From assembly GCF_036227485.1 (NCBI RefSeq), contig NZ_CP109479.1:1736001-1800000 (forward strand): a stretch of 64,000 nt of DNA. The letters are read 5' to 3'. The notes under the pieces were generated by a model. The model ran no database searches. It was not told the DNA's origin and saw nothing but the letters and a program-made list of their open reading frames with translations. A program made the position numbers and the translations under genes. Position 1 is the first letter of the stretch, and each line of letters opens with the position of its first letter. Positions 1 to 64,000 of this stretch are shown here, piece by piece. The DNA is from Streptomyces sp. NBC_01451 (lineage in GTDB: Bacteria > Actinomycetota > Actinomycetes > Streptomycetales > Streptomycetaceae).

Positions 1-890
<890 letters not shown>

Positions 891-963
891 AGAGCAACTC
901 CTCGGATTCGTGCTCCCGTCGCGCCCCGCGGAGAGAGAAAGCTTCCGTGACCTTGATATTTTT

Positions 964-1001
964 TTCCACATCGTGGAATTTGTTTTCTGCTATCTGGAAA
1001 C
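964..1001. promoter_or_regulatory. Two inverted repeats in the gcl promoter, probable IclR-family operator
   Basis: The AT-rich region upstream of gcl contains a perfect dyad TTCCAC-ATC-GTGGAA at 964-978 and an imperfect one, GTTTTC...GGAAAC, at 982-1001. In Streptomyces, ureide and glyoxylate genes are controlled by IclR-type repressors (AllR/GclR type) that bind short palindromes in such promoters. The assignment rests on that precedent and on position. The regulator gene is not in the window. Confidence 0.5.
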
Positions 1002-1101
1002 AATCTAAGTGGGCTCGCGAAGGCAGTCAAGAGACGGACAAGCGGGGGTTCCGTGGAGCACGATGGGGCTCTGACCCCGACGTCACGTAGTGGAGTTGGC
1101 C

Positions 1102-1851
1102 ATGGCCGAGAGCATGCCTGTGCGATGCCCGGCCTGCCTGCGCGAGCATCTGTACTCGGCACCGTCCTATCCGTGCGCGTGCGGGGCGCCGGTCAGACCG
1201 TCGCTCGACCCGCGGGCGACCGCCACGGCCGTCACCCACCGCGTCTGGGACGAGCAGTGGGTCACCGTGTGCTGCACGGCCTGCGGTCGCGGGGACCAGT
1301 GGCCGCACCCCGAACTGGGCTGCCCCTGCGGCACGGTGCTGCGCATCCCGGTGACACGGCCGGTCCCGGACACCCGGCCGGCAGGTCCACGGACGAAGGA
1401 CGCCCAGCCCCCGCCCGGCGCCGCCAAACTCCCCGGCACCCTTCGCGCCCCCCGCCCCTCCGCCCGCCCCCGGCGCGCCTTCCAGCCCGTCACCATCCGC
1501 ACCGCACGCGACGCCGTCACCGCCGCCGCCCTCTACCTGCGCTGGCTCGGCTACCAGGACATCCGCCGCGCGGACCAGCGGCCCCCGTCCGGCGTGGGGC
1601 TCGCCGCCCGCGGAGTCCTGGCACAGGTCGACCCCACGGTGAGCCCGGCGTCCCTGCGGGACATCGAGTGCCTGTGGCTGACGGCCATGACGGAGTCCTC
1701 GGACTGCGTCTACTTCTCCCTCGCCGGGTACGAGGACGAGGCCCGCGCCGGCGCCGAGAACCTCGGCGTCCCCCTGTTCGTCCTCGACCTCACCGGTACC
1801 CCGCAGCCGGTCAACAGCCCGGCCGACGACCTGGACGCCACCGGGGTCTGA
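1102..1851 (+). CDS. Cysteine-rich zinc-ribbon protein with a possible Mrr-like endonuclease-fold C-terminus
   Basis: A protein of 249 residues. The N-terminal 90 residues hold several cysteine pairs (CPAC, CACG, CCTAC, CPCG), spaced as in one or two zinc ribbons. A proline-rich linker follows, then a C-terminal domain of about 110 residues (TARDAVTAAALYLRWLGY onward) whose order of a helical start, GLAARGVLAQV and a predicted helix resembles restriction-endonuclease-like (Mrr) domains. The resemblance is weak, the PD-(D/E)XK residues are not clear, and I cannot assign a function. The ATG at 1102 follows GGAG with six-base spacing; a GTG at 1090 is the alternative. It stands alone between gcl and a GNAT gene. 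Confidence 0.75.
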   Translation: MAESMPVRCPACLREHLYSAPSYPCACGAPVRPSLDPRATATAVTHRVWDEQWVTVCCTACGRGDQWPHPELGCPCGTVLRIPVTRPVPDTRPAGPRTKDAQPPPGAAKLPGTLRAPRPSARPRRAFQPVTIRTARDAVTAAALYLRWLGYQDIRRADQRPPSGVGLAARGVLAQVDPTVSPASLRDIECLWLTAMTESSDCVYFSLAGYEDEARAGAENLGVPLFVLDLTGTPQPVNSPADDLDATGV

Positions 1852-1928
1852 GGCCCCCGGGCCCCGACAGCCTTCCGCCGACCGGATATCCGGGTGCCCC
1901 GAGCGTGCCCCCGCCGGATACTCGGCGG

Positions 1929-2435
1929 ATGCGCATCCGCCCGGCGACCGCCGCCGAACTCCCCGCCCTGCGCGCCGTCGAACGCGCCGCCGGCTCCCCC
2001 TACCGCCGGCTGGGGATGGCGGAGATCGCGGACGACGAGCCGCCCGCCCTGGACCTGCTGGAGCCGTACCGGCGCGCGGGACGCGCCTGGGTCGCCGCCG
2101 CCACCGGCGAGGACCGCCCCCTGGCCTACCTGATCGCCGAACCGGTGGACGGCGCCCTCCACATCGAACAGGTCTCCGTCCACCCCGACTTCGCGCACCG
2201 CCGCATCGGCCGGGCGCTCCTCGCGTACGCCGACGACCGCGCCCAGGAGGAAGGCCTGACCCACCTCACCCTGACGACGTTCACCGAGGTCCCGTGGAAC
2301 GCGCCCTACTACGCCCGGCTGGGCTTTCGCGCCCTCGACGAGGCCGAACTCACCCCGGGGCTGCGGAAGATCCGCGCGCTCGAGGCCGGGCACGGCCTCG
2401 ACCGCTGGCCCCGCGTCTGTATGCGCAGGCCCTGA
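1929..2435 (+). CDS. GNAT-family N-acetyltransferase
   Basis: A 168-residue single-domain GNAT, expected to move an acetyl group from acetyl-CoA to an amine of unknown identity. The domain starts at residue 1 (MRIRPATAAELPALRAVER). The acetyl-CoA-binding motif A is VSVHPDFAHRRIGRALL (about residues 84-100), with the typical RRIGRALL pyrophosphate loop, followed by motif B around TFTEVPWNAPYYARLGF. It begins 77 bases after the zinc-ribbon gene and converges with the acyl-CoA synthetase gene 16 bases beyond its stop. Nothing in the context names the substrate. Confidence 0.85.
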   Translation: MRIRPATAAELPALRAVERAAGSPYRRLGMAEIADDEPPALDLLEPYRRAGRAWVAAATGEDRPLAYLIAEPVDGALHIEQVSVHPDFAHRRIGRALLAYADDRAQEEGLTHLTLTTFTEVPWNAPYYARLGFRALDEAELTPGLRKIRALEAGHGLDRWPRVCMRRP

Positions 2436-2451
2436 CCGGCGCCCGCCACGG

Positions 2452-4047
2452 TCACGTCTCCTGGGCGTACCGCTCCCGCAGCTCCACCTTCCGCACCTTC
2501 CCCGACACCGTCATCGGGAAGGCGTCCAGCACCTGAAGCCGGCTCGGGATCTTGTAGTGGGCCAACCGCCCCTCGCAGAAGGCCCGCAGTTCGGCGAGGG
2601 TGAGCGGTTCGGTGCCCTCGTGCGGGATGACACAGGCGAGGACCTCCTCGCCGTAGCGCTCGTGCGGCACCCCGACCACCTGGACGTCGGCGATCTTCGG
2701 ATGGCCGTACAGGAACTCCTCGATCTCGCGCGGGTAGATGTTCTCGCCACCCCGGATGATCATGTCCTTGATGCGGCCGACGATCTCGACGTAGCCGTCC
2801 TCACGCATCACCGCGAGGTCGCCGGTGTGCATCCAGCGGCCGGCGTCGACCGACTCGGCGGTCTTCTCGGGCTCCTGCCAGTAGCCGAGCATCACGCTGT
2901 AGCCGCGGGTGCACAACTCCCCCGCACCGCCTCGCGGTCGGGTCACTCCGGTCGCCGGGTCGACGACCTTGACCTCGATGTGCGGGAGGACCCGGCCGAC
3001 CGTGCCCGTGCGGTGTTCCAGGTCGTCGTCCCGGCGGGTCTGGAGCGACACCGGGGAGGTCTCCGTCATGCCGTAGGCGATGGACACCTCGGCCATGTGC
3101 ATCTCGGCGACCACCCGTTTCATCACCTCGACCGGGCAGGGCGAGCCCGCCATGATGCCGGTGCGCAGGGACGACAGGTCGTACGTCGCGAAGTCGGGGA
3201 GGTTCAGCTCCGCGATGAACATGGTCGGTACGCCGTACAGCGAGGTGCAGCGCTCCTGGGCCACCGCCCGCAGGGTCGCCGCCGGGTCGAAGGACGGGGC
3301 GGGGATCACGACGCACGCGCCGTGCGAGGTGGCCGCGAGGTTGCCCATCACCATGCCGAAGCAGTGGTAGAAGGGCACCGGGACGCAGATCCGGTCCTGC
3401 TCGGTGTAGGCGATCAATTCCCCGACGAAATAACCGTTGTTGAGGATGTTGTGGTGGGAGAGCGTGGCCCCCTTGGGGAAGCCGGTCGTGCCCGAGGTGT
3501 ACTGGATGTTGATCGGGTCGTCGCAGGACAGCTCCGGGAACGGCACCGGGGTGCCGCGCGTGAGCAGCGCGTCCCAGCCCGGGTCCCCGATGAACACGGC
3601 CTCCCGCAACTCCGGGCACCTGCCCCGGACTTCCCCGACCATCGCCCGGTAGTCGCTCGCCCTGTGGCTGACGGAGGCGAAGAGCAGCGAGACCCCGGCC
3701 TGTTTGAGGACGTACTCGACCTCGTGGGTGCGGTAGGCAGGGTTGATGTTCACCATGACCGCGCCGATCCGCGCGGTCGCGTACTGGACCAGCACCCACT
3801 CGGGGCAGTTGACCGCCCAGATGCCCACCCGGTCGCCCACGGCGATCCCGCTCGCGATCAGCGCGTACGCCAACTCGTCGACGTCCGCCGCGAATTGGGC
3901 GTACGTCCAGCGTCGGCCCGAGGGCACGTCGACCAGCGCCTCGCGGTCGGGCCACCTCGCGACGGCCCGGTCCAGGTCGGCGCCGATCGTGTCTCCCAGC
4001 AGCGCGGTGTCGCTGGTCCCGTGGGCGTAGGAAGTCATCGAAGTCAC
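2452..4047 (-). CDS. Fatty-acid/acyl-CoA synthetase (AMP-binding), FadD type
   Basis: A 531-residue member of the ANL superfamily that activates a carboxylic acid as acyl-AMP and transfers it to CoA. The P-loop motif [18 protein letters not shown] lies near residue 185, the A5 motif YGMTETSP near 325, and the C-terminal [16 protein letters not shown] hinge and SGKVRK catalytic lysine are present. Length and motifs fit medium/long-chain acyl-CoA synthetases. Its GTG start overlaps the stop of the upstream synthetase gene in a GTGA, so the two are translationally coupled. The pair is divergent from a GAF-LuxR regulator, which probably controls it. Confidence 0.92.
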
Positions 4048-5714
4048 CGGAAGTCCTCCTCGCGGTACTCGTTCGCCGAGCCGGCCGCGGTCGCCTCGCG
4101 CAGTTCGATGCGGCGGATCTTGCCGGACACGGTCTTGGGCAGGTCGGCGAACTCCAGGCGGCGCAGGCGCTTGTAGGGGGCGAGGACCTCGCGGCTGTGC
4201 TCGAACAGCACCTTCGCGGTGTCGGGTCCCGGCTCCCAGCCCGCCGCGAGCACGACGTACGCCTTCGGTACGGCCAGGCGCAGTTCGTCCGGCGCGGGGA
4301 CCACGGCGGCCTCCGCCACCGCCTCGTGCTCCAGCAGCGCGCTCTCCAGCTCGAAGGGGGAGATCTTGTAGTCGGAGGCCTTGAAGACGTCGTCGGACCG
4401 GCCGACGTAGGTGATGTAGCCGTCCGCGTCGCGCGAACCGATGTCCCCGGTGCGGTAGAAGCCGCCGGCCATCGCCTCCGCAGTGAGGTCGGCGTCACCG
4501 TGGTAGCCGGTCATCACACCGACCGGGCGGGTGGAGAGGTCGAGCGCGATCTCGCCCTCGGTCGCGCCCGGTTCGCCCGAGACCGGGTCGAGGAGGACGA
4601 CCCGGTAGCCGGGGCTCGGCCGGCCCATGGAGCCCGTCTTCAGCGGCTGGCCGGGGCTGTTGGAGACCTGGACGGCGGTCTCCGTCTGACCGAAGCCGTC
4701 CCGGATCGTGACACCCCAGAAGCGCCGCACCTGTTCGATGACCTCGGGGTTGAGCGGCTCGCCGGCGGCCACGACCTCGCGCGGCGGGGTGCGCAGCTGG
4801 GTCAGGTCGGCCTGGATGAGCATGCGCCAGACGGTCGGTGGCGCGCAGAAGGAGGTGACGCCCGCGCGGTCCATCTCCGCCATCAGCCGGGCCGGGTCGA
4901 AGCGCGTGTAGTTGTGGATGAAGACGGTCGCCTCGGCGTTCCAGGGCGCGAAGAGGTTGGACCAGGCGTGCTTGGCCCAGCCGGGCGAGGAGATGTTGAG
5001 ATGCACGTCGCCGGGCCTGAGCCCGATCCAGTACATGGTCGCCAGGTGCCCGATGGGGTACGACGCGTGGGTGTGCTCGACGAGTTTGGGGCGGGCGGTC
5101 GTGCCCGAGGTGAAGTAGAGCATCAGGGGGTCGTCGGAGTGGGTCGGCCCGTCCGGCGTGAACTCCGCGGGGGCGTCGTACGCGTCCTCGTACGGTTGCC
5201 AGCCCTCGGGGGCGCCGCCCACCGCGATCCGGGTGTAGCGGCCGGGCACCTCGTCGAACTTGCCGGTGTCCTCGGCGCGGACCAGGACATGGGCGACCCG
5301 GCCGCGCTCCACCCGGTCGCGCAGGTCGGCGGGGCCGAGCAGCGGGGTGGCGGGGATGACGACGGCGCCGAGCTTCATCGCGGCGAGGGCGGTCTCCCAC
5401 AGCTCGGTCTGGTTGCCGAGCATGACGAGGACACGGTCCTCGGGGCGGATCCCGAGCCCGCGCAGCCAGTTGGCGACCCGGTTGGAGCGGGCGGACATCC
5501 CGGCGAAGGACACCCTGGCCTCGGAGCCGTCCTCCTCGACGATGTGCAGGGCGGTGCGGTCGTTCCCGTCCGCGATGACGTCGAACCAGTCGAGGGCCCA
5601 GTTGAAACGCTCGGGGCGCGGCCAGCTGAAACCCTCGTACGCGGTGGCGTAGTCCTCGCGGTGGGCCAGCAGGAAGTCCCGCGCCTCGCGGAAGCTCTCG
5701 GTCACCGTCGTCAT
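4044..5714 (-). CDS. AMP-binding acyl-CoA synthetase (acetyl/medium-chain ACS type)
   Basis: A 556-residue ANL-superfamily enzyme. Motifs are [17 protein letters not shown] near residue 185, [10 protein letters not shown] near 330, [15 protein letters not shown] near 440 and the C-terminal [13 protein letters not shown] with the catalytic lysine. The overall pattern is closer to ACSM-type medium-chain acyl-CoA synthetases than to the FadD encoded next to it. The ATG at 5714 is preceded by CCGAGGAGGACGACAG, a strong ribosome site; a longer upstream reading has no comparable site. It is the first gene of a two-gene operon. Substrate unknown. Confidence 0.9.
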
Positions 5715-5784
5715 CTGTCGTCCTCCTCGGTCCCGGACCATTGCCCGGCGGCACTCTGTCATCGTGTAATCCGTGACGCAGGTC

Positions 5785-5808
5785 TCACTACCCCCGAACG
5801 GGGGTGAG
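5785..5808. promoter_or_regulatory. Inverted repeat ACCCCCGAACGGGGGT-like operator between divergent genes
   Basis: The sequence around 5790-5805 is TACCCCCGAACGGGGGTG, with flanking CTCA (5785-5788) and TGAG (5805-5808) continuing the symmetry. It sits about 70 bases upstream of the acyl-CoA synthetase start and of the chosen regulator start. It overlaps a possible earlier GTG (5804) for the regulator, one reason the later GTG at 5876 was chosen. A shared operator for the adjacent LuxR-type regulator is the simplest reading. Confidence 0.55.
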
Positions 5809-5875
5809 TGCCACGCAGGACCGGGCAACGACTTGCGAACACACCACGAGCGGGCCGCGACGAAGGGGCGAAGAC

Positions 5876-6712
5876 GTGGCAGCAGACACGGCCGAGGCGG
5901 CTGAGGTGCGACGGGCGCTGGCCCGGCTGCGGCGGGCGACCGGACTGCCGGTCGCCTTCGGCGGGCTGGTGGAACCGGGGCGCCGGCACGTGCGCATCAG
6001 CGAACTGAGCGGCACCGCCACCCAGTCGTTGCGCGCGCTTGCGGTGACCGCGGGCAACGGCCTGGGCGGCAGGGCGGTGGCCCTGGCCCGTCCGTGCGCG
6101 GTGACCGACTACTCCGTCTCCCGGGTGATCAGCCACGAGTACGACATCCCGGTCGCCGCCGAGGGCCTGCGCTCCGTGGTGGCGGTCCCGGTCGTCGTAC
6201 GGCGCCGGGTGCGCGGAGTGCTGTACGGCGCCCTGCGCAGCGCCCAGTCCCTGGGTGACCGCACGATCGGCACGGTGGTCGATGCGGCCCGGGACGTGGA
6301 GCAGGCGCTCGTCGTACGGGACCAGGCGCGGGAACTGCTGGCTGCGGTGCGGCCGGAGCCCGCCGCCACCGGGGGGCCTCGCGACGGGGCGTGGGAGCAG
6401 GTGCGGGAGGCGCACGCGGCGTTGCGTGCGCTGGCGCCGCGGATCACCGATCCGGAGCTGCGGGGCGCACTGCTCGACGCGTGCGGGCTGCTGACCGCCG
6501 GGCGGCCCGAGGGCGAGGCCGCACTCGCGCCGCGTGAGCTGGACGTCCTGGCGTGTGTCGCCTCGGGGGCGTCCAACGCGGTCGCCGCGGAGCGGCTGGG
6601 GCTGCGCCCGGAGACCGTGAAGGGCTATCTGCGCTCGGCGATGCGCAGGCTGGACGCCCACTCGCGCGGGGAGGCGGTCGTGGCGGCGCGGCGGGCCGGA
6701 CTGCTGCCCTGA
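5876..6712 (+). CDS. GAF-like sensor / LuxR-type HTH transcriptional regulator
   Basis: A 278-residue protein (302 if read from GTG 5804). The first 150 residues look like a GAF-type ligand domain (RVISHEYDIPVAAEGLRSVVAVPVVVRRRVRGVLYG). A helical linker follows, then a C-terminal LuxR/GerE helix-turn-helix (LAPRELDVLACVASGASN, ETVKGYLRSAMRRL, residues about 215-275). It is divergent from two coupled acyl-CoA synthetase genes, with an inverted repeat between them. I infer that it controls them in response to a carboxylic acid or its CoA ester. No receiver domain is present, so it is not a two-component response regulator. Confidence 0.85.
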   Translation: MAADTAEAAEVRRALARLRRATGLPVAFGGLVEPGRRHVRISELSGTATQSLRALAVTAGNGLGGRAVALARPCAVTDYSVSRVISHEYDIPVAAEGLRSVVAVPVVVRRRVRGVLYGALRSAQSLGDRTIGTVVDAARDVEQALVVRDQARELLAAVRPEPAATGGPRDGAWEQVREAHAALRALAPRITDPELRGALLDACGLLTAGRPEGEAALAPRELDVLACVASGASNAVAAERLGLRPETVKGYLRSAMRRLDAHSRGEAVVAARRAGLLP

Positions 6713-6900
6713 GGCCGTGGCTCCCTGGGGATCCCGTCGTCACGCTCCGCACACGCATACGTCATATTCATTCACATGTGACTTGAATTTTCCGATACCT
6801 CAACCGTCCTGTTATTTGGCTCACCTCGCCGCCGGTCCGAAATTCAAAGATCTGTTGCCTAATATTGGGGCCCACAGGACACAGGAGGGGAGCGGTAACC

Positions 6901-9723
6901 GTGCGACGGGACTTCCAGGAGCCTGGCCGATGCCGCTCCGACCTGCTCATAGGCCGGGACGAGGCACTCGTCTCGGCGCGCGAGCAGCTTTCGCGCGGTG
7001 GCAGCATCCTGCTGCACGGAACGGCCGGAATAGGAAAGTCCACCGTCCTGCGGACATTGGCCGCGGAATACGGCGAATCGGCACGGACCGTGTTGCGCTG
7101 CTCCGCCACCGAGTCCGAATCCCATCTTCCCTTCCTCGCACTCGCCGATCTCCTCGGTCTCGCCCTGGACGAGGTGTCCGGTCAGTTGCCCGTCGCGCAG
7201 CGTGTCGCCCTGGAGTCGGCGCTCACCGGCCGTGGCGAGTCCACGCTCCAGCGCGACGGGCTCGCGCTGCGGCTGGCCGTGCTGTCCGCGCTGCGCGCGC
7301 TGGCCGCCAAGGGCCCCGTGCTCGTCGTAGCCGACGACCTCCAGTGGCTGGACACCGCGAGCACCGAACTCCTCGGTTTCGCCGCCCGCCGCCTCGGCGA
7401 CGACCCCGTCCGGATGCTGTTCGCCGGGCGCACCGACGGCCAGGAGTACGACCGCTATCTACGCGCGTCCACACCGGACACCCTGGCCGTCCGGGTGAAC
7501 CCGCTGACCCGTTCCCAGGTGGAGACGCTCCTTGCCCACCGGGGCTACGACCTCCCGCGTTCGACCGTGCGGGAGATCCACCGCATCAGCGCCGGCAATC
7601 CGCTGTACGCCCTGGAACTGGGCCGGGCCCTGGCCGAGAACCCCGCTCCCCCGCGCCCGGGCGAGCCGCTCCCGGTGCCGACCTCGCTGCGCGCGCTGGT
7701 CCTCAGCCGCCTGGAGATGCTGTCGGACGACGCCCGCCGCACCCTCCTCGTGGTCAGCGCCGGCGCCCGCCCCACCCTGGCCCTGCTGCACGAGGCCGGC
7801 CGGGAGAACGCCGAGGCCGAGACCGCCCAGGCCGCGGCCCTCGGGCTGCTGGCGACCGAGCCCGAGGGTCCGGCCGTACGGTTCGCGCATCCCCTCGTCT
7901 CGGCCGCGCTGTACGCGGAGGCGAGCGCCCAGGAACGCCGGGCCGCGCACGCCGCGCTGTCCACGGCCGCGTCCGACCCCATCGAGCGGGCCCGGCACCT
8001 CGCCCTGGCCACCGAGGGCACGGATCCGGAGGTGGCCGCCCGGCTCGCCGAGGCCGCCGCGCTGGCCCGGGACCGCGGGGCGCCCTCGATGGCCTCCTCG
8101 CTCGGACTGCTCGCCGCCCGGTACACCCCGGCCGACAGCGTGCCGAACCCCGACACGCACCGGCTGCGGGCCGCCGAGGACGCGATCACCGCCGGTGAAC
8201 TGGATCTCGCACGGGACATCGCCCGCCAGGTGCTCGACCGGAGCGGGGTGCCCGAGCAACGGGTGCGGGCCTGGATCATCGTGATCGACACGGCGGGCCA
8301 TGCCATGACGGAGGTCGACGCCGTCTTCCCGCAGGCACTGGCCGACGCGGGCGACGACCCGCAGCTGCTCGCCCTGATCCACTACCAACTGGCCTGGCGG
8401 GCGCTCCTCGTGGAGGGCAACTTCGCCGAGTGCCGCGAGGAGGCGGCGCGCGCGGCCGAGCTCGCCGCGTGGGGCGGCGACCGGCACACGGAGCTGATGT
8501 CGCTCTCCTTCCAGGCCCAGACCGAGACCCTGATGGGCCACCCGGACGCACCCGCCACGATCAAACGCGCCCTCAAGGAGCCCCAGGACCCGCAGGTGAC
8601 CGTCCATCACAACGGCATCGGCTCGGCCCGGTTCCGCTGGCTGATCATGAGCGACCAGCTGCCCGAGGCACGGGCCACCATCACCACGCTGCTGCGCGAG
8701 GTGCGCCGGCGCGGGTCCGTCGAGAGCGAGGTGCACTTCCTGCGCTGCCTCGCCGAGACCGAACTGCGCTGCGGGCACTGCGGCCGGGCTCTCGACCTGG
8801 CCCGGGAGAGTCTGCGACTGGCCCGGGACACCGGTATCGGCGAGGTCGCCTCCGGGATGCTCGCCGCGCTGGCGGAGGCGTCCGGCGGTGACGTGGACCG
8901 GGCGCTGGCGCTGGCCCGGGAGTCGGTCGAGCACGCCGAGGAGAACGGCGACCTGATGTACCTGTCCCGGGCCCAGGCAGCCCTGGGATACGCCCGGTTG
9001 GTGGCCGGGGACGCGCCGGGTGCGGTGCAGTCGCTGCGCCGGGCACGGGAGTTGGAGCACGATCTCGGCGTCGACGACCCGGCTCGCGGACGCTGGCAGG
9101 GCGACCTCGCGGAGGCGCTGGTCGGCGTCGGCGAGCTGGACGAGGCGCAGGAGGTCATCGACGTGTCGCGCGCCCACGCGCTGCGGCTGGGGCGCGAGAG
9201 CGTGCTGGCGGTGCTCGACCGGTCGGAGGCGCTGGTGCGTGCGGCGCGCGGTGAACGCGAGGAGGCTCTGGGCCAGTTGACATCGGCACAGGACAGGCTC
9301 GCCAAGCTGGGCTACGGACTTGAGGAGGCGCGCGCGGCCCTCGCCCTGGCCGAGCTGCGCACCGGGCCGCCGGGCCCCGGGCCCACTCCCGCCCCGACGT
9401 CGTACGACGAGGCGGCACGCCTGTTCAGACGTTCCCGCGCGCTGCCCTGGCTGCGCAGGGTGGACGCGGCCACCGTGCCGAATCCCGCGCCGCAGCCGCT
9501 GGTCCAGCAGCCGCAGGCGGTCGCCGCGCTCGACGGGCTCGCCGCGATGGAGCGTCAGGTCGCGGCGCTCGTCATGGAGGGCGCGACCAACCGCGAGATC
9601 GCCGGACGCCTGTTCATCAGCGTCAAGACGGTCGAGGCGACGCTCACCCGGGTGTACCGGAAGCTGGGGATCCGGTCTCGGGTGGACATCGTCAGGCTGG
9701 CGGCGGGACGCCACCCCAAGTAA
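6901..9723 (+). CDS. Large ATP-binding LuxR-family regulator (LAL)
   Basis: A 940-residue LAL (MalT-like STAND) regulator. Walker A is GTAGIGKST (residues 40-48) and Walker B VLVVADDLQWLD (about 140-151). A long helical, TPR-like region rich in alanine and leucine follows to about residue 860, and the C-terminal LuxR HTH is ATNREIAGRLFISVKTVEA. The GTG at 6901 follows GGAGGGG at 6884-6890; an earlier TTG is possible but has no ribosome site. The AT-rich 6713-6900 stretch must hold its promoter. A secreted trypsin follows 265 bases downstream, a plausible target, but this is inference from proximity. Confidence 0.92.
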   Translation: MRRDFQEPGRCRSDLLIGRDEALVSAREQLSRGGSILLHGTAGIGKSTVLRTLAAEYGESARTVLRCSATESESHLPFLALADLLGLALDEVSGQLPVAQRVALESALTGRGESTLQRDGLALRLAVLSALRALAAKGPVLVVADDLQWLDTASTELLGFAARRLGDDPVRMLFAGRTDGQEYDRYLRASTPDTLAVRVNPLTRSQVETLLAHRGYDLPRSTVREIHRISAGNPLYALELGRALAENPAPPRPGEPLPVPTSLRALVLSRLEMLSDDARRTLLVVSAGARPTLALLHEAGRENAEAETAQAAALGLLATEPEGPAVRFAHPLVSAALYAEASAQERRAAHAALSTAASDPIERARHLALATEGTDPEVAARLAEAAALARDRGAPSMASSLGLLAARYTPADSVPNPDTHRLRAAEDAITAGELDLARDIARQVLDRSGVPEQRVRAWIIVIDTAGHAMTEVDAVFPQALADAGDDPQLLALIHYQLAWRALLVEGNFAECREEAARAAELAAWGGDRHTELMSLSFQAQTETLMGHPDAPATIKRALKEPQDPQVTVHHNGIGSARFRWLIMSDQLPEARATITTLLREVRRRGSVESEVHFLRCLAETELRCGHCGRALDLARESLRLARDTGIGEVASGMLAALAEASGGDVDRALALARESVEHAEENGDLMYLSRAQAALGYARLVAGDAPGAVQSLRRARELEHDLGVDDPARGRWQGDLAEALVGVGELDEAQEVIDVSRAHALRLGRESVLAVLDRSEALVRAARGEREEALGQLTSAQDRLAKLGYGLEEARAALALAELRTGPPGPGPTPAPTSYDEAARLFRRSRALPWLRRVDAATVPNPAPQPLVQQPQAVAALDGLAAMERQVAALVMEGATNREIAGRLFISVKTVEATLTRVYRKLGIRSRVDIVRLAAGRHPK

Positions 9724-9832
9724 CGCCCGCGTACCCGCCGTACGGCCGTGTGCCTGCGCGCAATCCATCCTTGCGCACTCACCGTACCGCGCCGTCGACC
9801 CCGTACGACCGAGGGTTTTCCCTGCCCTGATT

Positions 9833-9881
9833 CCCTTAGGGGGTTCCCTCATTGGGAGAGACCTTATCCGGCTCCTACCTT
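9833..9881 (+). promoter_or_regulatory. Probable promoter and dyads upstream of the trypsin gene
   Basis: The 265-base gap between the LAL gene and the protease contains a CCCTTAGGG dyad at 9833-9841 and TCCC-TCATT-GGGA at 9845-9857. A candidate promoter has -35 TTGGGA (9852-9857) and -10 TACCTT (9876-9881), 18 bases apart. The second dyad overlaps the -35 box, so an activator or repressor could act there. Read by eye only. Confidence 0.35.
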
Positions 9882-9988
9882 GTGGATGTGCCGCTACGCC
9901 GGGCACGCGGGGCAGCACCACCGCCCCGTGCAGAAACCCCCCACACCCGCGCGTCCCCCCACCGGCAATCCCCACAAGAGGAGAACCC

Positions 9989-10780
9989 ATGTTCGGGCTC
10001 GCCCATGCCAAGAAGGCCGCTGCCGTCCTGACGGCCGTCGCCGCCGCAGCCGCGACCGCGCTGATCGCCGCCCCCGGTGCAGTCGCCGCGCCCCAGCCCA
10101 TCGTGGGCGGTACCACGACCACCGCTGCGACGTACCCCTACGTCATGCAGATCACGGACGCCTCGCAGAACCAGTTCTGCGGTGGCACCCTCGTCTCCGC
10201 CACCAAGGTCGTGACCGCGGCCCACTGTATGGTCGACGAGACGACGAGCAGCGTCAGAGTCGTCGGCGGCCGTACCTACCGCAACGGCACCAACGGCACC
10301 GTCAGCCGGGTCACCAAGATCTGGATCCACCCGAGCTACACCGACGCCACCAACGGCGACGACGTGGCCGTGCTGACCCTCGCGACCTCGATGCCGTACA
10401 CCACCGCGTCGTACGTCACCTCGTCCCAGACCGGCGTGTACGCGGCCGGCACCACCGCCCGCATCATCGGCTGGGGCACCACCTCCTCCAACGGGAGCTC
10501 CTCCAACCAGCTGCGCACGGCGACCGTCCCGACGGTCTCGAACGCCAGCTGCACCAGCTCGTACGGCTCCAGCTACATCGCGAGCGACATGGTCTGCGCC
10601 GGATACACCTCCGGCGGCGTTGACACCTGCCAGGGCGACAGCGGCGGCCCGCTGATGATCGGCGGCGTCCTGGCAGGTATTACTTCCTGGGGCGAGGGCT
10701 GCGCGGAGGCCGGCTACCCCGGGGTCTACACCCGGCTGACCACCTTCTCCAGCCTGGTGGCGACGCAGGTCGCGTCGTAA
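9989..10780 (+). CDS. Secreted trypsin-like serine protease (S1A)
   Basis: A 263-residue preproenzyme. A Sec signal peptide (KK near the N-terminus, then an alanine/valine-rich core) ends near AVAAP, and the mature chain starts at IVGG (about residue 38), where a short propeptide is removed. The chymotrypsin-fold catalytic triad is His79 (TAAHC), Asp125 (DDVAVL) and Ser218 (GDSGGP). Asp212, six residues before the serine, predicts trypsin-like cleavage after Arg/Lys. Paired cysteines match bacterial trypsins such as SprT. The ATG follows AAGAGGAGAACCC. A strong hairpin lies 20 bases after the stop. Confidence 0.95.
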   Translation: MFGLAHAKKAAAVLTAVAAAAATALIAAPGAVAAPQPIVGGTTTTAATYPYVMQITDASQNQFCGGTLVSATKVVTAAHCMVDETTSSVRVVGGRTYRNGTNGTVSRVTKIWIHPSYTDATNGDDVAVLTLATSMPYTTASYVTSSQTGVYAAGTTARIIGWGTTSSNGSSSNQLRTATVPTVSNASCTSSYGSSYIASDMVCAGYTSGGVDTCQGDSGGPLMIGGVLAGITSWGEGCAEAGYPGVYTRLTTFSSLVATQVAS

Positions 10781-10800
10781 CCACCCGGAGGTAGTCACCA

Positions 10801-10826
10801 CGGGCCCCTGCGGCGGCAAGGGCCCG
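10801..10826 (+). terminator. Hairpin terminator after the trypsin gene
   Basis: Arms CGGGCCCCTGC (10801-10811) and GCAAGGGCCCG (10816-10826) pair with one mismatch around a GGCG loop, 20 bases beyond the protease stop. There is no T-run, as is usual in Streptomyces. Confidence 0.7.
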
Positions 10827-10864
10827 GCCACCACAGTCTCCTGAGTACCCCTCAGGTGAATGCC

Positions 10865-10908
10865 AGGGGGCGTTGCGGACCGGCCACGAGCGGTCCGCAA
10901 CGCCCTCT
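10865..10908. terminator. Long hairpin at the 3' end of the minus-strand HTH_42 gene
   Basis: Positions 10865-10882 pair with 10891-10908 over 18 base pairs with a single G-U, around an 8-base loop. The core GGGCGTTGCGGACCG is perfectly complementary to its partner. The right arm overlaps the stop codon of the minus-strand gene, so it should terminate that gene and back up the trypsin terminator from the other side. Confidence 0.75.
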
Positions 10909-12181
10909 ATCCATGTTTCCGCTCCCGTTCCCGTTCCCGGACGACGGGGCCGAACCGGATGTCGTACGCCGCCGCCCCGTGCAGCGCCGCGAGCATCCGC
11001 TCGCCCTCCTCGACCACCGCCGCCCGCGCGCCCTTTGTGAGTTCGCCGAAGGGCTCGACGGTGAGCGTGCGGTCCTCAAGGCGCCACAGGCCCGCGAGGA
11101 AGCCGTCGACGAGCAGGACGCAGTACGCCTGATTGCCCGTCCAGGTACGGCCCTTGAGGTCGGCGGGGACCACGCGGGTGCGGTCGGCGTGCGAGAGGAG
11201 CAGGTTGTCGAACTCGGGCAGGAAGCGCGGCGGTGCCGGGGTGTCGGGGTCGGGGCGGGGAGCGTCGGGGAGGTCGAAGAGCTCGGTGCCGTGCTCGTCC
11301 CGGAAGGTGAGCAGCCGCGGGCGGAGGCGTTCGAAGGCGTCGCGCAGCCGGGTCAGTCCGGCCCAGGTCTGCATGTCCTTCACGGAGGCCGGACCGAAGG
11401 CGGCGAGGTAGCGGAGCACTGTCGTGTCCAGGGCCGAGGTGTCGTCCGCCGACGTCCCGTGCGGCGACGGCTCCTTGGCCGGTCGGCCGAGCCAGTGCTC
11501 GGCGGTGGTGAGGGCGACCTGGCCACTGCGGCCCCACAGGCCGCGCGGGGTGACCTGGACCAGCGGGAGCCGGCAGCGGGCGGCGACGGACAGGGACTGC
11601 GGGTCGGCGTCCGGCCACTCGACGAGGAGCGCCTCGCGCAGCTGCTTCATCGTGCGCGGTTCGGCCTCGACGAGGTCACGCGCGAGGGCGGCGAGCCGGT
11701 CCAGGTCGACGCCCACAAGTCCCTTGCGGAAGTAGGTGAGTTCGCGGTCCCGGGCGGGCTGGACGAGCGGGCGGAGCGTGAGGCAGTCGTCGGCGGTGTG
11801 GGTGTGGATGGTCGAGCGCATGGTGACGATGCGGACGGCTTCCCGGTCCGCCATGAGCCGGGACAGCTCCTCGGGGGCGAACCCGTCGAGGCGGGCGGCG
11901 AGGGCGTAGTACGGGGGCTTCACGTTCTGCGCCTGGAGACCCAGGAGGTGCGCGAGGGCGTCCTGGGCGGACATCCGCGACCGGGTGAGAAGCAGTTGCC
12001 GGGCGAGGGTGGCGCGGTTGAGGGCACGCGGGCCGAGGACGGGGGCCGCGGCAGCGGTGGCGGACGCGGTTGCCGAGGCCGGCCCGGGGCTCGTCGTCGG
12101 GGCGGCTGCCGGGGTCGTCCTCGCCGCGTTCCGCTTCGCCGCGTTCTGGTTCGCCGCGTTCTGGTTCGCCGTGTTCTCCAT
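10907..12181 (-). CDS. HTH_42 / AlkZ-like winged-helix protein, putative DNA glycosylase
   Basis: A 424-residue protein of the winged-helix family that includes the DNA glycosylases AlkZ and YcaQ, which excise bulky or crosslinked alkylated bases. A low-complexity Asn/Ala/Gln/Pro head of about 45 residues precedes the family start (ALNRATLARQLLLTRS). The motif HLLGLQAQN supplies the QxQ pair, the catalytic signature of the AlkZ-type subgroup, followed by MRSTIHTHTADDC and the wing regions. The ATG at 12181 was chosen because the upstream extension lacks family similarity; a start inside the head is possible. It lies 158 bases downstream of, and on the same strand as, the oxygenase gene at the cluster edge. 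Many Streptomyces carry unlinked family members. Confidence 0.75.
   Translation of the reverse strand: MENTANQNAANQNAAKRNAARTTPAAAPTTSPGPASATASATAAAAPVLGPRALNRATLARQLLLTRSRMSAQDALAHLLGLQAQNVKPPYYALAARLDGFAPEELSRLMADREAVRIVTMRSTIHTHTADDCLTLRPLVQPARDRELTYFRKGLVGVDLDRLAALARDLVEAEPRTMKQLREALLVEWPDADPQSLSVAARCRLPLVQVTPRGLWGRSGQVALTTAEHWLGRPAKEPSPHGTSADDTSALDTTVLRYLAAFGPASVKDMQTWAGLTRLRDAFERLRPRLLTFRDEHGTELFDLPDAPRPDPDTPAPPRFLPEFDNLLLSHADRTRVVPADLKGRTWTGNQAYCVLLVDGFLAGLWRLEDRTLTVEPFGELTKGARAAVVEEGERMLAALHGAAAYDIRFGPVVRERERERKHG
12122..12166. repeat. Three tandem 15-base repeats in the AlkZ-like N-terminus
   Basis: The unit CGCCGCGTTCTGGTT occurs at 12137-12151 and 12152-12166, with a variant at 12122-12136 and a partial copy after 12167. 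On the coding strand it encodes a repeated Asn-Ala-Ala-Asn-Gln type pentapeptide at the protein's N-terminus. This points to replication slippage and a tail of variable length. Confidence 0.85.
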
Positions 12182-12339
12182 GTGCCGCACGTTAGCCCCG
12201 CTTGCGGACAGTTTCGGTCCGCGATTCCCGATGTCTCGGGCGAACCGGTCCCGCTTCTCGCCGAGCCGCCGCCGGGCCGTACCGCGCACACGGGTCACGG
12301 CGTCCGCGGTACGGCGGCCCGGTCACAGGCGCGGGACCA

Positions 12340-13149
12340 TCAGATCCACGAGACCACTTCGGCGAGTTCGTCGTCGTAGAAGCCGAAGAAGAAGCCCATG
12401 GTGATCCGGTCGGAGCCGGTGACCTCCTCGATGGAGTGGTAGTAGGTGGGGTTGAGCAGGTAGACGTCACCGGCCCGCGGCTTGAACTCGTGCGCCGGGG
12501 CGCCCTCCGTCACCGCCTCGTCGTAGCCGAGACCGCCGACGATCTTGTACTTGTCGTCCGCGTCGGTCCACCGCTTGCGGTGGATGCGCAGTTCGCCGCC
12601 GGACTCGCACTCCTGGACGCACACAACGCAGCTGAGCTGGTGCCGCAGTCCGGCCAGGGCCAGTCCGGTGCCCGTGGCGTCGCGCATGATGTTGTCGTTG
12701 TGGAGCGGCGTGCGGATGCCGTCCGCGTAGATCCGCACGTTCTGCTGCGAGTAGCCACGGCCGTCGGCCTCGACCTCGGTGTCGAACCGCTTCAGGCCCA
12801 GCACCTCCGCCAGCCGTCGGCGGGTCCGCGCGCCGAGATCGACGCCGATGGACTCGGTGAACTCGTTGGCCTTCCGCGCCTCGGCGAAGTAGGTGTCCGG
12901 CTCGTGCAGGTGCTTGGCCAGGTACGGGCCGATGGTGGTGAGACTGCCGTTGGTGTACTGCGTGGTCGACGCTTCGCCGAAGACCGGTGCCAGTCGCTCC
13001 CGGTTCTCCGCGAACACGGACCGCGGCAGCAGATTCCGCAGCACGACCACCGCCACCGTGCCGTCCACCAGACGTCTGACCAGATCCTGTCCGTCGATGT
13101 CCGTGTCGCGATCGACGTCGACGACGATGCGGCCCCATTGCTCAGTCAC
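12340..13149 (-). CDS. 2-oxoglutarate/Fe(II)-dependent oxygenase
   Basis: A 269-residue double-stranded beta-helix oxygenase, expected to use 2-oxoglutarate, O2 and Fe(II) to hydroxylate or desaturate a small substrate. The facial triad is visible: HxD in TPLHNDNIM (near residue 145), and a distal histidine in NPTYYHSIEEV (near residue 235), followed by an arginine in SDRITMG that could bind the 2-oxoglutarate carboxylate. The GTG follows GGAGGAACTTCGG. It is divergent from the first ATP-grasp gene across a region rich in the cluster heptamer. I infer that it modifies an amino acid used by the ligases. Confidence 0.85.
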   Translation of the reverse strand: MTEQWGRIVVDVDRDTDIDGQDLVRRLVDGTVAVVVLRNLLPRSVFAENRERLAPVFGEASTTQYTNGSLTTIGPYLAKHLHEPDTYFAEARKANEFTESIGVDLGARTRRRLAEVLGLKRFDTEVEADGRGYSQQNVRIYADGIRTPLHNDNIMRDATGTGLALAGLRHQLSCVVCVQECESGGELRIHRKRWTDADDKYKIVGGLGYDEAVTEGAPAHEFKPRAGDVYLLNPTYYHSIEEVTGSDRITMGFFFGFYDDELAEVVSWI

Positions 13150-13212
13150 CCGAAGTTCCTCCTGCCCGATGGGGGTACCGGGGCACTGCCACCCCGGTCA
13201 CATGCCGCCACA

Positions 13213-13317
13213 TTGCCACACTTGCCAACTTGTTGACAATGGATAACTGCACGGTAGAGCCATTGATGATTGGACGGCGACACGGCATCACGTCTGAATG
13301 TTGCCAATTGTTGCCAC
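13213..13317. promoter_or_regulatory. TTGCCAA/TTGGCAA operator cluster in the divergent oxygenase / ATP-grasp promoter
   Basis: On the plus strand TTGCCAC (13213), TTGCCAA (13222) and TTGACAA (13233) are spaced 9 and 11 bases apart. A second group, TTGCCAA (13301) and TTGCCAC (13311), lies closer to the plus-strand gene. A possible promoter for that gene is -35 TTGCCA (13301-13306) and -10 TACGGT (13325-13330), 18 bases apart. The spacing in the first group (9, then 11) is the same as in the site at 32210-32236. Confidence 0.7.
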
Positions 13318-13365
13318 GCGTTGGTACGGTCGGGCACTCCACGATTCGGCTGGGGAGAGGAACGC

Positions 13366-14643
13366 ATGGAAGCCACATCCGCCGCACCGGTGGTGGTCGT
13401 CGTCGACGGCTACTCCAACGCCGGTGCCTTCGTTGGTGAATTCGCCCGGCTCGGGGTCTCGGCGCTCCATGTGCGGGGCACGGCAGAGTTCCTGCCCAAG
13501 ATGGTGCCGCCGGACCTGTCCGTGTATCAGGACACCTTCGTGTGCGCCGACGCGGACGCGGTGGACGCCCTGGTCGAGCGGCTGGGCGCCTACGAACCGA
13601 TCGCGGTGATCGCCGGCCAGGAGCCCGGGGTTCCGCTGGCGGACCTGCTCAGCGAACGGCTGGGGGTGGCGACCAACGGCACCGCGAGATCCGCGGCCCG
13701 CCGGGACAAGTTCACCATGATCGAGACCGTGCGGGCGGCCGGTCTGCACTGTGCCGCACAGTTCGTCAGCCCGGACCCGGCGGAGATCACCGGCTGGGCC
13801 CGCGGGCACGGCCGCTACCCGGTGGTGGTGAAACCGCGCAGCTCCTCCTCTTCCGACAACGTGTTCGTCTGCCGGTCCGAGGAGCAGGTGGCCGAGGCCG
13901 CGCGGGCGGTGCTGGCCGGGATCACGATGTACGACCAGCGCAACACCGATGTCCTCGTCCAGTCCTATCTGGACGGCACGGAGTACATCGTGGACACCGT
14001 GAGCGCGAACGGGCACCACACGGTGTGCGGGGTCTGGCGCTACGACAAGAACCTGCTGCCTTCCGGCAGGCCGGTCTACGACCTGGACGTGCTGCAGGAC
14101 CCGGACGCGCCGCACGTGCGTGAACTGATCGCCTACGTGCTGCGGGTGCTGGACGCGCTGGGCATCGAGCACGGGCCCGGCCACGCCGAAGTGATCATGA
14201 CGGAGGCGGGTCCGGCGCTCGTGGAGCTGGGCGCCCGGCTGAACGGGAACATGAACACCGCCCACCACGACGAGTTCAGCGGTACCAACCCGGCCCGGCT
14301 CAACGCCCTGGCCTACACGCGGCCCGCCGAGTTCGCCGCCCGGTACGGCGGCAAGGTCTACGCCAAGCGCCACGAGGCGGTCGTACACAACGTCACCACC
14401 AGCCGCGAAGGCCTGGTGACCGCGATCGACGACTCGGTGGTCGACAAGATCGCCGCTCTGCCCACGGTCCGGGAGGTCGTGGTCCGGCGTCCGGCAGGGA
14501 CCCGGCTGGTCCCCACCGTCGACCTGATGACCAGTCCGCTGCGCGTGTTCCACATCGGTGGTTCGCACGCCGAGATCCTCGCCGACCACCAGGTCGTCGG
14601 GCAGCTCACAGACGACGTTTTCCGGCTGGCCGAACCGGCCTGA
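13366..14643 (+). CDS. ATP-grasp carboxylate-amine ligase (first of two)
   Basis: A 425-residue ATP-grasp enzyme, expected to activate a carboxylate as acyl phosphate and join it to an amine. An N-terminal Rossmann-like preATP-grasp domain (VVVVVDGYSNAGAF) precedes the central fold (RRDKFTMIETVRAAGL, then YPVVVKPRSSSSSDNVFV with the ATP-binding lysine). The Mg-binding end HAEVIMTEAGPALVELGARLNG carries E and N ligands. The nearest characterised relatives in general pattern are L-amino-acid ligases of the BacD type. The ATG at 13366 follows GGGAGAGGAACGC. It leads a run of five genes on one strand with close spacing. Confidence 0.9.
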   Translation: MEATSAAPVVVVVDGYSNAGAFVGEFARLGVSALHVRGTAEFLPKMVPPDLSVYQDTFVCADADAVDALVERLGAYEPIAVIAGQEPGVPLADLLSERLGVATNGTARSAARRDKFTMIETVRAAGLHCAAQFVSPDPAEITGWARGHGRYPVVVKPRSSSSSDNVFVCRSEEQVAEAARAVLAGITMYDQRNTDVLVQSYLDGTEYIVDTVSANGHHTVCGVWRYDKNLLPSGRPVYDLDVLQDPDAPHVRELIAYVLRVLDALGIEHGPGHAEVIMTEAGPALVELGARLNGNMNTAHHDEFSGTNPARLNALAYTRPAEFAARYGGKVYAKRHEAVVHNVTTSREGLVTAIDDSVVDKIAALPTVREVVVRRPAGTRLVPTVDLMTSPLRVFHIGGSHAEILADHQVVGQLTDDVFRLAEPA

Positions 14644-14664
14644 AGCACCCTTCCAGGGGGATCC

Positions 14665-15894
14665 ATGAATGACACGCCCAGATCTCTGCTGTTCTGGGGC
14701 GGCAGCGCACCGATGGACCTCGGGCGCGACGTCGGCACCCGGCTGCTCCGGCAGGCCGCCGCCCGCGAGGTCGGCACGCAGGTCACCGTCGAGTTCCCGG
14801 ACACGCCCGAGCTGTCCGCACTCGCCGGCTCACTGCACCGGACCGAGGTCGAGGACCCGGCGGCGGCTGCGGCCTGGGCCAGGGGACAGCGGTTCGACGT
14901 CGTCCTCGGTGTCAGGGAACAGGTGCAGGTCGCCCTCGCCGAGGTGGCCCGGGCCGTGGGCGCACCCGGTAACCCGCCGGCTGCCGTACGCACCGTCCGC
15001 GAGAAGGACCGTTGCCGGCAGGCCCTGCGCGAAGCCGGGCTGCCGCAGCCGGAGTTCCGGCTGTGCGAGGACCTCGCCGCAGCCCGGGCGTTCCTGAGCG
15101 GCACGACCGGGCCGTGGATCGTCAAGCCGCGGGACGCCTCAGGCAGCCTCGGCGTCAGCATGGTCGGCGAACCCGGTGAGCTGGCCGCCGCCGTCGCCGC
15201 ACTGCCGAGCCGCGCGGAGTTCGTCGTCGAGCAGTTCGTCGAGGGCCCCGAGTACAGCGTCGAAGGTGTGTTCCTGCGCGGCGAGCCCCGGGTGCTGGCC
15301 GTGACCGAGAAGAAGCTGCTGCCACCGCCGAACTTCGTGGAGGCCGGGCACGTACTGCCCGCCGACCTGCCCGCCGAGCTCCAGACGCGGTTCGAGCGGG
15401 CCGTGACCACCGCGCTGAAGGCACTGGACCTGCGGTTCGGCATCTTCCACGTCGAGCTGTGGTCCACCGCGGACGGTCCGGTGCTCGGCGAGATCCATGT
15501 GCGCAACGGCGGCGACTGGATCCACCTCATGCTCGAGTACGCGATCCCCGGACTTGAGCTCTTCGGTCTGGTGATCGACGACGCGCTCGGCAGGGACACC
15601 GGTTCATGTGTCCGGACGCCCTCCCGGGCGGCGGCCGTCCGGTTCCTCGCACCGCCGCCGGGCCGGGTGAGCCGGGTCCTCGGCTGGGACACGGTGCTGG
15701 AGCACCCGTCGGTGCTGCGCGCGAGTCTGACCGTGGGCCCGGGGGACACGGTCGGTGAGATCCGTGAGTCCTACGACCGTGGCGGATACATCGTGGTCGG
15801 CGCCGAGACCCCGCGGCAGGCGTCGGAGCTGGCCGACCGGCTGGCCGCGCAGGTCCACATCGTGGTGGACACCGGGGCAGAGGCCCGGTCGTGA
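14665..15894 (+). CDS. ATP-grasp carboxylate-amine ligase (second of two)
   Basis: A 409-residue ATP-grasp protein, clearly different in sequence from the one before it. The preATP-grasp region starts LLFWGGSAPMDLGRDVG. The ATP-grasp core shows VREKDRCRQALREAGLPQPEF, GPWIVKPRDASGSLGVSMVG and FVVEQFVEGPEYSVEGVF. The metal-binding end is FHVELWSTADGPVLGEIHVRNGG. Two ligases in series suggest that two amide bonds are built, or that one ligase acts on the other's product. The gene starts 21 bases after its neighbour, and the MFS gene's start overlaps its stop (GTGA). Confidence 0.9.
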   Translation: MNDTPRSLLFWGGSAPMDLGRDVGTRLLRQAAAREVGTQVTVEFPDTPELSALAGSLHRTEVEDPAAAAAWARGQRFDVVLGVREQVQVALAEVARAVGAPGNPPAAVRTVREKDRCRQALREAGLPQPEFRLCEDLAAARAFLSGTTGPWIVKPRDASGSLGVSMVGEPGELAAAVAALPSRAEFVVEQFVEGPEYSVEGVFLRGEPRVLAVTEKKLLPPPNFVEAGHVLPADLPAELQTRFERAVTTALKALDLRFGIFHVELWSTADGPVLGEIHVRNGGDWIHLMLEYAIPGLELFGLVIDDALGRDTGSCVRTPSRAAAVRFLAPPPGRVSRVLGWDTVLEHPSVLRASLTVGPGDTVGEIRESYDRGGYIVVGAETPRQASELADRLAAQVHIVVDTGAEARS

Positions 15895-17114
15895 GCCGTA
15901 GAGCCTTCACCGCCTGGCTGTCCGCCGACCACATGGCCGGCAACCTCGGCCAGTACATGATCCTTCCGCTGCTGGGCGTCTTCCTGACCGCCCAGGTGGG
16001 TGGCACCTGGATCGTCGGCGTCGGGCTGTTCCTGTACAGCGCGTCGGCCGGGGTGTCCGCGCTCCTGGTGAACCGCTGGCTGCCCAGGTTCACCATCGTC
16101 GGCGTCATGACGGGCAGTACCGTGCTGTCCGCGCTGGGCTTCGGACTGATGCCCTACAGCCGCAGTGGGGCGGTCCAGGTCCTACTGATCGTGCTGGCCG
16201 GATTCGGCGGCAGCGTGCACTTCCTGCTGTCCAGGGTGCTGGTCGCCGAGGTGGTTCCCGACGCCGTCGGACGCCACAAGGTGTACTCGGCGCTGCAGAT
16301 CGCGGTGAACACGGCGGCGGCGCTGGGTCCCTTCCTCGCCGGGCTGCTGTACTCGACGGCCGACCCCCGCTTGCTGCTGAGCAGCGTCGCCGGGTGCTAC
16401 CTGCTCGCCGGGCTGTCGTTGCGGTTCGGCATCCCGAAAGGGCTGAAGCCCACCGCGACGTCCAGCCGGTGGCCGGTCAGCCGGGCCGTGCTGCGTCTGG
16501 TCCGGGCGGACCCGTGGATCCGCCGGACGGTGGCGATCTGCCTCCTCGGCGCCTTCGTCTACGGTCAGCTGTACTCCGCGTTCGCGCTGTTCGTGGCCCG
16601 GGACATCGACTCCGCGCTGGTGCGGGCCGCACTGCTGGGTGCGCCCGCCCTGGCCATCGTCTTCCTCCAGTCGGCGGTCACCGCCGCCACGGGCGGTCTG
16701 CTGGCCAAGGGCAGGCACCCGTTCACGATGCTGGTGTACGGGGCCGTCCTGTTCAGCGCCTCCATGGTGGTGCTGGGCGTCGGACTGCCGGTCGTGGCCG
16801 GCGCCGCAGTGGCGGTCGCGCTGTTCTCCGGCGCCGAGATGCTGTTCACCCCCATGGTGAGCACGGCGTTCGCCGGTCTCCCGGTCAAGTCCACGCTGGA
16901 GGCATTCAACCTGCGTCAGATCAGCTGGACCGCGGGGGAGGCGATCGGCTCGCTGGCCGGCGGCACCGTGTTCCTGGCGCTGGACCGGGCCGGTCTCGCC
17001 CACGGCTACTGGCTGGGCGTGGCGCTGGGCACCGGCGCCCTCTGCTACCTGCTCGGCCGCCGTCTCCCCCAGCCCGGCACAACCATCGGCGTGACCCAGG
17101 AATCGGCCGCATGA
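15891..17114 (+). CDS. MFS transporter, likely exporter of the cluster product
   Basis: A 407-residue major facilitator with about 12 hydrophobic segments, beginning RRAFTAWLSADHMAGNLGQYMILPLLGVFL. The GTG start overlaps the stop of the second ATP-grasp gene, so translation is coupled. MFS genes placed directly behind ATP-grasp ligases (as bacE follows bacD in bacilysin) usually export the peptide product and give self-protection. That role is inferred from context; the direction of transport cannot be read from the sequence. Confidence 0.85.
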   Translation: MSRRAFTAWLSADHMAGNLGQYMILPLLGVFLTAQVGGTWIVGVGLFLYSASAGVSALLVNRWLPRFTIVGVMTGSTVLSALGFGLMPYSRSGAVQVLLIVLAGFGGSVHFLLSRVLVAEVVPDAVGRHKVYSALQIAVNTAAALGPFLAGLLYSTADPRLLLSSVAGCYLLAGLSLRFGIPKGLKPTATSSRWPVSRAVLRLVRADPWIRRTVAICLLGAFVYGQLYSAFALFVARDIDSALVRAALLGAPALAIVFLQSAVTAATGGLLAKGRHPFTMLVYGAVLFSASMVVLGVGLPVVAGAAVAVALFSGAEMLFTPMVSTAFAGLPVKSTLEAFNLRQISWTAGEAIGSLAGGTVFLALDRAGLAHGYWLGVALGTGALCYLLGRRLPQPGTTIGVTQESAA

Positions 17115-17137
17115 GGCCAGGAGAGAAAGGACCCACC

Positions 17138-17842
17138 ATGTGCCGACTCATCCTCGCCTCCGGGCAAGTCGCCGTGGCGGACATCGCCGCGGCGGCGGTG
17201 GACATGAGCTGTGGCCGGACGGCCGATCACGACAACCCCACCAAGGCGCACGTACACGGGTGGGGCGCGGTCTGGCGGGAGCCGGGACACGGGCTGCGGT
17301 CGCACACCGATGTGCGGCCGCTGGCCGAGAGTCTCCACGATTCCCCGCTGCCGGAGACCAAGACCGACTTCCTCGCCATCCACGTACGCAACGCGACGCT
17401 GGAGTCCCAGCGCGGTCCCCGGTTCACCCATCCGTTGACCAGGGACGACGGCTGGTACTTCATGCACAACGGCTATCTGCCGACCGCGTACCAGCGGCTG
17501 GGGCTGCCCGCCTCGGAGTTCGACTCGCGGGAGTACTTCGACCACCTCGTCCCGCACGGCGCCAACAGCCTCGATCCGGAGACGGCACTGGGCAAGCTGG
17601 ACTCGCTGCCGCCCGGCGGGAACTCCGGCAACGCCATCGCCGTGCATCCCGCGGGCGCGTACCTGGTGCACTGGAGTGCGCCCGGGGTGGCCACACCGGT
17701 GTTCTTCGCGATGCGGCGTCTGCGCCTGCCCGGAGTGGAGATCATCGCCTCCGAGGTGGTCCCGGGTCTCGCCCCGGCGCCGAGCTGGGAACCGCTGCCG
17801 GCCAACACGGTCGAGCACTTCTCGTTCCCCGAGGGTGTGTGA
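17138..17842 (+). CDS. Class II glutamine-amidotransferase-like amidohydrolase
   Basis: A 234-residue Ntn-hydrolase. After removal of Met1, Cys2 (MCRLILASG) becomes the catalytic N-terminal nucleophile. FLAIHVRNATLES and WYFMHNGYLP carry the arginine and HNG pattern of class II glutaminase domains. No synthase partner domain is attached, as in EgtC, which removes a gamma-glutamyl group in ergothioneine synthesis. The following gene is a glutamine-synthetase-like ligase that begins one base after this stop, so a pair that adds and removes gamma-glutamyl is likely. The ATG lies 23 bases after the MFS stop, behind AGGAGAGAAAGG. Confidence 0.88.
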   Translation: MCRLILASGQVAVADIAAAAVDMSCGRTADHDNPTKAHVHGWGAVWREPGHGLRSHTDVRPLAESLHDSPLPETKTDFLAIHVRNATLESQRGPRFTHPLTRDDGWYFMHNGYLPTAYQRLGLPASEFDSREYFDHLVPHGANSLDPETALGKLDSLPPGGNSGNAIAVHPAGAYLVHWSAPGVATPVFFAMRRLRLPGVEIIASEVVPGLAPAPSWEPLPANTVEHFSFPEGV

Positions 17843-17843
17843 G

Positions 17844-19214
17844 ATGCCCGAGTCCGACGACCGGTACCGCCAGGTACTCCGGATGATCGACGCGCACGAC
17901 ATCGAACTGATCCGCTTCCTGTGGGTCGACCACAACGGCATCGTCCGGGGCAAGGCGGTGACCCGCCGGTTCCTGGAGTCCCGGATGGAGTCGGGCATCG
18001 GGCTGGCCAGGTCCCGGCAGGCGGCGAACCTCATGGACATCGGTCAGCCGGTGCCCGGCTTCAACGCCGTCGGCGAGGTGCGGCTGGTCCCCGACCCGAG
18101 CACCTTCGTCGCGCTTCCGCACGCCCCGGGGTCCGGGGCCATGCTCTGCGACCTGGTCCAGCTCGACGGCACGTCCTGGGACGCCTGCCCGCGCACCTTC
18201 CTGAAGTCCGCGCTGGCCGCGGCGGGTGACCTGGACGTCGTGGCCTCCTTCGAACCCGAGTTCACGCTGTGCGACGCCCGGCCGGGCCCCGGCTCGCTGA
18301 GCGTGCTGGACGACAGCCTGTGCTTCGACAACACCGGGTTCGACGCCGCCAACGACTACGTGGTCCAGCTGACCAGGGCCTTGCAGGGACAGGGCATCGA
18401 CGTGGAGCTGTACCACCCGGAGTTCGGCGCCGGGCAGCACGAGATGACCCTGCGGCACGGTCCGGCGCTGAGGGCGGCCGACCTGTCGGTGTGGCAGAAG
18501 GTGATCACGAGAGGGCTGGCCTCGGCGAGGGGGATGTGGGCGACGTTCGCGCCCACTCCCGGTCCCGGTTTCCGGGGCAACGGAAACCACCTGCACCTGT
18601 CCATGTGGAAGGACCGGCCCGGCCTGGGCCCGGTGAACATGTTCGCCGACGACGCGGACGACCTGGGTCTGTCCGAGACGGCCTACCACTTCGTGGGCGG
18701 TGTGCTCCGGCATCTGCCCGGCCTGCTGGCGCTGACCTGCGCCAGCGTGAACAGCTACGAACGGCTCCAGCCGGGCATGTGGTCCGGCGCGCACGCCTGT
18801 TACGGCCAGGACAACCGGGAAGCGGCCGTACGGGTGCCGAGCAGGCTGCGCGGCAGTACGGCGGCGTCCACCAACATCGAGCTCAAGGCGTGCGACTCCA
18901 CGGCCAACCCGTACCTGGCGCTGGGCGCGGTGATCTACGCGGGCATGGACGGCATCACCAACCGGATCGATCCGGGTCCGCAGCTCGCGGAGGACCCGAA
19001 CGGGCTGTCCGACGCGGAGCGGGACGCCCTCGGTCTGGGGCTGCCCCGGTCCCTGGAGGAGGCGGTGGAGGCACTGCGCCGTGACGACTACCTGATGGAC
19101 GTACTGGGTCCGCTGCGGGGACAGCTCTATCCCGCGATCAAGCGGGCCGACGTCGAGGCGGTCAAGGAGATGGGACCGGAGCTCGCCTTCCTGACGTACG
19201 CCACCCGGTACTGA
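17844..19214 (+). CDS. Glutamine-synthetase-like gamma-glutamyl ligase
   Basis: A 456-residue glutamine-synthetase-fold enzyme of the GlnA4/PuuA-like branch. The N-terminal beta-grasp domain starts IRFLWVDHNGIVRGKAV. The catalytic domain has FEPEFTL, EFGAGQHEMTL, the ATP-site motif GNGNHLHLS and, near the C-terminus, NIELKACDSTANPYLAL. Branch members glutamylate amines such as polyamines rather than ammonia. The tyrosine-containing adenylylation loop of true GlnA was not seen. Placement right after a class II amidohydrolase suggests gamma-glutamyl protection of an intermediate. A perfect hairpin follows 37 bases downstream and ends the operon. Confidence 0.88.
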   Translation: MPESDDRYRQVLRMIDAHDIELIRFLWVDHNGIVRGKAVTRRFLESRMESGIGLARSRQAANLMDIGQPVPGFNAVGEVRLVPDPSTFVALPHAPGSGAMLCDLVQLDGTSWDACPRTFLKSALAAAGDLDVVASFEPEFTLCDARPGPGSLSVLDDSLCFDNTGFDAANDYVVQLTRALQGQGIDVELYHPEFGAGQHEMTLRHGPALRAADLSVWQKVITRGLASARGMWATFAPTPGPGFRGNGNHLHLSMWKDRPGLGPVNMFADDADDLGLSETAYHFVGGVLRHLPGLLALTCASVNSYERLQPGMWSGAHACYGQDNREAAVRVPSRLRGSTAASTNIELKACDSTANPYLALGAVIYAGMDGITNRIDPGPQLAEDPNGLSDAERDALGLGLPRSLEEAVEALRRDDYLMDVLGPLRGQLYPAIKRADVEAVKEMGPELAFLTYATRY

Positions 19215-19251
19215 GGGCCGGCACCCGTCACCTGGGGTCGCGCTGCCCGAA

Positions 19252-19285
19252 CGGACGTCGCCCCGGCAGCCCGGGGCGACGTCCG
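19252..19285 (+). terminator. Perfect 15-bp hairpin ending the ATP-grasp operon
   Basis: CGGACGTCGCCCCGG at 19252-19266 pairs perfectly with 19271-19285 around the loop CAGC, without a T-run. It lies between the glutamine-synthetase-like gene and the APH-type kinase gene, so the latter needs its own promoter. Confidence 0.8.
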
Positions 19286-19417
19286 AAGGCCGGTACGAGG
19301 TACGGCGAGGCGCTCCGGGCGGCGGCGTCCCGCACGCGATCGGCGCGAACAATTCCCCCTGACGCATGATCAGGACATGGGATGATCCCGGCAGGAACCG
19401 AGAGATCGAGTGGGTAC

Positions 19418-20311
19418 ATGGGCAGGATGCACGCGGACGAGGCGGAGACCGACGCGGACCTGGTGCGGCGCCTGCTGCGCGCCCAGTTCCCCCAGTGGGC
19501 GGGCCTGCCGGTCACCCGGCTCGCCTCCGGGGGCACGGTCAACGCGATCTACCGGCTCGGCGAGGACCTGACCGTCCGGCTGCCGCTGCGTCCCGGCGGC
19601 GCCGAGGACATCGTCAGGGAGGCACGGCTGCTCCCCCGGCTGGCGCCGCTGCTGCCACTGCCGATCCCGGAGGTGGTGGCGACCGGTGCCCCGGGCGAGG
19701 GATACCCCATGGCCTGGGCGGTGCACCGGTGGCTCGAAGGCCGCAACCCGGTCGAGGGCGACCTCGCCGGGAGCAAGCTCGTGGCCCGTGACCTCGCGGA
19801 GTTCGCCGTCGCCTTCCGCAAGATCGGTCTCCCCGCCGGTCCGCCCGCGCACCGGGGCGCACCGCTGATCGCCGAGGACCGTGAGATGCGGGAGGCGATC
19901 CAGGCGCTGCGCCGCACCGACGAGCCCTTCGACGCCGACGAGATCACCGCGGCCTGGGAGGAGGCGCTCGCGGCACCCCTGTGGACGGGCCCGGCCTGCT
20001 GGACGCACTCCGACCTCATGCCGAGCAATCTGCTGCTCAGGGGCGACCGCGTCTCTGCGGTCATCGACTTCGGCACCGTGGGCATGGGCGAACCGGCCAG
20101 CGACCTCATCCCGGCCTGGAACCTGCTGCCCGCCTCGGCGCGGCAGGTGTACCGCGAGGCGGTGGACGTGGACGACGCCACCTGGGCCCGCAGCCGGGGC
20201 TGGGCGCTGTCCATGGCGGTCATCCAGCTGCCGTACTACCGGACGACCAACCCGATCATCTCGGCCAACGCCCGGTACGTCATCCGGGAGATCCTCGGGG
20301 CCTCCGCGTAG
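19418..20311 (+). CDS. APH-family small-molecule phosphotransferase
   Basis: A 297-residue protein with the aminoglycoside-phosphotransferase (choline-kinase-like) fold. A glycine loop and nucleotide lobe (ASGGTVNAIYRLGEDLTVRL) precede the catalytic loop WTHSDLMPSNLLL and the metal-binding VIDFGTVGMGEPASDL. The aspartates in HSD and DFG-like positions are present, so it should be active. Beside an aminocyclitol cassette, self-resistance or phosphorylation of an intermediate is attractive, but such kinases are also common in unrelated Streptomyces contexts. Starts at 19382 or 19427 are possible; no strong ribosome site decides. Confidence 0.8.
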   Translation: MGRMHADEAETDADLVRRLLRAQFPQWAGLPVTRLASGGTVNAIYRLGEDLTVRLPLRPGGAEDIVREARLLPRLAPLLPLPIPEVVATGAPGEGYPMAWAVHRWLEGRNPVEGDLAGSKLVARDLAEFAVAFRKIGLPAGPPAHRGAPLIAEDREMREAIQALRRTDEPFDADEITAAWEEALAAPLWTGPACWTHSDLMPSNLLLRGDRVSAVIDFGTVGMGEPASDLIPAWNLLPASARQVYREAVDVDDATWARSRGWALSMAVIQLPYYRTTNPIISANARYVIREILGASA

Positions 20312-20390
20312 AGACGCGGAGGCGCAGAGGCGCAGAGGCATAGAGACACAGAGACACAGCGGCATAGCGGGGTGGCGGGGTGGCGGGGTG
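20311..20390. repeat. Ten tandem copies of a degenerate 8-base repeat
   Basis: Beginning on the last base of the kinase stop codon, units follow in strict 8-base register: GAGACGCG, GAGGCGCA (twice), GAGGCATA, GAGACACA (twice), GCGGCATA, then GCGGGGTG three times. The array is purine-rich on this strand and noncoding. It separates the kinase stop from the palindrome at 20416. Confidence 0.9.
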
Positions 20391-20415
20391 GAGCCGACGC
20401 ACCGGGCGCGGCGGT

Positions 20416-20441
20416 GGGGGTTCCCGCCGGCGGGAACCCCC
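20416..20441. terminator. Perfect 26-base palindrome, bidirectional terminator
   Basis: Thirteen bases beginning GGGGGTTCCCGCC (20416-20428) are followed directly by their reverse complement (20429-20441). It lies between the converging kinase and isomerase genes, six bases from the isomerase stop, and can fold on either transcript. Confidence 0.75.
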
Positions 20442-20446
20442 GGTGC

Positions 20447-21364
20447 TCAGCGCGCTCCGACGGGGACGCGCGGAAGGCCTTCGGCCTTGTCCAGGGTGGC
20501 CATGGTCGCCTCGTGGACGCGGCGCACCCCTTCCGCCACGGGCAGGGCCCGCAGCTCCTCGGAGATGATCTCCACCCCCCAGTGCCCCCGCCAGCCCGCG
20601 TCGTGGATCGCGGCGACGAACGCGGCGGTGTCCAGGTCACCGTCGCCGGGGTTGCGTCGCCGATCGATGGTGTCGTCCCACAGGGAGCCGACGACTTCGG
20701 CGTCGGCGTCGTCGAGTTCGACGACGAAGACGTGCTCCATCGGCAGCACTTCGGCCATGTCCGCGTACGAGGTGCCGCCCCGGGCGATGTGCCAGGTGTC
20801 GACGACGAGGCCGCCGTGCGGATTGCCGACTTCGCGCACCAGATCCGCGCCCTCGGCGATCGTACGGATGTTGGACATCGGCATGGGCTCCACCGCCACG
20901 CGCAGACCGTGGCGGCCGGCGTCCGTGGCGAGGGCGTCGAAGGACTCGGCGAACCGTTCGCGGCTCACACCGCCCGTGGCACCGAAGGACTGGAGCTCCG
21001 CGCCGACCTTGATGGTGGTCACGCCCAGGATGGGAGCGGCGGCGAACAGGGCGGCCCTGACCGCGTCGGACGCCCTGCGGAGTTCTCCGTCCGCCCACCA
21101 GTTGCTGATGAACTCCAGCTCGACCTTCTCGATCCCGTGGTCGTCGAGCAGCGTCCTCAGTTCCCGCAGGCCGATATCGCGGGTGATCTTCGCGAGGTCG
21201 CCGTGCACGAACCCGACCCCCTTCCAGCCTGCGGCTTCCACCGTCTTGAGCCGGGTGTGGATGTCCACGGGGCTGGACTCGTCGCCCCGGGCCGGGGCCG
21301 CGTCACCCGACCACGTCCAGCACGTGGCGAGCAGGTCGCGGTTCTCGATCCTTCGAAAGGTCAT
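20447..21364 (-). CDS. Sugar phosphate isomerase/epimerase-like TIM-barrel protein
   Basis: A 305-residue xylose-isomerase-like TIM barrel (AP-endonuclease 2 family). Metal-site candidates are the acidic strand ends KVELEFISNWW, GLRVAVEPMPMS, GLVVDTWHIARGG, VFVVELDD and HWGVEIISEEL. The family includes inosose dehydratases and sugar or cyclitol isomerases. As last gene of the operon that starts with a scyllo-inosose-synthase-like gene, a keto-cyclitol is its likely substrate. It starts 81 bases after the aminotransferase stop. The exact reaction cannot be read from the sequence. Confidence 0.82.
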   Translation of the reverse strand: MTFRRIENRDLLATCWTWSGDAAPARGDESSPVDIHTRLKTVEAAGWKGVGFVHGDLAKITRDIGLRELRTLLDDHGIEKVELEFISNWWADGELRRASDAVRAALFAAAPILGVTTIKVGAELQSFGATGGVSRERFAESFDALATDAGRHGLRVAVEPMPMSNIRTIAEGADLVREVGNPHGGLVVDTWHIARGGTSYADMAEVLPMEHVFVVELDDADAEVVGSLWDDTIDRRRNPGDGDLDTAAFVAAIHDAGWRGHWGVEIISEELRALPVAEGVRRVHEATMATLDKAEGLPRVPVGAR

Positions 21365-21445
21365 CGTCGGGCTTCCTTTTCCGTACGGGGCTGTGGTGTC
21401 GGAGTGGAGCGATGCGGGGGCGGGGGCGGAGTGCTCGCGGCGGAG

Positions 21446-23532
<2,087 letters not shown>

Positions 23533-23638
23533 GCGACACCCGCCTCCTGGCCGACGCGCCGCAAGGGGACGCCGTCGGTCCTGTCCGTCGTTGCGGGACC
23601 GGACCCGGTGGGGCGCCCGCCCCGGAGGACCGCGGCCA

Positions 23639-24805
23639 TCAGGTGCCCACCAGGGTGAGCCGGTCGGCGCACACGGACTCGATGCCCAGCCGTACGGTGT
23701 CCTGGTCGACCTGAGTGATGGGCAGGCCGCCCGGGCAGTGCGCCGCGCCCAGGGACTCCAGGAGGATGAAGTCGAACGTGCCTTCGCGGCCGGGGACGTA
23801 GCCTCGCTTGTTGTCGAGGCGGATGACGTCGAGGACGGACCGCACGTCCAGTTCCTCGGGCAACCGGGTGGGGGCGCCGTTCAGTTCCAGCAGGCGGTGA
23901 TGTGCCAGTTCCTCGGAGCGGTCGAGCAGTCCGAGTTCCCGGGACATGCGCGCCGCGGCGAGCATGCCGATGCCGATGGCGAAGCCGTGCCGTAGCCGGC
24001 CGCCGGTGAGCAGCTCGGCCGCGTGGCCCGTGGTGTGCCCGTACTCCAGGACCAGTGCCTCGCGCTTCTCGGTGTGGTCCGCGCGCATGACCGCGCTCTT
24101 GGCGTCCACGCACAGGTCGATGAAGCGGGTGATGACCTCGGGTGTGTAGTGGCCGTCGGGTCGCAGCAGACCGGCCACCTCGTCGTAACGCTCGGGGACG
24201 ATGCCGAGCACGTTCTTGATCATTTCGCACAGGGCGGACCGGATCTCCTCGGCGGGCAGCGAGTCGAGGAAGTCCAGGTTGTTCCAGACCAGGACAGGCG
24301 CGTGGAACGTGCCCAGGTGGTTCTTGCCACAGCGGGAGTTGACGGCCTGTTTGAGGGAGAGCACCGAGTCGGACATCGCCAGCAGGGTGGTGGGCATGTG
24401 GACCAGACGCACCCCCCGGAAGAGAAGTGCCGCCAGCAGGCCGGCCATGTTGCCCACGACTCCCCCGCCGAGCGCGACCACCACGGACCGGCGGGTGATG
24501 CCGCTCTTCAGCGCCTGTTCCCCGATGCGGTCGAGAGCGGCCATGTTCTTCGAGGTTTCGTCGGCGTTCACCTTCACCAGGTGGGTCGGGGCGACGGAGG
24601 AGAGGTGCACCTCCGTCGCGGCGACCAGGTGGTCCGGGAGGCCCGCGTCGGCGACGACCACGAAGCGGTCGGCGTCGAGGCCGGCGAGCCGCACTCGCAG
24701 GTCGTCCCAGGCCGCGCGACCGTGCCGCACGTGAAAGGCGTAGTGGATGTCGCCGAACCGTATTTCCCGGTCGAGTCCGGAAGTCTGTCCTGACAGGAGG
24801 GCCAT
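23639..24805 (-). CDS. 2-deoxy-scyllo-inosose synthase-like sugar phosphate cyclase
   Basis: A 388-residue member of the dehydroquinate-synthase superfamily. The region RRSVVVALGGGVVGNMAG is the NAD-binding turn. MPTTLLAMSDSVLSLKQAVN, MIKN, EYGHTTGHAAEL (metal histidines) and LDNKRGYV match, by memory comparison, the butirosin DOI synthase BtrC (SDSVLSIKQAVN, LVKN, EYGHTIGHAIEL, HDNKRGYI). This separates it from EEVS-type cyclases. The expected reaction is glucose-6-phosphate to 2-deoxy-scyllo-inosose. It is first in a four-gene operon (with SDR, aminotransferase, isomerase). A three-copy heptamer operator lies upstream. Confidence 0.85.
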   Translation of the reverse strand: MALLSGQTSGLDREIRFGDIHYAFHVRHGRAAWDDLRVRLAGLDADRFVVVADAGLPDHLVAATEVHLSSVAPTHLVKVNADETSKNMAALDRIGEQALKSGITRRSVVVALGGGVVGNMAGLLAALLFRGVRLVHMPTTLLAMSDSVLSLKQAVNSRCGKNHLGTFHAPVLVWNNLDFLDSLPAEEIRSALCEMIKNVLGIVPERYDEVAGLLRPDGHYTPEVITRFIDLCVDAKSAVMRADHTEKREALVLEYGHTTGHAAELLTGGRLRHGFAIGIGMLAAARMSRELGLLDRSEELAHHRLLELNGAPTRLPEELDVRSVLDVIRLDNKRGYVPGREGTFDFILLESLGAAHCPGGLPITQVDQDTVRLGIESVCADRLTLVGT

Positions 24806-24896
24806 GTTCTAACTCCAGGCGTACGTAAGGACGAGAGGCGTTCGCGCGGGTGCTCCCGGGCGAACCAGAAAGAAGATTGCCATTCGAGTCACATTT

Positions 24897-24925
24897 TTGG
24901 CAACCATACGGCAACTGCTTGGCAA
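24897..24925. promoter_or_regulatory. Triple 11-base-period operator upstream of the DOI-synthase-like gene
   Basis: TTGGCAA (24897-24903), ACGGCAA (24908-24914) and TTGGCAA (24919-24925) repeat with an exact 11-base period, one helical turn. An opposed TTGCCA lies at 24877-24882. Read on the coding (minus) strand, TTGCCA at 24902-24897 could serve as -35, with CAATCT 18 bases further as -10. The rest of the gap to 25079 shows nothing else. Confidence 0.75.
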
Positions 24926-25079
24926 GGTATGTGGTGCCGCGAGGCGCCACAGCGGTGCGCGACGGACCGCAGCCGTCGGACGACCGCCCGCACCGGTGCA
25001 CGGCCCCGCCGCCGGAGACGGGCAGGCAGGAACCGCGGAGGCGGACACCGGTCGCGCCCCCGCCGTCCCTCGGCCGGGT

Positions 25080-26060
25080 CTATCCCCGTGCCGCCTCCGG
25101 ATGACCGTGGATCCAGCCCGCCCAGGCCGACGTGATCATCTCCTCCACGCCGTGGCGGGCCTTCCAGCCCAGTTCGGTGGCGATGCGATCGGCGCAGGCG
25201 ACGACGCGGGCCGGGTCGCCGGGGCGGCGGGCGGTGACCGCCGGGGCGATGTCGTGGCCGGTGACCGCGTTGATGCGGCCGATCATCTCGCGCACCGAAA
25301 TGCCCTCCCCGCGACCGATGTTGAGGGTGAGTCCGGCACCCGGCGCCCGGCGCAGCCGTCGCGCGGCGGCCACATGGGCCTCGGCGAGGTCGACGACGTG
25401 GATGTAGTCGCGCACGCAGGTGCCGTCGGGAGTCGGGTGGTCGCCGCCGAAGATCCGGGGCGGGGCGCCCTCGGTCAGCTTCTCGAACACCATCGGCACG
25501 AGGTTGAACACCCCCGTGTCCGCCAGCTCCGGGCTCGCGGCGCCGACCACGTTGAAGTACCGCAGGGAAGCGGTGGACAGGCCCGTCGCCCGGCCGGTGG
25601 CCCGCACCAGCCACTCGCCGACCAGCTTGGTCTCGCCGTACGGGCTCATCGGCGCGCACGGCGCCTCCTCGGTGACCAGGTGCACGTCGGGCATTCCGTA
25701 CACGGCCGCCGAGGACGAGAAGACGAACGAGGGCACCCCGGCGTCCGTGACGGCCGACAGCACGGTGCGCAGGCCCTCGACGTTCTCCCGGTAGTAGCGC
25801 AGCGGCACCTGGACGGACTCACCGACCTGCTTCTTCGCCGCCAGATGGACCACACCGTCGATGCCGTGCTCCCGGACCACCTTCGCCAGCCGCTCGCCGT
25901 CCAGGGTCGAACCCACCTCCAACGGCACGCCGTCCGGCACCCGTTCGGCGATCCCGGTGGACAGGTCGTCGTAGACCACGGCCCGCTCGCCCGCGTCCAG
26001 CATCGCCCGCACGACGTGTGCCCCGATGTAGCCGGCACCACCTGTGATCAGCCAGGTCAC
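25080..26060 (-). CDS. UDP-glucose 4-epimerase, GalE type
   Basis: A 326-residue extended SDR. GGAGYIGAHVVRAML is the NAD loop, SSSAAVYG and YGETK form the Ser-Tyr-Lys catalytic set, and RYFNVVGA and the C-terminal HPTPDGTCVRDYIHVVDLA are typical GalE patterns. It should interconvert UDP-glucose and UDP-galactose (or the N-acetyl pair) and so supply a donor for the glycosyltransferases of the cluster. It lies 32 bases behind the second SDR gene in a two-gene operon whose promoter carries the cluster heptamers. A housekeeping GalE would normally be elsewhere; this copy appears dedicated to the cluster. Confidence 0.9.
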   Translation of the reverse strand: MTWLITGGAGYIGAHVVRAMLDAGERAVVYDDLSTGIAERVPDGVPLEVGSTLDGERLAKVVREHGIDGVVHLAAKKQVGESVQVPLRYYRENVEGLRTVLSAVTDAGVPSFVFSSSAAVYGMPDVHLVTEEAPCAPMSPYGETKLVGEWLVRATGRATGLSTASLRYFNVVGAASPELADTGVFNLVPMVFEKLTEGAPPRIFGGDHPTPDGTCVRDYIHVVDLAEAHVAAARRLRRAPGAGLTLNIGRGEGISVREMIGRINAVTGHDIAPAVTARRPGDPARVVACADRIATELGWKARHGVEEMITSAWAGWIHGHPEAARG

Positions 26061-26092
26061 GTCGACACTCCTCTCCTGAGAGAACCGGTCGG

Positions 26093-26884
26093 TCAGCGCA
26101 GGGCGCGCTGGGCCTCGATCACCTGCTGGACGGCCGGGTTGTCCCCGGCGCGCCGGTGCGAGCGGGCCGCGAGGTCCGGGAACTGGACGGCGAGGGCGCA
26201 GCGCAGCCGCAGTTCGAGCGGGGCGACGTTGACCTCGCCGCGGTTGCCGTGCACGGCGCGTACGACGGCGTCGGCCACCTCCGCGGGAGAGACGGAACGT
26301 ACGCCGCTCGGCACCTCGGCGCCGGTGGCGGCGAACATGCCCGCGTCGCGCACGAAGCCCGGCTGCACGATGGAGACGCCGACGCCGGTGTCACGGAGGT
26401 CCAGGCGCAGACTGTGGGCGAAGCCCCGCAGGCCGAACTTGGAGGCCGTGTAGAGCGAGGAGTACGGAGTGGCCGCCTTGCCCGACATCGAGCCGACGAA
26501 AGCCAGGTGGCCTCGCCCACGCTCCACCATGCGGGGGGCGAGGAGCCGGGACAGCAGGACGGGCGCGGTCAGGTTCACGGCGAGGGCGCGCTCGATCTGC
26601 TCCGGGGTGTAATCGAGGAGATCGCCGCTGGCCGGCAGTGCCGCGTTGGCGACGAGGACGTCGACGTCCTGGCACCGGTCGGCCAGCCGGGCGATGTCGC
26701 CGGGGCGGGAGAGGTCCGCGGCCAGCGGACGGGCTCCGAACTCGGCTGCCAGTGCCTCCAGTTGTTCGGTCTGCCGTCCGGTCACCACCAGCGTGGCGTT
26801 CGCACGGGCCAGCCGGTACGCGAGTGCGCGCCCGATGCCCCCCGTCGCGCCGGTGAGCAGAACGGTCGCTCCAGCGAGGTCCAT
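26093..26884 (-). CDS. Short-chain dehydrogenase (second SDR)
   Basis: A 263-residue SDR with TGATGGIGRALAYRLA (cofactor loop), VANAALP (in place of NNAG), and YTASK as the catalytic YxxxK near residue 150. VTGRQTEQ after strand 2 suggests NADP(H). It is only distantly similar to the SDR of the cyclitol cassette. The ATG at 26884 follows AGGAGGCGACGTCG. The gene is first in an operon with GalE and divergent from an aldo/keto reductase. Substrate unknown. Confidence 0.85.
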   Translation of the reverse strand: MDLAGATVLLTGATGGIGRALAYRLARANATLVVTGRQTEQLEALAAEFGARPLAADLSRPGDIARLADRCQDVDVLVANAALPASGDLLDYTPEQIERALAVNLTAPVLLSRLLAPRMVERGRGHLAFVGSMSGKAATPYSSLYTASKFGLRGFAHSLRLDLRDTGVGVSIVQPGFVRDAGMFAATGAEVPSGVRSVSPAEVADAVVRAVHGNRGEVNVAPLELRLRCALAVQFPDLAARSHRRAGDNPAVQQVIEAQRALR

Positions 26885-26939
26885 CGACGTCGCCTCCTGT
26901 CCGGGTTTCCCATCACACAACACGGCTGTCAACAACTTG

Positions 26940-26986
26940 ACTGTAGCTGTTGAGATTTGGCAACTCAATTGCCAGAATGTTGGCAA
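26940..26986. promoter_or_regulatory. Divergent promoter with TTGGCAA-N5-TTGCCA dyad
   Basis: TTGGCAA (26957-26963), TTGCCA (26969-26974) and TTGGCAA (26980-26986) form a dyad with a five-base centre plus a third copy. For the minus-strand SDR gene a good promoter overlaps: -35 TTGAGT (26968-26963) and -10 TACAGT (26945-26940), 17 bases apart. Operator and promoter overlap, so the regulator could repress or activate both directions. Confidence 0.72.
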
Positions 26987-27024
26987 CATAATCCGGCGAC
27001 AATGACTCTCGCAAGGTGGTCCTC

Positions 27025-28017
27025 GTGGAACGACGGGAAATCGGCAGGATGGGTCGCAGCGTCTCGGTGGTGGGCCTCGGCACCTGGCAACTGGGCGCCG
27101 ACTGGGGCTCGGTGGACGAGGACGAGGCCCTCGCCGTCCTCGACGCGGCCCTGGAGTCGGGCGTGACGCTCCTCGACACGGCGGATGTGTACGGTGACGG
27201 CCGCAGCGAACGGCTCATCGGCTCCTTTCTCAGGCAGCTCGGCCCCGCCCGCGCCGGGGGTGTCCTCGTGGCGACCAAGATGGGGCGGCGCGCCCCGCAG
27301 CGGCCGTCCGAGTTCACTCTCGACAACTTCCGTGCCTGGACGGACCGTTCACGCGCCAACCTGGGAGTGGACACCCTCGACCTGGTCCAGCTGCACTGCC
27401 CGCCCACGCCCGTCTTCTCCGCCGGTGCGGTGTACGACGCCCTGGACACGCTCGTCGACGAGGGGCGCGTGGCGGCGTACGGGGTGAGTGTGGAGACCTG
27501 CGAGGAGGCGCTGACCGCCATCGCGCGGCCCGGTGTGGCCAGCGTGCAGATCATCGTCAACGCCTTCCGGCGGAAGCCGCTGGAGCGCGTCCTGCCGGCG
27601 GCCCGGGCGGCCGGGGTGGGCATCGTCGCCCGGGTCCCGCTGGCCTCGGGGCTGCTGTCCGGCCGCTACCGTCAGGACACGGTCTTCGCCGCCGACGACC
27701 ACCGCGCGTACAACCGCCGGGGCGAGTCGTTCGACGTCGGTGAGACGTTCTCCGGCGTGGACTACGCGGTGGGCGTCGACGCGGCCGTCGAGTTCGCCGC
27801 GCTCGTGCCCGACGGCGTGTCCCCGGCGCAGGCCGCGCTGCGCTGGGTCGTGCAGCAGCCCGGGGTGACCTCCGTGATCCCCGGCGCGCGGACGCCGGAG
27901 CAGGCCCGCGGCAACTCCGGGGCGGCCCTGCTGCCCGAACTGTCCGAGGTCACCCTGAAGGCGGTCGAGGACCTCTACGACCGCCGCATCAGGGACCTGG
28001 TGCACCACCGCTGGTGA
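27025..28017 (+). CDS. Aldo/keto reductase
   Basis: A 330-residue AKR. The catalytic tetrad is visible as Asp and Tyr in LLDTADVYGDGRSE, Lys in VLVATKMG and His in LVQLHCPP. The C-terminal SVIPGARTPEQARGN fits NADPH binding. The GTG at 27025 was chosen because AAGGTGG lies seven bases before it; the in-frame GTG at 27016 is too close to that site. It is divergent from the SDR-GalE operon and shares its operator region. It probably reduces a keto or aldehydic intermediate of the sugar or cyclitol unit. A 22-base-pair hairpin follows. Confidence 0.88.
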   Translation: MERREIGRMGRSVSVVGLGTWQLGADWGSVDEDEALAVLDAALESGVTLLDTADVYGDGRSERLIGSFLRQLGPARAGGVLVATKMGRRAPQRPSEFTLDNFRAWTDRSRANLGVDTLDLVQLHCPPTPVFSAGAVYDALDTLVDEGRVAAYGVSVETCEEALTAIARPGVASVQIIVNAFRRKPLERVLPAARAAGVGIVARVPLASGLLSGRYRQDTVFAADDHRAYNRRGESFDVGETFSGVDYAVGVDAAVEFAALVPDGVSPAQAALRWVVQQPGVTSVIPGARTPEQARGNSGAALLPELSEVTLKAVEDLYDRRIRDLVHHRW

Positions 28018-28028
28018 CACCGGGGCGG

Positions 28029-28076
28029 GGTACGGCTGTGGCCCACGGGATGTTTCCCGTGGGCCACAGCCGTACC
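28029..28076. terminator. Perfect 22-bp hairpin between converging genes
   Basis: Positions 28029-28050 (starting GGTACGGCTGTGG) are perfectly complementary to 28055-28076 around the loop TGTT. It begins 12 bases after the aldo/keto reductase stop and ends 10 bases before the FAD oxidase stop on the other strand, so it can serve both. Confidence 0.88.
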
Positions 28077-28085
28077 GAGGGACCG

Positions 28086-29345
28086 TCACGCGGTGCCGAG
28101 GAGGTTGTCCGTGAAGTCGTTGCGGAACGTGCCGGACGGGTCGTGCTTCCGGGCCAACTGCGCGAAGGCATCGATGTGTTCGTAGAGCGCGGCGATGTCC
28201 CGCGGGGCGAGGGCGGTCAGCTTGCCCCAGTGCGGCCGGGCACCGAGCGGCAGCAGGGCGGCCTCGACCTCGGCGATCAGCGGCCGGACGCGCTCCAGGT
28301 CCTTGACCCAGGTGAAGTGGAAGGTGACGGAGTCCCTGCCGTGTGCGGGGCTCAGCCACAGGTCGTCCGCGCGGACCGTACGCACCTCCGCGATGTGCAG
28401 GGCCGGCGCGAGGCGCTGCCCGAGGCCCCGCAGCGCGGCGATCGCGGCGGGGGCCGCCGCGCGCGGCAGGTAGTACTCGGACTGGAGTTCCTCGCCGGCT
28501 CCCGGCGTCAGCTCGGGCCGGAAGTGCGGCAGTCGCTCGCACCACGGGCCCGGCACGTCGAGTTGCCGGGTGCTGAACTCCGGGGGCATGCCGGGTACGG
28601 GGTTCATCGGCTGCCCGGCGGGGCGGCCACCGCTCCAGCCGCTGTCGGACCGGTCCGTTCTGCGCTTGAGCCAGACCTGGGCCTCGTCCCCGCCCCAGTC
28701 GGTGAACACACTGACGCTGTAGGCCGCGCCCGACACCGCGTCGAAGTGTGCCGACACCTCGTCGAGCGGAACCGCGACCCGGACGCTCTGCGCCATCTCG
28801 TAGCTCGGTTCGATGTCGAGGGTGAGCCGGGTGACGATGCCGAGTGCGCCCAGTGCCACCACCGAGCCGGGGAACAGGTCCGGGTCGGCGTCCCGGCTCA
28901 GTTCGACCATGTCGCCTTCGGGGCCGATGAGTTGCAGCGCCCGGACCGACGCGGCCAGGCAGCGCTGGGTGTCGCCCGAGCCGTGGGTGCCGGTGGCCAC
29001 GCTGCCCGCGATCGAGATGTGCGGCAGCGAGGCCAGGTTGGCGAGGGCGAAACCGGCACGCTCAAGCCCGAGGATGACGTCCGCGTAGCGCAGGCCGGCG
29101 GAGACGGTGACGGCCGAGGCCGTGGTGTCGAGCTCGATCACGTGCGGGAGCCCGTCGAGGCGGACCAGGTCACCTCGGGTGTCGGCGACGGTGCTGAAGG
29201 AATGGCCGCTGCCGACGGCCCGTATGCGTTCGCTGTTCGCGACGAGCCGTCGCAGTTCGTCGATGCTCTGCGGCCGGTGCCACCGTGCGGCACCGAACGT
29301 GACGTTGCCGGCCCAGTTGGTGGCCGTTTCGAACAGGCTTGACAT
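28086..29345 (-). CDS. FAD-linked alditol oxidase-like enzyme (AldO family)
   Basis: A 419-residue member of the vanillyl-alcohol-oxidase superfamily, close in length to Streptomyces alditol oxidase (418). VRAVGSGHSFS-type motif IRAVGSGHSFS places His48 where AldO carries the covalent FAD histidine. SLPHISIAGSVATGTHGSG is the second FAD segment, and HWGKLTAL near the C-terminus matches the substrate-site region. AldO-type enzymes oxidise the terminal hydroxyl of a polyol to an aldehyde with release of H2O2. In this cluster a polyol or sugar side chain is the likely target. It lies 29 bases behind the MATE gene. Confidence 0.85.
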   Translation of the reverse strand: MSSLFETATNWAGNVTFGAARWHRPQSIDELRRLVANSERIRAVGSGHSFSTVADTRGDLVRLDGLPHVIELDTTASAVTVSAGLRYADVILGLERAGFALANLASLPHISIAGSVATGTHGSGDTQRCLAASVRALQLIGPEGDMVELSRDADPDLFPGSVVALGALGIVTRLTLDIEPSYEMAQSVRVAVPLDEVSAHFDAVSGAAYSVSVFTDWGGDEAQVWLKRRTDRSDSGWSGGRPAGQPMNPVPGMPPEFSTRQLDVPGPWCERLPHFRPELTPGAGEELQSEYYLPRAAAPAAIAALRGLGQRLAPALHIAEVRTVRADDLWLSPAHGRDSVTFHFTWVKDLERVRPLIAEVEAALLPLGARPHWGKLTALAPRDIAALYEHIDAFAQLARKHDPSGTFRNDFTDNLLGTA

Positions 29346-29374
29346 ATCCGCTCCGATCAGGTTCGGTCGCGTTC

Positions 29375-30823
29375 TCAGTGAATGGGGGCGGGCCCCTTCG
29401 CCATTCCCGTCACGGGCTCGACGAGCCGCTGAACCCATTTGCGACGGTATACGCGGTAGCCGCTGACAACAGCCTTCACGATTTCCTCGCTGTTGATGGC
29501 GAGAAAGACGATCGGGAACGGGAGATCCCATACGAGCGCCGTGAGGAATGTCAGCGGAATGGCGATCAGCCACTGGCAGGCCAGGTCCGCCCTGAATATG
29601 TAGACCGTGTCTCCCCCGGCCCGCAGAAGTCCGTTCTGCAGCGTCATGCAGGTCATCCGGAAAATGAACACGAATGCCAGGACGACAGTGGTGTCCTGTG
29701 CGACGCCGATGGTCCCGGCGTCGATGTCCCCGTAGATCTTCCCCACCCAGAAGCTGGTCAGAAGCAGCAGCAGACCGCACACGGCGGCGACGCCCGTGTT
29801 CCAGATCAGCAGCGCCTTGCTCATGCTCCAGGTGCGCTCTTCGGTGGCACCTTCCCCGATGCTGTTCCCGATGAGCACCGCTGCCGCCGTGGCCACACCG
29901 TTCGCGAAGGCCACCGCGGTGGCCTCGATCGGATTGATCATCGACAGGACCGCCAGCTCCTGTGTGCCGGCACGGCCGACGACGATGCTGTAGACCAGAA
30001 TTCCGGACGCCCACGACACCGACCCGAGGGACACCGGAACGCCGACCCGCCAGATCTTCCGCAGAATTCCGTTGCCGACACCGGCCCGGAGGTCGCGGAA
30101 CCGGAAGGCCATGGGATGGCGCCTGCCGTACATGTACGCGATGAACAGGAGGCATTCCGCGTAGGTGCTGATGACGGTCGCCCAGGCCGCGCCGGTCAGT
30201 CCCAGTTCGGGCATTCCCCAGTTGCCGAAGACGAGACCGTAGGCCAGAGCCACGTGGAGAAGTACGCCGACCAGGGCGAAATTCATGGCCATCTTCGCCT
30301 GACCCAGACACCGCAGACTCGCGGCCAGTGCCGAGATCACCGCGAAGGGAACGATCATCGGAATCACGGTTCTGATGTAGGAGGCACCCAGCGATATCAC
30401 ATGGGAGTTCTCCGTGCCTATCGCCACTATCTGCCGCGCCCAGACGAAGCAGACGGCGCTGACGACCGTGGCGATCGCGACGGCGATCACGACGGTCAAC
30501 GCCGTGGCCTGGCGGGCCTTCTGCACACTGCCACTGCCCCAGAACTGCGCGACTATGACCGCGCCGCCGTCGGCCGTTCCCAGCATGGCCATGATGACGA
30601 TGAAGACGACGCGGGTGGCATAGCCGATGGCGGCTATCTCGTCGGTGCCCAGGTGCGACACGAACAGCGCGTCGACAATCGTCCTGGACGACGACATGAG
30701 GGACTGCAGTGTCACAGGAACAGCCGTGGTGCACAGCAACGCTATGAACCTGCGGTCGAGTGCCAGCCTGAAACCGCTGGGCGTCGGCCCTCCCGCGCCG
30801 TACGCCGTATGCGTCACGGTCAT
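29375..30823 (-). CDS. MATE-family efflux transporter
   Basis: A 482-residue membrane protein with 12 predicted hydrophobic segments in two repeated halves (MSSSRTIVDALFVSHLG and GSVSWASGILVYSIVVGRAG begin the matching first segments of each half). MATE proteins export cationic or hydrophilic compounds by H+ or Na+ antiport. Within the cluster it is a candidate exporter and self-resistance pump for a basic aminocyclitol. It sits between the GT2 and FAD oxidase genes in one operon. It is the second exporter in the cluster, after the MFS protein. Confidence 0.9.
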   Translation of the reverse strand: MTVTHTAYGAGGPTPSGFRLALDRRFIALLCTTAVPVTLQSLMSSSRTIVDALFVSHLGTDEIAAIGYATRVVFIVIMAMLGTADGGAVIVAQFWGSGSVQKARQATALTVVIAVAIATVVSAVCFVWARQIVAIGTENSHVISLGASYIRTVIPMIVPFAVISALAASLRCLGQAKMAMNFALVGVLLHVALAYGLVFGNWGMPELGLTGAAWATVISTYAECLLFIAYMYGRRHPMAFRFRDLRAGVGNGILRKIWRVGVPVSLGSVSWASGILVYSIVVGRAGTQELAVLSMINPIEATAVAFANGVATAAAVLIGNSIGEGATEERTWSMSKALLIWNTGVAAVCGLLLLLTSFWVGKIYGDIDAGTIGVAQDTTVVLAFVFIFRMTCMTLQNGLLRAGGDTVYIFRADLACQWLIAIPLTFLTALVWDLPFPIVFLAINSEEIVKAVVSGYRVYRRKWVQRLVEPVTGMAKGPAPIH

Positions 30824-30940
30824 GCCGCCTTACCTTCCGAGTGCGTTGGAGTTCACAACTGTGGGCCCGCGCGGGTGGACCGGGGGAGGCGGTCTCGTGT
30901 CCTCCCCCGGTCCGCGACGGGCCGGGCCGGCGGCGCGGTC

Positions 30941-32125
30941 TCAGCGCAGCTCTTCGGCCACCGGATCCACGAGCTTGAGAGCGACGCGCTCGGCTTCCTT
31001 GAGGATCGTGTCGCGGAACCGCGTGCTCAGTTCGAGGACGGGCGGCAGGACGCGGCACTCGTCGATGCTCTGGTCGGGGTAGGGCAGGGCGAGCCCGGCC
31101 AGCGGGAGCACCTCGCGTGGGGTCTGGTCGTCGAACATCGTGCCGATCGAGGGGGCGGGCGCGTGCGTCCGGGAGTCGATGGCGGCGCCGACCACGAGGA
31201 CACTGCGGCCGTTGACCGTGCCACGCACGACACCCAGCTGCTGCCCGTCGACGGGAACGGCGGCGGCCACCTCGCGCTCGGCGTCCGGATAGAGCCGGTC
31301 CGCTTCGAGCTGCTCGTAGGCGATGGCCATCTCCACGTCCAGGACGGGCCACTTGGCGAGGTAGTACCGCCAGTTGACGATCTCCGTCTCGGACTGGTCC
31401 ACCTGGTTGCGCGGGTGCGGGAGGTGGACGCCGTAGACGCCTTCCCCCAGCACGATGGGCGTGCCCGTGCGGGAGACCCGGCGGGCCCATTCCTGGTCCT
31501 CGGGGCCCCAGCCGCGGAAGCCCTCCTCGTAGGTGAGGCCGTGCTCCTTGACGATCTCCGCGGGTACGGCGACGAGGGCGCCGCAGGCGTAGACCCAGGG
31601 GAAGCGCGCGAAGGCCGACGCGTACTCCGGGGTCCAGCGGGAGTCCAGCTGGACGTTGCCCTCCGTCTCCAGCTTCGCGAGGACCTTCCGGTAGTCGCTG
31701 AACGGGAGGACTTCGACGCTCTCCACGTCACGCCTGATGACGTCGTCGTAGCCGATCATCTGGCCGACCACGCAGATCTTCTGCCCGTGCTGGAAGTAGC
31801 GGGTGTAGAGGTTCTCCAGGAACCTGGAGGGCACCACCATGTCCGCGTCGAGAACGACGAGGACCTGCCCGGAGATCTGCCGCAGTGCCAGGTTCCGCGC
31901 ATGGCAGAGATTCCACTCGGCGCCCGACATCACCGTGATGATGTCGAGACGGTCCGAGAACTCCTCGCACACGGCGGTGAACTCCGGGGAGTACTCCAGC
32001 GCACCGACGACGACCTCGAACTCCGAACGGTCCATCGTCTGTTCGGCGAGCGCGGCGAGGGCGAGCCTGACATTGTCCAGGCGCTGCTTGTACGGAATGA
32101 CGATGCTGAACTTCGGGGCACCCAT
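30941..32125 (-). CDS. Family 2 glycosyltransferase
   Basis: A 394-residue protein with a GT-A fold in the first 240 residues: FSIVIPYKQRLDN, the metal-binding DAD in VLVVLDADMVVP, and GWGPEDQEWARR, where the acidic pair is the catalytic base region, as in GT2/GT27-like polymerases. The last 150 residues are an extension without recognisable family. No membrane segment was seen, so it is soluble. It should transfer a nucleotide-sugar unit, perhaps the GalE product. The ATG follows GTAGGAGGAGCAGGC. It is the first gene of an operon with MATE and FAD oxidase genes. Confidence 0.85.
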   Translation of the reverse strand: MGAPKFSIVIPYKQRLDNVRLALAALAEQTMDRSEFEVVVGALEYSPEFTAVCEEFSDRLDIITVMSGAEWNLCHARNLALRQISGQVLVVLDADMVVPSRFLENLYTRYFQHGQKICVVGQMIGYDDVIRRDVESVEVLPFSDYRKVLAKLETEGNVQLDSRWTPEYASAFARFPWVYACGALVAVPAEIVKEHGLTYEEGFRGWGPEDQEWARRVSRTGTPIVLGEGVYGVHLPHPRNQVDQSETEIVNWRYYLAKWPVLDVEMAIAYEQLEADRLYPDAEREVAAAVPVDGQQLGVVRGTVNGRSVLVVGAAIDSRTHAPAPSIGTMFDDQTPREVLPLAGLALPYPDQSIDECRVLPPVLELSTRFRDTILKEAERVALKLVDPVAEELR

Positions 32126-32198
32126 GCCTGCTCCTCCTACGAAGTCGTGTGTCCTCCCCGGTCCGACGAAGGGACCGGGGGGCTTCAACAAGAGAAGC

Positions 32199-32236
32199 TT
32201 GGCACAATGTTGCCTAGATTGACAATGGGTTGCCGA
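32199..32236. promoter_or_regulatory. Heptamer operator upstream of the GT2-MATE-oxidase operon
   Basis: TTGGCAC (32199-32205) and TTGCCTA (32210-32216) make a dyad with a four-base centre. TTGACAA (32219) and TTGCCGA (32230) continue with steps of 9 and 11 bases, the same spacing as the 13213-13239 group. The remaining sequence to the deacetylase stop at 32491 (about 250 bases) is noncoding and shows nothing else I can support. Confidence 0.7.
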
Positions 32237-32490
32237 GACCCTTCCGGCCGACCGGAGACAGCCGGGCCGGCACCGCTGACGCGTGTACGCCGGACAGACG
32301 GAAGAGCTCCCCGTGCGCGGTGACACCCGCTCACAGGAAGCTCTGTCGATGGCTCGGCAGCAGAAGGGCCGGATGCGGGCACCCGGGCGGGCGGCTCCGC
32401 ACCGAGCCGGTGCATCGAGTCGTCCGTTCCCGGGGCGGGGCTCACCGGTGCGGGAGTCCCACCCCGGGACGGCTCGTGACCGGCGTCCGG

Positions 32491-33549
32491 TTACGCGGCG
32501 GGAACCGCGGTCCGCGCGGGCTCGTCGACGCGGGCCGTCATCTCGTCCACGAGGGTGAAACGGTAGCCGCGTCCGAGCAGGCCCTCGATCACGGCGGGCA
32601 GTGCTTCCACCGTCTGCGAGCGGTCACCGCCACCGTCGTGCAGCAGCACGACGGAACCCGGCCGCGCCTGGTCGAGCACGGTACGGGCGACGGCGTCCGC
32701 ACCGGGCATCGCCCAGTCGTCGGGCACCACGTCCCACAGCGCGGTCGTCAGCCCGGACTCGGCGAGCCAGCCGAGGACTTCCGGGGTGCGCGACCCGTAC
32801 GGCGGCCGGAACACCGTCGGCGCGGGGCCGCCGGCCGCCTCGGCGATGGCCTCCTGGGTGCGTTCGATCTGCTCGGTGAGCTGGGACCGCGTCAGCTCGG
32901 GCAGGAACGGGTGCGACCAGGTGTGGTTGCCGAACCCGTGTCCCTGTTCCCGCATCCGCGTGAGGATGTCGGGGTGGGCACGGGCGTTCATGCCGACGCA
33001 GAAGAACGTCGCCGGCACGCCGTAGCGTTCGAGGACGTCCAGGACGCGTTCGGTGTTGCCCGGCTGCGGCCCGTCGTCGAAGGTGAGCGCGATCTCCTTG
33101 CGGTCGCGCCCGCCGTGGCTCAGCAGACGTCCCTCGGCGGTCAGCCGTGCCACCTCCGACGCCGTGCCCTCGATCCACGCCGCCAACTCCGGCTCCCGGC
33201 CGGTCTGAGTGCCGCGAGTGCGTATCAGACGCGCCAGGGCGGACGGGGCGCCGGCGGCGGCCCGGGCGATCTCGGCGGCCGGCACCGACCCGAACCCCGG
33301 TCTCGGCGGCAGGAGTGGGGGGTCGGCGCGGAACACCGTGAGGCCGGCGGCCATGAGCCGACCGTCGAGTATCCCGTTGGTGCTCTCCACCACAGTGGTC
33401 AACTCCGGGCCGAGACCGCGCAGATGGCCGGCCATGTCCGCGACGCGGTCCGCGCCGAACCGCGCCCGGGGCGCGGCCGTCGCACCGTCCGCGCCGACCA
33501 CCTCGATCTCGTATCCGCCCGCGCCCCAGGCGATTCCCGCATACAGCAT
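32491..33549 (-). CDS. NodB polysaccharide deacetylase fused to an IS110-like RNase H-fold domain
   Basis: A 352-residue protein. The C-terminal 200 residues are a complete NodB (carbohydrate esterase 4) domain: TFDDGPQPGNT (catalytic base and metal aspartates), HTWSHP (metal histidines), FRPPYGSRTP and LLHDGGG. It should remove an acetyl group from an N-acetylated sugar. The N-terminal 110 residues begin MLYAGIAWGAGGYEIEVVG and continue VVESTNGILDGRLMAAG, resembling the RuvC-like start of IS110-family transposases (GIDWA...IET..GLL...L), but alanine stands for the first catalytic aspartate. The ATG follows GGAGGAACGC. This domain pairing is unusual. It shares an operon with the PhyH gene. 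Confidence 0.82.
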   Translation of the reverse strand: MLYAGIAWGAGGYEIEVVGADGATAAPRARFGADRVADMAGHLRGLGPELTTVVESTNGILDGRLMAAGLTVFRADPPLLPPRPGFGSVPAAEIARAAAGAPSALARLIRTRGTQTGREPELAAWIEGTASEVARLTAEGRLLSHGGRDRKEIALTFDDGPQPGNTERVLDVLERYGVPATFFCVGMNARAHPDILTRMREQGHGFGNHTWSHPFLPELTRSQLTEQIERTQEAIAEAAGGPAPTVFRPPYGSRTPEVLGWLAESGLTTALWDVVPDDWAMPGADAVARTVLDQARPGSVVLLHDGGGDRSQTVEALPAVIEGLLGRGYRFTLVDEMTARVDEPARTAVPAA

Positions 33550-33581
33550 GGCGTTCCTCCTCCGGTTGTGACAGCGGTGAC

Positions 33582-34391
33582 TCACGCGGGGCCGGTGTAC
33601 TCCGTGAAGTGGCGCTCCGCGAACAGTTCGGGCCGGCCCCGGTCGAGGCCGAGGGCCCGGGCCCGGCGCAGCATGTGCCGCCAGTACGGCTTCACCGGCG
33701 GCCACGCGGTGCCGACCTGGCAGTACGAGGCGTCGACGAAGTAACGGTCCCTGCCGCTCAGGCCCCCGCGCGCCGGCCGGCGGGCGTGGAACAGGGCGGA
33801 GTGCAGGACGACGGTGGAGCCGGGCGGCAGGTGGTCGATGACGGCCTCGCCCGGCAGTTCGGCGGTGCCCAGGTGCCCGCGGGCGTCCTTGCCGGCCACT
33901 TCGAGGTGCGATCCGGGCAGCACGACGAGGGCGGACGTGTCGGGGCCGAGGCCGTCCAGGTAGTGCAGCGTGTGGATCATGGCGTGGTTCCGGTCGGTCT
34001 GCGGGCGCTGCTCGTAGTCGTGGTGCCAGGGTTTGCCCGGCACGTCGGGCCGCTGCCGGTCGCTGTGCAGATGGTGGAAGACGAAGTCGGGGCCCATGAC
34101 CTGGCTGAGCACGTCCAACAGCGGTTCGTGTCCGACGAGTTCACCGTGTGCCGCGAGCTCCAGCTCCATGACGGGCGGGAGTCCGTGGGTGTCGGGGTCG
34201 ACGCACGAGGCGATCGACTTCTCCCGCAGCCCTTCGTCGACCCAGCGGTCGGCCTCGCGCCGCAGCCGCGCGGCCAGCTCGTCGGGGAGGAATCCCGGCA
34301 GGACCAGATAGCCGAGCCGGGCGAACCGGTCGATCTGCTCGTCGCTCAGACGCAGCGTCCGTTCGACGGGGAGGGTGAGGTTCGGAGTCAT
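33582..34391 (-). CDS. Phytanoyl-CoA dioxygenase (PhyH)-family Fe(II)/2OG oxygenase
   Basis: A 269-residue double-stranded beta-helix oxygenase. The PhyH family start FARLGYLVLPGFLPDEL is clear. The metal-binding HxD is in PWHHDYEQRP (near residue 125), and the distal histidine in VVLHSALFHARRP (near residue 210) is followed by an arginine-rich turn for 2-oxoglutarate. In aminoglycoside and orthosomycin pathways PhyH enzymes (such as HygX) close orthoester or methylenedioxy bridges between sugars; others hydroxylate. Either is possible. No heptamer operator was seen before the gene, so its promoter in 34392-34450 may be regulated differently. Confidence 0.85.
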   Translation of the reverse strand: MTPNLTLPVERTLRLSDEQIDRFARLGYLVLPGFLPDELAARLRREADRWVDEGLREKSIASCVDPDTHGLPPVMELELAAHGELVGHEPLLDVLSQVMGPDFVFHHLHSDRQRPDVPGKPWHHDYEQRPQTDRNHAMIHTLHYLDGLGPDTSALVVLPGSHLEVAGKDARGHLGTAELPGEAVIDHLPPGSTVVLHSALFHARRPARGGLSGRDRYFVDASYCQVGTAWPPVKPYWRHMLRRARALGLDRGRPELFAERHFTEYTGPA

Positions 34392-35117
34392 GAAAGCGCG
34401 CTCCTGTTCGGGATGTCGGGGAAAGATGACAGGGCGGGGCCGGAGAACATGGACGGCCTCCGCCCGGCGGTGCGGCCCGGTGGACCGGATGGACGGACCG
34501 GTCACATGGACCGGGTGGATGGACCGGGCGGCTCTCCGGAGGGCGTGCCGTGGCGGAGAGCACCGGACGGTTCGCCCCGGACGCCACCAGAGACGGCGAT
34601 TGCGTTGTGCGGGCGACGGGCCGGGCCCGGGTGAGCGGTGCCCGACGCGGAACGGCACCGGGCGCGCCGGACCCGACGGGGCCGGCGCGCGGGACGTCCG
34701 GGTGAGTGCTACGGCACGTGCGGTCGGGGCGCCGCGATCCGGGCGGCCGTTCGGGCGGAACCCTCGCTTGCCGCTGTCGCGCGGGCAGGGCGGGTGCGAC
34801 CGGAACGTGCCCACGGGCCGGCGCGGCGACCGGTGACCGGCGGCCGGTGACCGACGAGCGGGCACGGCGCGTTGTCTGCCGGCGCGGGCGGGGAGCGGAT
34901 CAGTGACACGGCCCCGCGATGGGGGGACGACGGCTTCCTCGCCGGGTCACACCCGGGAGAAGCACCCCGCCGCCGGCCGACGCCCGGGACGGCGCGGCCC
35001 GCCGTTGCGTTGCTCGGTGACGCCGCGGAGGGCGAGGCCGGAAAGTGGGCGGAGCGGAAGGGGGTCGGGGACATCGGCCGTACCGCCCGTGGCGACGGAC
35101 GACCCCCGCGACCGCGG
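34392..35117. other. 726-base stretch without a supportable gene
   Basis: No reading frame on either strand has family-like content; the possible frames are rich in Arg, Pro and Gly, as expected for random high-GC sequence. Near 34480-34530 there is a short, imperfect direct repeat around GGACCGGATGGA / GGACCGGGTGGA. The PhyH promoter must lie near its left end. The right part lies beyond the 3' end of the peptide gene. Confidence 0.5.
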
Positions 35118-35330
35118 TTACGGCCAGTCGATGTCGTCGTTGCCAGCCTTGGCAGAAGTGAGAGCGCTCTCTGCCTTGGGCCAGTCAATCCCGTCATCGG
35201 CGCTGGCAGCATGAGTGACAGCGCTCTCTATTTTGGGCCAGTCGATGACCTCCAGCGAAACGGGTGTCAAAGCACCCAAGGTGATGACGGAGAGAGTTGC
35301 GGCGGACACGGTGCGGAAACGCTTGTACAT
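35118..35330 (-). CDS. Secreted signalling-peptide precursor with three IDWP repeats
   Basis: A 70-residue protein unlike an enzyme. Residues 1-25 form a Sec-type signal: basic start MYKRFR, then a hydrophobic stretch ending near LTPVS. The rest holds three repeats: IDWPKIESAVT (29-39), IDWPKAESALT (49-59) and a terminal IDWP (67-70) that is the exact C-terminus, before TAA. Linkers are acidic and alanine-rich. Exported precursors with a short repeated or C-terminal peptide are the hallmark of Phr/PapR-type signals, which are processed and re-imported to bind a TPR receptor. The divergent neighbour is such a receptor candidate. The ATG follows AGGGAAGCCGAC; a promoter with the cluster heptamer precedes it. 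I know of no characterised homologue. Confidence 0.8.
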   Translation of the reverse strand: MYKRFRTVSAATLSVITLGALTPVSLEVIDWPKIESAVTHAASADDGIDWPKAESALTSAKAGNDDIDWP

Positions 35331-35399
35331 GTCGGCTTCCCTAATGAAGGCACAGGTGAGTGCGGACTTCGAGGGCCCAGCGACCCCGAAGCCACGATC

Positions 35400-35451
35400 A
35401 ACGTATCCGGAACGGGCGAGCCTTGGCAACGATTTGCCTAGAAGTTGGCAA
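35400..35451 (-). promoter_or_regulatory. Promoter and triple operator of the peptide gene
   Basis: On the minus strand -35 TTGCCA (35429-35424) and -10 TACGTT (35405-35400) are 18 bases apart, giving a leader of about 60 bases. The plus strand shows TTGGCAA (35423), TTGCCTA (35434) and TTGGCAA (35445) at exact 11-base steps; the first two form the dyad TTGGCAACGATTTGCCTA. The dyad covers the -35 box. Confidence 0.72.
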
Positions 35452-35488
35452 CTAGCTGTCATCGATCGTTCACGCCCTCACGGAGCGT

Positions 35489-35541
35489 CTGGCAACCGGG
35501 CAGGCAAGTTACTTGCCGAAATATTTACGGGGCGATAGGAT
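35489..35541 (+). promoter_or_regulatory. Promoter and operator of the XRE-TPR regulator gene
   Basis: CTGGCAA (35489) and CAGGCAA (35501) precede the perfect inverted repeat GGCAAGTTACTTGCC (35503-35517). A promoter fits exactly: -35 TTGCCG (35513-35518), a 17-base spacer, -10 TAGGAT (35536-35541). The dyad overlaps the -35 box, so autoregulation is likely. The leader is about 85-90 bases to the ATG. Confidence 0.75.
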
Positions 35542-35634
35542 CCGCCGTAAATCAGTACGTTTTTGTGCTCGCCGAGAGCCGCGGGGGAGGTCGAGCCGCT
35601 ACCTGTCGTCGTATGCACTGATAGTGAGATTCAC

Positions 35635-36894
35635 ATGCTGGAACAGCCGACTTTCGGACGACGCCTCAAAGAGCTCCGGGTGGAGCGTGGGCTGTCACAG
35701 GCCTCTCTCGCGGGCGAGGAAATCTCGACCGGGTACTTGTCACGCCTGGAATCTGGCGCCCGCCAGCCCACCGAGCGCGTGGTCACGTACGTCGCCCAGG
35801 TACTGGGGGTGGACCGGTCCGCCTTCGACACTCCTCCCAGTGGCGGCTCACTCGCCCAGGCCCTGTCCATCGCGACGTCCACGGACGGTGACGAGGGGAT
35901 CGCGAACCTCATCGCCGTGCTCGCGCAGGTGCGCGAGGAAGCGCCTTTCATGCGCTGGCAGGCACTGTGGCTGATCTCCCGCTACTGGCAGCGCCACGGC
36001 CGGCGGGACGAGGAGCGGGCATGCCTGGAGGAGCTGATGCGGGTCGCCGACGAACTCGCCCTGCCCGAACTGCAGTGCAGGGCCAGGTTCCAACTCGCCC
36101 GCGCGCTGCGGTCGACGGGCGAGGTGCCCAGGGCGCTCGACATCGCCGTCAACGCGTACCAGCTGGCCAAGAAGGCCGAGCTGTCCGTCACCGACACCGG
36201 AGGCTCACTGCTCACGCTCGTCTCCGTGGAGGCGGAGGCGGGTCGGCTGCCCGATGCCCGGGCGCACGTCGACGAACTGGTCCAGCTGGTGGCGGGGCGG
36301 TCCGATCCCCTGGCCGCCGAAGCCCTGTGGTCGGCCGCCACCGTACGGTTCCGGCAGGGCGACCACGAGGTCGCGCGCGGCTATCTCGAACAGGCCATGA
36401 AGCAGTTGGACAGCAACGTCGACCTGACGTTGTGGGCACGGCTGCGGCTGGCCGCGGCCTCCCTGCACCTGCAGAGCACCCCTCCGCAGACCGACCGTGC
36501 GCACGAGTGCCTGGAGGCGGCGGCCAGCGCACTCGCCCTGGTGGGCACGCCCGTACTGCGCCAGGAGCTGCTGACCCTCCAGACACACCTGGCCTTCGAG
36601 CAGGGCCGCTACGCGGACGCGCGCACCCTCCACGCCCGGCTCCACGGCGACGAACTGCGCCTGACGTACCGGGACCAGGTCAGGCTCCACATCCTCGACG
36701 CACGCCTGATGATCCTGGAAGGCCGTGAGGACGAGGGCATCCAACGCCTCAAGGAGCTGGGCGAACAGGCCCGTCAGCAGTCCAACATCGATCTGGCCGC
36801 CGAGATCTGGCGCATCCTCGCCGAGTCCCTGGAGGACGCCACCCGCGCCCGCCGCGAGCAGCAGGCGGACAGGCCCGGGGCGACCGGACACTGA
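35635..36894 (+). CDS. XRE-HTH regulator with TPR-like domain, probable peptide-sensing cluster regulator
   Basis: A 419-residue protein. Residues 7-60 form a Cro/C1-type HTH (FGRRLKELRVERGLSQASLA, then STGYLSRLESGARQP). From about residue 95 to 405 it is entirely helical, with repeated 34-40-residue helical pairs (for example ARFQLARALRSTGEVPRAL, RFRQGDHEVARGYLEQAM and TLQTHLAFEQGRYADARTL), the TPR-like peptide-binding scaffold of RRNPP regulators (PlcR, Rgg, Rap). It is divergent from the IDWP-repeat peptide gene, and its own promoter carries the operator found across the cluster. I infer that it binds the mature peptide and controls the regulon. The ribosome site is weak (GTGAG), so modest expression is likely. 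Confidence 0.85.
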   Translation: MLEQPTFGRRLKELRVERGLSQASLAGEEISTGYLSRLESGARQPTERVVTYVAQVLGVDRSAFDTPPSGGSLAQALSIATSTDGDEGIANLIAVLAQVREEAPFMRWQALWLISRYWQRHGRRDEERACLEELMRVADELALPELQCRARFQLARALRSTGEVPRALDIAVNAYQLAKKAELSVTDTGGSLLTLVSVEAEAGRLPDARAHVDELVQLVAGRSDPLAAEALWSAATVRFRQGDHEVARGYLEQAMKQLDSNVDLTLWARLRLAAASLHLQSTPPQTDRAHECLEAAASALALVGTPVLRQELLTLQTHLAFEQGRYADARTLHARLHGDELRLTYRDQVRLHILDARLMILEGREDEGIQRLKELGEQARQQSNIDLAAEIWRILAESLEDATRARREQQADRPGATGH

Positions 36895-36961
36895 GGCCTG
36901 CGGCCGAAGTCGTGACAGGTCACTGACCGCGCCCCGGGGGACGGCCCCGGACAGGCCTCAG
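36891..36961 (+). terminator. Stem-loop after the XRE-TPR gene
   Basis: CTGAGGCCTG (36891-36900, overlapping the stop) pairs perfectly with CAGGCCTCAG (36952-36961). A G/C-rich inner hairpin (CGCCCCGGGG...GCCCCGG) lies inside the loop. It is the only candidate terminator behind the regulator. Confidence 0.5.
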
Positions 36962-37490
36962 CGGTCGATCGCGGTCAGTGACCCGGCGCTCCCGTGGTCC
37001 GACGACCCGGTGCTCCAGCGGGCCGGAAGTGAGGCAACTCGGCCATGGGCGCCGCGTGATGTGCGCCCGGCCGAGTTCCGCCGGCCCACCAGGGTGAAAC
37101 CCGCACGGCACCCCGGCCGCTCCACCGGGCGGACGAGGTCGCCGAGAGCGACATCCGCCTCCGTCAGCCGCAGGCCGACGTGGAAGACCCCGAAACCGTG
37201 ACCGAGGCCGGGCCCGGCGCGGCGCGGTGAGCGCCGCCGTGGCCTGACGGCCGGCCCGCGTGCGCGTGCGCCCGGGGAGTTCGGCCGACAGGACGCCGCC
37301 GCGGCGAGTCGCACTCGTCGGCGAAGCCGGACACGCGGCACGCGCACGCCCACCTCCTCGCCGACGAACCGGCGCGCGCCCGCCATCCCGGGGCCCGGTC
37401 TCCGTACGCGCCCACCCCCGCTCCAGGTTCCGTACGGGGCGGTTCGAGGTGTTGTCGGATGTCCCTCCTGTGACTCACCCCCTCATGGGG
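36962..37490. other. 529-base stretch without a supportable gene
   Basis: A minus-strand frame ending at 36958 can be read for 142 codons, but its start is Arg-rich and it lacks a ribosome site, so I do not call it. Otherwise nothing coding is recognisable. The right end runs into the operator and promoter of the glycosyltransferase operon. Confidence 0.45.
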
Positions 37491-37528
37491 TTGCCTTAGG
37501 TGTGCCAACCTTGGCAAACTATTGCCTA
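37491..37528. promoter_or_regulatory. Heptamer operator upstream of the polyprenyl-phosphate GT operon
   Basis: TTGCCTT (37491), GTGCCAA (37502), TTGGCAA (37511) and TTGCCTA (37522) lie in a row. The last two form TTGGCAAACTATTGCCTA, the same dyad with a four-base centre as at 35423-35440. The first two are 11 bases apart. A GTG inside the operator (37502) opens the downstream frame but is unlikely to be a start codon for that reason. Confidence 0.75.
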
Positions 37529-37603
37529 CTACTCCGGACCGAGACCGCGACCCCGTACAGCGCATGCAGGCCTGCTCCGAGCCGCACCGCAAGGAGGGTT
37601 CCC

Positions 37604-38593
37604 ATCGCCACGCAACAGCCGAGCGGCATACCGCCACGCTCGTATCTCATCAGCGTCGTCCTGCCCTGCTACAACGAGGAACAAGTACTCGGGCGCACCC
37701 ACGAACGTCTCACCCGCGCCCTGCGCGACCTGCCGCACGAGATCGTCTACGTCGACGACGGAAGCACCGACGCGACCTGGACGCTCATCCAGAAGCTCAT
37801 CGCCGACACCCCCACGGGCCCGCACTCCCCCCAGGTACGCGGGGTCCGCTTCAGCCGCAACTTCGGGCATCAGGCCTCGTGTCTGGCAGGTCTCGCCGAG
37901 GCCGGGGGCGATGCCGTCGTCCTGATGGACGCGGACCTCCAGGACCCGCCCGAACTCATCGCGGGCATGGTGGAGGAGTGGTTCAAGGGCTGGTCGGTGG
38001 TGTCCGCGCGCCGCGCCACCCGGCACGGCGAGACCCGCCGGAAGAAGGCCACGGCCTATCTGTACTACCGCCTGCTGTCCCGGATCAGTGACCAGCCCGT
38101 CGCGCTCGACACGGGCGACTTCCGTCTCCTCGACCGCAGGGTCGTCGACTTCGTGACCTCGCTCGGGGACAGGGAACTGTTCCTGCGCGGTCAGATCAGC
38201 TGGGCCGGCTTCCCCGAGACGAGCATCTCCTACGCCCGCGACCCCCGTGCCGCGGGCACCACCAAGTACACGCTGCGCAAGATGCTGGCGCTCTCCCGCA
38301 CCGGCGTCCTCTCGGGCACCGCCGCCCTGCCGTTGCGCATTCCCACGTACGTCGGGGTCGCGTCGCTGCTGGGGGCCGGCGGCATCGGCGTGGTCCGCGG
38401 CAGCGCCCGGCAGGCCGCCGCGCTGGGCGCGTTCGGGATCCAGTCCCTGGCCTGCGGTGTCCTGGGCGAATACCTGCTGGGCGTCTTCCGCCAGGTCCAG
38501 GGCCGCCCGCCCTATCTCGTCATGGAACGCATCGACTCGGGCCGCGGCCGGGCCGTGGCGGACTTCGCCGCCCACCTTGAGGAGCACTCATGA
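37604..38593 (+). CDS. GtrB/ArnC-type family 2 glycosyltransferase (polyprenyl-phosphate sugar synthase)
   Basis: About 330 residues. The GT-A domain shows ISVVLPCYNEEQVL, IVYVDDGSTD, RGVRFSRNFGHQASCLAGL and VVLMDADLQDPPELI. Near the C-terminus are two membrane segments (YVGVASLLGAGGIGVV and FGIQSLACGVLGEYLLG), followed by the family ending QGRPPYLV. These enzymes move a sugar from a nucleotide to a polyprenyl phosphate. The best ribosome site, AAGGAGG (37591-37597), is six bases before an ATC at 37604; the only in-frame upstream GTG or TTG codons lie in the operator without a site. I therefore propose an ATC start. It heads a five-gene overlapping operon. Confidence 0.82.
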   Translation: MATQQPSGIPPRSYLISVVLPCYNEEQVLGRTHERLTRALRDLPHEIVYVDDGSTDATWTLIQKLIADTPTGPHSPQVRGVRFSRNFGHQASCLAGLAEAGGDAVVLMDADLQDPPELIAGMVEEWFKGWSVVSARRATRHGETRRKKATAYLYYRLLSRISDQPVALDTGDFRLLDRRVVDFVTSLGDRELFLRGQISWAGFPETSISYARDPRAAGTTKYTLRKMLALSRTGVLSGTAALPLRIPTYVGVASLLGAGGIGVVRGSARQAAALGAFGIQSLACGVLGEYLLGVFRQVQGRPPYLVMERIDSGRGRAVADFAAHLEEHS

Positions 38594-40053
38594 ACACACA
38601 GGACACCTTGGACGGGCAGGACGGACAGGACGGGCAAGGGGACCGGGACACGGACGTCGGGGACGCCGTCGTCGTCGGCGGCGGTTTCACCGGCCTCGCC
38701 GCCGCGCTGGAGCTGGCCGAACTCGGCCACCGGGTGACGGTCCTGGAGAAGGAGCCGGAACTCGGGGGCCTGGCGGGCAGTTTCGACGTCGGCGGCGACC
38801 GGCGCATCGAGCGCTTCTACCACCACTGGTTCGACTCGGACCAGGAGATCATCGGCCTGTGCGAACGGCTGGGCATCTCCGACGCGGTGCGGCCCCACCT
38901 CACCCGCACCGGCATGTACTACGCCAACTCCATCTACCGCCTCTCCCGCCCCCTGGACCTGCTGCGCTTCGCCCCGCTGTCCCTGCCGGACCGGCTGCGG
39001 CTCGGTCTCATGGCCCTGCGCGCCGGCCGGGTCCACGACTGGCGCTCACTGGAACACCTCACGGCCAGGGAATGGCTGGTCTCGCTCGGCGGCCACCGGG
39101 TCTACGACGTCGTGTGGCGGCCCCTGCTGGAGGGGAAGTTCGGCGCGTACGCCGACCAGGTCGGCGCCACCTGGATGTGGACCAAGCTCCATCTGCGAGG
39201 CGGCAGTCGCACCAGGTCGGGCAGTGAGGTCCTGTACTACCTGCGCGGCGGCAGCGAGACCCTGATCGACGCGCTGCACCAGCGGCTGATCGAGGCCGGT
39301 GTCCGGATCCGCACCGCCACCGCCGTCGACGCCGTGCTCACCGACGACACCGGCGTCACCGGCGTACGCACCGGTGACGGCGCCGTCCTGCGGGCACGGC
39401 ACGTGCTGCTCACCAACGCGCCCGCGCAGGCGGCACAGCTGCTCGATCCCGCGGACGCCACCGGACCCGGGGCCCCCGCGCGCCACCCCGCGGTCCCGGC
39501 ACTCGTGCGGCAACTGCGCGGCATCCGCTACCTGGCCAACGTCTGCCTGGTCCTGGAGAACAACCGCAGGCTCTCCGACACCTACTGGCTGAACGTCAAC
39601 GACCCGGCGTTCCCCTACGTCGGCGTGATCGAGCACACCAACATGGACACCCCGGAGCACTACGGCGGCCGTCACGTCGTCTATCTCTCCAAGTACCTCC
39701 CGGCCGACGCCGAGCTGTACCGGATGAGCGACGAGGAGGTCTTCGAACACAGCCTCCCGCACCTGCGCCGGATGTTCCCCGGCTTCGACCGCAGCTGGGT
39801 CGAGAACCATCACGTCTGGCGTGCCGAGTACGCCCAGCCCGTGATCACCCCGAACTACACCCGGGACGTACCCCCGCTCCAGACCCGGCTCAGCGGCCTG
39901 TACCTGGCGAGCATGGCGCAGGTCTTCCCGGAGGACCGGGGCACCAACTACGCCGTGCGCGAGGGCCGCAGGGCCGGCCGGCTGATCGCCGACCGGCTGC
40001 GCACCGGCGCCGCGGTGGGCGCGCCGCACACGAAGGAGACGTCCCGTGCCTGA
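38590..40053 (+). CDS. FAD-dependent oxidoreductase (amine-oxidase/protoporphyrinogen-oxidase-like)
   Basis: A 487-residue protein with an N-terminal dinucleotide-binding fold VVGGGFTGLAAALELAELG (after about 30 residues), EKEPELGGLAGSF and a C-terminal FAD segment (LYLASMAQVFPEDRGTNYAVREG). Family members often sit beside GtrB-like glycosyltransferases in polysaccharide or glycolipid loci, where their reaction is undefined. The ATG overlaps the glycosyltransferase stop (ATGA). It may act on a lipid-linked sugar made by its neighbour, for instance by oxidation before transamination by the next enzyme. Confidence 0.82.
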   Translation: MNTQDTLDGQDGQDGQGDRDTDVGDAVVVGGGFTGLAAALELAELGHRVTVLEKEPELGGLAGSFDVGGDRRIERFYHHWFDSDQEIIGLCERLGISDAVRPHLTRTGMYYANSIYRLSRPLDLLRFAPLSLPDRLRLGLMALRAGRVHDWRSLEHLTAREWLVSLGGHRVYDVVWRPLLEGKFGAYADQVGATWMWTKLHLRGGSRTRSGSEVLYYLRGGSETLIDALHQRLIEAGVRIRTATAVDAVLTDDTGVTGVRTGDGAVLRARHVLLTNAPAQAAQLLDPADATGPGAPARHPAVPALVRQLRGIRYLANVCLVLENNRRLSDTYWLNVNDPAFPYVGVIEHTNMDTPEHYGGRHVVYLSKYLPADAELYRMSDEEVFEHSLPHLRRMFPGFDRSWVENHHVWRAEYAQPVITPNYTRDVPPLQTRLSGLYLASMAQVFPEDRGTNYAVREGRRAGRLIADRLRTGAAVGAPHTKETSRA

Positions 40054-41479
40054 CCTGCTCACCCTCGACCAGGCCGAACGCCTCGGCATCGACCAGGTCC
40101 ACGATCTGTACGGCAGATACGTCAGCCGCAGCCAGGTCTCCCTCATCGGCACCTTCGGTTTCGGCCGTGACCTCGTCGAGAGTGCCGAGGGCGCCTGGAT
40201 ACACCTGCGGGACGGGCGACGCATCCTGGACTTCACCGGCGGGGTGGGCGTCCTGAACCACGGCCACAACCACCCCCGCATCCTGAAGGCCCGCGACCGC
40301 TTCCGCGCGGAGCGGCGCATGGAGGTCCACAAGAACTACCTGTCCCCCTATGTCGCCGCGCTCGGCCACAACCTCGCCGCGCTGCTCCCGGGTGACCTGA
40401 ACATCTCGTACTTCCCCAACTCGGGCGCCGAGGCCGTGGAGGGCGCCGTCAAGCTGGCGTACAAGTACCACGGTGGCCGCCGCGGCACCGTGCTGCACAC
40501 CGACATCGCCTTCCACGGCAAACTGCTCGGTGCCGGCAGCCTCACCGCCTCCCCGGAGATCCACTTCGAGTACCCGCGGCTGCCGGGCACGGACTCCTTC
40601 GCGTACGGGGACATCGAGTCCTTCCGGCTCGCCCTGGAGCGCCACACGGACGGGCGCGGCCACAGCGACGTCTACTCGGTGGTGCTGGAACCGTTCAGCG
40701 CCTCCAGCCTGCGCGAGTGCTCCGCCGAGTTCCTGCACGAGGTACGGCGTCTGTGCACCGAGCTGGACATCGTGCTGGTCTTCGACGAGGTGTACACGGG
40801 CTGGGGCAGGACCGGCGAACTCTTCCACTTCATGCGCCACCCGGGCCTGGTCCCCGACGTGGTGACGACGTCGAAGTCCTTCGGCGGCGGCAAGTCCTCC
40901 ATCTCCGGGTACATCGCGCGGGAACCGGTCTTCCGCCGGGCCTACGACAATCTGCGCGACGCCACACTGCACAGCACCACCTACTACGGCTTCGGCGAGG
41001 AGACGGCCACAGCCCTGGAAGCGGTGGCGATCGCCGTCGAGGAGGACTTCCCCGGGCGCGCCCGCAAGCTCGGTGAGATCCTCGCGCCGGGCCTCGCCGG
41101 GCTTGCCGCCCGCCACCCGAGGACGGTCGCCGGCACGGCCGGCCGGGGCGCGCTGCACGGCCTGTACCTGCGCCAGGGCCGCAGCCTGCCCTCGGCCGTG
41201 CGCGACCTCGTCCCGGTCAGACTGGCCAAGGACCCGCAGGTCTACGCCAAGCTGCTCACCGGCGCGGTGATCGCCGCGCTCTACCGGGACCACGACATCC
41301 TCACCTTCTTCGGCTCCAACCAGAGCATCGCGCTGATCGTGGCGCCCCCGCTGGTGGCCGGCGAGGAGGAGGCGCGGATCTTCCTGGACGCCCTCGACGC
41401 GGTGCTGGACCGGGGCGCGCCACGGCTGCTCGCGGACTTCGTCCGGGAGAAGGCGACCGCGGGCAGGGGCCCGCGATGA
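40046..41479 (+). CDS. Class III PLP-dependent aminotransferase
   Basis: A 477-residue ornithine-aminotransferase-like enzyme. FTGGVGVLNHGHNHPRI starts the family core; YFPNSGAEAVEGAVKLAYKYH binds PLP phosphate; VLVFDEVYTGWGRTG carries the ring aspartate; TTSKSFGGGKSS holds the Schiff-base lysine. It should transfer an amino group to a primary aldehyde or keto group, consistent with the oxidases in the same operon creating a carbonyl. Its GTG start lies eight bases inside the preceding gene, and its stop overlaps the next gene by ATGA. Confidence 0.9.
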   Translation: MPDLLTLDQAERLGIDQVHDLYGRYVSRSQVSLIGTFGFGRDLVESAEGAWIHLRDGRRILDFTGGVGVLNHGHNHPRILKARDRFRAERRMEVHKNYLSPYVAALGHNLAALLPGDLNISYFPNSGAEAVEGAVKLAYKYHGGRRGTVLHTDIAFHGKLLGAGSLTASPEIHFEYPRLPGTDSFAYGDIESFRLALERHTDGRGHSDVYSVVLEPFSASSLRECSAEFLHEVRRLCTELDIVLVFDEVYTGWGRTGELFHFMRHPGLVPDVVTTSKSFGGGKSSISGYIAREPVFRRAYDNLRDATLHSTTYYGFGEETATALEAVAIAVEEDFPGRARKLGEILAPGLAGLAARHPRTVAGTAGRGALHGLYLRQGRSLPSAVRDLVPVRLAKDPQVYAKLLTGAVIAALYRDHDILTFFGSNQSIALIVAPPLVAGEEEARIFLDALDAVLDRGAPRLLADFVREKATAGRGPR

Positions 41480-41847
41480 GGCCCGCACCGAAGGTGCTGC
41501 GCGCCTGCCTGCGCTCCAGCGGTCTGCGCTCGTACTGGCTGCGGCAGTACCCCTGTCTGCGCGACCCCGCCGCCCGCGCCGGCGCCGAGGCACATGTGCT
41601 GGGCACCCTGCGGACACTGCCGGTGACCCACCGCGTCGGATACGCCGCCGTGCTGGGAGCGCTGCCACTGGCGTACCGGCTCACGACCGGCGGGCGGGCG
41701 CTGCGCGGTGCGACGGGCGAGGAGGGACGCCGGGGCATGCGGGCCCTGGCCGCGCTGCCCGGCTTCGCCGAGGTGGTGCGGTCGAGCACGGCGCTCGCGC
41801 TGCTGGGCGCGCTCGACGACCGCACAGGGGACGGGGGACGACGATGA
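41476..41847 (+). CDS. Small protein, possible partner subunit of the following GMC oxidoreductase
   Basis: A 123-residue protein that overlaps both neighbours by ATGA, so it is translated with them. The segment ALAALPGFAEVVRSSTALALLGALDD resembles the small subunit (gluconate-dehydrogenase subunit 3-like) that often precedes GMC oxidoreductases. It has no twin-arginine signal and no clear membrane helix. The resemblance is short, so the partner role rests mainly on position. If wrong, it is an unassigned cluster protein. Confidence 0.7.
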   Translation: MRPAPKVLRACLRSSGLRSYWLRQYPCLRDPAARAGAEAHVLGTLRTLPVTHRVGYAAVLGALPLAYRLTTGGRALRGATGEEGRRGMRALAALPGFAEVVRSSTALALLGALDDRTGDGGRR

Positions 41848-43343
41848 GGGCACTCCCCGGCGGGCGAAGGCGCACCGTCGAGACGGACGTACTCGTCATC
41901 GGCTCAGGTGCGGGCGGCAGCGTGGCCGCGCTCGAACTCGCGGCGGCGGGACGCGAGGTGACGGTCCTGGAGGAAGGGCCGCGGGCGGACACCGCGCGCC
42001 TCGCCGCCGCGAGCCCGGCCGAGAACATGCGCACCCTGTACCGCAACGGCGGGCTGACGCCCGTCTTCGGGACACCCACCATCGCGTACGGCGAAGGGCG
42101 CGCCGTGGGCGGCACGACCCTGGTCAACGGCGGGCTGTTGTGGGAGCCGCCGTCCGCGCTCCTCGCCCGCTGGGCGGCGGTCTCGGGCATCACCGGCTAC
42201 CGTGCGGCGGATCTCGCGCCCCATCTCAAGACGGTGGGCAGCCGCCTCGGGACGATCGCGCAGGGCCACGGTGGCGCCGACGACAACCGCGACTCACGGC
42301 TCCTCGCGGCCGGGGCCGATCTGCTGGGCTGGCGCTGGCAGCACGCCCATCGCGCGGTACGGGGCTGTGCGCACCGCAACCGCTGCACGACCGGCTGCCC
42401 GTCCGGCGCCAAGCAGAGCATGGCCGTCAGCTATCTGCCACGCGCCGAGGGACTGGGCGCGCGGATCCTCCCCGACACCCGCGTCCTGCGCATCCTGCAC
42501 GACGGCCGCACCGTGCGCGGAGTCCTCGCGGCCGGTCCGGACGGCGTGCGCACCGTCCACCGGGCCCGCGCGGTCTTCCTCGCGGCCGGACCGCTCGGCT
42601 CGCCCGCCCTGCTCCAGCGCAGCGGCATCCAACAGCGCCGTGCGGGAAGGGAGTTGGCCCTGCACGTCAATCTGCGCGCGGTGGCCCGCTTCCCTCACGA
42701 GGTGACGGCGGAGCGCGGCACCATCTTCACCGCGCAGCTCCAGGAGTTCAGCGACCGGGGCATTCTCATGATGCCGTCCAACGTCTCGCGCGGAACGCTC
42801 GCCGCGGCGCTGGCCGGCCGCTCCCCCGCGGAGGTGGAGCGTTTCCTCGCCGACTACGACCGGCTGGGCGTCTACACCACCCAGGTCAGGCTGCACGGCA
42901 CGGCGGCGGTACGGGCGCTGCCCGGCGGCGGTGTGCTGGTACGCCACGGCATGACGGCGCTCGACCACAGCACGCTGCGCGAGGCGTTCCGCGTCACCGC
43001 GCGCGTGCTGTTCGCCGCGGGCGCCCTGGACGTGACCCCGCCGGTGTCCTCGGCGCCGGCCCTGGGCGGACCGTCCGACGTCGAGGAGTTCTGCCGGCGG
43101 GTCGGGCCGGGCGACTGGGAGCTGGTGTCGGTGCACGGCATGGCGTCGACGCGTATGGGCAGGGCCGACCGCGGCGGAGTGTGCGACGCGTACGGCAGGC
43201 CGTACGGCTTCGAGGGGCTGCGGGTCTGCGACGCGGGCGTCCTGCCGGGCGTCACCGGCATCAGCCCCCAGGGAACGATCATGGCGTTCGCCCACGAGAT
43301 CGTCGCCCGGTTCAACAACGGCGAAGGGAAGAGCGGAACATGA
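41844..43343 (+). CDS. GMC-family FAD oxidoreductase with cysteine motif
   Basis: A 499-residue GMC flavoenzyme. VLVIGSGAGGSVAALELAAAG is the FAD loop, YGEGRAVGGTTLVNGGLLWE the first GMC signature, and HGMASTRMG...GLRVCDAGVLPGVTGISPQGTI the C-terminal active-site block. Between them, GCAHRNRCTTGCPSGAKQSM contains three closely spaced cysteines, as in the group of GMC dehydrogenases with a cysteine-rich loop. It should oxidise an alcohol of a sugar or lipid-linked intermediate. It is the last gene of the operon and the right-hand edge of the cluster. No clear terminator was seen after it. Confidence 0.87.
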   Translation: MRALPGGRRRTVETDVLVIGSGAGGSVAALELAAAGREVTVLEEGPRADTARLAAASPAENMRTLYRNGGLTPVFGTPTIAYGEGRAVGGTTLVNGGLLWEPPSALLARWAAVSGITGYRAADLAPHLKTVGSRLGTIAQGHGGADDNRDSRLLAAGADLLGWRWQHAHRAVRGCAHRNRCTTGCPSGAKQSMAVSYLPRAEGLGARILPDTRVLRILHDGRTVRGVLAAGPDGVRTVHRARAVFLAAGPLGSPALLQRSGIQQRRAGRELALHVNLRAVARFPHEVTAERGTIFTAQLQEFSDRGILMMPSNVSRGTLAAALAGRSPAEVERFLADYDRLGVYTTQVRLHGTAAVRALPGGGVLVRHGMTALDHSTLREAFRVTARVLFAAGALDVTPPVSSAPALGGPSDVEEFCRRVGPGDWELVSVHGMASTRMGRADRGGVCDAYGRPYGFEGLRVCDAGVLPGVTGISPQGTIMAFAHEIVARFNNGEGKSGT

Positions 43344-43692
43344 CGGCCCGTCGGACAGGAGGAGAGCCACGCGCGGCCGGCCGCGGGCGCCCCGGCGGAC
43401 AGGGGCGCGTTCACGATCTGGCGCAGGCCGTGCCCGGGTGGCCGGCCACGGTCCCGGGCCGCCGGCGCCACCCGGCCCGCCGGTCCACGACCCGGGCGTA
43501 CCGCCGGAGGGCGCGCGCCCGGACGCGCGTGCCGTCGCCCCCTCCCGGTTCCGCCCGGCCACCTGTTCCCGGCTGCCCGCGGGCATCGCCGGTGTCCCGC
43601 GGCCTCGCCATACCGCAGTGCGCGCGGGTGCCCGGGACGAGCTGGTCCCCGCCGGCCGTCCAGGTCACGGAAATCCCTTCCTGACGGCAGGG
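43344..43692. other. Noncoding gap at the right-hand cluster edge
   Basis: Frames across this 349-base stretch are Arg/Pro/Gly-rich on both strands, and no family pattern is visible. It separates the biosynthetic operon from the sugar-use genes. I saw no hairpin good enough to call. Confidence 0.45.
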
Positions 43693-43706
43693 TGTTACCG
43701 GTAACA
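43693..43706. promoter_or_regulatory. Perfect palindrome TGTTACCGGTAACA, LacI-family-type operator
   Basis: The 14-base perfect palindrome with a central CG lies 51 bases upstream of the MFS start. LacI/GalR-family repressors bind palindromes with just this central CG and flanking AAC/GTT. The genes behind it are a sugar-type MFS protein and a beta-galactosidase, as expected for such control. The regulator gene is not in the window. Confidence 0.65.
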
Positions 43707-43757
43707 TCCCCTCTCGTCCCCGCCCACCGAGACCGTGGGCCGTCCTCAGGAGAACCC

Positions 43758-44987
43758 GTGACCGACTTACCGACCGCACCGCGTGCCACGACGTCGCAGG
43801 CGGCACCGGACACCCCGGTGTTCAGTACCGCCGCCGTGGTCGCCTCCTGCGTGGGCTTCGTCCTCATCGGCGCGCTCCAGGCTCTGTACGGGCCCGCGAT
43901 CCCGGCCTTCCGTGACGAGTTCGGGCTCTCCCCGTCGGCCGCCGGGCTGGGGCTGAGCGCCCACTTCATCGGCGGTGTCACCGGCGTGCTGCTCTTCGAC
44001 CGGCTGTACGGCCGGCTCGGCAACCGGCAGATCCTCGGCGTCTCGTACCTGCTCATGGCAGCGGGCGCGGCGGGCTTCGCGCTGGCGCCGAACTGGCCTG
44101 CCGCCCTGGCCACGGCCCTGCTCGCCGGGCTCGGCTTCGGAGGCATCGACTACGGCCTCAACCAGCTGTTCGCCGTCGGGTTCGGCAACCGCTCGACCGC
44201 CATGCTCAACATCCTCAACGCCCACTTCGGCGTCGGCGCGATCCTCGGCCCCGCCCTCATCGGTGTGATCGGCTCCGAGCACTATCCGGCGGTCTTCCTC
44301 GGTTTCGCCCTCGCCAACCTGCCCCTGCTGCTGTGCCTGAAGGGGGTCCGCGACCGGACGCCCCCGTCGGGCACCGCGGCCGAGACGGAGGCCGGTGGCG
44401 GCGGGTCGGTCCTCGGCCGCAGTCTGGGCTCGGTCCTCACCGCCTTCGTCGCGCTCTACGTGCTGCACATCGGGATCGAGGCCGGTGTCGGCGGCTGGGA
44501 ACCCACCCACCTGGAGACCGTCGGCTACGGCGCGGGCTTCGCCGCGACCGCCACCTCCGTGTACTGGCTGATGATGACCGTGGGCCGCTTCCTGGTCGCC
44601 CCGATCGCGCTGCGCTTCTCCGCCCAGTCGATCATCACCGTGTCCTGCGCGGGCATGACGGTGTCGCTGCTGCTGGCCACCGTGCCGGGATTCGCCCCGT
44701 ACGCGTACGCGGGTGTCGGTCTGTTCATCGCGCCGATCTTCCCCACCGGACTGCCGTGGCTCAACAAGGCCGCTCCGCAGGCCCGCCGGGCCGGTGCCCT
44801 GGTCATCGCCGCGTCGATGGTCGGCGGAGTCCTGGCGGGTCCGACGCTGGGCAAGGCCATCGAGTGGTCCGGAATCCGCGCGGTGCCGCTGCTGCTGTGC
44901 GGGGTCTCCGCACTGTGCCTGGCCACCACCCTGTGGCTGATCCGAGCCACGCGCACCACGCCGGCCCGCGACACCGGGGCGAGCTGA
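43758..44987 (+). CDS. MFS transporter (sugar-type)
   Basis: A 409-residue major facilitator with about 12 hydrophobic segments (VVASCVGFVLIGALQALYGP onward) and the loop DRLYGRLGNRQILG between segments 2 and 3. The pattern is like the FucP/GlcP-like hexose carriers. The GTG follows CAGGAGAACCC. It is co-directional with the beta-galactosidase 43 bases downstream, so uptake of a galactoside or export of galactose is likely. The palindrome upstream suggests sugar-responsive repression. Confidence 0.85.
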   Translation: MTDLPTAPRATTSQAAPDTPVFSTAAVVASCVGFVLIGALQALYGPAIPAFRDEFGLSPSAAGLGLSAHFIGGVTGVLLFDRLYGRLGNRQILGVSYLLMAAGAAGFALAPNWPAALATALLAGLGFGGIDYGLNQLFAVGFGNRSTAMLNILNAHFGVGAILGPALIGVIGSEHYPAVFLGFALANLPLLLCLKGVRDRTPPSGTAAETEAGGGGSVLGRSLGSVLTAFVALYVLHIGIEAGVGGWEPTHLETVGYGAGFAATATSVYWLMMTVGRFLVAPIALRFSAQSIITVSCAGMTVSLLLATVPGFAPYAYAGVGLFIAPIFPTGLPWLNKAAPQARRAGALVIAASMVGGVLAGPTLGKAIEWSGIRAVPLLLCGVSALCLATTLWLIRATRTTPARDTGAS

Positions 44988-45030
44988 GACGACCCGCCAT
45001 TCCCCGCCCACCCGAAGGAGAACTTCTCGC

Positions 45031-46794
45031 ATGTCCGCTCTGACAACGACGTCCGACGGTTTCCTGCTGCACGGTGAACCGTTCCGGATCATCTCCGGCG
45101 CGATGCACTACTTCCGCGTCCACCCCGACCAGTGGGCCGACCGGCTGCGCAAGGCCCGCCTGATGGGCCTCAACACCGTCGAGACGTACGTCCCCTGGAA
45201 CCTCCACCAGCCCGAGCCGGACGGCCCGGTCGTCCTCGACGGTTTCCTCGACCTGCCCGGCTACCTCGCCCAGGCCCAGGCGGAGGGGCTGCACGTACTG
45301 CTGCGCCCGGGTCCGTACATCTGTGCGGAGTGGGACGGTGGCGGTCTGCCCTCGTGGCTCACCTCCGACCCGGACATCAGGCTGCGCACCGGCGACCCGC
45401 GCTTCACGGACGCGGTCGAGCGTTACCTCGACGTGCTGCTGCCCCCGCTCATGCCGTACATGGCCTCGTCCGGCGGTCCCGTGATCGCCGTACAGGTGGA
45501 GAACGAGTACGGCGCCTACGGCGACGACACCGCCTACCTCGAACGGCTCGCCCAGGCCTTCCGCGACCGAGGCGTGGAGGAACTGCTGTTCACCTGCGAC
45601 CAGGCCGACCCCGCGCACCTGGCCGCGGGCGGGCTGCCCGGCACGCTCGCCACGAGTACCTTCGGCAGCCGGGTCGAGCAGTCCCTCCAGCGGCTGCGCG
45701 AGCACCAGCCGCAGGGCCCGCTGATGTGCGCGGAGTTCTGGATCGGCTGGTTCGACCACTGGGGCGGACCGCACCACGTGCGGGACGCGGCCGACGCCGC
45801 CGCCGACCTCGACCGGCTGCTGACGGCGGGCGCCTCCGTCAACATCTACATGTTCCACGGCGGCACCAACTTCGCCTTCACCAACGGCGCCAACCACAAA
45901 CACGCCTACCAGCCCACCGTCACGTCCTACGACTACGACGCCGCCCTCACCGAGTGCGGCGACCCAGGCCCCAAGTACCACGCCTTCCGTGACGTGATCG
46001 CCCGCCACGCCCCCGTCCCCGACGAGCCCGTGCCCGCGCCCGGCCCCAAACTGGCGCCCGTCACCGTGGAGCTGGGTCACCGGGCGGCACTGCTGCCGAA
46101 CGCCGGGAAGCTGGCCGCACCGGTGCACGCCGAGAACCCGGTCACCATGCTGGAGCTCGGGCAGCAGACCGGGTACGCGATCTACCGAACCACCGTTCCC
46201 GGCTCGGGTGACGGCCTGCTGCACTTCGAGGGCGGGGTCGGCGACCGTGCACAGGTCTTCGTCGACGGCGTCTGTGCCGGCACGCTGGAGCGCGAGCGTC
46301 ACGACGAGACCCTGGCCGTGCGCGTCCCGCACCCCGGCGCCACGCTGGAGGTCCTGGTCGAGAACATGGGCGGCGTCAACTACGGCCCCCGCATCGGCGC
46401 CCCCAAGGGCCTGCTCGGCCCCGTCTCGTTCAACGGCACCGCCCTGCGCGGCTGGGACTGCCACCCGCTGCCCCTGGACGACCTGAGCGCGGTGCCGTTC
46501 GCCCCCACCGACGAGCCGACGGCCGCCGCGCCCGCCTTCCACTCGGGCACCTTCGAGGTGGCCACGCCCGCCGACGCCTTCCTCACCGTGCCCGGCTGGA
46601 CCAAGGGCCAGGCCTGGATCAACGGCTTCAACCTCGGCCGCTACTGGAACCGCGGACCGCAGCACACCCTCTACGTGCCCGCTCCCGTACTGCGGCAGGG
46701 CACCAACGAGCTGGTCCTGCTGGAGCTGCACGCCACCACCTCGGTCCGTGCCCTGCTCACCGACACCCCCGACCTCGGCCCGGTGATCTCCTGA
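45031..46794 (+). CDS. Family GH35 beta-galactosidase
   Basis: A 587-residue glycoside hydrolase that removes terminal beta-galactose. The TIM barrel starts FRIISGAMHYFRVHPDQW. The acid/base glutamate lies in AVQVENEYGAYG (near residue 157) and the nucleophile in MCAEFWIGWFDHWGG (near 233). C-terminal beta-sandwich domains end with WINGFNLGRYWNRGPQ, the GH35 galactose-binding-like module. There is no signal peptide, so it is cytoplasmic and acts on imported galactosides, consistent with the coupled transporter. The ATG follows GAAGGAGAAC. Confidence 0.93.
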   Translation: MSALTTTSDGFLLHGEPFRIISGAMHYFRVHPDQWADRLRKARLMGLNTVETYVPWNLHQPEPDGPVVLDGFLDLPGYLAQAQAEGLHVLLRPGPYICAEWDGGGLPSWLTSDPDIRLRTGDPRFTDAVERYLDVLLPPLMPYMASSGGPVIAVQVENEYGAYGDDTAYLERLAQAFRDRGVEELLFTCDQADPAHLAAGGLPGTLATSTFGSRVEQSLQRLREHQPQGPLMCAEFWIGWFDHWGGPHHVRDAADAAADLDRLLTAGASVNIYMFHGGTNFAFTNGANHKHAYQPTVTSYDYDAALTECGDPGPKYHAFRDVIARHAPVPDEPVPAPGPKLAPVTVELGHRAALLPNAGKLAAPVHAENPVTMLELGQQTGYAIYRTTVPGSGDGLLHFEGGVGDRAQVFVDGVCAGTLERERHDETLAVRVPHPGATLEVLVENMGGVNYGPRIGAPKGLLGPVSFNGTALRGWDCHPLPLDDLSAVPFAPTDEPTAAAPAFHSGTFEVATPADAFLTVPGWTKGQAWINGFNLGRYWNRGPQHTLYVPAPVLRQGTNELVLLELHATTSVRALLTDTPDLGPVIS

Positions 46795-47110
46795 CACACC
46801 ACAGCAGGCGGCTCCACCGCGGTGGCTCACCCGCGGCGGGCGTCTCCGGTTCAGGACGAAGACGGGCGGGGTGACCGCCTGCGTCGACCGCGTCGACGAG
46901 CTCTGTCAGTTCCGGCCCGGGCCGGACCGGCCTCCCCACCGGTTCGGTCCGGGCCGGGCCGGCCCGGTCGGCATGGACGTCGACGTTGGCGTGGACATTG
47001 GCCGACACGGAGAGTGAGCGGTAGTTTGCACGGCTGGGACGCCGTCCTGAGGAGGGCGTGGAAAACTGGGTATGAGGCTTGTCCGGACCGGACGAGAAGC
47101 GGAGGCCGAA

Positions 47111-47800
47111 GTGGACTGGGGACGCTTCGCGCAGCAGATGGCGTCGATGGCGCGGGATCTCCTGGCGCAGGAGTCGGTCAACGCCACACTCCAGCGGATC
47201 ACCAAGTCGGCCACCGAGCTGGTGGAGGGCTGCGACGCGGCCGGCATCCTGGTGCTCCAGGGCAACACGGTCGAGACGCTCGCCCCGACCGACCAGTTGG
47301 TCATCGACAGCGATCAACTTCAGGAGCGCCTGAGCGAAGGGCCGTGCTTCGACGCGGCCCGCACCTCCCAGGGAGAGCGGGTCTTCCGCATCGCCGACGT
47401 CACCGACGAGCATTCGCGCTGGCCCGGTTACGCCCCGCAGGCCCAGGCGCTCGGAGTGGGCAGCATGATGGGCTTCCTGCTGTTCACCGACGACGAAGAC
47501 CTCGGCGCGCTGAACCTGTACTCACGGAAACCCGGTGCGTTCACCGAGGCCAGCGAGCTGGCGGGGTGGCTGCTGGCCTCCCACGCCGCTGTCGCCTTCT
47601 CCAGCGCCCGCACCCATGCGCAGATGGAACGGGCCGTGGCCACCCGCCATGTCATCGGCGAGGCGATGGGCATTCTCATGGGCCGCCATCACATCACCGA
47701 AGAGCAGGCCTTCGACGTACTGCGCCGCTACTCGCAGCGGAACAACACCAAGCTCCACGAGGTCGCCCGACGGGTCTGCGAACAGGGCGGCCTTCCGTGA
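47111..47800 (+). CDS. GAF-ANTAR domain RNA-binding antiterminator regulator
   Basis: A 229-residue protein. A GAF sensor domain (DAAGILVLQGNTVETLAPTD to SSARTHAQMERA, about residues 35-170) is followed by an ANTAR domain (VIGEAMGILMGRHHITEEQAFDVLRRYSQR). ANTAR domains bind paired hairpins in nascent RNA to prevent termination. The GTG at 47111 follows GGAGG with five-base spacing; the ATG at 47072 is the alternative. It is a single gene. No paired-hairpin target was recognised nearby. Confidence 0.88.
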   Translation: MDWGRFAQQMASMARDLLAQESVNATLQRITKSATELVEGCDAAGILVLQGNTVETLAPTDQLVIDSDQLQERLSEGPCFDAARTSQGERVFRIADVTDEHSRWPGYAPQAQALGVGSMMGFLLFTDDEDLGALNLYSRKPGAFTEASELAGWLLASHAAVAFSSARTHAQMERAVATRHVIGEAMGILMGRHHITEEQAFDVLRRYSQRNNTKLHEVARRVCEQGGLP

Positions 47801-48084
47801 CCCCCGGCAGGCGGCTCCCCCGGCACAACGTCCGAACCAGAGGAACCTGAGCAGGCTCAGCCCCATGGGACGCCGAACCTGACCTGTGGACCAAGTCCCC
47901 CGTCACACCCCTTCCACACACCCGGGTTCCCGGTCGGACAGTGGAGCGGGGCCCCGGCCCCCGGGACGCGGCGGGCGTTCCGGCCGGTCAGCGGCATGGT
48001 GGCGCGATCATGCCGACGGAGGAACGGCTCACCAATCACCGTGCGCCGTGTGCCGAGCCAGGACAGGGCAGCGTTCCCCAGCGG

Positions 48085-49437
48085 TCAGGCGCCCGCGAAC
48101 TCGCCGTCCCCGGGCCGCCGGACCGGGCAGCCGTCGGCCTGTGGCGCGGAGGCGGGTCCGGAGGCGACGGCGGCGGCGGCGTCGGCAGGCGTGGTCCGGG
48201 TGGCGCCGGTGCGGGCGTCCGAGGACGGGGTGAAGGCGACGTCCAGCCGGGTGAGGCCGCGGAAGTTGAGGCTGCGCTGCCATCGCGGTGGCTCGGTGCC
48301 GTCGAACCGCAGACCGGGAAGGCGGGTCAGGAGCGCCTCCAGGACGATCTCGCCCTCCAGCCGGGCCAGCGCCGCGCCGAGGCAGAAGTGCGGACCGTGG
48401 CCGAACGCCATGTGCCGTCCGCCGGAACCGGACCGCTCGAAGTCCAGCACATGGGGATCGGGGAAGACGGCCGGATCACGGTTGGCGGCGCCGCCCACCA
48501 GGAGCACCGTCTGCCCCTCGGCGATCTTGCGGCCCGCCAGGTCCAGATCGTGCCGCGCGCGGCGCAGCATCAGCTGTACCGGGGCGTCGTAGCGCAGGAG
48601 TTCCTCGACCGCGGCGGGCATCAGCTCGGGCCTGCGGCGCAGTTGGTCGGCCGCGTCCGGGTGGCGGAGCAGGGCGAGGGTGGCGTTGCCGATGAAGTGG
48701 GTGGTGGTCTCGTGGCCGGCGATCAGCAACAGGGCGCAGTTGGCGAGGAGTTCGTCGAGGTCCTGGTCGGTGTTGCCCGCCTGTGCGGTCACCGTCGCGC
48801 GCAGGGTGCCGGGGGCCGGCGGGGTGTCCTGGCGGGTGAGGAGTCCGCGGAGGTACGCGAGCATGTCCGCCATGTTCTGCGAGGCCTCGCGGTTGCGGTC
48901 CGCGTCGAGCCGGGAGTTGCCGATGGCCTCGGCGACCGGCTCGGACCAGGAGGCGACGGCGGCACGGTCCGCCTCGGGTACGTCGAGGAGGTCGCAGATG
49001 ATGGTGAGCGGGAGGGGGCGCGCGAGGTCCGCGACGATGTCCATCCGGCCGGTCGGCGCCACCCCGGTGATGATCCGGTCGACGGCTTCGACGACCCGGG
49101 CACGGAGTAGGGCCACCGCGCGCGGAGCGAACGCCCTGCTGATCAGGGCGCGGAGCCGGGGGTGCTCCGGGGCGTCGTTGTAGAGCATCTGCCGGCTCAG
49201 TACCCGCGCCAGGGGCTGCAGTTCGTCCGGGACGGCCTCGATGTCGGGGTAGCGCACCGAGGACAGCCCCGGGTGGCCCGCCGCACCGCTGACCACCGCG
49301 TGCCCGGTGGCGATCCAGGCTCCCGTGCGGCGGTCCCAGAAGAGGTCGTCGGCGCTCCGGAGTTCTTCGTAGAAGTCGTAGAGCCGCTCTTGGACCTTGG
49401 GACGAAAGGCCGACAGAAGTGAGGAAGGGGTGCTCAT
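48085..49437 (-). CDS. Cytochrome P450
   Basis: A 450-residue class I bacterial P450. The I-helix oxygen-binding motif is LLIAGHETTTHF, the ExxR pair is in AVEELLRYDAP, and the heme-binding loop is FGHGPHFCLGAALARLEGE with the proximal cysteine. A tail of about 45 residues rich in Ala/Thr/Pro follows the usual end. Bacterial P450s of this type hydroxylate secondary metabolites or lipids. No ferredoxin gene is adjacent. It lies 43 bases from, and downstream of, the VWA-type gene, and whether it belongs to that operon is uncertain. Confidence 0.93.
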   Translation of the reverse strand: MSTPSSLLSAFRPKVQERLYDFYEELRSADDLFWDRRTGAWIATGHAVVSGAAGHPGLSSVRYPDIEAVPDELQPLARVLSRQMLYNDAPEHPRLRALISRAFAPRAVALLRARVVEAVDRIITGVAPTGRMDIVADLARPLPLTIICDLLDVPEADRAAVASWSEPVAEAIGNSRLDADRNREASQNMADMLAYLRGLLTRQDTPPAPGTLRATVTAQAGNTDQDLDELLANCALLLIAGHETTTHFIGNATLALLRHPDAADQLRRRPELMPAAVEELLRYDAPVQLMLRRARHDLDLAGRKIAEGQTVLLVGGAANRDPAVFPDPHVLDFERSGSGGRHMAFGHGPHFCLGAALARLEGEIVLEALLTRLPGLRFDGTEPPRWQRSLNFRGLTRLDVAFTPSSDARTGATRTTPADAAAAVASGPASAPQADGCPVRRPGDGEFAGA

Positions 49438-49480
49438 CGGCCCATCCTGTCAGTCCTGTTGGGCCGGAGAGCACCGGGCG

Positions 49481-50740
49481 TCACACCGTGGACGCCGACC
49501 CGATGCGTACCACGCGCGCCCAGTCGGGCGGCGAGTCCGGCACGTAGTCGTCGCCTTCGCTGTCGCCCCGTGGCCGGCCCGTGTGCCGCCGGGGAAACAG
49601 ACCCACCACGGTCCGGCAGGGTGGCCGGGTGTCCGGCCAGGGCGTCTGGCCGTCGGTCAGGACCACGACGACGTCGGGGCGCGGGGTCGCCCGCAGCGCC
49701 CTCGCGAAGCCGGTGCGCAGGTCCGTACCCCCGCCGCCCGTCAGGGGAATCCCCTCGGCGCGGCACAGCGTGTGCACCATGTGGGCCGCCGCGTCGCACG
49801 GCAGTACGGTGACGAGGTCGCGTCGGCCGCCCACCGCGCGGGAGATCGCCGCGACCTCCAGGAGGGCGCTGCCCAGTTCGGCGTCGCTGACCGACCCGGA
49901 GGTGTCGATGACCACGCAGACCCGGGGTGGCCTGCGCCGCAGGCTCAGCAGGACGACGCCGGGCAGGGCCGCCGAACGGCGCGCCGGCCGGCCGTAGGTG
50001 TAGTCCTCGCCCACGCCGCTGCCGGAGGCCGCCGAACGGACCGCCGCTCCCAGCAACTCCCGCCAGGGCAGCGGCGGGTGGAAGGCCTCCTCCGCCCATC
50101 GCCGCCACCCCTTCGGGGCATGTCCGGGGCGGCCGTTGATGCCCTGCGCCACCCTGAACCGGACCGCGTCCCGTTCCTGCTCGCTCAGGCCGTGCGCGCC
50201 GTCAGGTCCCAGGTCCCATGGCCGTCCCAGTCCGTCGGCGCCGCTGCCGCAGTCCAGCCAGGACAGGCTCAGCGTGTTCGGCCCGAGCCGGAAGCGGCCC
50301 AGGTACTCCTCCATGAGGAGGCCTGTCGGAAGTCCCAACGCCTCTGGTTCGACAGCGCCTTCGGGGCGCACCAGGCCGTCGCCGAACACGTCGTCGTTGA
50401 TCTCGCAGTCCGCGGCGATGTTCATCCGCAGCCGTTCCCCGGGGCCGCTCAGGTCGCGCTCCCGGGCGAAACGGTCGCTGCGCCCGTGGTGGTCGCGCAG
50501 CAGGTGCGACACCTCGTGCACCCATACTCCGGCCAGCTCCTCGACCGGGGTCCGGTCCACGAACGCCGGTGAGACGTAGCACCGCCAGTGCCGGTCGACG
50601 GCCATCGTCGGCACCTGCCGTGACTCGACGGGGTGCAGGGCGAACAGCGCCGTGGCCAGGTACGGGCGGACCCGGACGGCGTGCAGCCGGGCGGTGAAGA
50701 GCTTGTCGAGATCCAGGGTCCCTGGCGCGCCGGTGTTCAT
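49481..50740 (-). CDS. VWA-like / putative metallopeptidase protein (DUF2201 type), partner of MoxR ATPase
   Basis: A 419-residue protein. The N-terminal half has a zinc-peptidase-like HEVSHLLRDHH and then CEINDDVFGD, as in DUF2201 proteins. The C-terminal half is a von Willebrand A-like domain with the metal-ion site start VIDTSGSVSDAE and VVVVLTDGQTPWP. Such proteins are coded with MoxR-type AAA ATPases and are thought to act as chaperone-like assembly factors. Its ATG overlaps the ATPase stop (ATGA). Confidence 0.85.
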   Translation of the reverse strand: MNTGAPGTLDLDKLFTARLHAVRVRPYLATALFALHPVESRQVPTMAVDRHWRCYVSPAFVDRTPVEELAGVWVHEVSHLLRDHHGRSDRFARERDLSGPGERLRMNIAADCEINDDVFGDGLVRPEGAVEPEALGLPTGLLMEEYLGRFRLGPNTLSLSWLDCGSGADGLGRPWDLGPDGAHGLSEQERDAVRFRVAQGINGRPGHAPKGWRRWAEEAFHPPLPWRELLGAAVRSAASGSGVGEDYTYGRPARRSAALPGVVLLSLRRRPPRVCVVIDTSGSVSDAELGSALLEVAAISRAVGGRRDLVTVLPCDAAAHMVHTLCRAEGIPLTGGGGTDLRTGFARALRATPRPDVVVVLTDGQTPWPDTRPPCRTVVGLFPRRHTGRPRGDSEGDDYVPDSPPDWARVVRIGSASTV

Positions 50741-52056
50741 CGGCCGCCCCTCGTTCCCGCCCCGGAACCGGAACCGGAACCTGTCCCTGTCCCTGTCCGA
50801 GCCGCCGCGCGGCCCGCCGCCCGGTCCGCCCGCCGGGACAGGGACACGACTCCGGCGAGTTTCTCGATCTCCGCCGGCACGTCCCAGTCCTCCTGGCGCA
50901 GCGAGGCCAGGGTGGTCGCCGGGACGACCACCAGGTCCGGCGCCCCGGTCTCCAGCGCCCGGACCAGCAGCGCCCATGCCGCGTCCCAGCGGGCCTTCTC
51001 CGGGCGCCCCCGGACCGCCGCCACCACGCCGTCCAGCACGGCCTGGCGCAGGTCGCCCCGTTCCGGCAGGGCGGCGCTCGCCGGGTCGGCGAGCAGTGTC
51101 TCGGGGTCCGGGAGGTCCATCCGGTCCAGGCTCGCGAGCAGTTCCAGCCCCGGGCCGTCCCCGACGGCGCCCCTCACCAGCAGGGAGAGGACCTCCCGGG
51201 AGGACCCGGCGGCGGTCGCGAAGGCGATCAGGCTCAGGGTCATGTCCCAGCTCCGGGGCGACGGCCAGGCGCCGCCCCGGCGCGTCTCGCTGCTCGGCAG
51301 TCGGTGCACGAGCCTGGGACGGGCGGCGAGGAGCCCGCACACCGCGCGGCGGGCGAAGTCCACGGCGTCCGGCAGCTTCTCGGGCGCGAGCCGTGGCAGG
51401 GCGGCCCGGGGCCAGGTGCCGCCCAGACCGCGTACGACGACCTCGTGGTCGTGGGTCCACTGGAGGTGGACGAAGCGGTTGGCCAGCGGCGGGCTCAGCT
51501 CCCAGCCGTCGGCGGCCGAGGACCGGGGGTTGGCGGCGGCCACGATCCTTACGCCGGGCGGCAGTTGGAGGGCGCCGATCCGTCGCTCCAGGACCAGCCG
51601 GAGGAGCGCGGCCTGAACGGCCGGCGGCGCGGTGGACAGTTCGTCGAGGAACAGCAGCCCCCGGCCGGCCCGTACGAGTCGTACCGCCCAGTCCGGCGGG
51701 GCCATCGGGACGCCGTGTGTCGCGGGGTCGTCGCCGATGACGGGCAGCCCGGAGAAGTCGGACGGCTCGTGGACACTGGCGATCACCGTGGTGAGGGGCA
51801 GATCCAGGGCCGCGGCCAGCTGTGTCAGGGCCGCGGTCTTGCCGATCCCCGGCTCACCCCACAGGAGGACGGGCAGGTCGGCGGCCACGGCCAGTGTCAG
51901 GGCCTCCAGCTGGGGATCCGGGCGCGGTTCGGTGGTGGTGTCGCGCAGCAGGGTCAACAACTGGGCGGCCACGTCGAGTCGGGGGATCTGGGGCTGGGCC
52001 GTGGGGGCCTTCGGTGTGCGGGTCTCGGGGGCGGCGAAGGAGGTACCTGTGGACAT
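50737..52056 (-). CDS. MoxR-type AAA+ ATPase
   Basis: A 439-residue ATPase. Walker A is LLWGEPGIGKTAALTQL (near residue 60), Walker B GLLFLDELSTAPPAVQAALL, sensor-1 region VRIVAAANPRSSAADGWELS, and a helical lid follows. The last 60 residues end in a Gly/Thr/Ser-rich tail. With the VWA-like gene coupled behind it and a large uncharacterised protein in front, it forms the usual MoxR-VWA cassette, which remodels or inserts cofactors into a client protein. The ATG follows CCAAGGTGATCGACC. Confidence 0.88.
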   Translation of the reverse strand: MSTGTSFAAPETRTPKAPTAQPQIPRLDVAAQLLTLLRDTTTEPRPDPQLEALTLAVAADLPVLLWGEPGIGKTAALTQLAAALDLPLTTVIASVHEPSDFSGLPVIGDDPATHGVPMAPPDWAVRLVRAGRGLLFLDELSTAPPAVQAALLRLVLERRIGALQLPPGVRIVAAANPRSSAADGWELSPPLANRFVHLQWTHDHEVVVRGLGGTWPRAALPRLAPEKLPDAVDFARRAVCGLLAARPRLVHRLPSSETRRGGAWPSPRSWDMTLSLIAFATAAGSSREVLSLLVRGAVGDGPGLELLASLDRMDLPDPETLLADPASAALPERGDLRQAVLDGVVAAVRGRPEKARWDAAWALLVRALETGAPDLVVVPATTLASLRQEDWDVPAEIEKLAGVVSLSRRADRAAGRAAARTGTGTGSGSGSGAGTRGGR

Positions 52057-52111
52057 GGTCGATCACCTTGGGTTCGTGAGAAGTGGGTGCGGGGGACGGG
52101 CGTCCCCCGGG

Positions 52112-53824
52112 TCAGCGGAGCGTCGCCCGGCGCGGGCGGGACCGGTGGTCGCGGGTACGGCCGCCGTACCGGGCGTAGCCGTCGAGGCCGGGACCGGGGG
52201 CGGGGGCCGGTCCGATCAGGCCCGCCCGGTACAGGCCGTGGGTGATGCGCCGCTCGGCGGCACTTTCCAGTTCGTCGCGCAGGGCGCCGCCGCGCAGCAC
52301 CGCGTCGGGGCCGAGCAGGCCTTCCACGACGGCCAGCGCACCGGCGATGTCTCCGTGGTCCAGGCGTTCGCGTACGCCGGTGAGGCAGTCCGGGTGTCGG
52401 TGGGCCTCGTCGATGGCTTGCAGGCAGGGCAGCGGCGTACCGGTCAGCTCGGCCAGGAGTTCTTCCCGGCGGGTCTCGGCCGGGTCGTGGTCCAGCGGGG
52501 CCAGCACCCCGTCCACCAGTCCGATCCGGTGCCGGGCGCCCCGGCACTCCACGAGGCGTGGCTCCCCAGCCCGGGCCGGGTTCCGGGGCGGACCGGTCGG
52601 CGGACGGTCCGGCAGGAGTGCCGAGGCGACCAGCGGGTGCAGCCGGTCCGCCTCGATCGCGCCGGTACGGACGAGTTCCAGGTCGGGCAGCACCCAGGTC
52701 GCCGCGTCGGGCAGGACCGGCAGCGCGGAGATGCCGCCGCCGGTGGCCGCCCGCCTGATCCGCAACGCGGGCGGCCCGCCGCCGTCCGGGGCCGCGCCGA
52801 GATCCAGGAGCAGCCACTGCCGGTCCCCGAGCCGCACGGTGACGGTGCCCGCACCGGTTCCGGGGCCGGTGCTGGTCCCGGAACCGGAACAGGAACCGGT
52901 GGTGATTCCGGTGCTGGTTCCGGGACCGGTGCAGGTCCCTGTGCCCGTACCGGTGCAGGTGCCCTGGACCGCGTCGGGACCGATGCCCATTCCAGTAGCG
53001 ACTCCGGGGCCGAGAGCATCACCCGTGCCCCTGCCCCCGCCCGTGCAGGAACCGGAGCCTGGCCCGGATCTCACGCCGACACAGGCACAGGCACAGGCAC
53101 CGGCACCGGCACCGGCACCGGCACCGGCACCGGTGGACCGTCCGTCGGCGTCGAGCAGCAACCGTGCCTCGGCCGCCCACCGGTCCACGGCACAGCGAAG
53201 CCCCTGGGGCACCCACGCCAGGAGATCCGGGACCGGCGGCGCGGAAGGGCTGCCGCCCGGGGGCCGGTCCGCGCCGGACCGTGCCCGCAGCTCGGCGGTT
53301 CTGCGCGCGTCCCACAGGTGGCGGTGCAGATCGAGACGGAACCGCCGGTGGGGGTGGGGGTGCGGGTGCGCCGAGCGGCGGGCGCCCGCATCCGTGCGGG
53401 ATCCGTCCCACAGCGTGAGGCTGATCCGCTGGCCGGCGTCCGCCCAGGCCGGCGGGGTGCGGGCCACGAGGTGCACCGGGTGGGCGCCGGTCCGCCCGGG
53501 GTCGTCGTACCGGGCCAGGCCGATCGTCAGTCCCGGGCGCAGCAGCCCGTCGGGGGCGATCCTCGGCAGGTGCCAGCGCAGCAGGTCGGGCACCAAGTGG
53601 CGTAGATCGGCGCGGACCCGGGCGGCGAGTTCGCGGCCGTGGGTGCGTGCCACGGACCGTAGGTTCAGATCGACGTCGATGCCTGCGGCGGCACACGCGC
53701 CCGCCCAGTCCCCGGCGAGGCGGCGGGCAGTGGCGGTCTCGATCATGGCGGGCGGCACGGCGAACTCCCGTACGCGCGGCCAGAAGGAGAGGTGGGTGTC
53801 CCCGTACCCGTTCTCAGTGAGCAT
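52112..53824 (-). CDS. Uncharacterised 570-residue protein with Gly/Thr-rich insert, first gene of the MoxR cassette
   Basis: A 570-residue protein I do not recognise. Its first 240 residues (LTENGYGDTHLSFWPRVREF onward) and last 230 (VRLGDRQWLLLDLGAAPD onward) look globular. They are joined by about 100 residues of repeated Thr-Gly, Ala-Gly and Ser-Gly with scattered cysteines, coded by (GGNRCN)-like microsatellite DNA. The protein leads the operon with the AAA ATPase and VWA-like proteins, so it may be a client or regulator of them. The ATG at 53824 follows AAGGTGAG; a GTG six bases earlier is possible. Confidence 0.7.
   Translation of the reverse strand: MLTENGYGDTHLSFWPRVREFAVPPAMIETATARRLAGDWAGACAAAGIDVDLNLRSVARTHGRELAARVRADLRHLVPDLLRWHLPRIAPDGLLRPGLTIGLARYDDPGRTGAHPVHLVARTPPAWADAGQRISLTLWDGSRTDAGARRSAHPHPHPHRRFRLDLHRHLWDARRTAELRARSGADRPPGGSPSAPPVPDLLAWVPQGLRCAVDRWAAEARLLLDADGRSTGAGAGAGAGAGACACACVGVRSGPGSGSCTGGGRGTGDALGPGVATGMGIGPDAVQGTCTGTGTGTCTGPGTSTGITTGSCSGSGTSTGPGTGAGTVTVRLGDRQWLLLDLGAAPDGGGPPALRIRRAATGGGISALPVLPDAATWVLPDLELVRTGAIEADRLHPLVASALLPDRPPTGPPRNPARAGEPRLVECRGARHRIGLVDGVLAPLDHDPAETRREELLAELTGTPLPCLQAIDEAHRHPDCLTGVRERLDHGDIAGALAVVEGLLGPDAVLRGGALRDELESAAERRITHGLYRAGLIGPAPAPGPGLDGYARYGGRTRDHRSRPRRATLR
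52850..53140. repeat. Low-complexity GC-rich microsatellite inside the MoxR-cassette gene
   Basis: Stretches such as ACCGGCACCGGCACCGGCAC (53100-53135) and a more degenerate GGTNCCG array at 52850-52950 repeat with 6-base period. On the coding strand they give Thr-Gly and Ala-Gly dipeptides. The reading frame stays open throughout. The length is likely to vary between strains by slippage. Confidence 0.85.
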
Positions 53825-54146
53825 CAGCACTCACCTTGCGCGGACGGGACCCCCGATCTGTGAACGGAGTCGGTAGTCATCGTCCGAGACGGTAACGCTC
53901 CCCTCCCCCACCCGCCACCTGTTTTCGGTGCGAGCCCAACCGTGATCCGTAGTACGCAAATGCGGCAGATCGTGTCGAATCGATTTCGCTACAAGTTCCG
54001 AAATTATTCGTGACGGGTCCGCCACTCGGCCGAAATACCGCACTCATAGCTTTCTCCCCATCAGCCTCACAGGCGACATCGCACCCATGGGGTCCATCGG
54101 ACCAAAAATGCTGCTTTCCCCTGAAATCCCTGCACAGGAGCCCCGA

Positions 54147-55447
54147 GTGTCCAACCCCTCCCGACGCGGCGCCCTCAAGCTGACCGCAGGCATAGCCCTC
54201 ACCGGCGCCTTCGCCCTCACGGGCTGTGGACGCAGCGACGACACCGCCGCCGCGACAGCCACCGCCGCCCCCGTCGACGCCTCCCCGGCCACCGGCACCG
54301 TCACCGTCTGGGCCGCCCAGGGCGATGCTGATGTGCTCGACAAGGTCATCAAGCCCTTCAAGGCCGCGAACCCCGACGTCACCGTGAAGGTGACGCTGAT
54401 CCCGAACGGCGAGTACTACACCAAGCTCCAGTCGGCGATCGCGGCGGGCAAGGGGCCCGATCTCGCCCAGTTCTTCCCCGAGTCGCAGGCGCAGTTCCTC
54501 GACCCGTCGATCCTGCGTCCCGTCCCGGACGGCCTCGTCGACAAGGCAGGCTTCTTCGGAGCCTCTGGGCCGCCGGGGTGGCCGGAAACGTCGCCTACAC
54601 GGTGCCCTGGTACGCCTACACCTACGCGCTCGTCTACCGCGCCGACCTCGCGAAGAAGGCGGGCGTGAAGGCTCCGGCGACATGGGACGAGACGGTGCCG
54701 TTCCTCAAGGCGCTCCAGGGCGCGGGAGCCCGGCGCGGCCTCGGGGCCGACATCGGGTGGGACATCTTCAACGGCCAGGACGTCGCGATGTACGCCTGGC
54801 AGGCCGGCGGTTCCCTGCTCTCGTCCGGCGGGAAGTGGACCCTCGACACTCCGGCGATGGTCGACGCGCTCCAGTACAACGCGTCGTTCTTCACCTCCGG
54901 CACGGCCGACACCGCGGGGCCCACCTTCCTCGACGCGCAGCCGTACTTCGTGTCCGGGAAGACCGCCATGATGATCACGGGGCCGTGGGTGATCGGACAG
55001 CTGGACACCGCCGCGAAGAAGGACGGCTGGACTGCCGCCCATGTCGCCACCGCACCGCTGCCCGCCGGGGCCTCGGGGAGCAACTCCTTCTCTGCCGGAG
55101 GCAGTTGGGGCGTACTCGCGGGGGCCGGGAACGCGGACGCCTCGTGGAAGCTCGTCCGGTACCTCGCGAAGCCGAGCACCCAGGTCGCCCAGTACAGGGC
55201 GTACAGCTCGCTGCCGGCCGTCATCTCCGCCTGGGACGACCCCGCCATCGCGGACCAGCCGCTCCTGGACGCCTTCCTCACCCAGTTGAAGAACACCCGG
55301 GCGTTCCCCCAGGTGAACACCTGGCAGCAGGTCGCGACCAGGCTGGGCAAGGAGATGGAGGCCGTGGCCAAGGGCACGGAGACCGCGGCGAAGGCCGCGG
55401 CGAACGTCCAGGCGTACGCCGACAGCCTCGGCACGGGCGCGAAGTGA
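54147..55447 (+). pseudogene. Sugar ABC-transporter substrate-binding lipoprotein, frameshifted near 54566
   Basis: A family-1 extracellular solute-binding protein. The signal peptide and lipobox LTGCGR (Cys near residue 28) anchor it in the membrane; VTVWAAQGDADVLDKVI begins the mature fold. The frame is correct to about 54565 (DKAGFFGAS). It then reads nonsense and stops at 54668, while the rest of the protein (AGNVAYTVPWYAYTYALVYR to the C-terminus) continues in the next frame. One missing base between 54565 and 54566 would restore SWAAGVAGN, so this is either a real mutation or a sequencing error. The GTG follows ACAGGAGCCCCGA. Two permease genes follow immediately. Confidence 0.85.
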
Positions 55448-55454
55448 GCCGCCG

Positions 55455-56411
55455 ATGACCACCACCGTCGACCCGGGGGCGCCGCACCGGATGCGCCGCC
55501 TCCGGAGTTCCCGGAGTTCTCGGGGCGCCCGGAGTGCTCGGGGCACCCGCCGGACGGCCGTCGCCTGGGTGTTCCTCGCCCCGTTCGCCGTCGTGTTCCT
55601 GCTCTACACGGCGATCCCCACCGTCGCAGCGCTCGGCTTCAGCCTCACCGATCTCCGGGGCGCGGACCTGCGACACCCGTTCGCCGTCGACTTCACCGGC
55701 CTGGAGAACTACCTCCGGCTGTTCCAGGACCAGAGCTTCCTGCGGGACATCCTGAACACCGGGCTCTTCGTGGTCGTCGGGGTACCGCTGACCATGGGGC
55801 TGGGATTCGCGCTGGCCGTCGCGCTGAACTCCGGCATCCGGCGGCTGCGCGGGGTGTTCCGTACGGTCTTCTTCGCGCCGGTCGTCACCAACGTGGTGGC
55901 GGTCGCGCTGATCTGGCAGTACGCCTTCAACTCCGACGGCACCGTCAACAAGGTGCTCGGCGCCGTCGGCCTCGCCGGACCGAACTGGCTGGACGACCCG
56001 AACCTGGCCATGCCCGTCGTCATCCTGCTCGGCGTGTGGCGCAACTTCGGCACCGCGATGGTGCTGTTCCTGGCGGGCCTGCAGGCGATCCCGGAGGACA
56101 TGTACGAGGCCGCCGCCCTCGACGGGGCGGGCCGCTGGCGGCAGTTGAGGCACATCACCCTGCCCCTGCTGCTGCCGACCACCCTCATGGTGTCGGTGCT
56201 GCTGACCGTCTTCTACCTCCAGGTGTTCGACGAGCCGTATCTGCTCACCGACGGCGGCCCGTTGGGATCCACCGAGTCGATGGCGCTGTACACCTACCAC
56301 CAGTTCGGCTCGGGCGAGTTCGGGGTCTCCTCGGCCGCGTCCTTCGTGATGCTGCTGCTCGTGGCCCTGGTGAGCGCCGTCCAGTTCCGACTGCTGAGGT
56401 CCCGCTCATGA
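55455..56411 (+). CDS. Sugar ABC transporter permease (MalF-like)
   Basis: A 318-residue inner-membrane permease with about six membrane spans starting AWVFLAPFAVVFLLYTAIPT. The EAA loop that contacts the ATPase is EDMYEAAALDGAGRWRQLRHITLPLL. It starts seven bases after the binding-protein stop and overlaps the second permease by ATGA. No ATPase gene is in the operon, so, as in many Streptomyces, a shared MsiK-type ATPase probably powers it. Confidence 0.92.
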   Translation: MTTTVDPGAPHRMRRLRSSRSSRGARSARGTRRTAVAWVFLAPFAVVFLLYTAIPTVAALGFSLTDLRGADLRHPFAVDFTGLENYLRLFQDQSFLRDILNTGLFVVVGVPLTMGLGFALAVALNSGIRRLRGVFRTVFFAPVVTNVVAVALIWQYAFNSDGTVNKVLGAVGLAGPNWLDDPNLAMPVVILLGVWRNFGTAMVLFLAGLQAIPEDMYEAAALDGAGRWRQLRHITLPLLLPTTLMVSVLLTVFYLQVFDEPYLLTDGGPLGSTESMALYTYHQFGSGEFGVSSAASFVMLLLVALVSAVQFRLLRSRS

Positions 56412-57301
56412 CCGTCCTGGCCACGCCCGCCACCACCCGGCCCACCGCCGACCCGGCCACCGACCGGGCCACCGCGCCCCGCCGCTCCCTCTCCCGGCCG
56501 CTGCTCTACGGCGCTCTGGTGCTGTGCGCCCTGCTGACCCTGCTCCCGTTCGTGTGGGTGGTCGGCGGTTCGCTGCGCAGCCTCGCCGAGATCCGCTCCG
56601 ACCCCGGTGCCTGGGTCCCGCACCACGTCACCCTCGACAACTTCACCCGGCTGTTCCGGACCGCCGGTTTCGGGCGGTTCCTCGTCAACAGCGTGGTGGT
56701 CGCGGCCCTCGTGGTCGCCGGCAACATCGTGGCCGCGTCGGCGGCCGGGTACGCGCTGGCCAAGCTCGACTTCGCGGGCCGGCGGGTCGCGTTCGGCGCG
56801 GTCATGGCGGCGATGATGGTCCCGTTCAGCACGGTGTTCGTCACCCAGTTCGTACTCACCGTGGACATGGGACTCGCCGACACCCTGACCGGTATCGCCC
56901 TGCCGGGTGTTGCGCTGCCGCTGTCGGTGTTCATCATGCGGCAGTACGCGATGTCCATCCCCGACGAGTTGCTGGAGGCGGCACGCATCGACGGCGCGGG
57001 CGAGTTCCGGATCTTCTTCCGGATCTTCCTGCCGCTGGCCGGACCAGCCGTCGCGACGATCACGATCATGTCGTTCCTCTCGTCGTGGAACAACTTCATC
57101 TGGCCGCTCATCGTCGCCCAGAGCATGGACACCTACACGCTCCCGGTCGGCCTCGCCGCGACCAGCCAGGCAGCCGCCCACGTCACCGACTACGGGCTGC
57201 TGCTCGCCGGCGCGATCGTCGTCATGCTGCCGGTGCTGGTGCTCTTCCTGTTCCTCCAGCGCTACTTCGTTCAGGGCATCTCCGGATCGGGAATGCGGTG
57301 A
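56408..57301 (+). CDS. Sugar ABC transporter permease (MalG-like)
   Basis: A 297-residue permease with six predicted spans (LYGALVLCALLTLLPFVWVVG onward) and the EAA loop DELLEAARIDGAGEFRIFFRIFLPLAGPA. It pairs with the preceding permease, with which it overlaps by ATGA. Its stop overlaps the GTG of the carboxylesterase gene (GTGA), placing the esterase in the same operon. Confidence 0.92.
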   Translation: MTVLATPATTRPTADPATDRATAPRRSLSRPLLYGALVLCALLTLLPFVWVVGGSLRSLAEIRSDPGAWVPHHVTLDNFTRLFRTAGFGRFLVNSVVVAALVVAGNIVAASAAGYALAKLDFAGRRVAFGAVMAAMMVPFSTVFVTQFVLTVDMGLADTLTGIALPGVALPLSVFIMRQYAMSIPDELLEAARIDGAGEFRIFFRIFLPLAGPAVATITIMSFLSSWNNFIWPLIVAQSMDTYTLPVGLAATSQAAAHVTDYGLLLAGAIVVMLPVLVLFLFLQRYFVQGISGSGMR

Positions 57302-58743
57302 CCCCCATGGACCGCACCGCCGGCACCACCGGCATCCCGGTCACCGTCCACGCCCCCGCCGGCCCGGTCGTCGGCCGCCGCACCGGCTCCGTGCGGCGCT
57401 TCCTGGGCATCCCGTACGCCCAACCACCCACCGGTGCACGGCGGTTCGCGGTGCCGGTCCGGCGCGGCCGGTTCCCGGAGCCGTTCGACGCGTCCCGGCA
57501 CGGGCCCACCTCGCAACGCGTGCCGCTGTTCGCCACGACCACGGTGCCCGAGCCGTCGGTGCCTGGCGACGACATCCTGAACCTGTCCGTCGTCGCTCCC
57601 GCACCGGCCGCCGGGCCCGCGACACCCTGCCCGGTCCTGGTGTGGGTCCACGGCGGCGGCTTCCTCGGGGGCAGCCCGGCGAGTCCGTGGTACGACGGCC
57701 GTTCCTTCGCCCGGGCCGGAGTCGTCTGCGTCACCGTCGGCTACCGGCTCGGCGTCGACGGATTCGCCCCGCTGGACGGCGTACCGACGAACCTCGGGCT
57801 GCGCGACCTGCTGCTCGCGCTGGACTGGGTCCAGGAGAACATCGCCGCGTTCGGCGGTGATCCGGGCCGGGTCACCCTCGCCGGCCAGTCGGCCGGGGGC
57901 GCGGCGGTGCTCGCGCTGCTCTCGTCGCCTGCTGCCGACGGCCTTTTCCGGCGTGCGGTCAGCCTGTCCGGCGTCCTTGTCGAAGGGGAGCGGGAACCGG
58001 CCCGGCGGTTCGTCCAACGGCTCGGTGAGCGGGTCGGGGTGCCGCTCTCGCGGGCCGGATTCGGCAGCCGCACAGTGGAGCGGCTCCAGCGGGCCGTCAT
58101 CGGCCTGCGGGACGAACTCGACGACGGCACAATCCCGTTGGGCCCGGTCATCGGCGACGACATCCTGCCCGTGCCGATTGCCGAAGGACTCGCCGGGCAC
58201 GGGCACGACGTACCTCTGCTGCTCGGGGCGACGGGCGACGAGTTCGACTGCGGTGCCGCGCCGGAGAACCCGCACCCGAGCCCGTACGGCCCGGCCGAAC
58301 TCGCCGCCGCCCGCGCGGCGGGCACCCGGGTGACGGACACCCTGTTCCGGGCCGCCTGCCCGCGCGTGGCGGCCTCGCGCCGTGACGCCGGTGCGGGGAC
58401 CTGGCTGTACTCCTTCGAGTGGCCCTCCCCCGTGCTCGGCGGGGCCGGGCACTGTGTGGACATCCCGTTCTTCTTCGGCCTGCTGGACGCGCCGGGCAGC
58501 GCGCGGGCGCTCGGCCCGTGCCCGCCCGCGGAGTTGGCCGCCGCGATGCACGCCGATCTGGTCGGCTTCGTCCACGGCCGGGAGCCGGAGTGGGCGCGGG
58601 CGACCGGTGGGGCCGGTGATCCGGCGCGCGAGTACGGTCGGCCGGACGCACCCCTCGTCGCCGACACCACGGGCGTGTTCGACCCCGTCGTACGCACCGC
58701 ACCCTCCGCACGGGCCGGGTCCGGGGTGGTGGAAGGGTGCTGA
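57298..58743 (+). CDS. Type-B carboxylesterase/lipase family hydrolase
   Basis: A 481-residue alpha/beta hydrolase. RRFLGIPYAQPPTGARRF is the family N-terminus, VWVHGGGFLGGSP the oxyanion region, and LAGQSAGGAAVL contains the nucleophile serine near residue 198. A histidine in GAGHCVDIPFFFG near residue 385 completes the triad. There is no signal peptide, so it is cytoplasmic, and it may de-esterify an imported sugar ester. An ATG nine bases later is an alternative start. It is translationally coupled to the permease. Confidence 0.88.
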   Translation: MTPMDRTAGTTGIPVTVHAPAGPVVGRRTGSVRRFLGIPYAQPPTGARRFAVPVRRGRFPEPFDASRHGPTSQRVPLFATTTVPEPSVPGDDILNLSVVAPAPAAGPATPCPVLVWVHGGGFLGGSPASPWYDGRSFARAGVVCVTVGYRLGVDGFAPLDGVPTNLGLRDLLLALDWVQENIAAFGGDPGRVTLAGQSAGGAAVLALLSSPAADGLFRRAVSLSGVLVEGEREPARRFVQRLGERVGVPLSRAGFGSRTVERLQRAVIGLRDELDDGTIPLGPVIGDDILPVPIAEGLAGHGHDVPLLLGATGDEFDCGAAPENPHPSPYGPAELAAARAAGTRVTDTLFRAACPRVAASRRDAGAGTWLYSFEWPSPVLGGAGHCVDIPFFFGLLDAPGSARALGPCPPAELAAAMHADLVGFVHGREPEWARATGGAGDPAREYGRPDAPLVADTTGVFDPVVRTAPSARAGSGVVEGC

Positions 58744-59900
58744 TGTCCGGGGCGAACGGAATGAACGGCCTGAACCAGAGCGCCGTCCGGCGCGTCAACA
58801 CCTCTGTGATCCTGCGGGCGTTGGCGGTGTCGGCCGAACCGATGACGTTGACGGCGCTCGCCGAACGGGCCGGTCTCTCGCGCCGCACCATCGAACTCAT
58901 CCTGGACTCGCTCGTCGAGGCGGGCTGGGTGACGGAGCTGGAGCGCGTGCCGACCAGCGGGGGTGCGGGCCGTCCCGCCCGGCGGTACGAACTGCGGGCC
59001 GAACACGCCCTGTTGGCGGCTGCGCAGATCACCACCTCGGGTGCCTCGGCGGTCGTCGCCGATGTGCGCGGACGCATCCTCGGCCGGGCCCACGGGCCGC
59101 TGCGCGCCTACCTGGATCCGCAGGTCACGCTCGACGACGTCGCCGCGCTGGTGCTGGAGGCGCTCGACGACGCGGGCGGGTCCGCGGACCGTCTGCGCGC
59201 CGGTGCGGTCGCGGGCCTCGGTGCCATCGACGACGACGGAGTCGTACGCCGGCTCGTCCACACGACGCGCTGGGAAGGCGTGAACCTGCCCGAAGAGCTC
59301 GGGCGACGCATCCGGGTGCCGTGGTTCGCGGACAACGACTCCAACCTCGGTGCGCTCGCGGAGCGTTGGCGCGGTGTGGCCAGCGACCACGACAACGTCG
59401 TGTGGGCGGTGCTCGGGAACCGGACCGGTCTCGGCATTCTCATCCGGGGTGACGTGCACCGGGGTCTCGACGGCGCCGCGGGGGAGATCATCGAGGTGGC
59501 CTCGATCCCGGTCGGCTCGGTCGAGAACCGCCCGGTGGCCTGGCTCACCTCACCGGAGCCCGCCCAACGCGCGGTCGCACTCGGCCGGTTCGAGGCGGCC
59601 CGTGAGGGGGACGCCACCGCGCTCGCCGAGGTCGACGAGCTCGTGGAGAACATCGCGTCGATCCTCACGACCCTGTCGTGGACGGTCGCGCCGTCCCTCA
59701 TCGTGCTCGGCGGCGGTCTGGAGGACGCGGCCGACGTGCTGCTGCCCCGGGTTCGCGCCGCACTGCGCCGCGCCCGCACCCCGGCCGTCGAACTGCGTGC
59801 CACGATCCTGGGCCGCGACGCGCCTCTCGTCGGCGCCGTCAAGCTGGCTCTGGACCGTGTGGACACCGAGCTGTTCGGCCCCCTCGTCCCCAGCGCGTGA
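58743..59900 (+). CDS. ROK-family transcriptional regulator
   Basis: A 385-residue ROK repressor. The N-terminal winged HTH is NTSVILRALAVSAEPMTL...LAERAGLSRRTIELILDSLV, and the C-terminal ROK sugar-binding fold includes WFADNDSNLGALAERW and GLDGAAGEIIE. The cysteine-rich zinc motif of catalytic ROK kinases was not found, consistent with a regulator rather than a kinase. Its ATG overlaps the esterase stop (TGATG). It probably controls the sugar-uptake and oxidation genes around it. Confidence 0.88.
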   Translation: MSGANGMNGLNQSAVRRVNTSVILRALAVSAEPMTLTALAERAGLSRRTIELILDSLVEAGWVTELERVPTSGGAGRPARRYELRAEHALLAAAQITTSGASAVVADVRGRILGRAHGPLRAYLDPQVTLDDVAALVLEALDDAGGSADRLRAGAVAGLGAIDDDGVVRRLVHTTRWEGVNLPEELGRRIRVPWFADNDSNLGALAERWRGVASDHDNVVWAVLGNRTGLGILIRGDVHRGLDGAAGEIIEVASIPVGSVENRPVAWLTSPEPAQRAVALGRFEAAREGDATALAEVDELVENIASILTTLSWTVAPSLIVLGGGLEDAADVLLPRVRAALRRARTPAVELRATILGRDAPLVGAVKLALDRVDTELFGPLVPSA

Positions 59901-59956
59901 CCCCGCGCGCCTCCCCCTCCCGGCACCGACAGCGGTACAAGACATGGAGTTTCACT

Positions 59957-61486
59957 GTGACCGACACCCCCCACACCGATGTCCTCGTCGTCGGCAGCGG
60001 CATCATGGGAGCCGTCGTGGCCCGGCTGCTGCGGGACACCGACCCGACGCTGCGCATCACGATGGTCGACGGCGGCGAGGCGATCGGCACGGCCCCCGGT
60101 GTGCACCTGCACGACGTCGACGACCCCGTCCTGTGGGAGCGCTACAACGACCGGGTCACCACCGGCATCCAGGGCATGTACACGGGTGCCGAGGTGGTGC
60201 GGGAGGTCGCCGGCGGCCTCGGCGAGCTGATGCCCGGCATGTTCCACGCGCTGGCGTTCGGCGAGGACGCCGAGGCGATGCCCGCGACGGCGCTCGCGTG
60301 GAACGCGGGCGGCATGGGGGTGCACTGGACCGCCGCGACGCCGTGGCCCGGCGGTGACGAGGTGTTCGACTTCGGCGACCCGGCCGGCTGGGCGGCCGAT
60401 CTGGCCACCGCCCACCGGATACTCGCGGTCGAACCCGCCCCGATCGGCCCCACGGAGGTCGGCGAACTGGTCCTCGACGTACTGCGCCGACGCTACGAGG
60501 GCACCGGACCGTACGACCGGCGCCCGCAGCCCATGCCCATGGCGGTCGGCGTGCCGGCCTCGGGCCCGCTCCCGCGCACCGCCCCGGGGACGATCCTCCC
60601 CGTGCTCGCGACGGGCGGCGACCCCGCGTTCACCCTGGTCACCGGCACCCTCGTGACCTCGCTCATCGTGTCGTCGGACGGCCGGGTCGGCGGCGCCCGG
60701 CTGCGGCGTGTCGCCGACGGCACCGAGTCCGAACTGCGCGCCGACAGCGTGGTGGTGTGCGCCGACGCGCTGCGCACCCCCCAGTTGCTGTTCGCCTCGG
60801 GCATCCGCCCGGACGCCCTGGGCCGGTATCTCAACGAGCACGCCTTCGTCACCGCCCGGGTGCTGCTCGACCTCGACCGGTTCGGCATCGGCCTCGACGC
60901 CCTGCCGCTCCCCCGCGTCGGCGAGTTCTGCACGGACTCGCTCTGGCTGCCCCAGAACGGGCCGGCCCAGCCGTTCCACGGCCAGATCATGGACAGGACG
61001 TACGTGGACGACGAAGGCCGCCCTCTCGCACACTCCGTGGGCCTCGCGCTGTACACGCCCGTGGAGTCTCGGCCCGAGAACCGGCTCGTGTTCTCGGAGT
61101 CGGCCACCGACCTCGCCGGACTGCCCCGGATCGGCGTCGAGTTCGCCTACTCCGACGCCGACCGGGCACTCATCGGGCGTGCGCTGTCCGAAGTCCGGTC
61201 GATCGCGGCGGAGTTCGGCCCGTTCGATCCGGAGACCGAGTCGGCGCTGCTCCCGCCGGGCTCGTCACTGCACCTGACCGGGACGGTCCGCTCCGGCGCC
61301 GCCGACGACGGCACCAGTGTGTGCGGCCCGGACGGCAGGGTGTGGGGTTTCGACAACCTGTACCTCGCCGGCAACGGCGTGATACCCACCTCGATGGCCG
61401 CCAACGTCACGCTCACGGGCGCGGTGACGGCCGTACGGGCGGCCCGAGCCGTCACCGCGCACCGCGCCGCGCTCGCCGCACACTGA
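59957..61486 (+). CDS. GMC oxidoreductase, pyranose-oxidase-like
   Basis: A 509-residue GMC flavoenzyme beginning VLVVGSGIMGAVVARLL, with AWNAGGMGVHWTAATPWP near residue 115, close to the FAD-flavinylation region of pyranose 2-oxidases, and the C-terminal LYLAGNGVIPTSMAANVTLT. Enzymes of this type oxidise C2 or C3 of a free or glycosidic pyranose. Together with a sugar isomerase-like protein and a sugar ABC importer, oxidation of an imported sugar is likely. The GTG follows GGAG with seven-base spacing. Confidence 0.85.
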   Translation: MTDTPHTDVLVVGSGIMGAVVARLLRDTDPTLRITMVDGGEAIGTAPGVHLHDVDDPVLWERYNDRVTTGIQGMYTGAEVVREVAGGLGELMPGMFHALAFGEDAEAMPATALAWNAGGMGVHWTAATPWPGGDEVFDFGDPAGWAADLATAHRILAVEPAPIGPTEVGELVLDVLRRRYEGTGPYDRRPQPMPMAVGVPASGPLPRTAPGTILPVLATGGDPAFTLVTGTLVTSLIVSSDGRVGGARLRRVADGTESELRADSVVVCADALRTPQLLFASGIRPDALGRYLNEHAFVTARVLLDLDRFGIGLDALPLPRVGEFCTDSLWLPQNGPAQPFHGQIMDRTYVDDEGRPLAHSVGLALYTPVESRPENRLVFSESATDLAGLPRIGVEFAYSDADRALIGRALSEVRSIAAEFGPFDPETESALLPPGSSLHLTGTVRSGAADDGTSVCGPDGRVWGFDNLYLAGNGVIPTSMAANVTLTGAVTAVRAARAVTAHRAALAAH

Positions 61487-61525
61487 ACCTCCGCCGAACG
61501 TTTTGGCCTGCAAGGGAGTTGGAAC

Positions 61526-62134
61526 ATGATCGAGATCGCGAAGGAATACCGGGTGGCCCTGCCGGCCTGGATCGACGACGAGTTGGCCGACGTGCCGTCC
61601 GTCGTCCCGGACCGCGACGACCGGATGCGCCTCGTGCACCGTCTCGCGGACCGCAACTGGCGTGAGGGCAACGGCGGTCCGTTCGCGGCGCTCGTCGCCG
61701 AGCAGGACACCGGCCGGATCGTCTCGGTCGGGGTGAACGTCGTCCTCGCCTCCGGTGTCTCCAGCGCGCATGCCGAGGTCGTCGCGCTCGGGCTGGCCCA
61801 GACGGCCGTCGGCGGCTGGGACCTGGGCGCCGAGGGGCTGGCGGCGCACGAGCTGGTCGTCAACTGGCGTCCGTGCGTGCAGTGTTACGGAGCGACCATG
61901 TGGTCCGGGGTGCGTGGTCTGGTGGTCGCGGGCGAGGGACCGGAGCTGGAGGAGATCACCACGTTCGACGAGGGCCCGCTCGGCGCGGACTGGGCCGAGC
62001 AGTTCGAGTCGCGCGGTATCAAGGTCGTACAGGACGTGCTGCGGGAGGAGGCGCTCGCCGTGTTCCGGAACTACCGGGCCGCGGTGGACGCCGACAACGT
62101 CGTCGTCTACAACGCCCGCGGGGGTGGGGAGTGA
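61526..62134 (+). CDS. Cytidine/guanine-deaminase-fold protein
   Basis: A 202-residue zinc deaminase-like protein. The zinc site is SSAHAEVVAL (His and the catalytic Glu) and WRPCVQCYGA (PCxxC). GGPFAALVAEQDTGRIVSVG is the family's preceding strand-loop. The fold deaminates cytosine, guanine, adenosine or related rings; here it lies in a sugar operon, so its substrate may be an amino or imino sugar product or simply a nucleobase. It is coupled to the following gene by a GTGA overlap. The ATG follows AAGGGAGTTGGAAC. Confidence 0.88.
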   Translation: MIEIAKEYRVALPAWIDDELADVPSVVPDRDDRMRLVHRLADRNWREGNGGPFAALVAEQDTGRIVSVGVNVVLASGVSSAHAEVVALGLAQTAVGGWDLGAEGLAAHELVVNWRPCVQCYGATMWSGVRGLVVAGEGPELEEITTFDEGPLGADWAEQFESRGIKVVQDVLREEALAVFRNYRAAVDADNVVVYNARGGGE

Positions 62135-63081
62135 CTCCGCCGCCCGGCACCGCCGCCGAACCGCGCTTCGCCACCGATGTCATCACCTTCTACCACCCGG
62201 CCTTCTGGGGCCTCGAATCCGCTGACGCGGTAAGAGAGTTGGCCTTCGTCGATGCCGGGGCTTTCTGGGGACGGACACTGGACGCGCTGGCCGAGGCCGG
62301 TGTCACCGGTGTCGAGCTGACCTTCGCGCCCGGGGACATCGAGTCGGCCCTGCGCGCCTTCGGCAGCGCGTCCTCGTTCCGGCGCGCGCTGGAGGCCCGG
62401 GGGCTGAGCGTCGTGAGCGCCTTCGTCGCCGGGAGCGACGCCCCGGACTGGCGACAGGGCGACAACCTGTCCACGATCGTCGCCGACGCCGAGCGACGCG
62501 CGGCCTTCCTCGCCGATGCCGGAGCGGACCTCCTGGTCACCGGGCTGCCCATGCGGACGACGTTCGGGACGCGTCCGCCCTTCTTCGTCGACGCCGCGTA
62601 CATGTCCCGGATGGCCGACATCGCCCACGCGGTCGGTGACGCGGTCGCCGCACACGGCGTACGGCTCGCCTTCCACACGGAGTCCAACAGCACGCTCTGG
62701 TACGAGCGGGACATCGACCTGTTCATGGCGCTGACCGACCCCCGCTATGTGTGGCTGTGCCCGGACTCGTGCCACATCGCGCTCGGCGGCGGGGACCCGG
62801 TGGCCGTCGCGCGACGCCACGCACAGCGGATCGCGCTGGCGCACTGGAAGGACGCGGTCGGGCCGATCGACGTCGAACTCACCATTGACGACACGGTGTT
62901 CGCCCAGCAGCAGCCCTACATGACCGAACTGGGCACGGGCATCGTGGACTGGCGGGGCTGGGCCGACGCGATGTCCCGCACACCCGGCGCCGGCACGGTA
63001 CTCATCGAGCTGGACGAGGCCCCGGACCCCGTGGCGGCACTCCGGGCGGGGGTGGCTGTCGCGCGGAGTGCCCGGGGGTGA
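62131..63081 (+). CDS. Sugar phosphate isomerase/epimerase-family TIM-barrel protein
   Basis: A 316-residue xylose-isomerase-like TIM barrel. Candidate metal ligands are in GVTGVELTFAPGD, RLAFHTESNS, LCPDSCHIALGG, IALAHWKD and TVLIELDEAPDP. It is only distantly similar to the barrel of the cyclitol cassette. Family members partner with GMC sugar oxidases in pathways that cleave 3-keto-glycosides (C-glycoside deglycosidases). The coupling to the deaminase gene and the nearby GMC gene support a keto-sugar substrate. The GTG overlaps the previous stop. Confidence 0.85.
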   Translation: MTPPPGTAAEPRFATDVITFYHPAFWGLESADAVRELAFVDAGAFWGRTLDALAEAGVTGVELTFAPGDIESALRAFGSASSFRRALEARGLSVVSAFVAGSDAPDWRQGDNLSTIVADAERRAAFLADAGADLLVTGLPMRTTFGTRPPFFVDAAYMSRMADIAHAVGDAVAAHGVRLAFHTESNSTLWYERDIDLFMALTDPRYVWLCPDSCHIALGGGDPVAVARRHAQRIALAHWKDAVGPIDVELTIDDTVFAQQQPYMTELGTGIVDWRGWADAMSRTPGAGTVLIELDEAPDPVAALRAGVAVARSARG

Positions 63082-63093
63082 TCGGCCGCCCCG

Positions 63094-63777
63094 TCATCCC
63101 TCGAACCGGTAGCCCGTCCCCGGCTCGGTGATCAGGTGGCGCGGGTGTGCGGGGTCCGACTCCAGTTTGCGGCGGAGCCGGGCCATGTGGACGCGCAGGT
63201 GGTTGGACCTGCTGGGCCGGGCGGCGCCCCACACCTCCTGGAGCAGGCGACTGCGGCTGACGAGACGCCCCGGGTTGGTCACCAGGATCTCCAGCAGATG
63301 CCATTCGGTGGGGGTGAGGCTGATGTCCCGGCCCGCCCGGGTGGCCCTCCTGGCGCGCAGGTCGATGACGAAGTCGTCGGTCGTGACGACCGTCGTGCCG
63401 GGTGCGAGCGGGCCCTCCTCCGTGCGGCGGACGGCGGCGCGCAGCCTGGCCAGGAGTTCGTCCATGCCGAACGGCTTGGTGAGGTAGTCGTCGGCGCCCG
63501 CGTCCAGCGCCGCCGCCTTCTCGTCGGACGACCGGCGCGCGGACAGGACGAGGATCGGTACGCGGCTCCAGCCGCGCAGCGCCCTGATGACATCGACGCC
63601 GTCCATGTCGGGCAGCCCCAGGTCCAGCAGCACGACGTCCGGCCGGCGGGCCGCCGCCAGCCGGAGGGCCGTGGTGCCGTCGGGCGCCGCGTCCACTCCG
63701 TACTGGCGTGCGCGCATGTTGATCACGAGTGCTCGTACGAGCTGGGGGTCGTCTTCCACGACCAGCACCCGGGTCAT
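63094..63777 (-). CDS. kdpE: KdpE-like OmpR-family response regulator
   Basis: A 227-residue response regulator. The receiver holds LVVEDDPQLVRAL, the phospho-acceptor Asp in VVLLDLGLPDMDG and the lysine in DDYLTKPFG. The C-terminal winged helix is TEWHLLEILVTNPGRLVSRSRLLQEVWG to GTGYRFEG. It begins about 7 bases behind the KdpC stop, so it is in the kdp operon, which governs high-affinity K+ uptake. The usual sensor kinase gene kdpD is absent between them and does not follow. A GTG at 63780 is an alternative start. Confidence 0.9.
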   Translation of the reverse strand: MTRVLVVEDDPQLVRALVINMRARQYGVDAAPDGTTALRLAAARRPDVVLLDLGLPDMDGVDVIRALRGWSRVPILVLSARRSSDEKAAALDAGADDYLTKPFGMDELLARLRAAVRRTEEGPLAPGTTVVTTDDFVIDLRARRATRAGRDISLTPTEWHLLEILVTNPGRLVSRSRLLQEVWGAARPSRSNHLRVHMARLRRKLESDPAHPRHLITEPGTGYRFEG

Positions 63778-63784
63778 CACCGAA

Positions 63785-64000
63785 TCACTGACCCCTGATC
63801 AGTTCCCTGAGCGCGATGTTGAGCTCCAGGACGTTGACCCGGGGCTCACCGATGAACCCGAGGGTGCGGCCCTCCGTGTGGTCGTCGACCAGCTTCCGTA
63901 CCCGGGCGACGGACAGGCCGTCGCGCTCGGCGATCCGGTGGACCTGGAGGTCGGCGTAGGCCGGGGAGATGTCCGGGTCCAGGCCGGAGCCGGAGGACGT
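63785..64000 (-). CDS. kdpC: KdpC, potassium-transporting ATPase subunit C, C-terminal 71 residues
   Basis: The visible C-terminus reads [20 protein letters not shown], then [15 protein letters not shown] and [17 protein letters not shown]. This is the strongly conserved end of KdpC, the subunit that stabilises the K+-transporting KdpFABC complex in the membrane. The gene enters from the right edge of the window and is followed at once by kdpE. Confidence 0.95.

Follow-up and report, generated by a model that had tools for sequence, protein, structure and literature searches.

A candidate peptide pheromone and XRE-TPR receptor pair in a predicted Streptomyces aminocyclitol cluster

Analysis of a 64,000-nucleotide stretch of Streptomyces sp. 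NBC_01451 (NZ_CP109479.1, positions 1,736,001 to 1,800,000; hereafter the window) has drawn our attention to a small gene carrying three IDWP copies and a divergent XRE-TPR gene which, we believe with good confidence, probably encode a peptide pheromone and the intracellular receptor for it, and would regulate the predicted aminocyclitol cluster around them. Recognizing that the same pairing turns up next to numerous related regulators from other strains, we surmise that the peptide likely serves as a cell-to-cell signal, with an RRNPP-like peptide switch over biosynthetic clusters as the best and likely reading of the loci. The pairing itself, the conservation of IDWP and the operator-like element with its placement form the established part of this picture. 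An earlier note on this DNA had proposed a peptide quorum-sensing pair, and its interpretation is supported by the sequences in its genetic anatomy, as distinct from its biochemistry.

Translation of the predicted precursor gene (35118..35330, minus strand) yields 70 residues, with IDWP at residues 29-32 (35235..35246), 49-52 (35175..35186) and 67-70 (35121..35132), the last being the exact C-terminus, just as had been read before. Approximately the first 26 residues (35253..35330) resemble a signal peptide, with a positive N-terminus and a hydropathy of 1.91, in keeping with the signal peptide first proposed; this call, here and across the family, is a crude rule on hydropathy and charge. All three IDWP copies are invariant in five close relatives, comprising three of three metagenome sequences, S. 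torulosus and Streptomyces sp. MA5143a, with the regulator being 91% identical in both of the non-metagenome loci. Aligned with MA5143a, the precursor displays no indels and 14, 10 and 20 substitutions by codon position, and the 200 bp downstream required 48 gap positions. As 19 codons were replaced vs. 13 changed silently in this comparison, purifying selection over the whole frame does not appear to be strong.

The candidate receptor (35635..36894, plus strand), of 419 residues, comprises a helix-turn-helix domain at residues 7-62 (35653..35820) followed by a TPR superhelix spanning roughly residues 70-411 (35842..36867), as judged by Pfam, profile matches and a structure model. The description of this protein as an XRE-HTH regulator with TPR-like helices is borne out by HTH_31 (E 4.4e-12, 46.6 bits vs. 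a cut-off of 27) and TPR_12 (E 2.5e-8, 34.4 bits vs. 30.1), both above their Pfam cut-offs, and also by HTH_3 (33.9 bits vs. 23); the Pfam RNPP C-terminal model was absent among the 13 families with E<=1 over the whole protein. The AlphaFold model (pLDDT 92.9) consists of all-helical repeats, and a Foldseek search of the PDB with this model placed the PlcR-PapR7-DNA complex first, with Rap and ComR complexes lower down, in line with the parallel to RRNPP systems drawn earlier, though unrelated TPR proteins score alike, with LGN in second place. Among the VIA matches listed for the model we noticed Rap, NprR and AimR, with APPBP2, MalT and APC/C scoring equal or higher; PlcR and ComR were absent among the best 50 VIA rows, a listing which does not exclude them. 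By sequence, ComR provides the closest natural solved HTH, and profile matches to PlcR and ComR end by residue 67 while those to other transcription regulators end at residue 103. Judging from the model, the resemblance of the TPR portion to RRNPP receptors is probably generic.

Because precursor genes are short and diverge quickly, the family was surveyed via the regulator, homologues of which were found in 74/392 genomes of the genus, including that of the window. Under a strict rule, whereby a precursor with an [ILV][DEG]WP motif lies within 2 kb upstream of the regulator gene, a precursor was present for 48/86 regulator genes (window included) vs. 1/86 downstream and 3/448 distant tiles, and the figure rises to 55/86 when looser forms, or forms lying elsewhere, are included. 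For the other 31/86 none of these forms was found; eight of these 31 regulators fall in a distant group of about 28-31% identity, and others are 40-65% identical. A locus with a single internal IDWP frame upstream of the regulator (L102) was left uncounted. The earlier note had named the lack of a conserved IDWP frame at homologous loci as grounds for giving up its reading; such a frame is in fact seen next to the majority of the closest regulators and next to many that are distant. The IDWP observation is confirmed and larger than first reported.

Eleven plasmid loci, examined after the strict rule had been fixed, yielded strict precursors in two (L155 and L158), and seven of the 11 have a precursor when looser or downstream forms are taken in, among them multi-copy precursors just beyond the end of the regulator (L156, L159 and L163), a precursor 2.48 kb upstream (L162) and a frame with one copy and a tail of two residues (L157); in 4/11 plasmid loci a precursor was absent. 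A few short EWP-ending frames at these loci look like chance. Apart from the regulator, no gene family is common to more than 16/75 loci, nor was any dedicated protease or transporter seen to travel with the pair among the ten neighbour families annotated. A direct search with the precursor across the genus gave matches in 34/392 genomes at E<=0.1, and among the 13 resulting loci that were read besides that of the window, five (G243, G068, G100, G116 and G308) harbor family precursors. In a phylum-wide survey, the regulator was matched in 4/396 genomes at E<=1e-60, all in the same genus and one of them that of the window; against phage records it had no match.

Across the family, precursors carry from one to 13 [ILV][DEG]WP copies, with a stop codon directly after 41/69 copies, the remaining 28 being internal, and with 7/48 precursors lacking a terminal copy. 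By the same heuristic, 33/48 precursors, that of the window among them, have a signal-peptide-like start, and the 15/48 with no recognisable signal peptide are only 21-50 residues long. Three copies per precursor, as initially described, thus hold for the window and its five close relatives but represent only one state within the family. Similarly, the IDWP signature is conserved near homologous regulators, but three copies are not essential, many precursors are single-copy or lack a recognisable signal peptide, and the second motif residue can be D, E or G. This letter is clustered on the regulator tree, with 10 changes over 54 labelled regulators vs. a mean of 19.9 and a least value of 15 in 200 shuffles. 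As a receptor-specificity code the letter did not hold up, given that a clade of six G and four D types has one separating receptor column vs. 1.4 by permutation; in a clade of four E and three D types, the separating columns number fourteen, uncontrolled by permutation and for the most part following the tree. Receptor column 276 stands out overall, with R in 8/8 G-types, a pattern confounded by kinship. At two loci (L096 and L103), an IGWP frame lies close to the regulator and an IDWP precursor farther away.

Between the divergent genes, a motif search with the palindrome consensus TTGGCAA-N4-TTGCCAA located an operator-like palindrome, TTGGCAACGATTTGCCTA, with one mismatch at 35423..35440, and a second and weaker site with three mismatches at 35445..35462. 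A dyad with a 5-bp spacer, GGCAAGTTACTTGCC, lies at 35503..35517 over the predicted -35 box of the regulator. The predicted precursor promoter (35400..35429, minus strand) has its -35 TTGCCA at 35424-35429 and, after an 18-bp spacer, its -10 TACGTT at 35400-35405, and the predicted regulator promoter (35513..35541, plus strand) has its -35 TTGCCG at 35513-35518 and, after 17 bp, its -10 TAGGAT at 35536-35541. The TTGCC half-sites of 35423-35440 and 35503-35517 therefore fall on the predicted -35 boxes, in agreement with the claim that both promoters carry the dyad at this position. Elsewhere in the family, the core GGCAAN4TTGCC occurs in 31/74 regulator upstream regions (2.7 expected), and TAnnnT follows TTGCCN by 17-18 bp at all 33 such sites. 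A palindrome with no more than one mismatch also lies within 340 bp upstream of 10/10 multi-copy precursors at other positions, several of them related. Everted and direct arrangements of the half-sites were weaker than the 4-bp-spaced palindrome.

Throughout the whole genome, the palindrome has only five matches with two or fewer mismatches, all inside the window's cluster, and within the window there are 11 matches, some overlapping, with three or fewer mismatches vs. 0.39 expected. The predicted aminocyclitol cluster is marked by a DHQ-synthase-like gene (23639..24805, minus strand), which we take to be of the 2-deoxy-scyllo-inosose-synthase type, and includes an aminoglycoside-phosphotransferase-type gene (APH; 19382..20311, plus strand) and a class III aminotransferase gene (40046..41479, plus strand). 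Operator-like sites are positioned between a Fe/2OG (WelO5-like) gene (12340-13149, minus strand) and an ATP-grasp gene starting at 13366 on the plus strand (13222..13239); upstream of the DHQ-synthase-like gene (two overlapping sites of three mismatches each, 24897..24925); between a minus-strand SDR gene and an aldo/keto reductase gene starting at 27016 on the plus strand (three mismatches, 26969..26986); upstream of a glycosyltransferase gene (30941-32326, minus strand, likely start 32125; two sites of two mismatches each, 32199..32236); and at the head of a plus-strand glycosyltransferase, oxidase and aminotransferase run at 37502-41479 (one mismatch, 37511..37528). These data support the dyad as a putative family-wide operator-like element, placed before precursors and, in the window, before biosynthetic operons. 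A shared -10 distance was sought at these target-operon sites and not found; as most of them lack a -10 at the spacing seen in the pair's own promoters, activation of the biosynthetic operons is suggested.

We postulate that the precursor would be exported by way of its signal-peptide-like start, and that extracellular proteases, cutting after proline for the internal copies, may free several short peptides with a common IDWP core and a free C-terminal proline, the bare tetrapeptide having a calculated monoisotopic mass of 529.25. These peptides would be re-imported by an oligopeptide permease, for which the genome offers many candidate binding proteins (18 SBP_bac_5 match stretches, three apparently in one frame), a count that speaks to import capacity only. 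Within the cell, the peptide would occupy the TPR groove and alter the state of the regulator, as suggested by the fold and the pairing, and the regulator in turn would bind TTGGCAA-N4-TTGCCAA; the palindrome over the -35 at its own divergent promoters would then create an autoregulatory loop.

Short frames in high-GC DNA might contain DWP by chance and so have produced the pattern, as the window is rich in small ORFs and a few short EWP-ending frames of the plasmid loci look accidental, but the excess of upstream precursors over downstream frames and distant tiles refutes this for the family, and together with the indel-free, codon-patterned alignment with MA5143a and the conserved operators, it leaves chance with a negligible probability. 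Stalling of translation at a C-terminal WP-stop, controlling a downstream gene, would account for the 41 copies that abut a stop codon and for one clade in which frame and regulator share a strand, the frame stopping 108-192 bp short of the regulator; arrest peptides with a terminal proline are known, as exemplified by TnaC. We consider such a ribosome-arrest leader very improbable, given the internal copies, the precursors without a terminal one, a precursor with 13 copies, and the orientation of the window's peptide gene, which points away from the regulator.

The peptide could instead be an output of the regulator rather than its ligand, namely a secreted effector or RiPP-like product, in line with the operator-like site on precursor promoters, the biosynthetic genes at sampled loci and a class V aminotransferase near multi-copy precursors in six plasmid loci. 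However, the only gene common to most loci is the TPR regulator and not a modifying enzyme, one short core recurs across clusters of different chemistry, and a Sec-type signal peptide is ill-suited to cytosolic modification, making this explanation quite unlikely. Pairing and operators are equally compatible with an intracellular co-factor, in which a WP-ending peptide binds the regulator in the producing cell as a self-timer or lock, export being irrelevant to signalling, and the 15 short precursors without a recognisable signal peptide fit this; as the other 33 have signal-peptide-like starts, the window's included, and tandem arrays of up to 13 copies suit processing and amplification, we regard it as unlikely, and we favor the exported pheromone with an intracellular receptor.

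Population control of Streptomyces antibiotic clusters has been attributed for the most part to gamma-butyrolactones and similar small molecules. More tentatively, and with somewhat less than even confidence, we speculate that Streptomyces share a gene-encoded peptide language, in which a near-fixed [ILV][DEG]WP core, supplied by precursors of 1-13 copies and sensed by one XRE-TPR receptor family about 40-90% alike, is connected through one palindromic operator to antibiotic clusters of differing chemistry, both chromosomal and on linear plasmids. Since the core varies little from strain to strain, such a signal would be a public one, in contrast to the private pherotypes usual in RRNPP systems, and could switch on related clusters of other species. 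If true, this widespread peptide-receptor family would constitute a second, genetically tractable signalling channel, synthetic peptides ending in IDWP, IEWP or IGWP would offer a cheap handle on silent clusters, and the DNA motif would let the target operons of each cluster be read off.

In the portions available, a 2026 review speaks of RRNPP in Firmicutes (PMC13220807), and Actinomycetota are described as typically signalling with small molecules made by enzymes (RRNPP_Detector, PMC10075063). Within the accessible parts of the literature searched, covering titles and the openings of abstracts together with passages on gamma-butyrolactone systems, and with bioRxiv and most subscription journals outside its scope, we found no description of an Actinomycetota peptide-TPR pair of this kind, and IDWP together with Streptomyces gave no match. 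NprR-NprX, Rap-Phr and AimR-AimP (RRNPPA) come from Bacillota and their phages, unlike the Streptomyces pair. The known RRNPP(A) receptors, Rap excepted, have an N-terminal XRE-type HTH. The window pair shares with them the XRE HTH, the C-terminal TPR superhelix, an adjacent small precursor, a predicted export signal (by heuristic) and a motif at the precursor C-terminus (copy 3). Rgg-SHP and ComR-ComS of Streptococcus are alike in their XRE-HTH and in the C-terminal position of the SHP or ComS signal, and their precursors, not known to have a classical signal peptide, are paralleled in this respect by the 15/48 Streptomyces precursors without a recognisable one; they differ in phylum, in peptide and in having no known repeats. 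Gamma-butyrolactone systems of Streptomyces (ScbR, ArpA) likewise provide population signals for antibiotic clusters, but with enzyme-made small molecules and TetR-type receptors rather than gene-encoded peptides. PlcR-PapR of the Bacillus cereus group, for which autoregulation is typical, resembles the Streptomyces pair in its XRE-HTH and TPR receptor, its adjacent small signal-peptide precursor and its C-terminal pheromone, with sequence similarity between PlcR and the Streptomyces regulator detected in the HTH alone (residues 6-67); the Streptomyces pair is set apart by its occurrence in Actinomycetota, its [ILV][DEG]WP core, its up to 13 copies per precursor and its cluster-specific operators.

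The IDWP precursor described in the earlier note is present at 35118-35330 on the minus strand, which translates to MYKRFRTVSAATLSVITLGALTPVSLEVIDWPKIESAVTHAASADDGIDWPKAESALTSAKAGNDDIDWP, a 70-residue, predicted secreted frame with three IDWP copies; divergent from it lies the 419-aa XRE-TPR regulator (35635-36894, plus strand), the candidate peptide receptor, with Pfam HTH and TPR matches exceeding the cut-off. Both genes are single-copy in the 10.27-Mb genome, as evidenced by a next-best match at E 1.1 for the precursor and by one full-length plus one HTH-only match in a profile search for the regulator. A protein search with the whole precursor yielded three relatives, each of 70 aa with three IDWP copies, and in S. 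torulosus and Streptomyces sp. MA5143a the same 70-aa frame is divergent from a regulator 91% identical to that of the window. Compared with MA5143a over 213 bp, the precursor displayed no indel, with substitutions distributed 14/10/20 over codon positions 1/2/3 (13 silent differences and 19 residue changes), vs. 48 gap positions needed in the 200 bp past its stop. The frame and its IDWP copies have thus been kept with much else changed; as judged by sequence comparison, the precursor is a conserved gene.

Of 392 genomes of the genus, 74 hold regulator homologues (E<=1e-20), the window's genome counted, and stretches of up to 20 kb were fetched around these. Adjoining these homologues are small frames ending in IDWP, VDWP, LDWP, IEWP, VEWP or LEWP, or harboring several copies of IDWP, IEWP, VEWP or IGWP, beside regulators down to about 40% identity to that of the window and two at about 31%; the conserved frame that the earlier note expected at homologous loci thus recurs as WP-type frames. 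With motif letters picked on these same loci, our rule ([ILV][DEG]WP as the exact C-terminus or in at least 2 copies, in a frame of 20-320 aa with a start codon and with its end no more than 2 kb upstream of the regulator) was satisfied at 48/86 regulator genes, the window's own counted and L148 and L149 being two contig fragments of one genome, vs. 1/86 when the 2 kb downstream are scored (L098, whose frame also belongs to the precursor family) and 3/448 distant 2-kb tiles (L039 and L040, fetched for their precursors, and L078, which is chance-like). A looser look added L084, L087, L089, L096, L097 and L103, which with the downstream L098 brings the count to 55/86. Neither the strict rule nor the looser look found a precursor at the remaining 31/86 regulators. 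Eight of these show about 28-31% identity (L139-L145, L147), one shows 35%, and the other 22 range from about 40 to 65%, some being contig fragments.

Outside the rule-setting set, we took 11 plasmid loci from 36 records with the regulator, skipping those already seen and near-duplicates among the 20 listed. The strict rule was passed by 2/11, L155 (3 IDWP) and L158 (3 IGWP), a figure on which neither the 48/86 count with its controls nor the operator evidence rests. Five more hold other precursor forms, located directly beyond the regulator end in L156 (6 IGWP), L159 (3 IGWP and a further, altered copy) and L163 (4 IGWP), 2.48 kb upstream in L162 (2 VEWP, terminal), and 0.4 kb upstream in L157 (a frame with one IGWP followed by two residues). 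L157 has 6 further copies 7.5 kb off and also a chance-like VEWP frame; the L159 precursor is almost identical to that of L098, so the plasmid set is not wholly independent. L160, L161, L164 and L165 had no precursor among these 11, a 13-codon frame ending LEWP in the last three being left uncounted. Where annotated, the plasmid-locus precursors are labelled 'hypothetical protein'. A class V aminotransferase gene lies near multi-copy IGWP-type or related precursors in six plasmid loci, L156, L157, L159, L163, L166 and L167, the last (NBC_00316) reached by precursor match and having no annotated regulator inside the stretch. L157, on a plasmid of Streptomyces sp. SAT1, has two other features within about 8 kb of the regulator: a graspetide-type locus with the annotations tgmA/tgmB/tgmC, and a second gene whose annotation reads tetratricopeptide repeat protein.

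Judged crudely by hydropathy and charge, 33 of the 48 rule-based precursors have a signal-peptide-like start (16 with a single terminal copy, 10 multi-copy with and 7 multi-copy without a terminal copy), and each of the other 15 has a single, terminal copy. W and P are invariant in this set because the rule fixes both; over its 69 copies, residue 1 is I in 57, V in 8 and L in 4, residue 2 is D in 45, E in 17 and G in 7, and a stop codon directly follows 41. Since residue -1 is mostly D, G or E (44/69 copies), the mature peptide may exceed four residues. At 236 aa with 13 IGWP copies, the precursor on the HUAS 15-9 plasmid is the largest. Three further observations were made: 1) the L041 precursor (L041:9308-9679) carries IDWP twice and has AGVIGRA as its end, and in the close relative L075 a short signal-peptide-like frame lies 383 bp upstream of the regulator, ends AGVIGRV and lacks the WP motif, so that it may be a signal that has decayed or changed; 2) frames of the IEWP clade (L104, L105, L107, L108, L109, L113) have in common a stretch resembling EVxVxRxxRPGxxRR, partly less marked in some of them, in place of a classical signal peptide, their linked-gene representatives being a sigma-70-type factor, a PapA-type acyltransferase and a PAS-LuxR regulator; 3) L096 and L103, from two strains, combine an IGWP frame close to the regulator with a multi-copy IDWP precursor further away, hence two signal letters within one locus.

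The top enriched 8-mers upstream of the regulators are TTGGCAA and TTGCCAA words, and GGCAA-N4-TTGCC occurs in 31/74 upstream regions (700 bp, regulators >150 bits) vs. 2.7 expected when random pieces of these loci are sampled. TAnnnT follows 17 or 18 bp past TTGCCN at 33/33 such sites, which are not independent given that many of the loci are related, vs. a total of three matches over the other spacings from 8 to 29. Where a rule-based precursor is present, 16 of 22 sites face away from the regulator, in the direction of a divergent precursor; the other 6, one of them at a same-strand locus, face the regulator. Of the sites at the remaining loci, 10 face the regulator and 1 faces away from it. 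Elsewhere in the loci (1.29 Mb total, <=2 mismatches) there are 38 sites vs. 2 for the reversed pattern, 34 of them without a -10 at that spacing and some preceding multi-copy precursors. Multi-copy precursors outside the usual upstream place have a 0-1-mismatch site at most 340 bp upstream of their start in 10/10 cases, several being mutual relatives and L167 not in the scan, which links precursor and regulator independently of the divergent arrangement.

In the window, the dyad that the earlier note placed over both -35 boxes was confirmed, with TTGCC half-sites at the -35 of two divergent promoter-like sequences. TTGGCAAN4TTGCCAA at <=3 mismatches has 11 window matches vs. 0.39 expected, at 13222, 24897/24908, 26969, 32199/32219, 35423/35434/35445 and 37511, plus one at 5822 that is probably chance; at <=2 mismatches, all 5 sites of the whole genome fall inside the window's cluster, the reversed-pattern control likewise giving 5 matches genome-wide. 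Downstream of these sites lie genes for two glycosyltransferases, for SDR and aldo/keto reductases, and for enzymes of the WelO5-like Fe/2OG, ATP-grasp and DHQ-synthase-like types. Together with the other cluster genes (APH, class III aminotransferase, glutamine-synthetase-like, deacetylase, PhyH, MatE, MFS), this content bears out the aminocyclitol-type cluster proposed earlier. For the glycosyltransferase at 37502-38593, the listed GTG start falls on an operator-like site, and a ribosome-binding-like AAGGAGG precedes an in-frame ATC codon. At the cluster edge lies an AlkZ-like DNA glycosylase gene (10907-12298); such genes can be self-resistance against DNA-alkylating products.

Most likely, a peptide is exported, freed by proteolysis and re-imported, whereupon it would act on the TPR regulator and set its state at a cluster-specific operator. 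An operator lying across the -35 of both the precursor and the regulator promoter, with other sites mostly lacking a consensus -10, suggests autoregulation plus activation of biosynthesis, the sign of this control being inferred. No second gene family accompanied the pair in more than 16/75 loci (genes >=100 codons, within 9 kb), and thus maturation and import would depend on general enzymes; the 16-locus family is an ATP-grasp/L-amino-acid ligase, and nine further neighbour representatives include SDR, PapA-type, sigma-factor, adenylation, MFS, PAS-LuxR, SARP and NRPS proteins. The window's genome has 18 SBP_bac_5 match stretches.

In the phylum survey, 4/396 genomes were positive, 4/4 of the window's genus, and regulator relatives also appear under the names Kitasatospora, Nocardiopsis and Micromonospora. 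No account of a WP-peptide/XRE-TPR pair was found in the literature searched, which included passages of PMC10075063, PMC4748050, PMC11343458 and PMC13220807; PMC4748050 does name TPR proteins among the components predicted for Streptomyces and refers to peptide signals in actinobacteria in general terms. Although the regulator did not match the Pfam model for RRNPP, the family of TPR receptors with exported precursors (PlcR-PapR, Rap-Phr, Rgg-SHP), and its TPR part resembles PlcR and unrelated TPR proteins to a like degree, the window's pair would, as proposed, work in the same manner.
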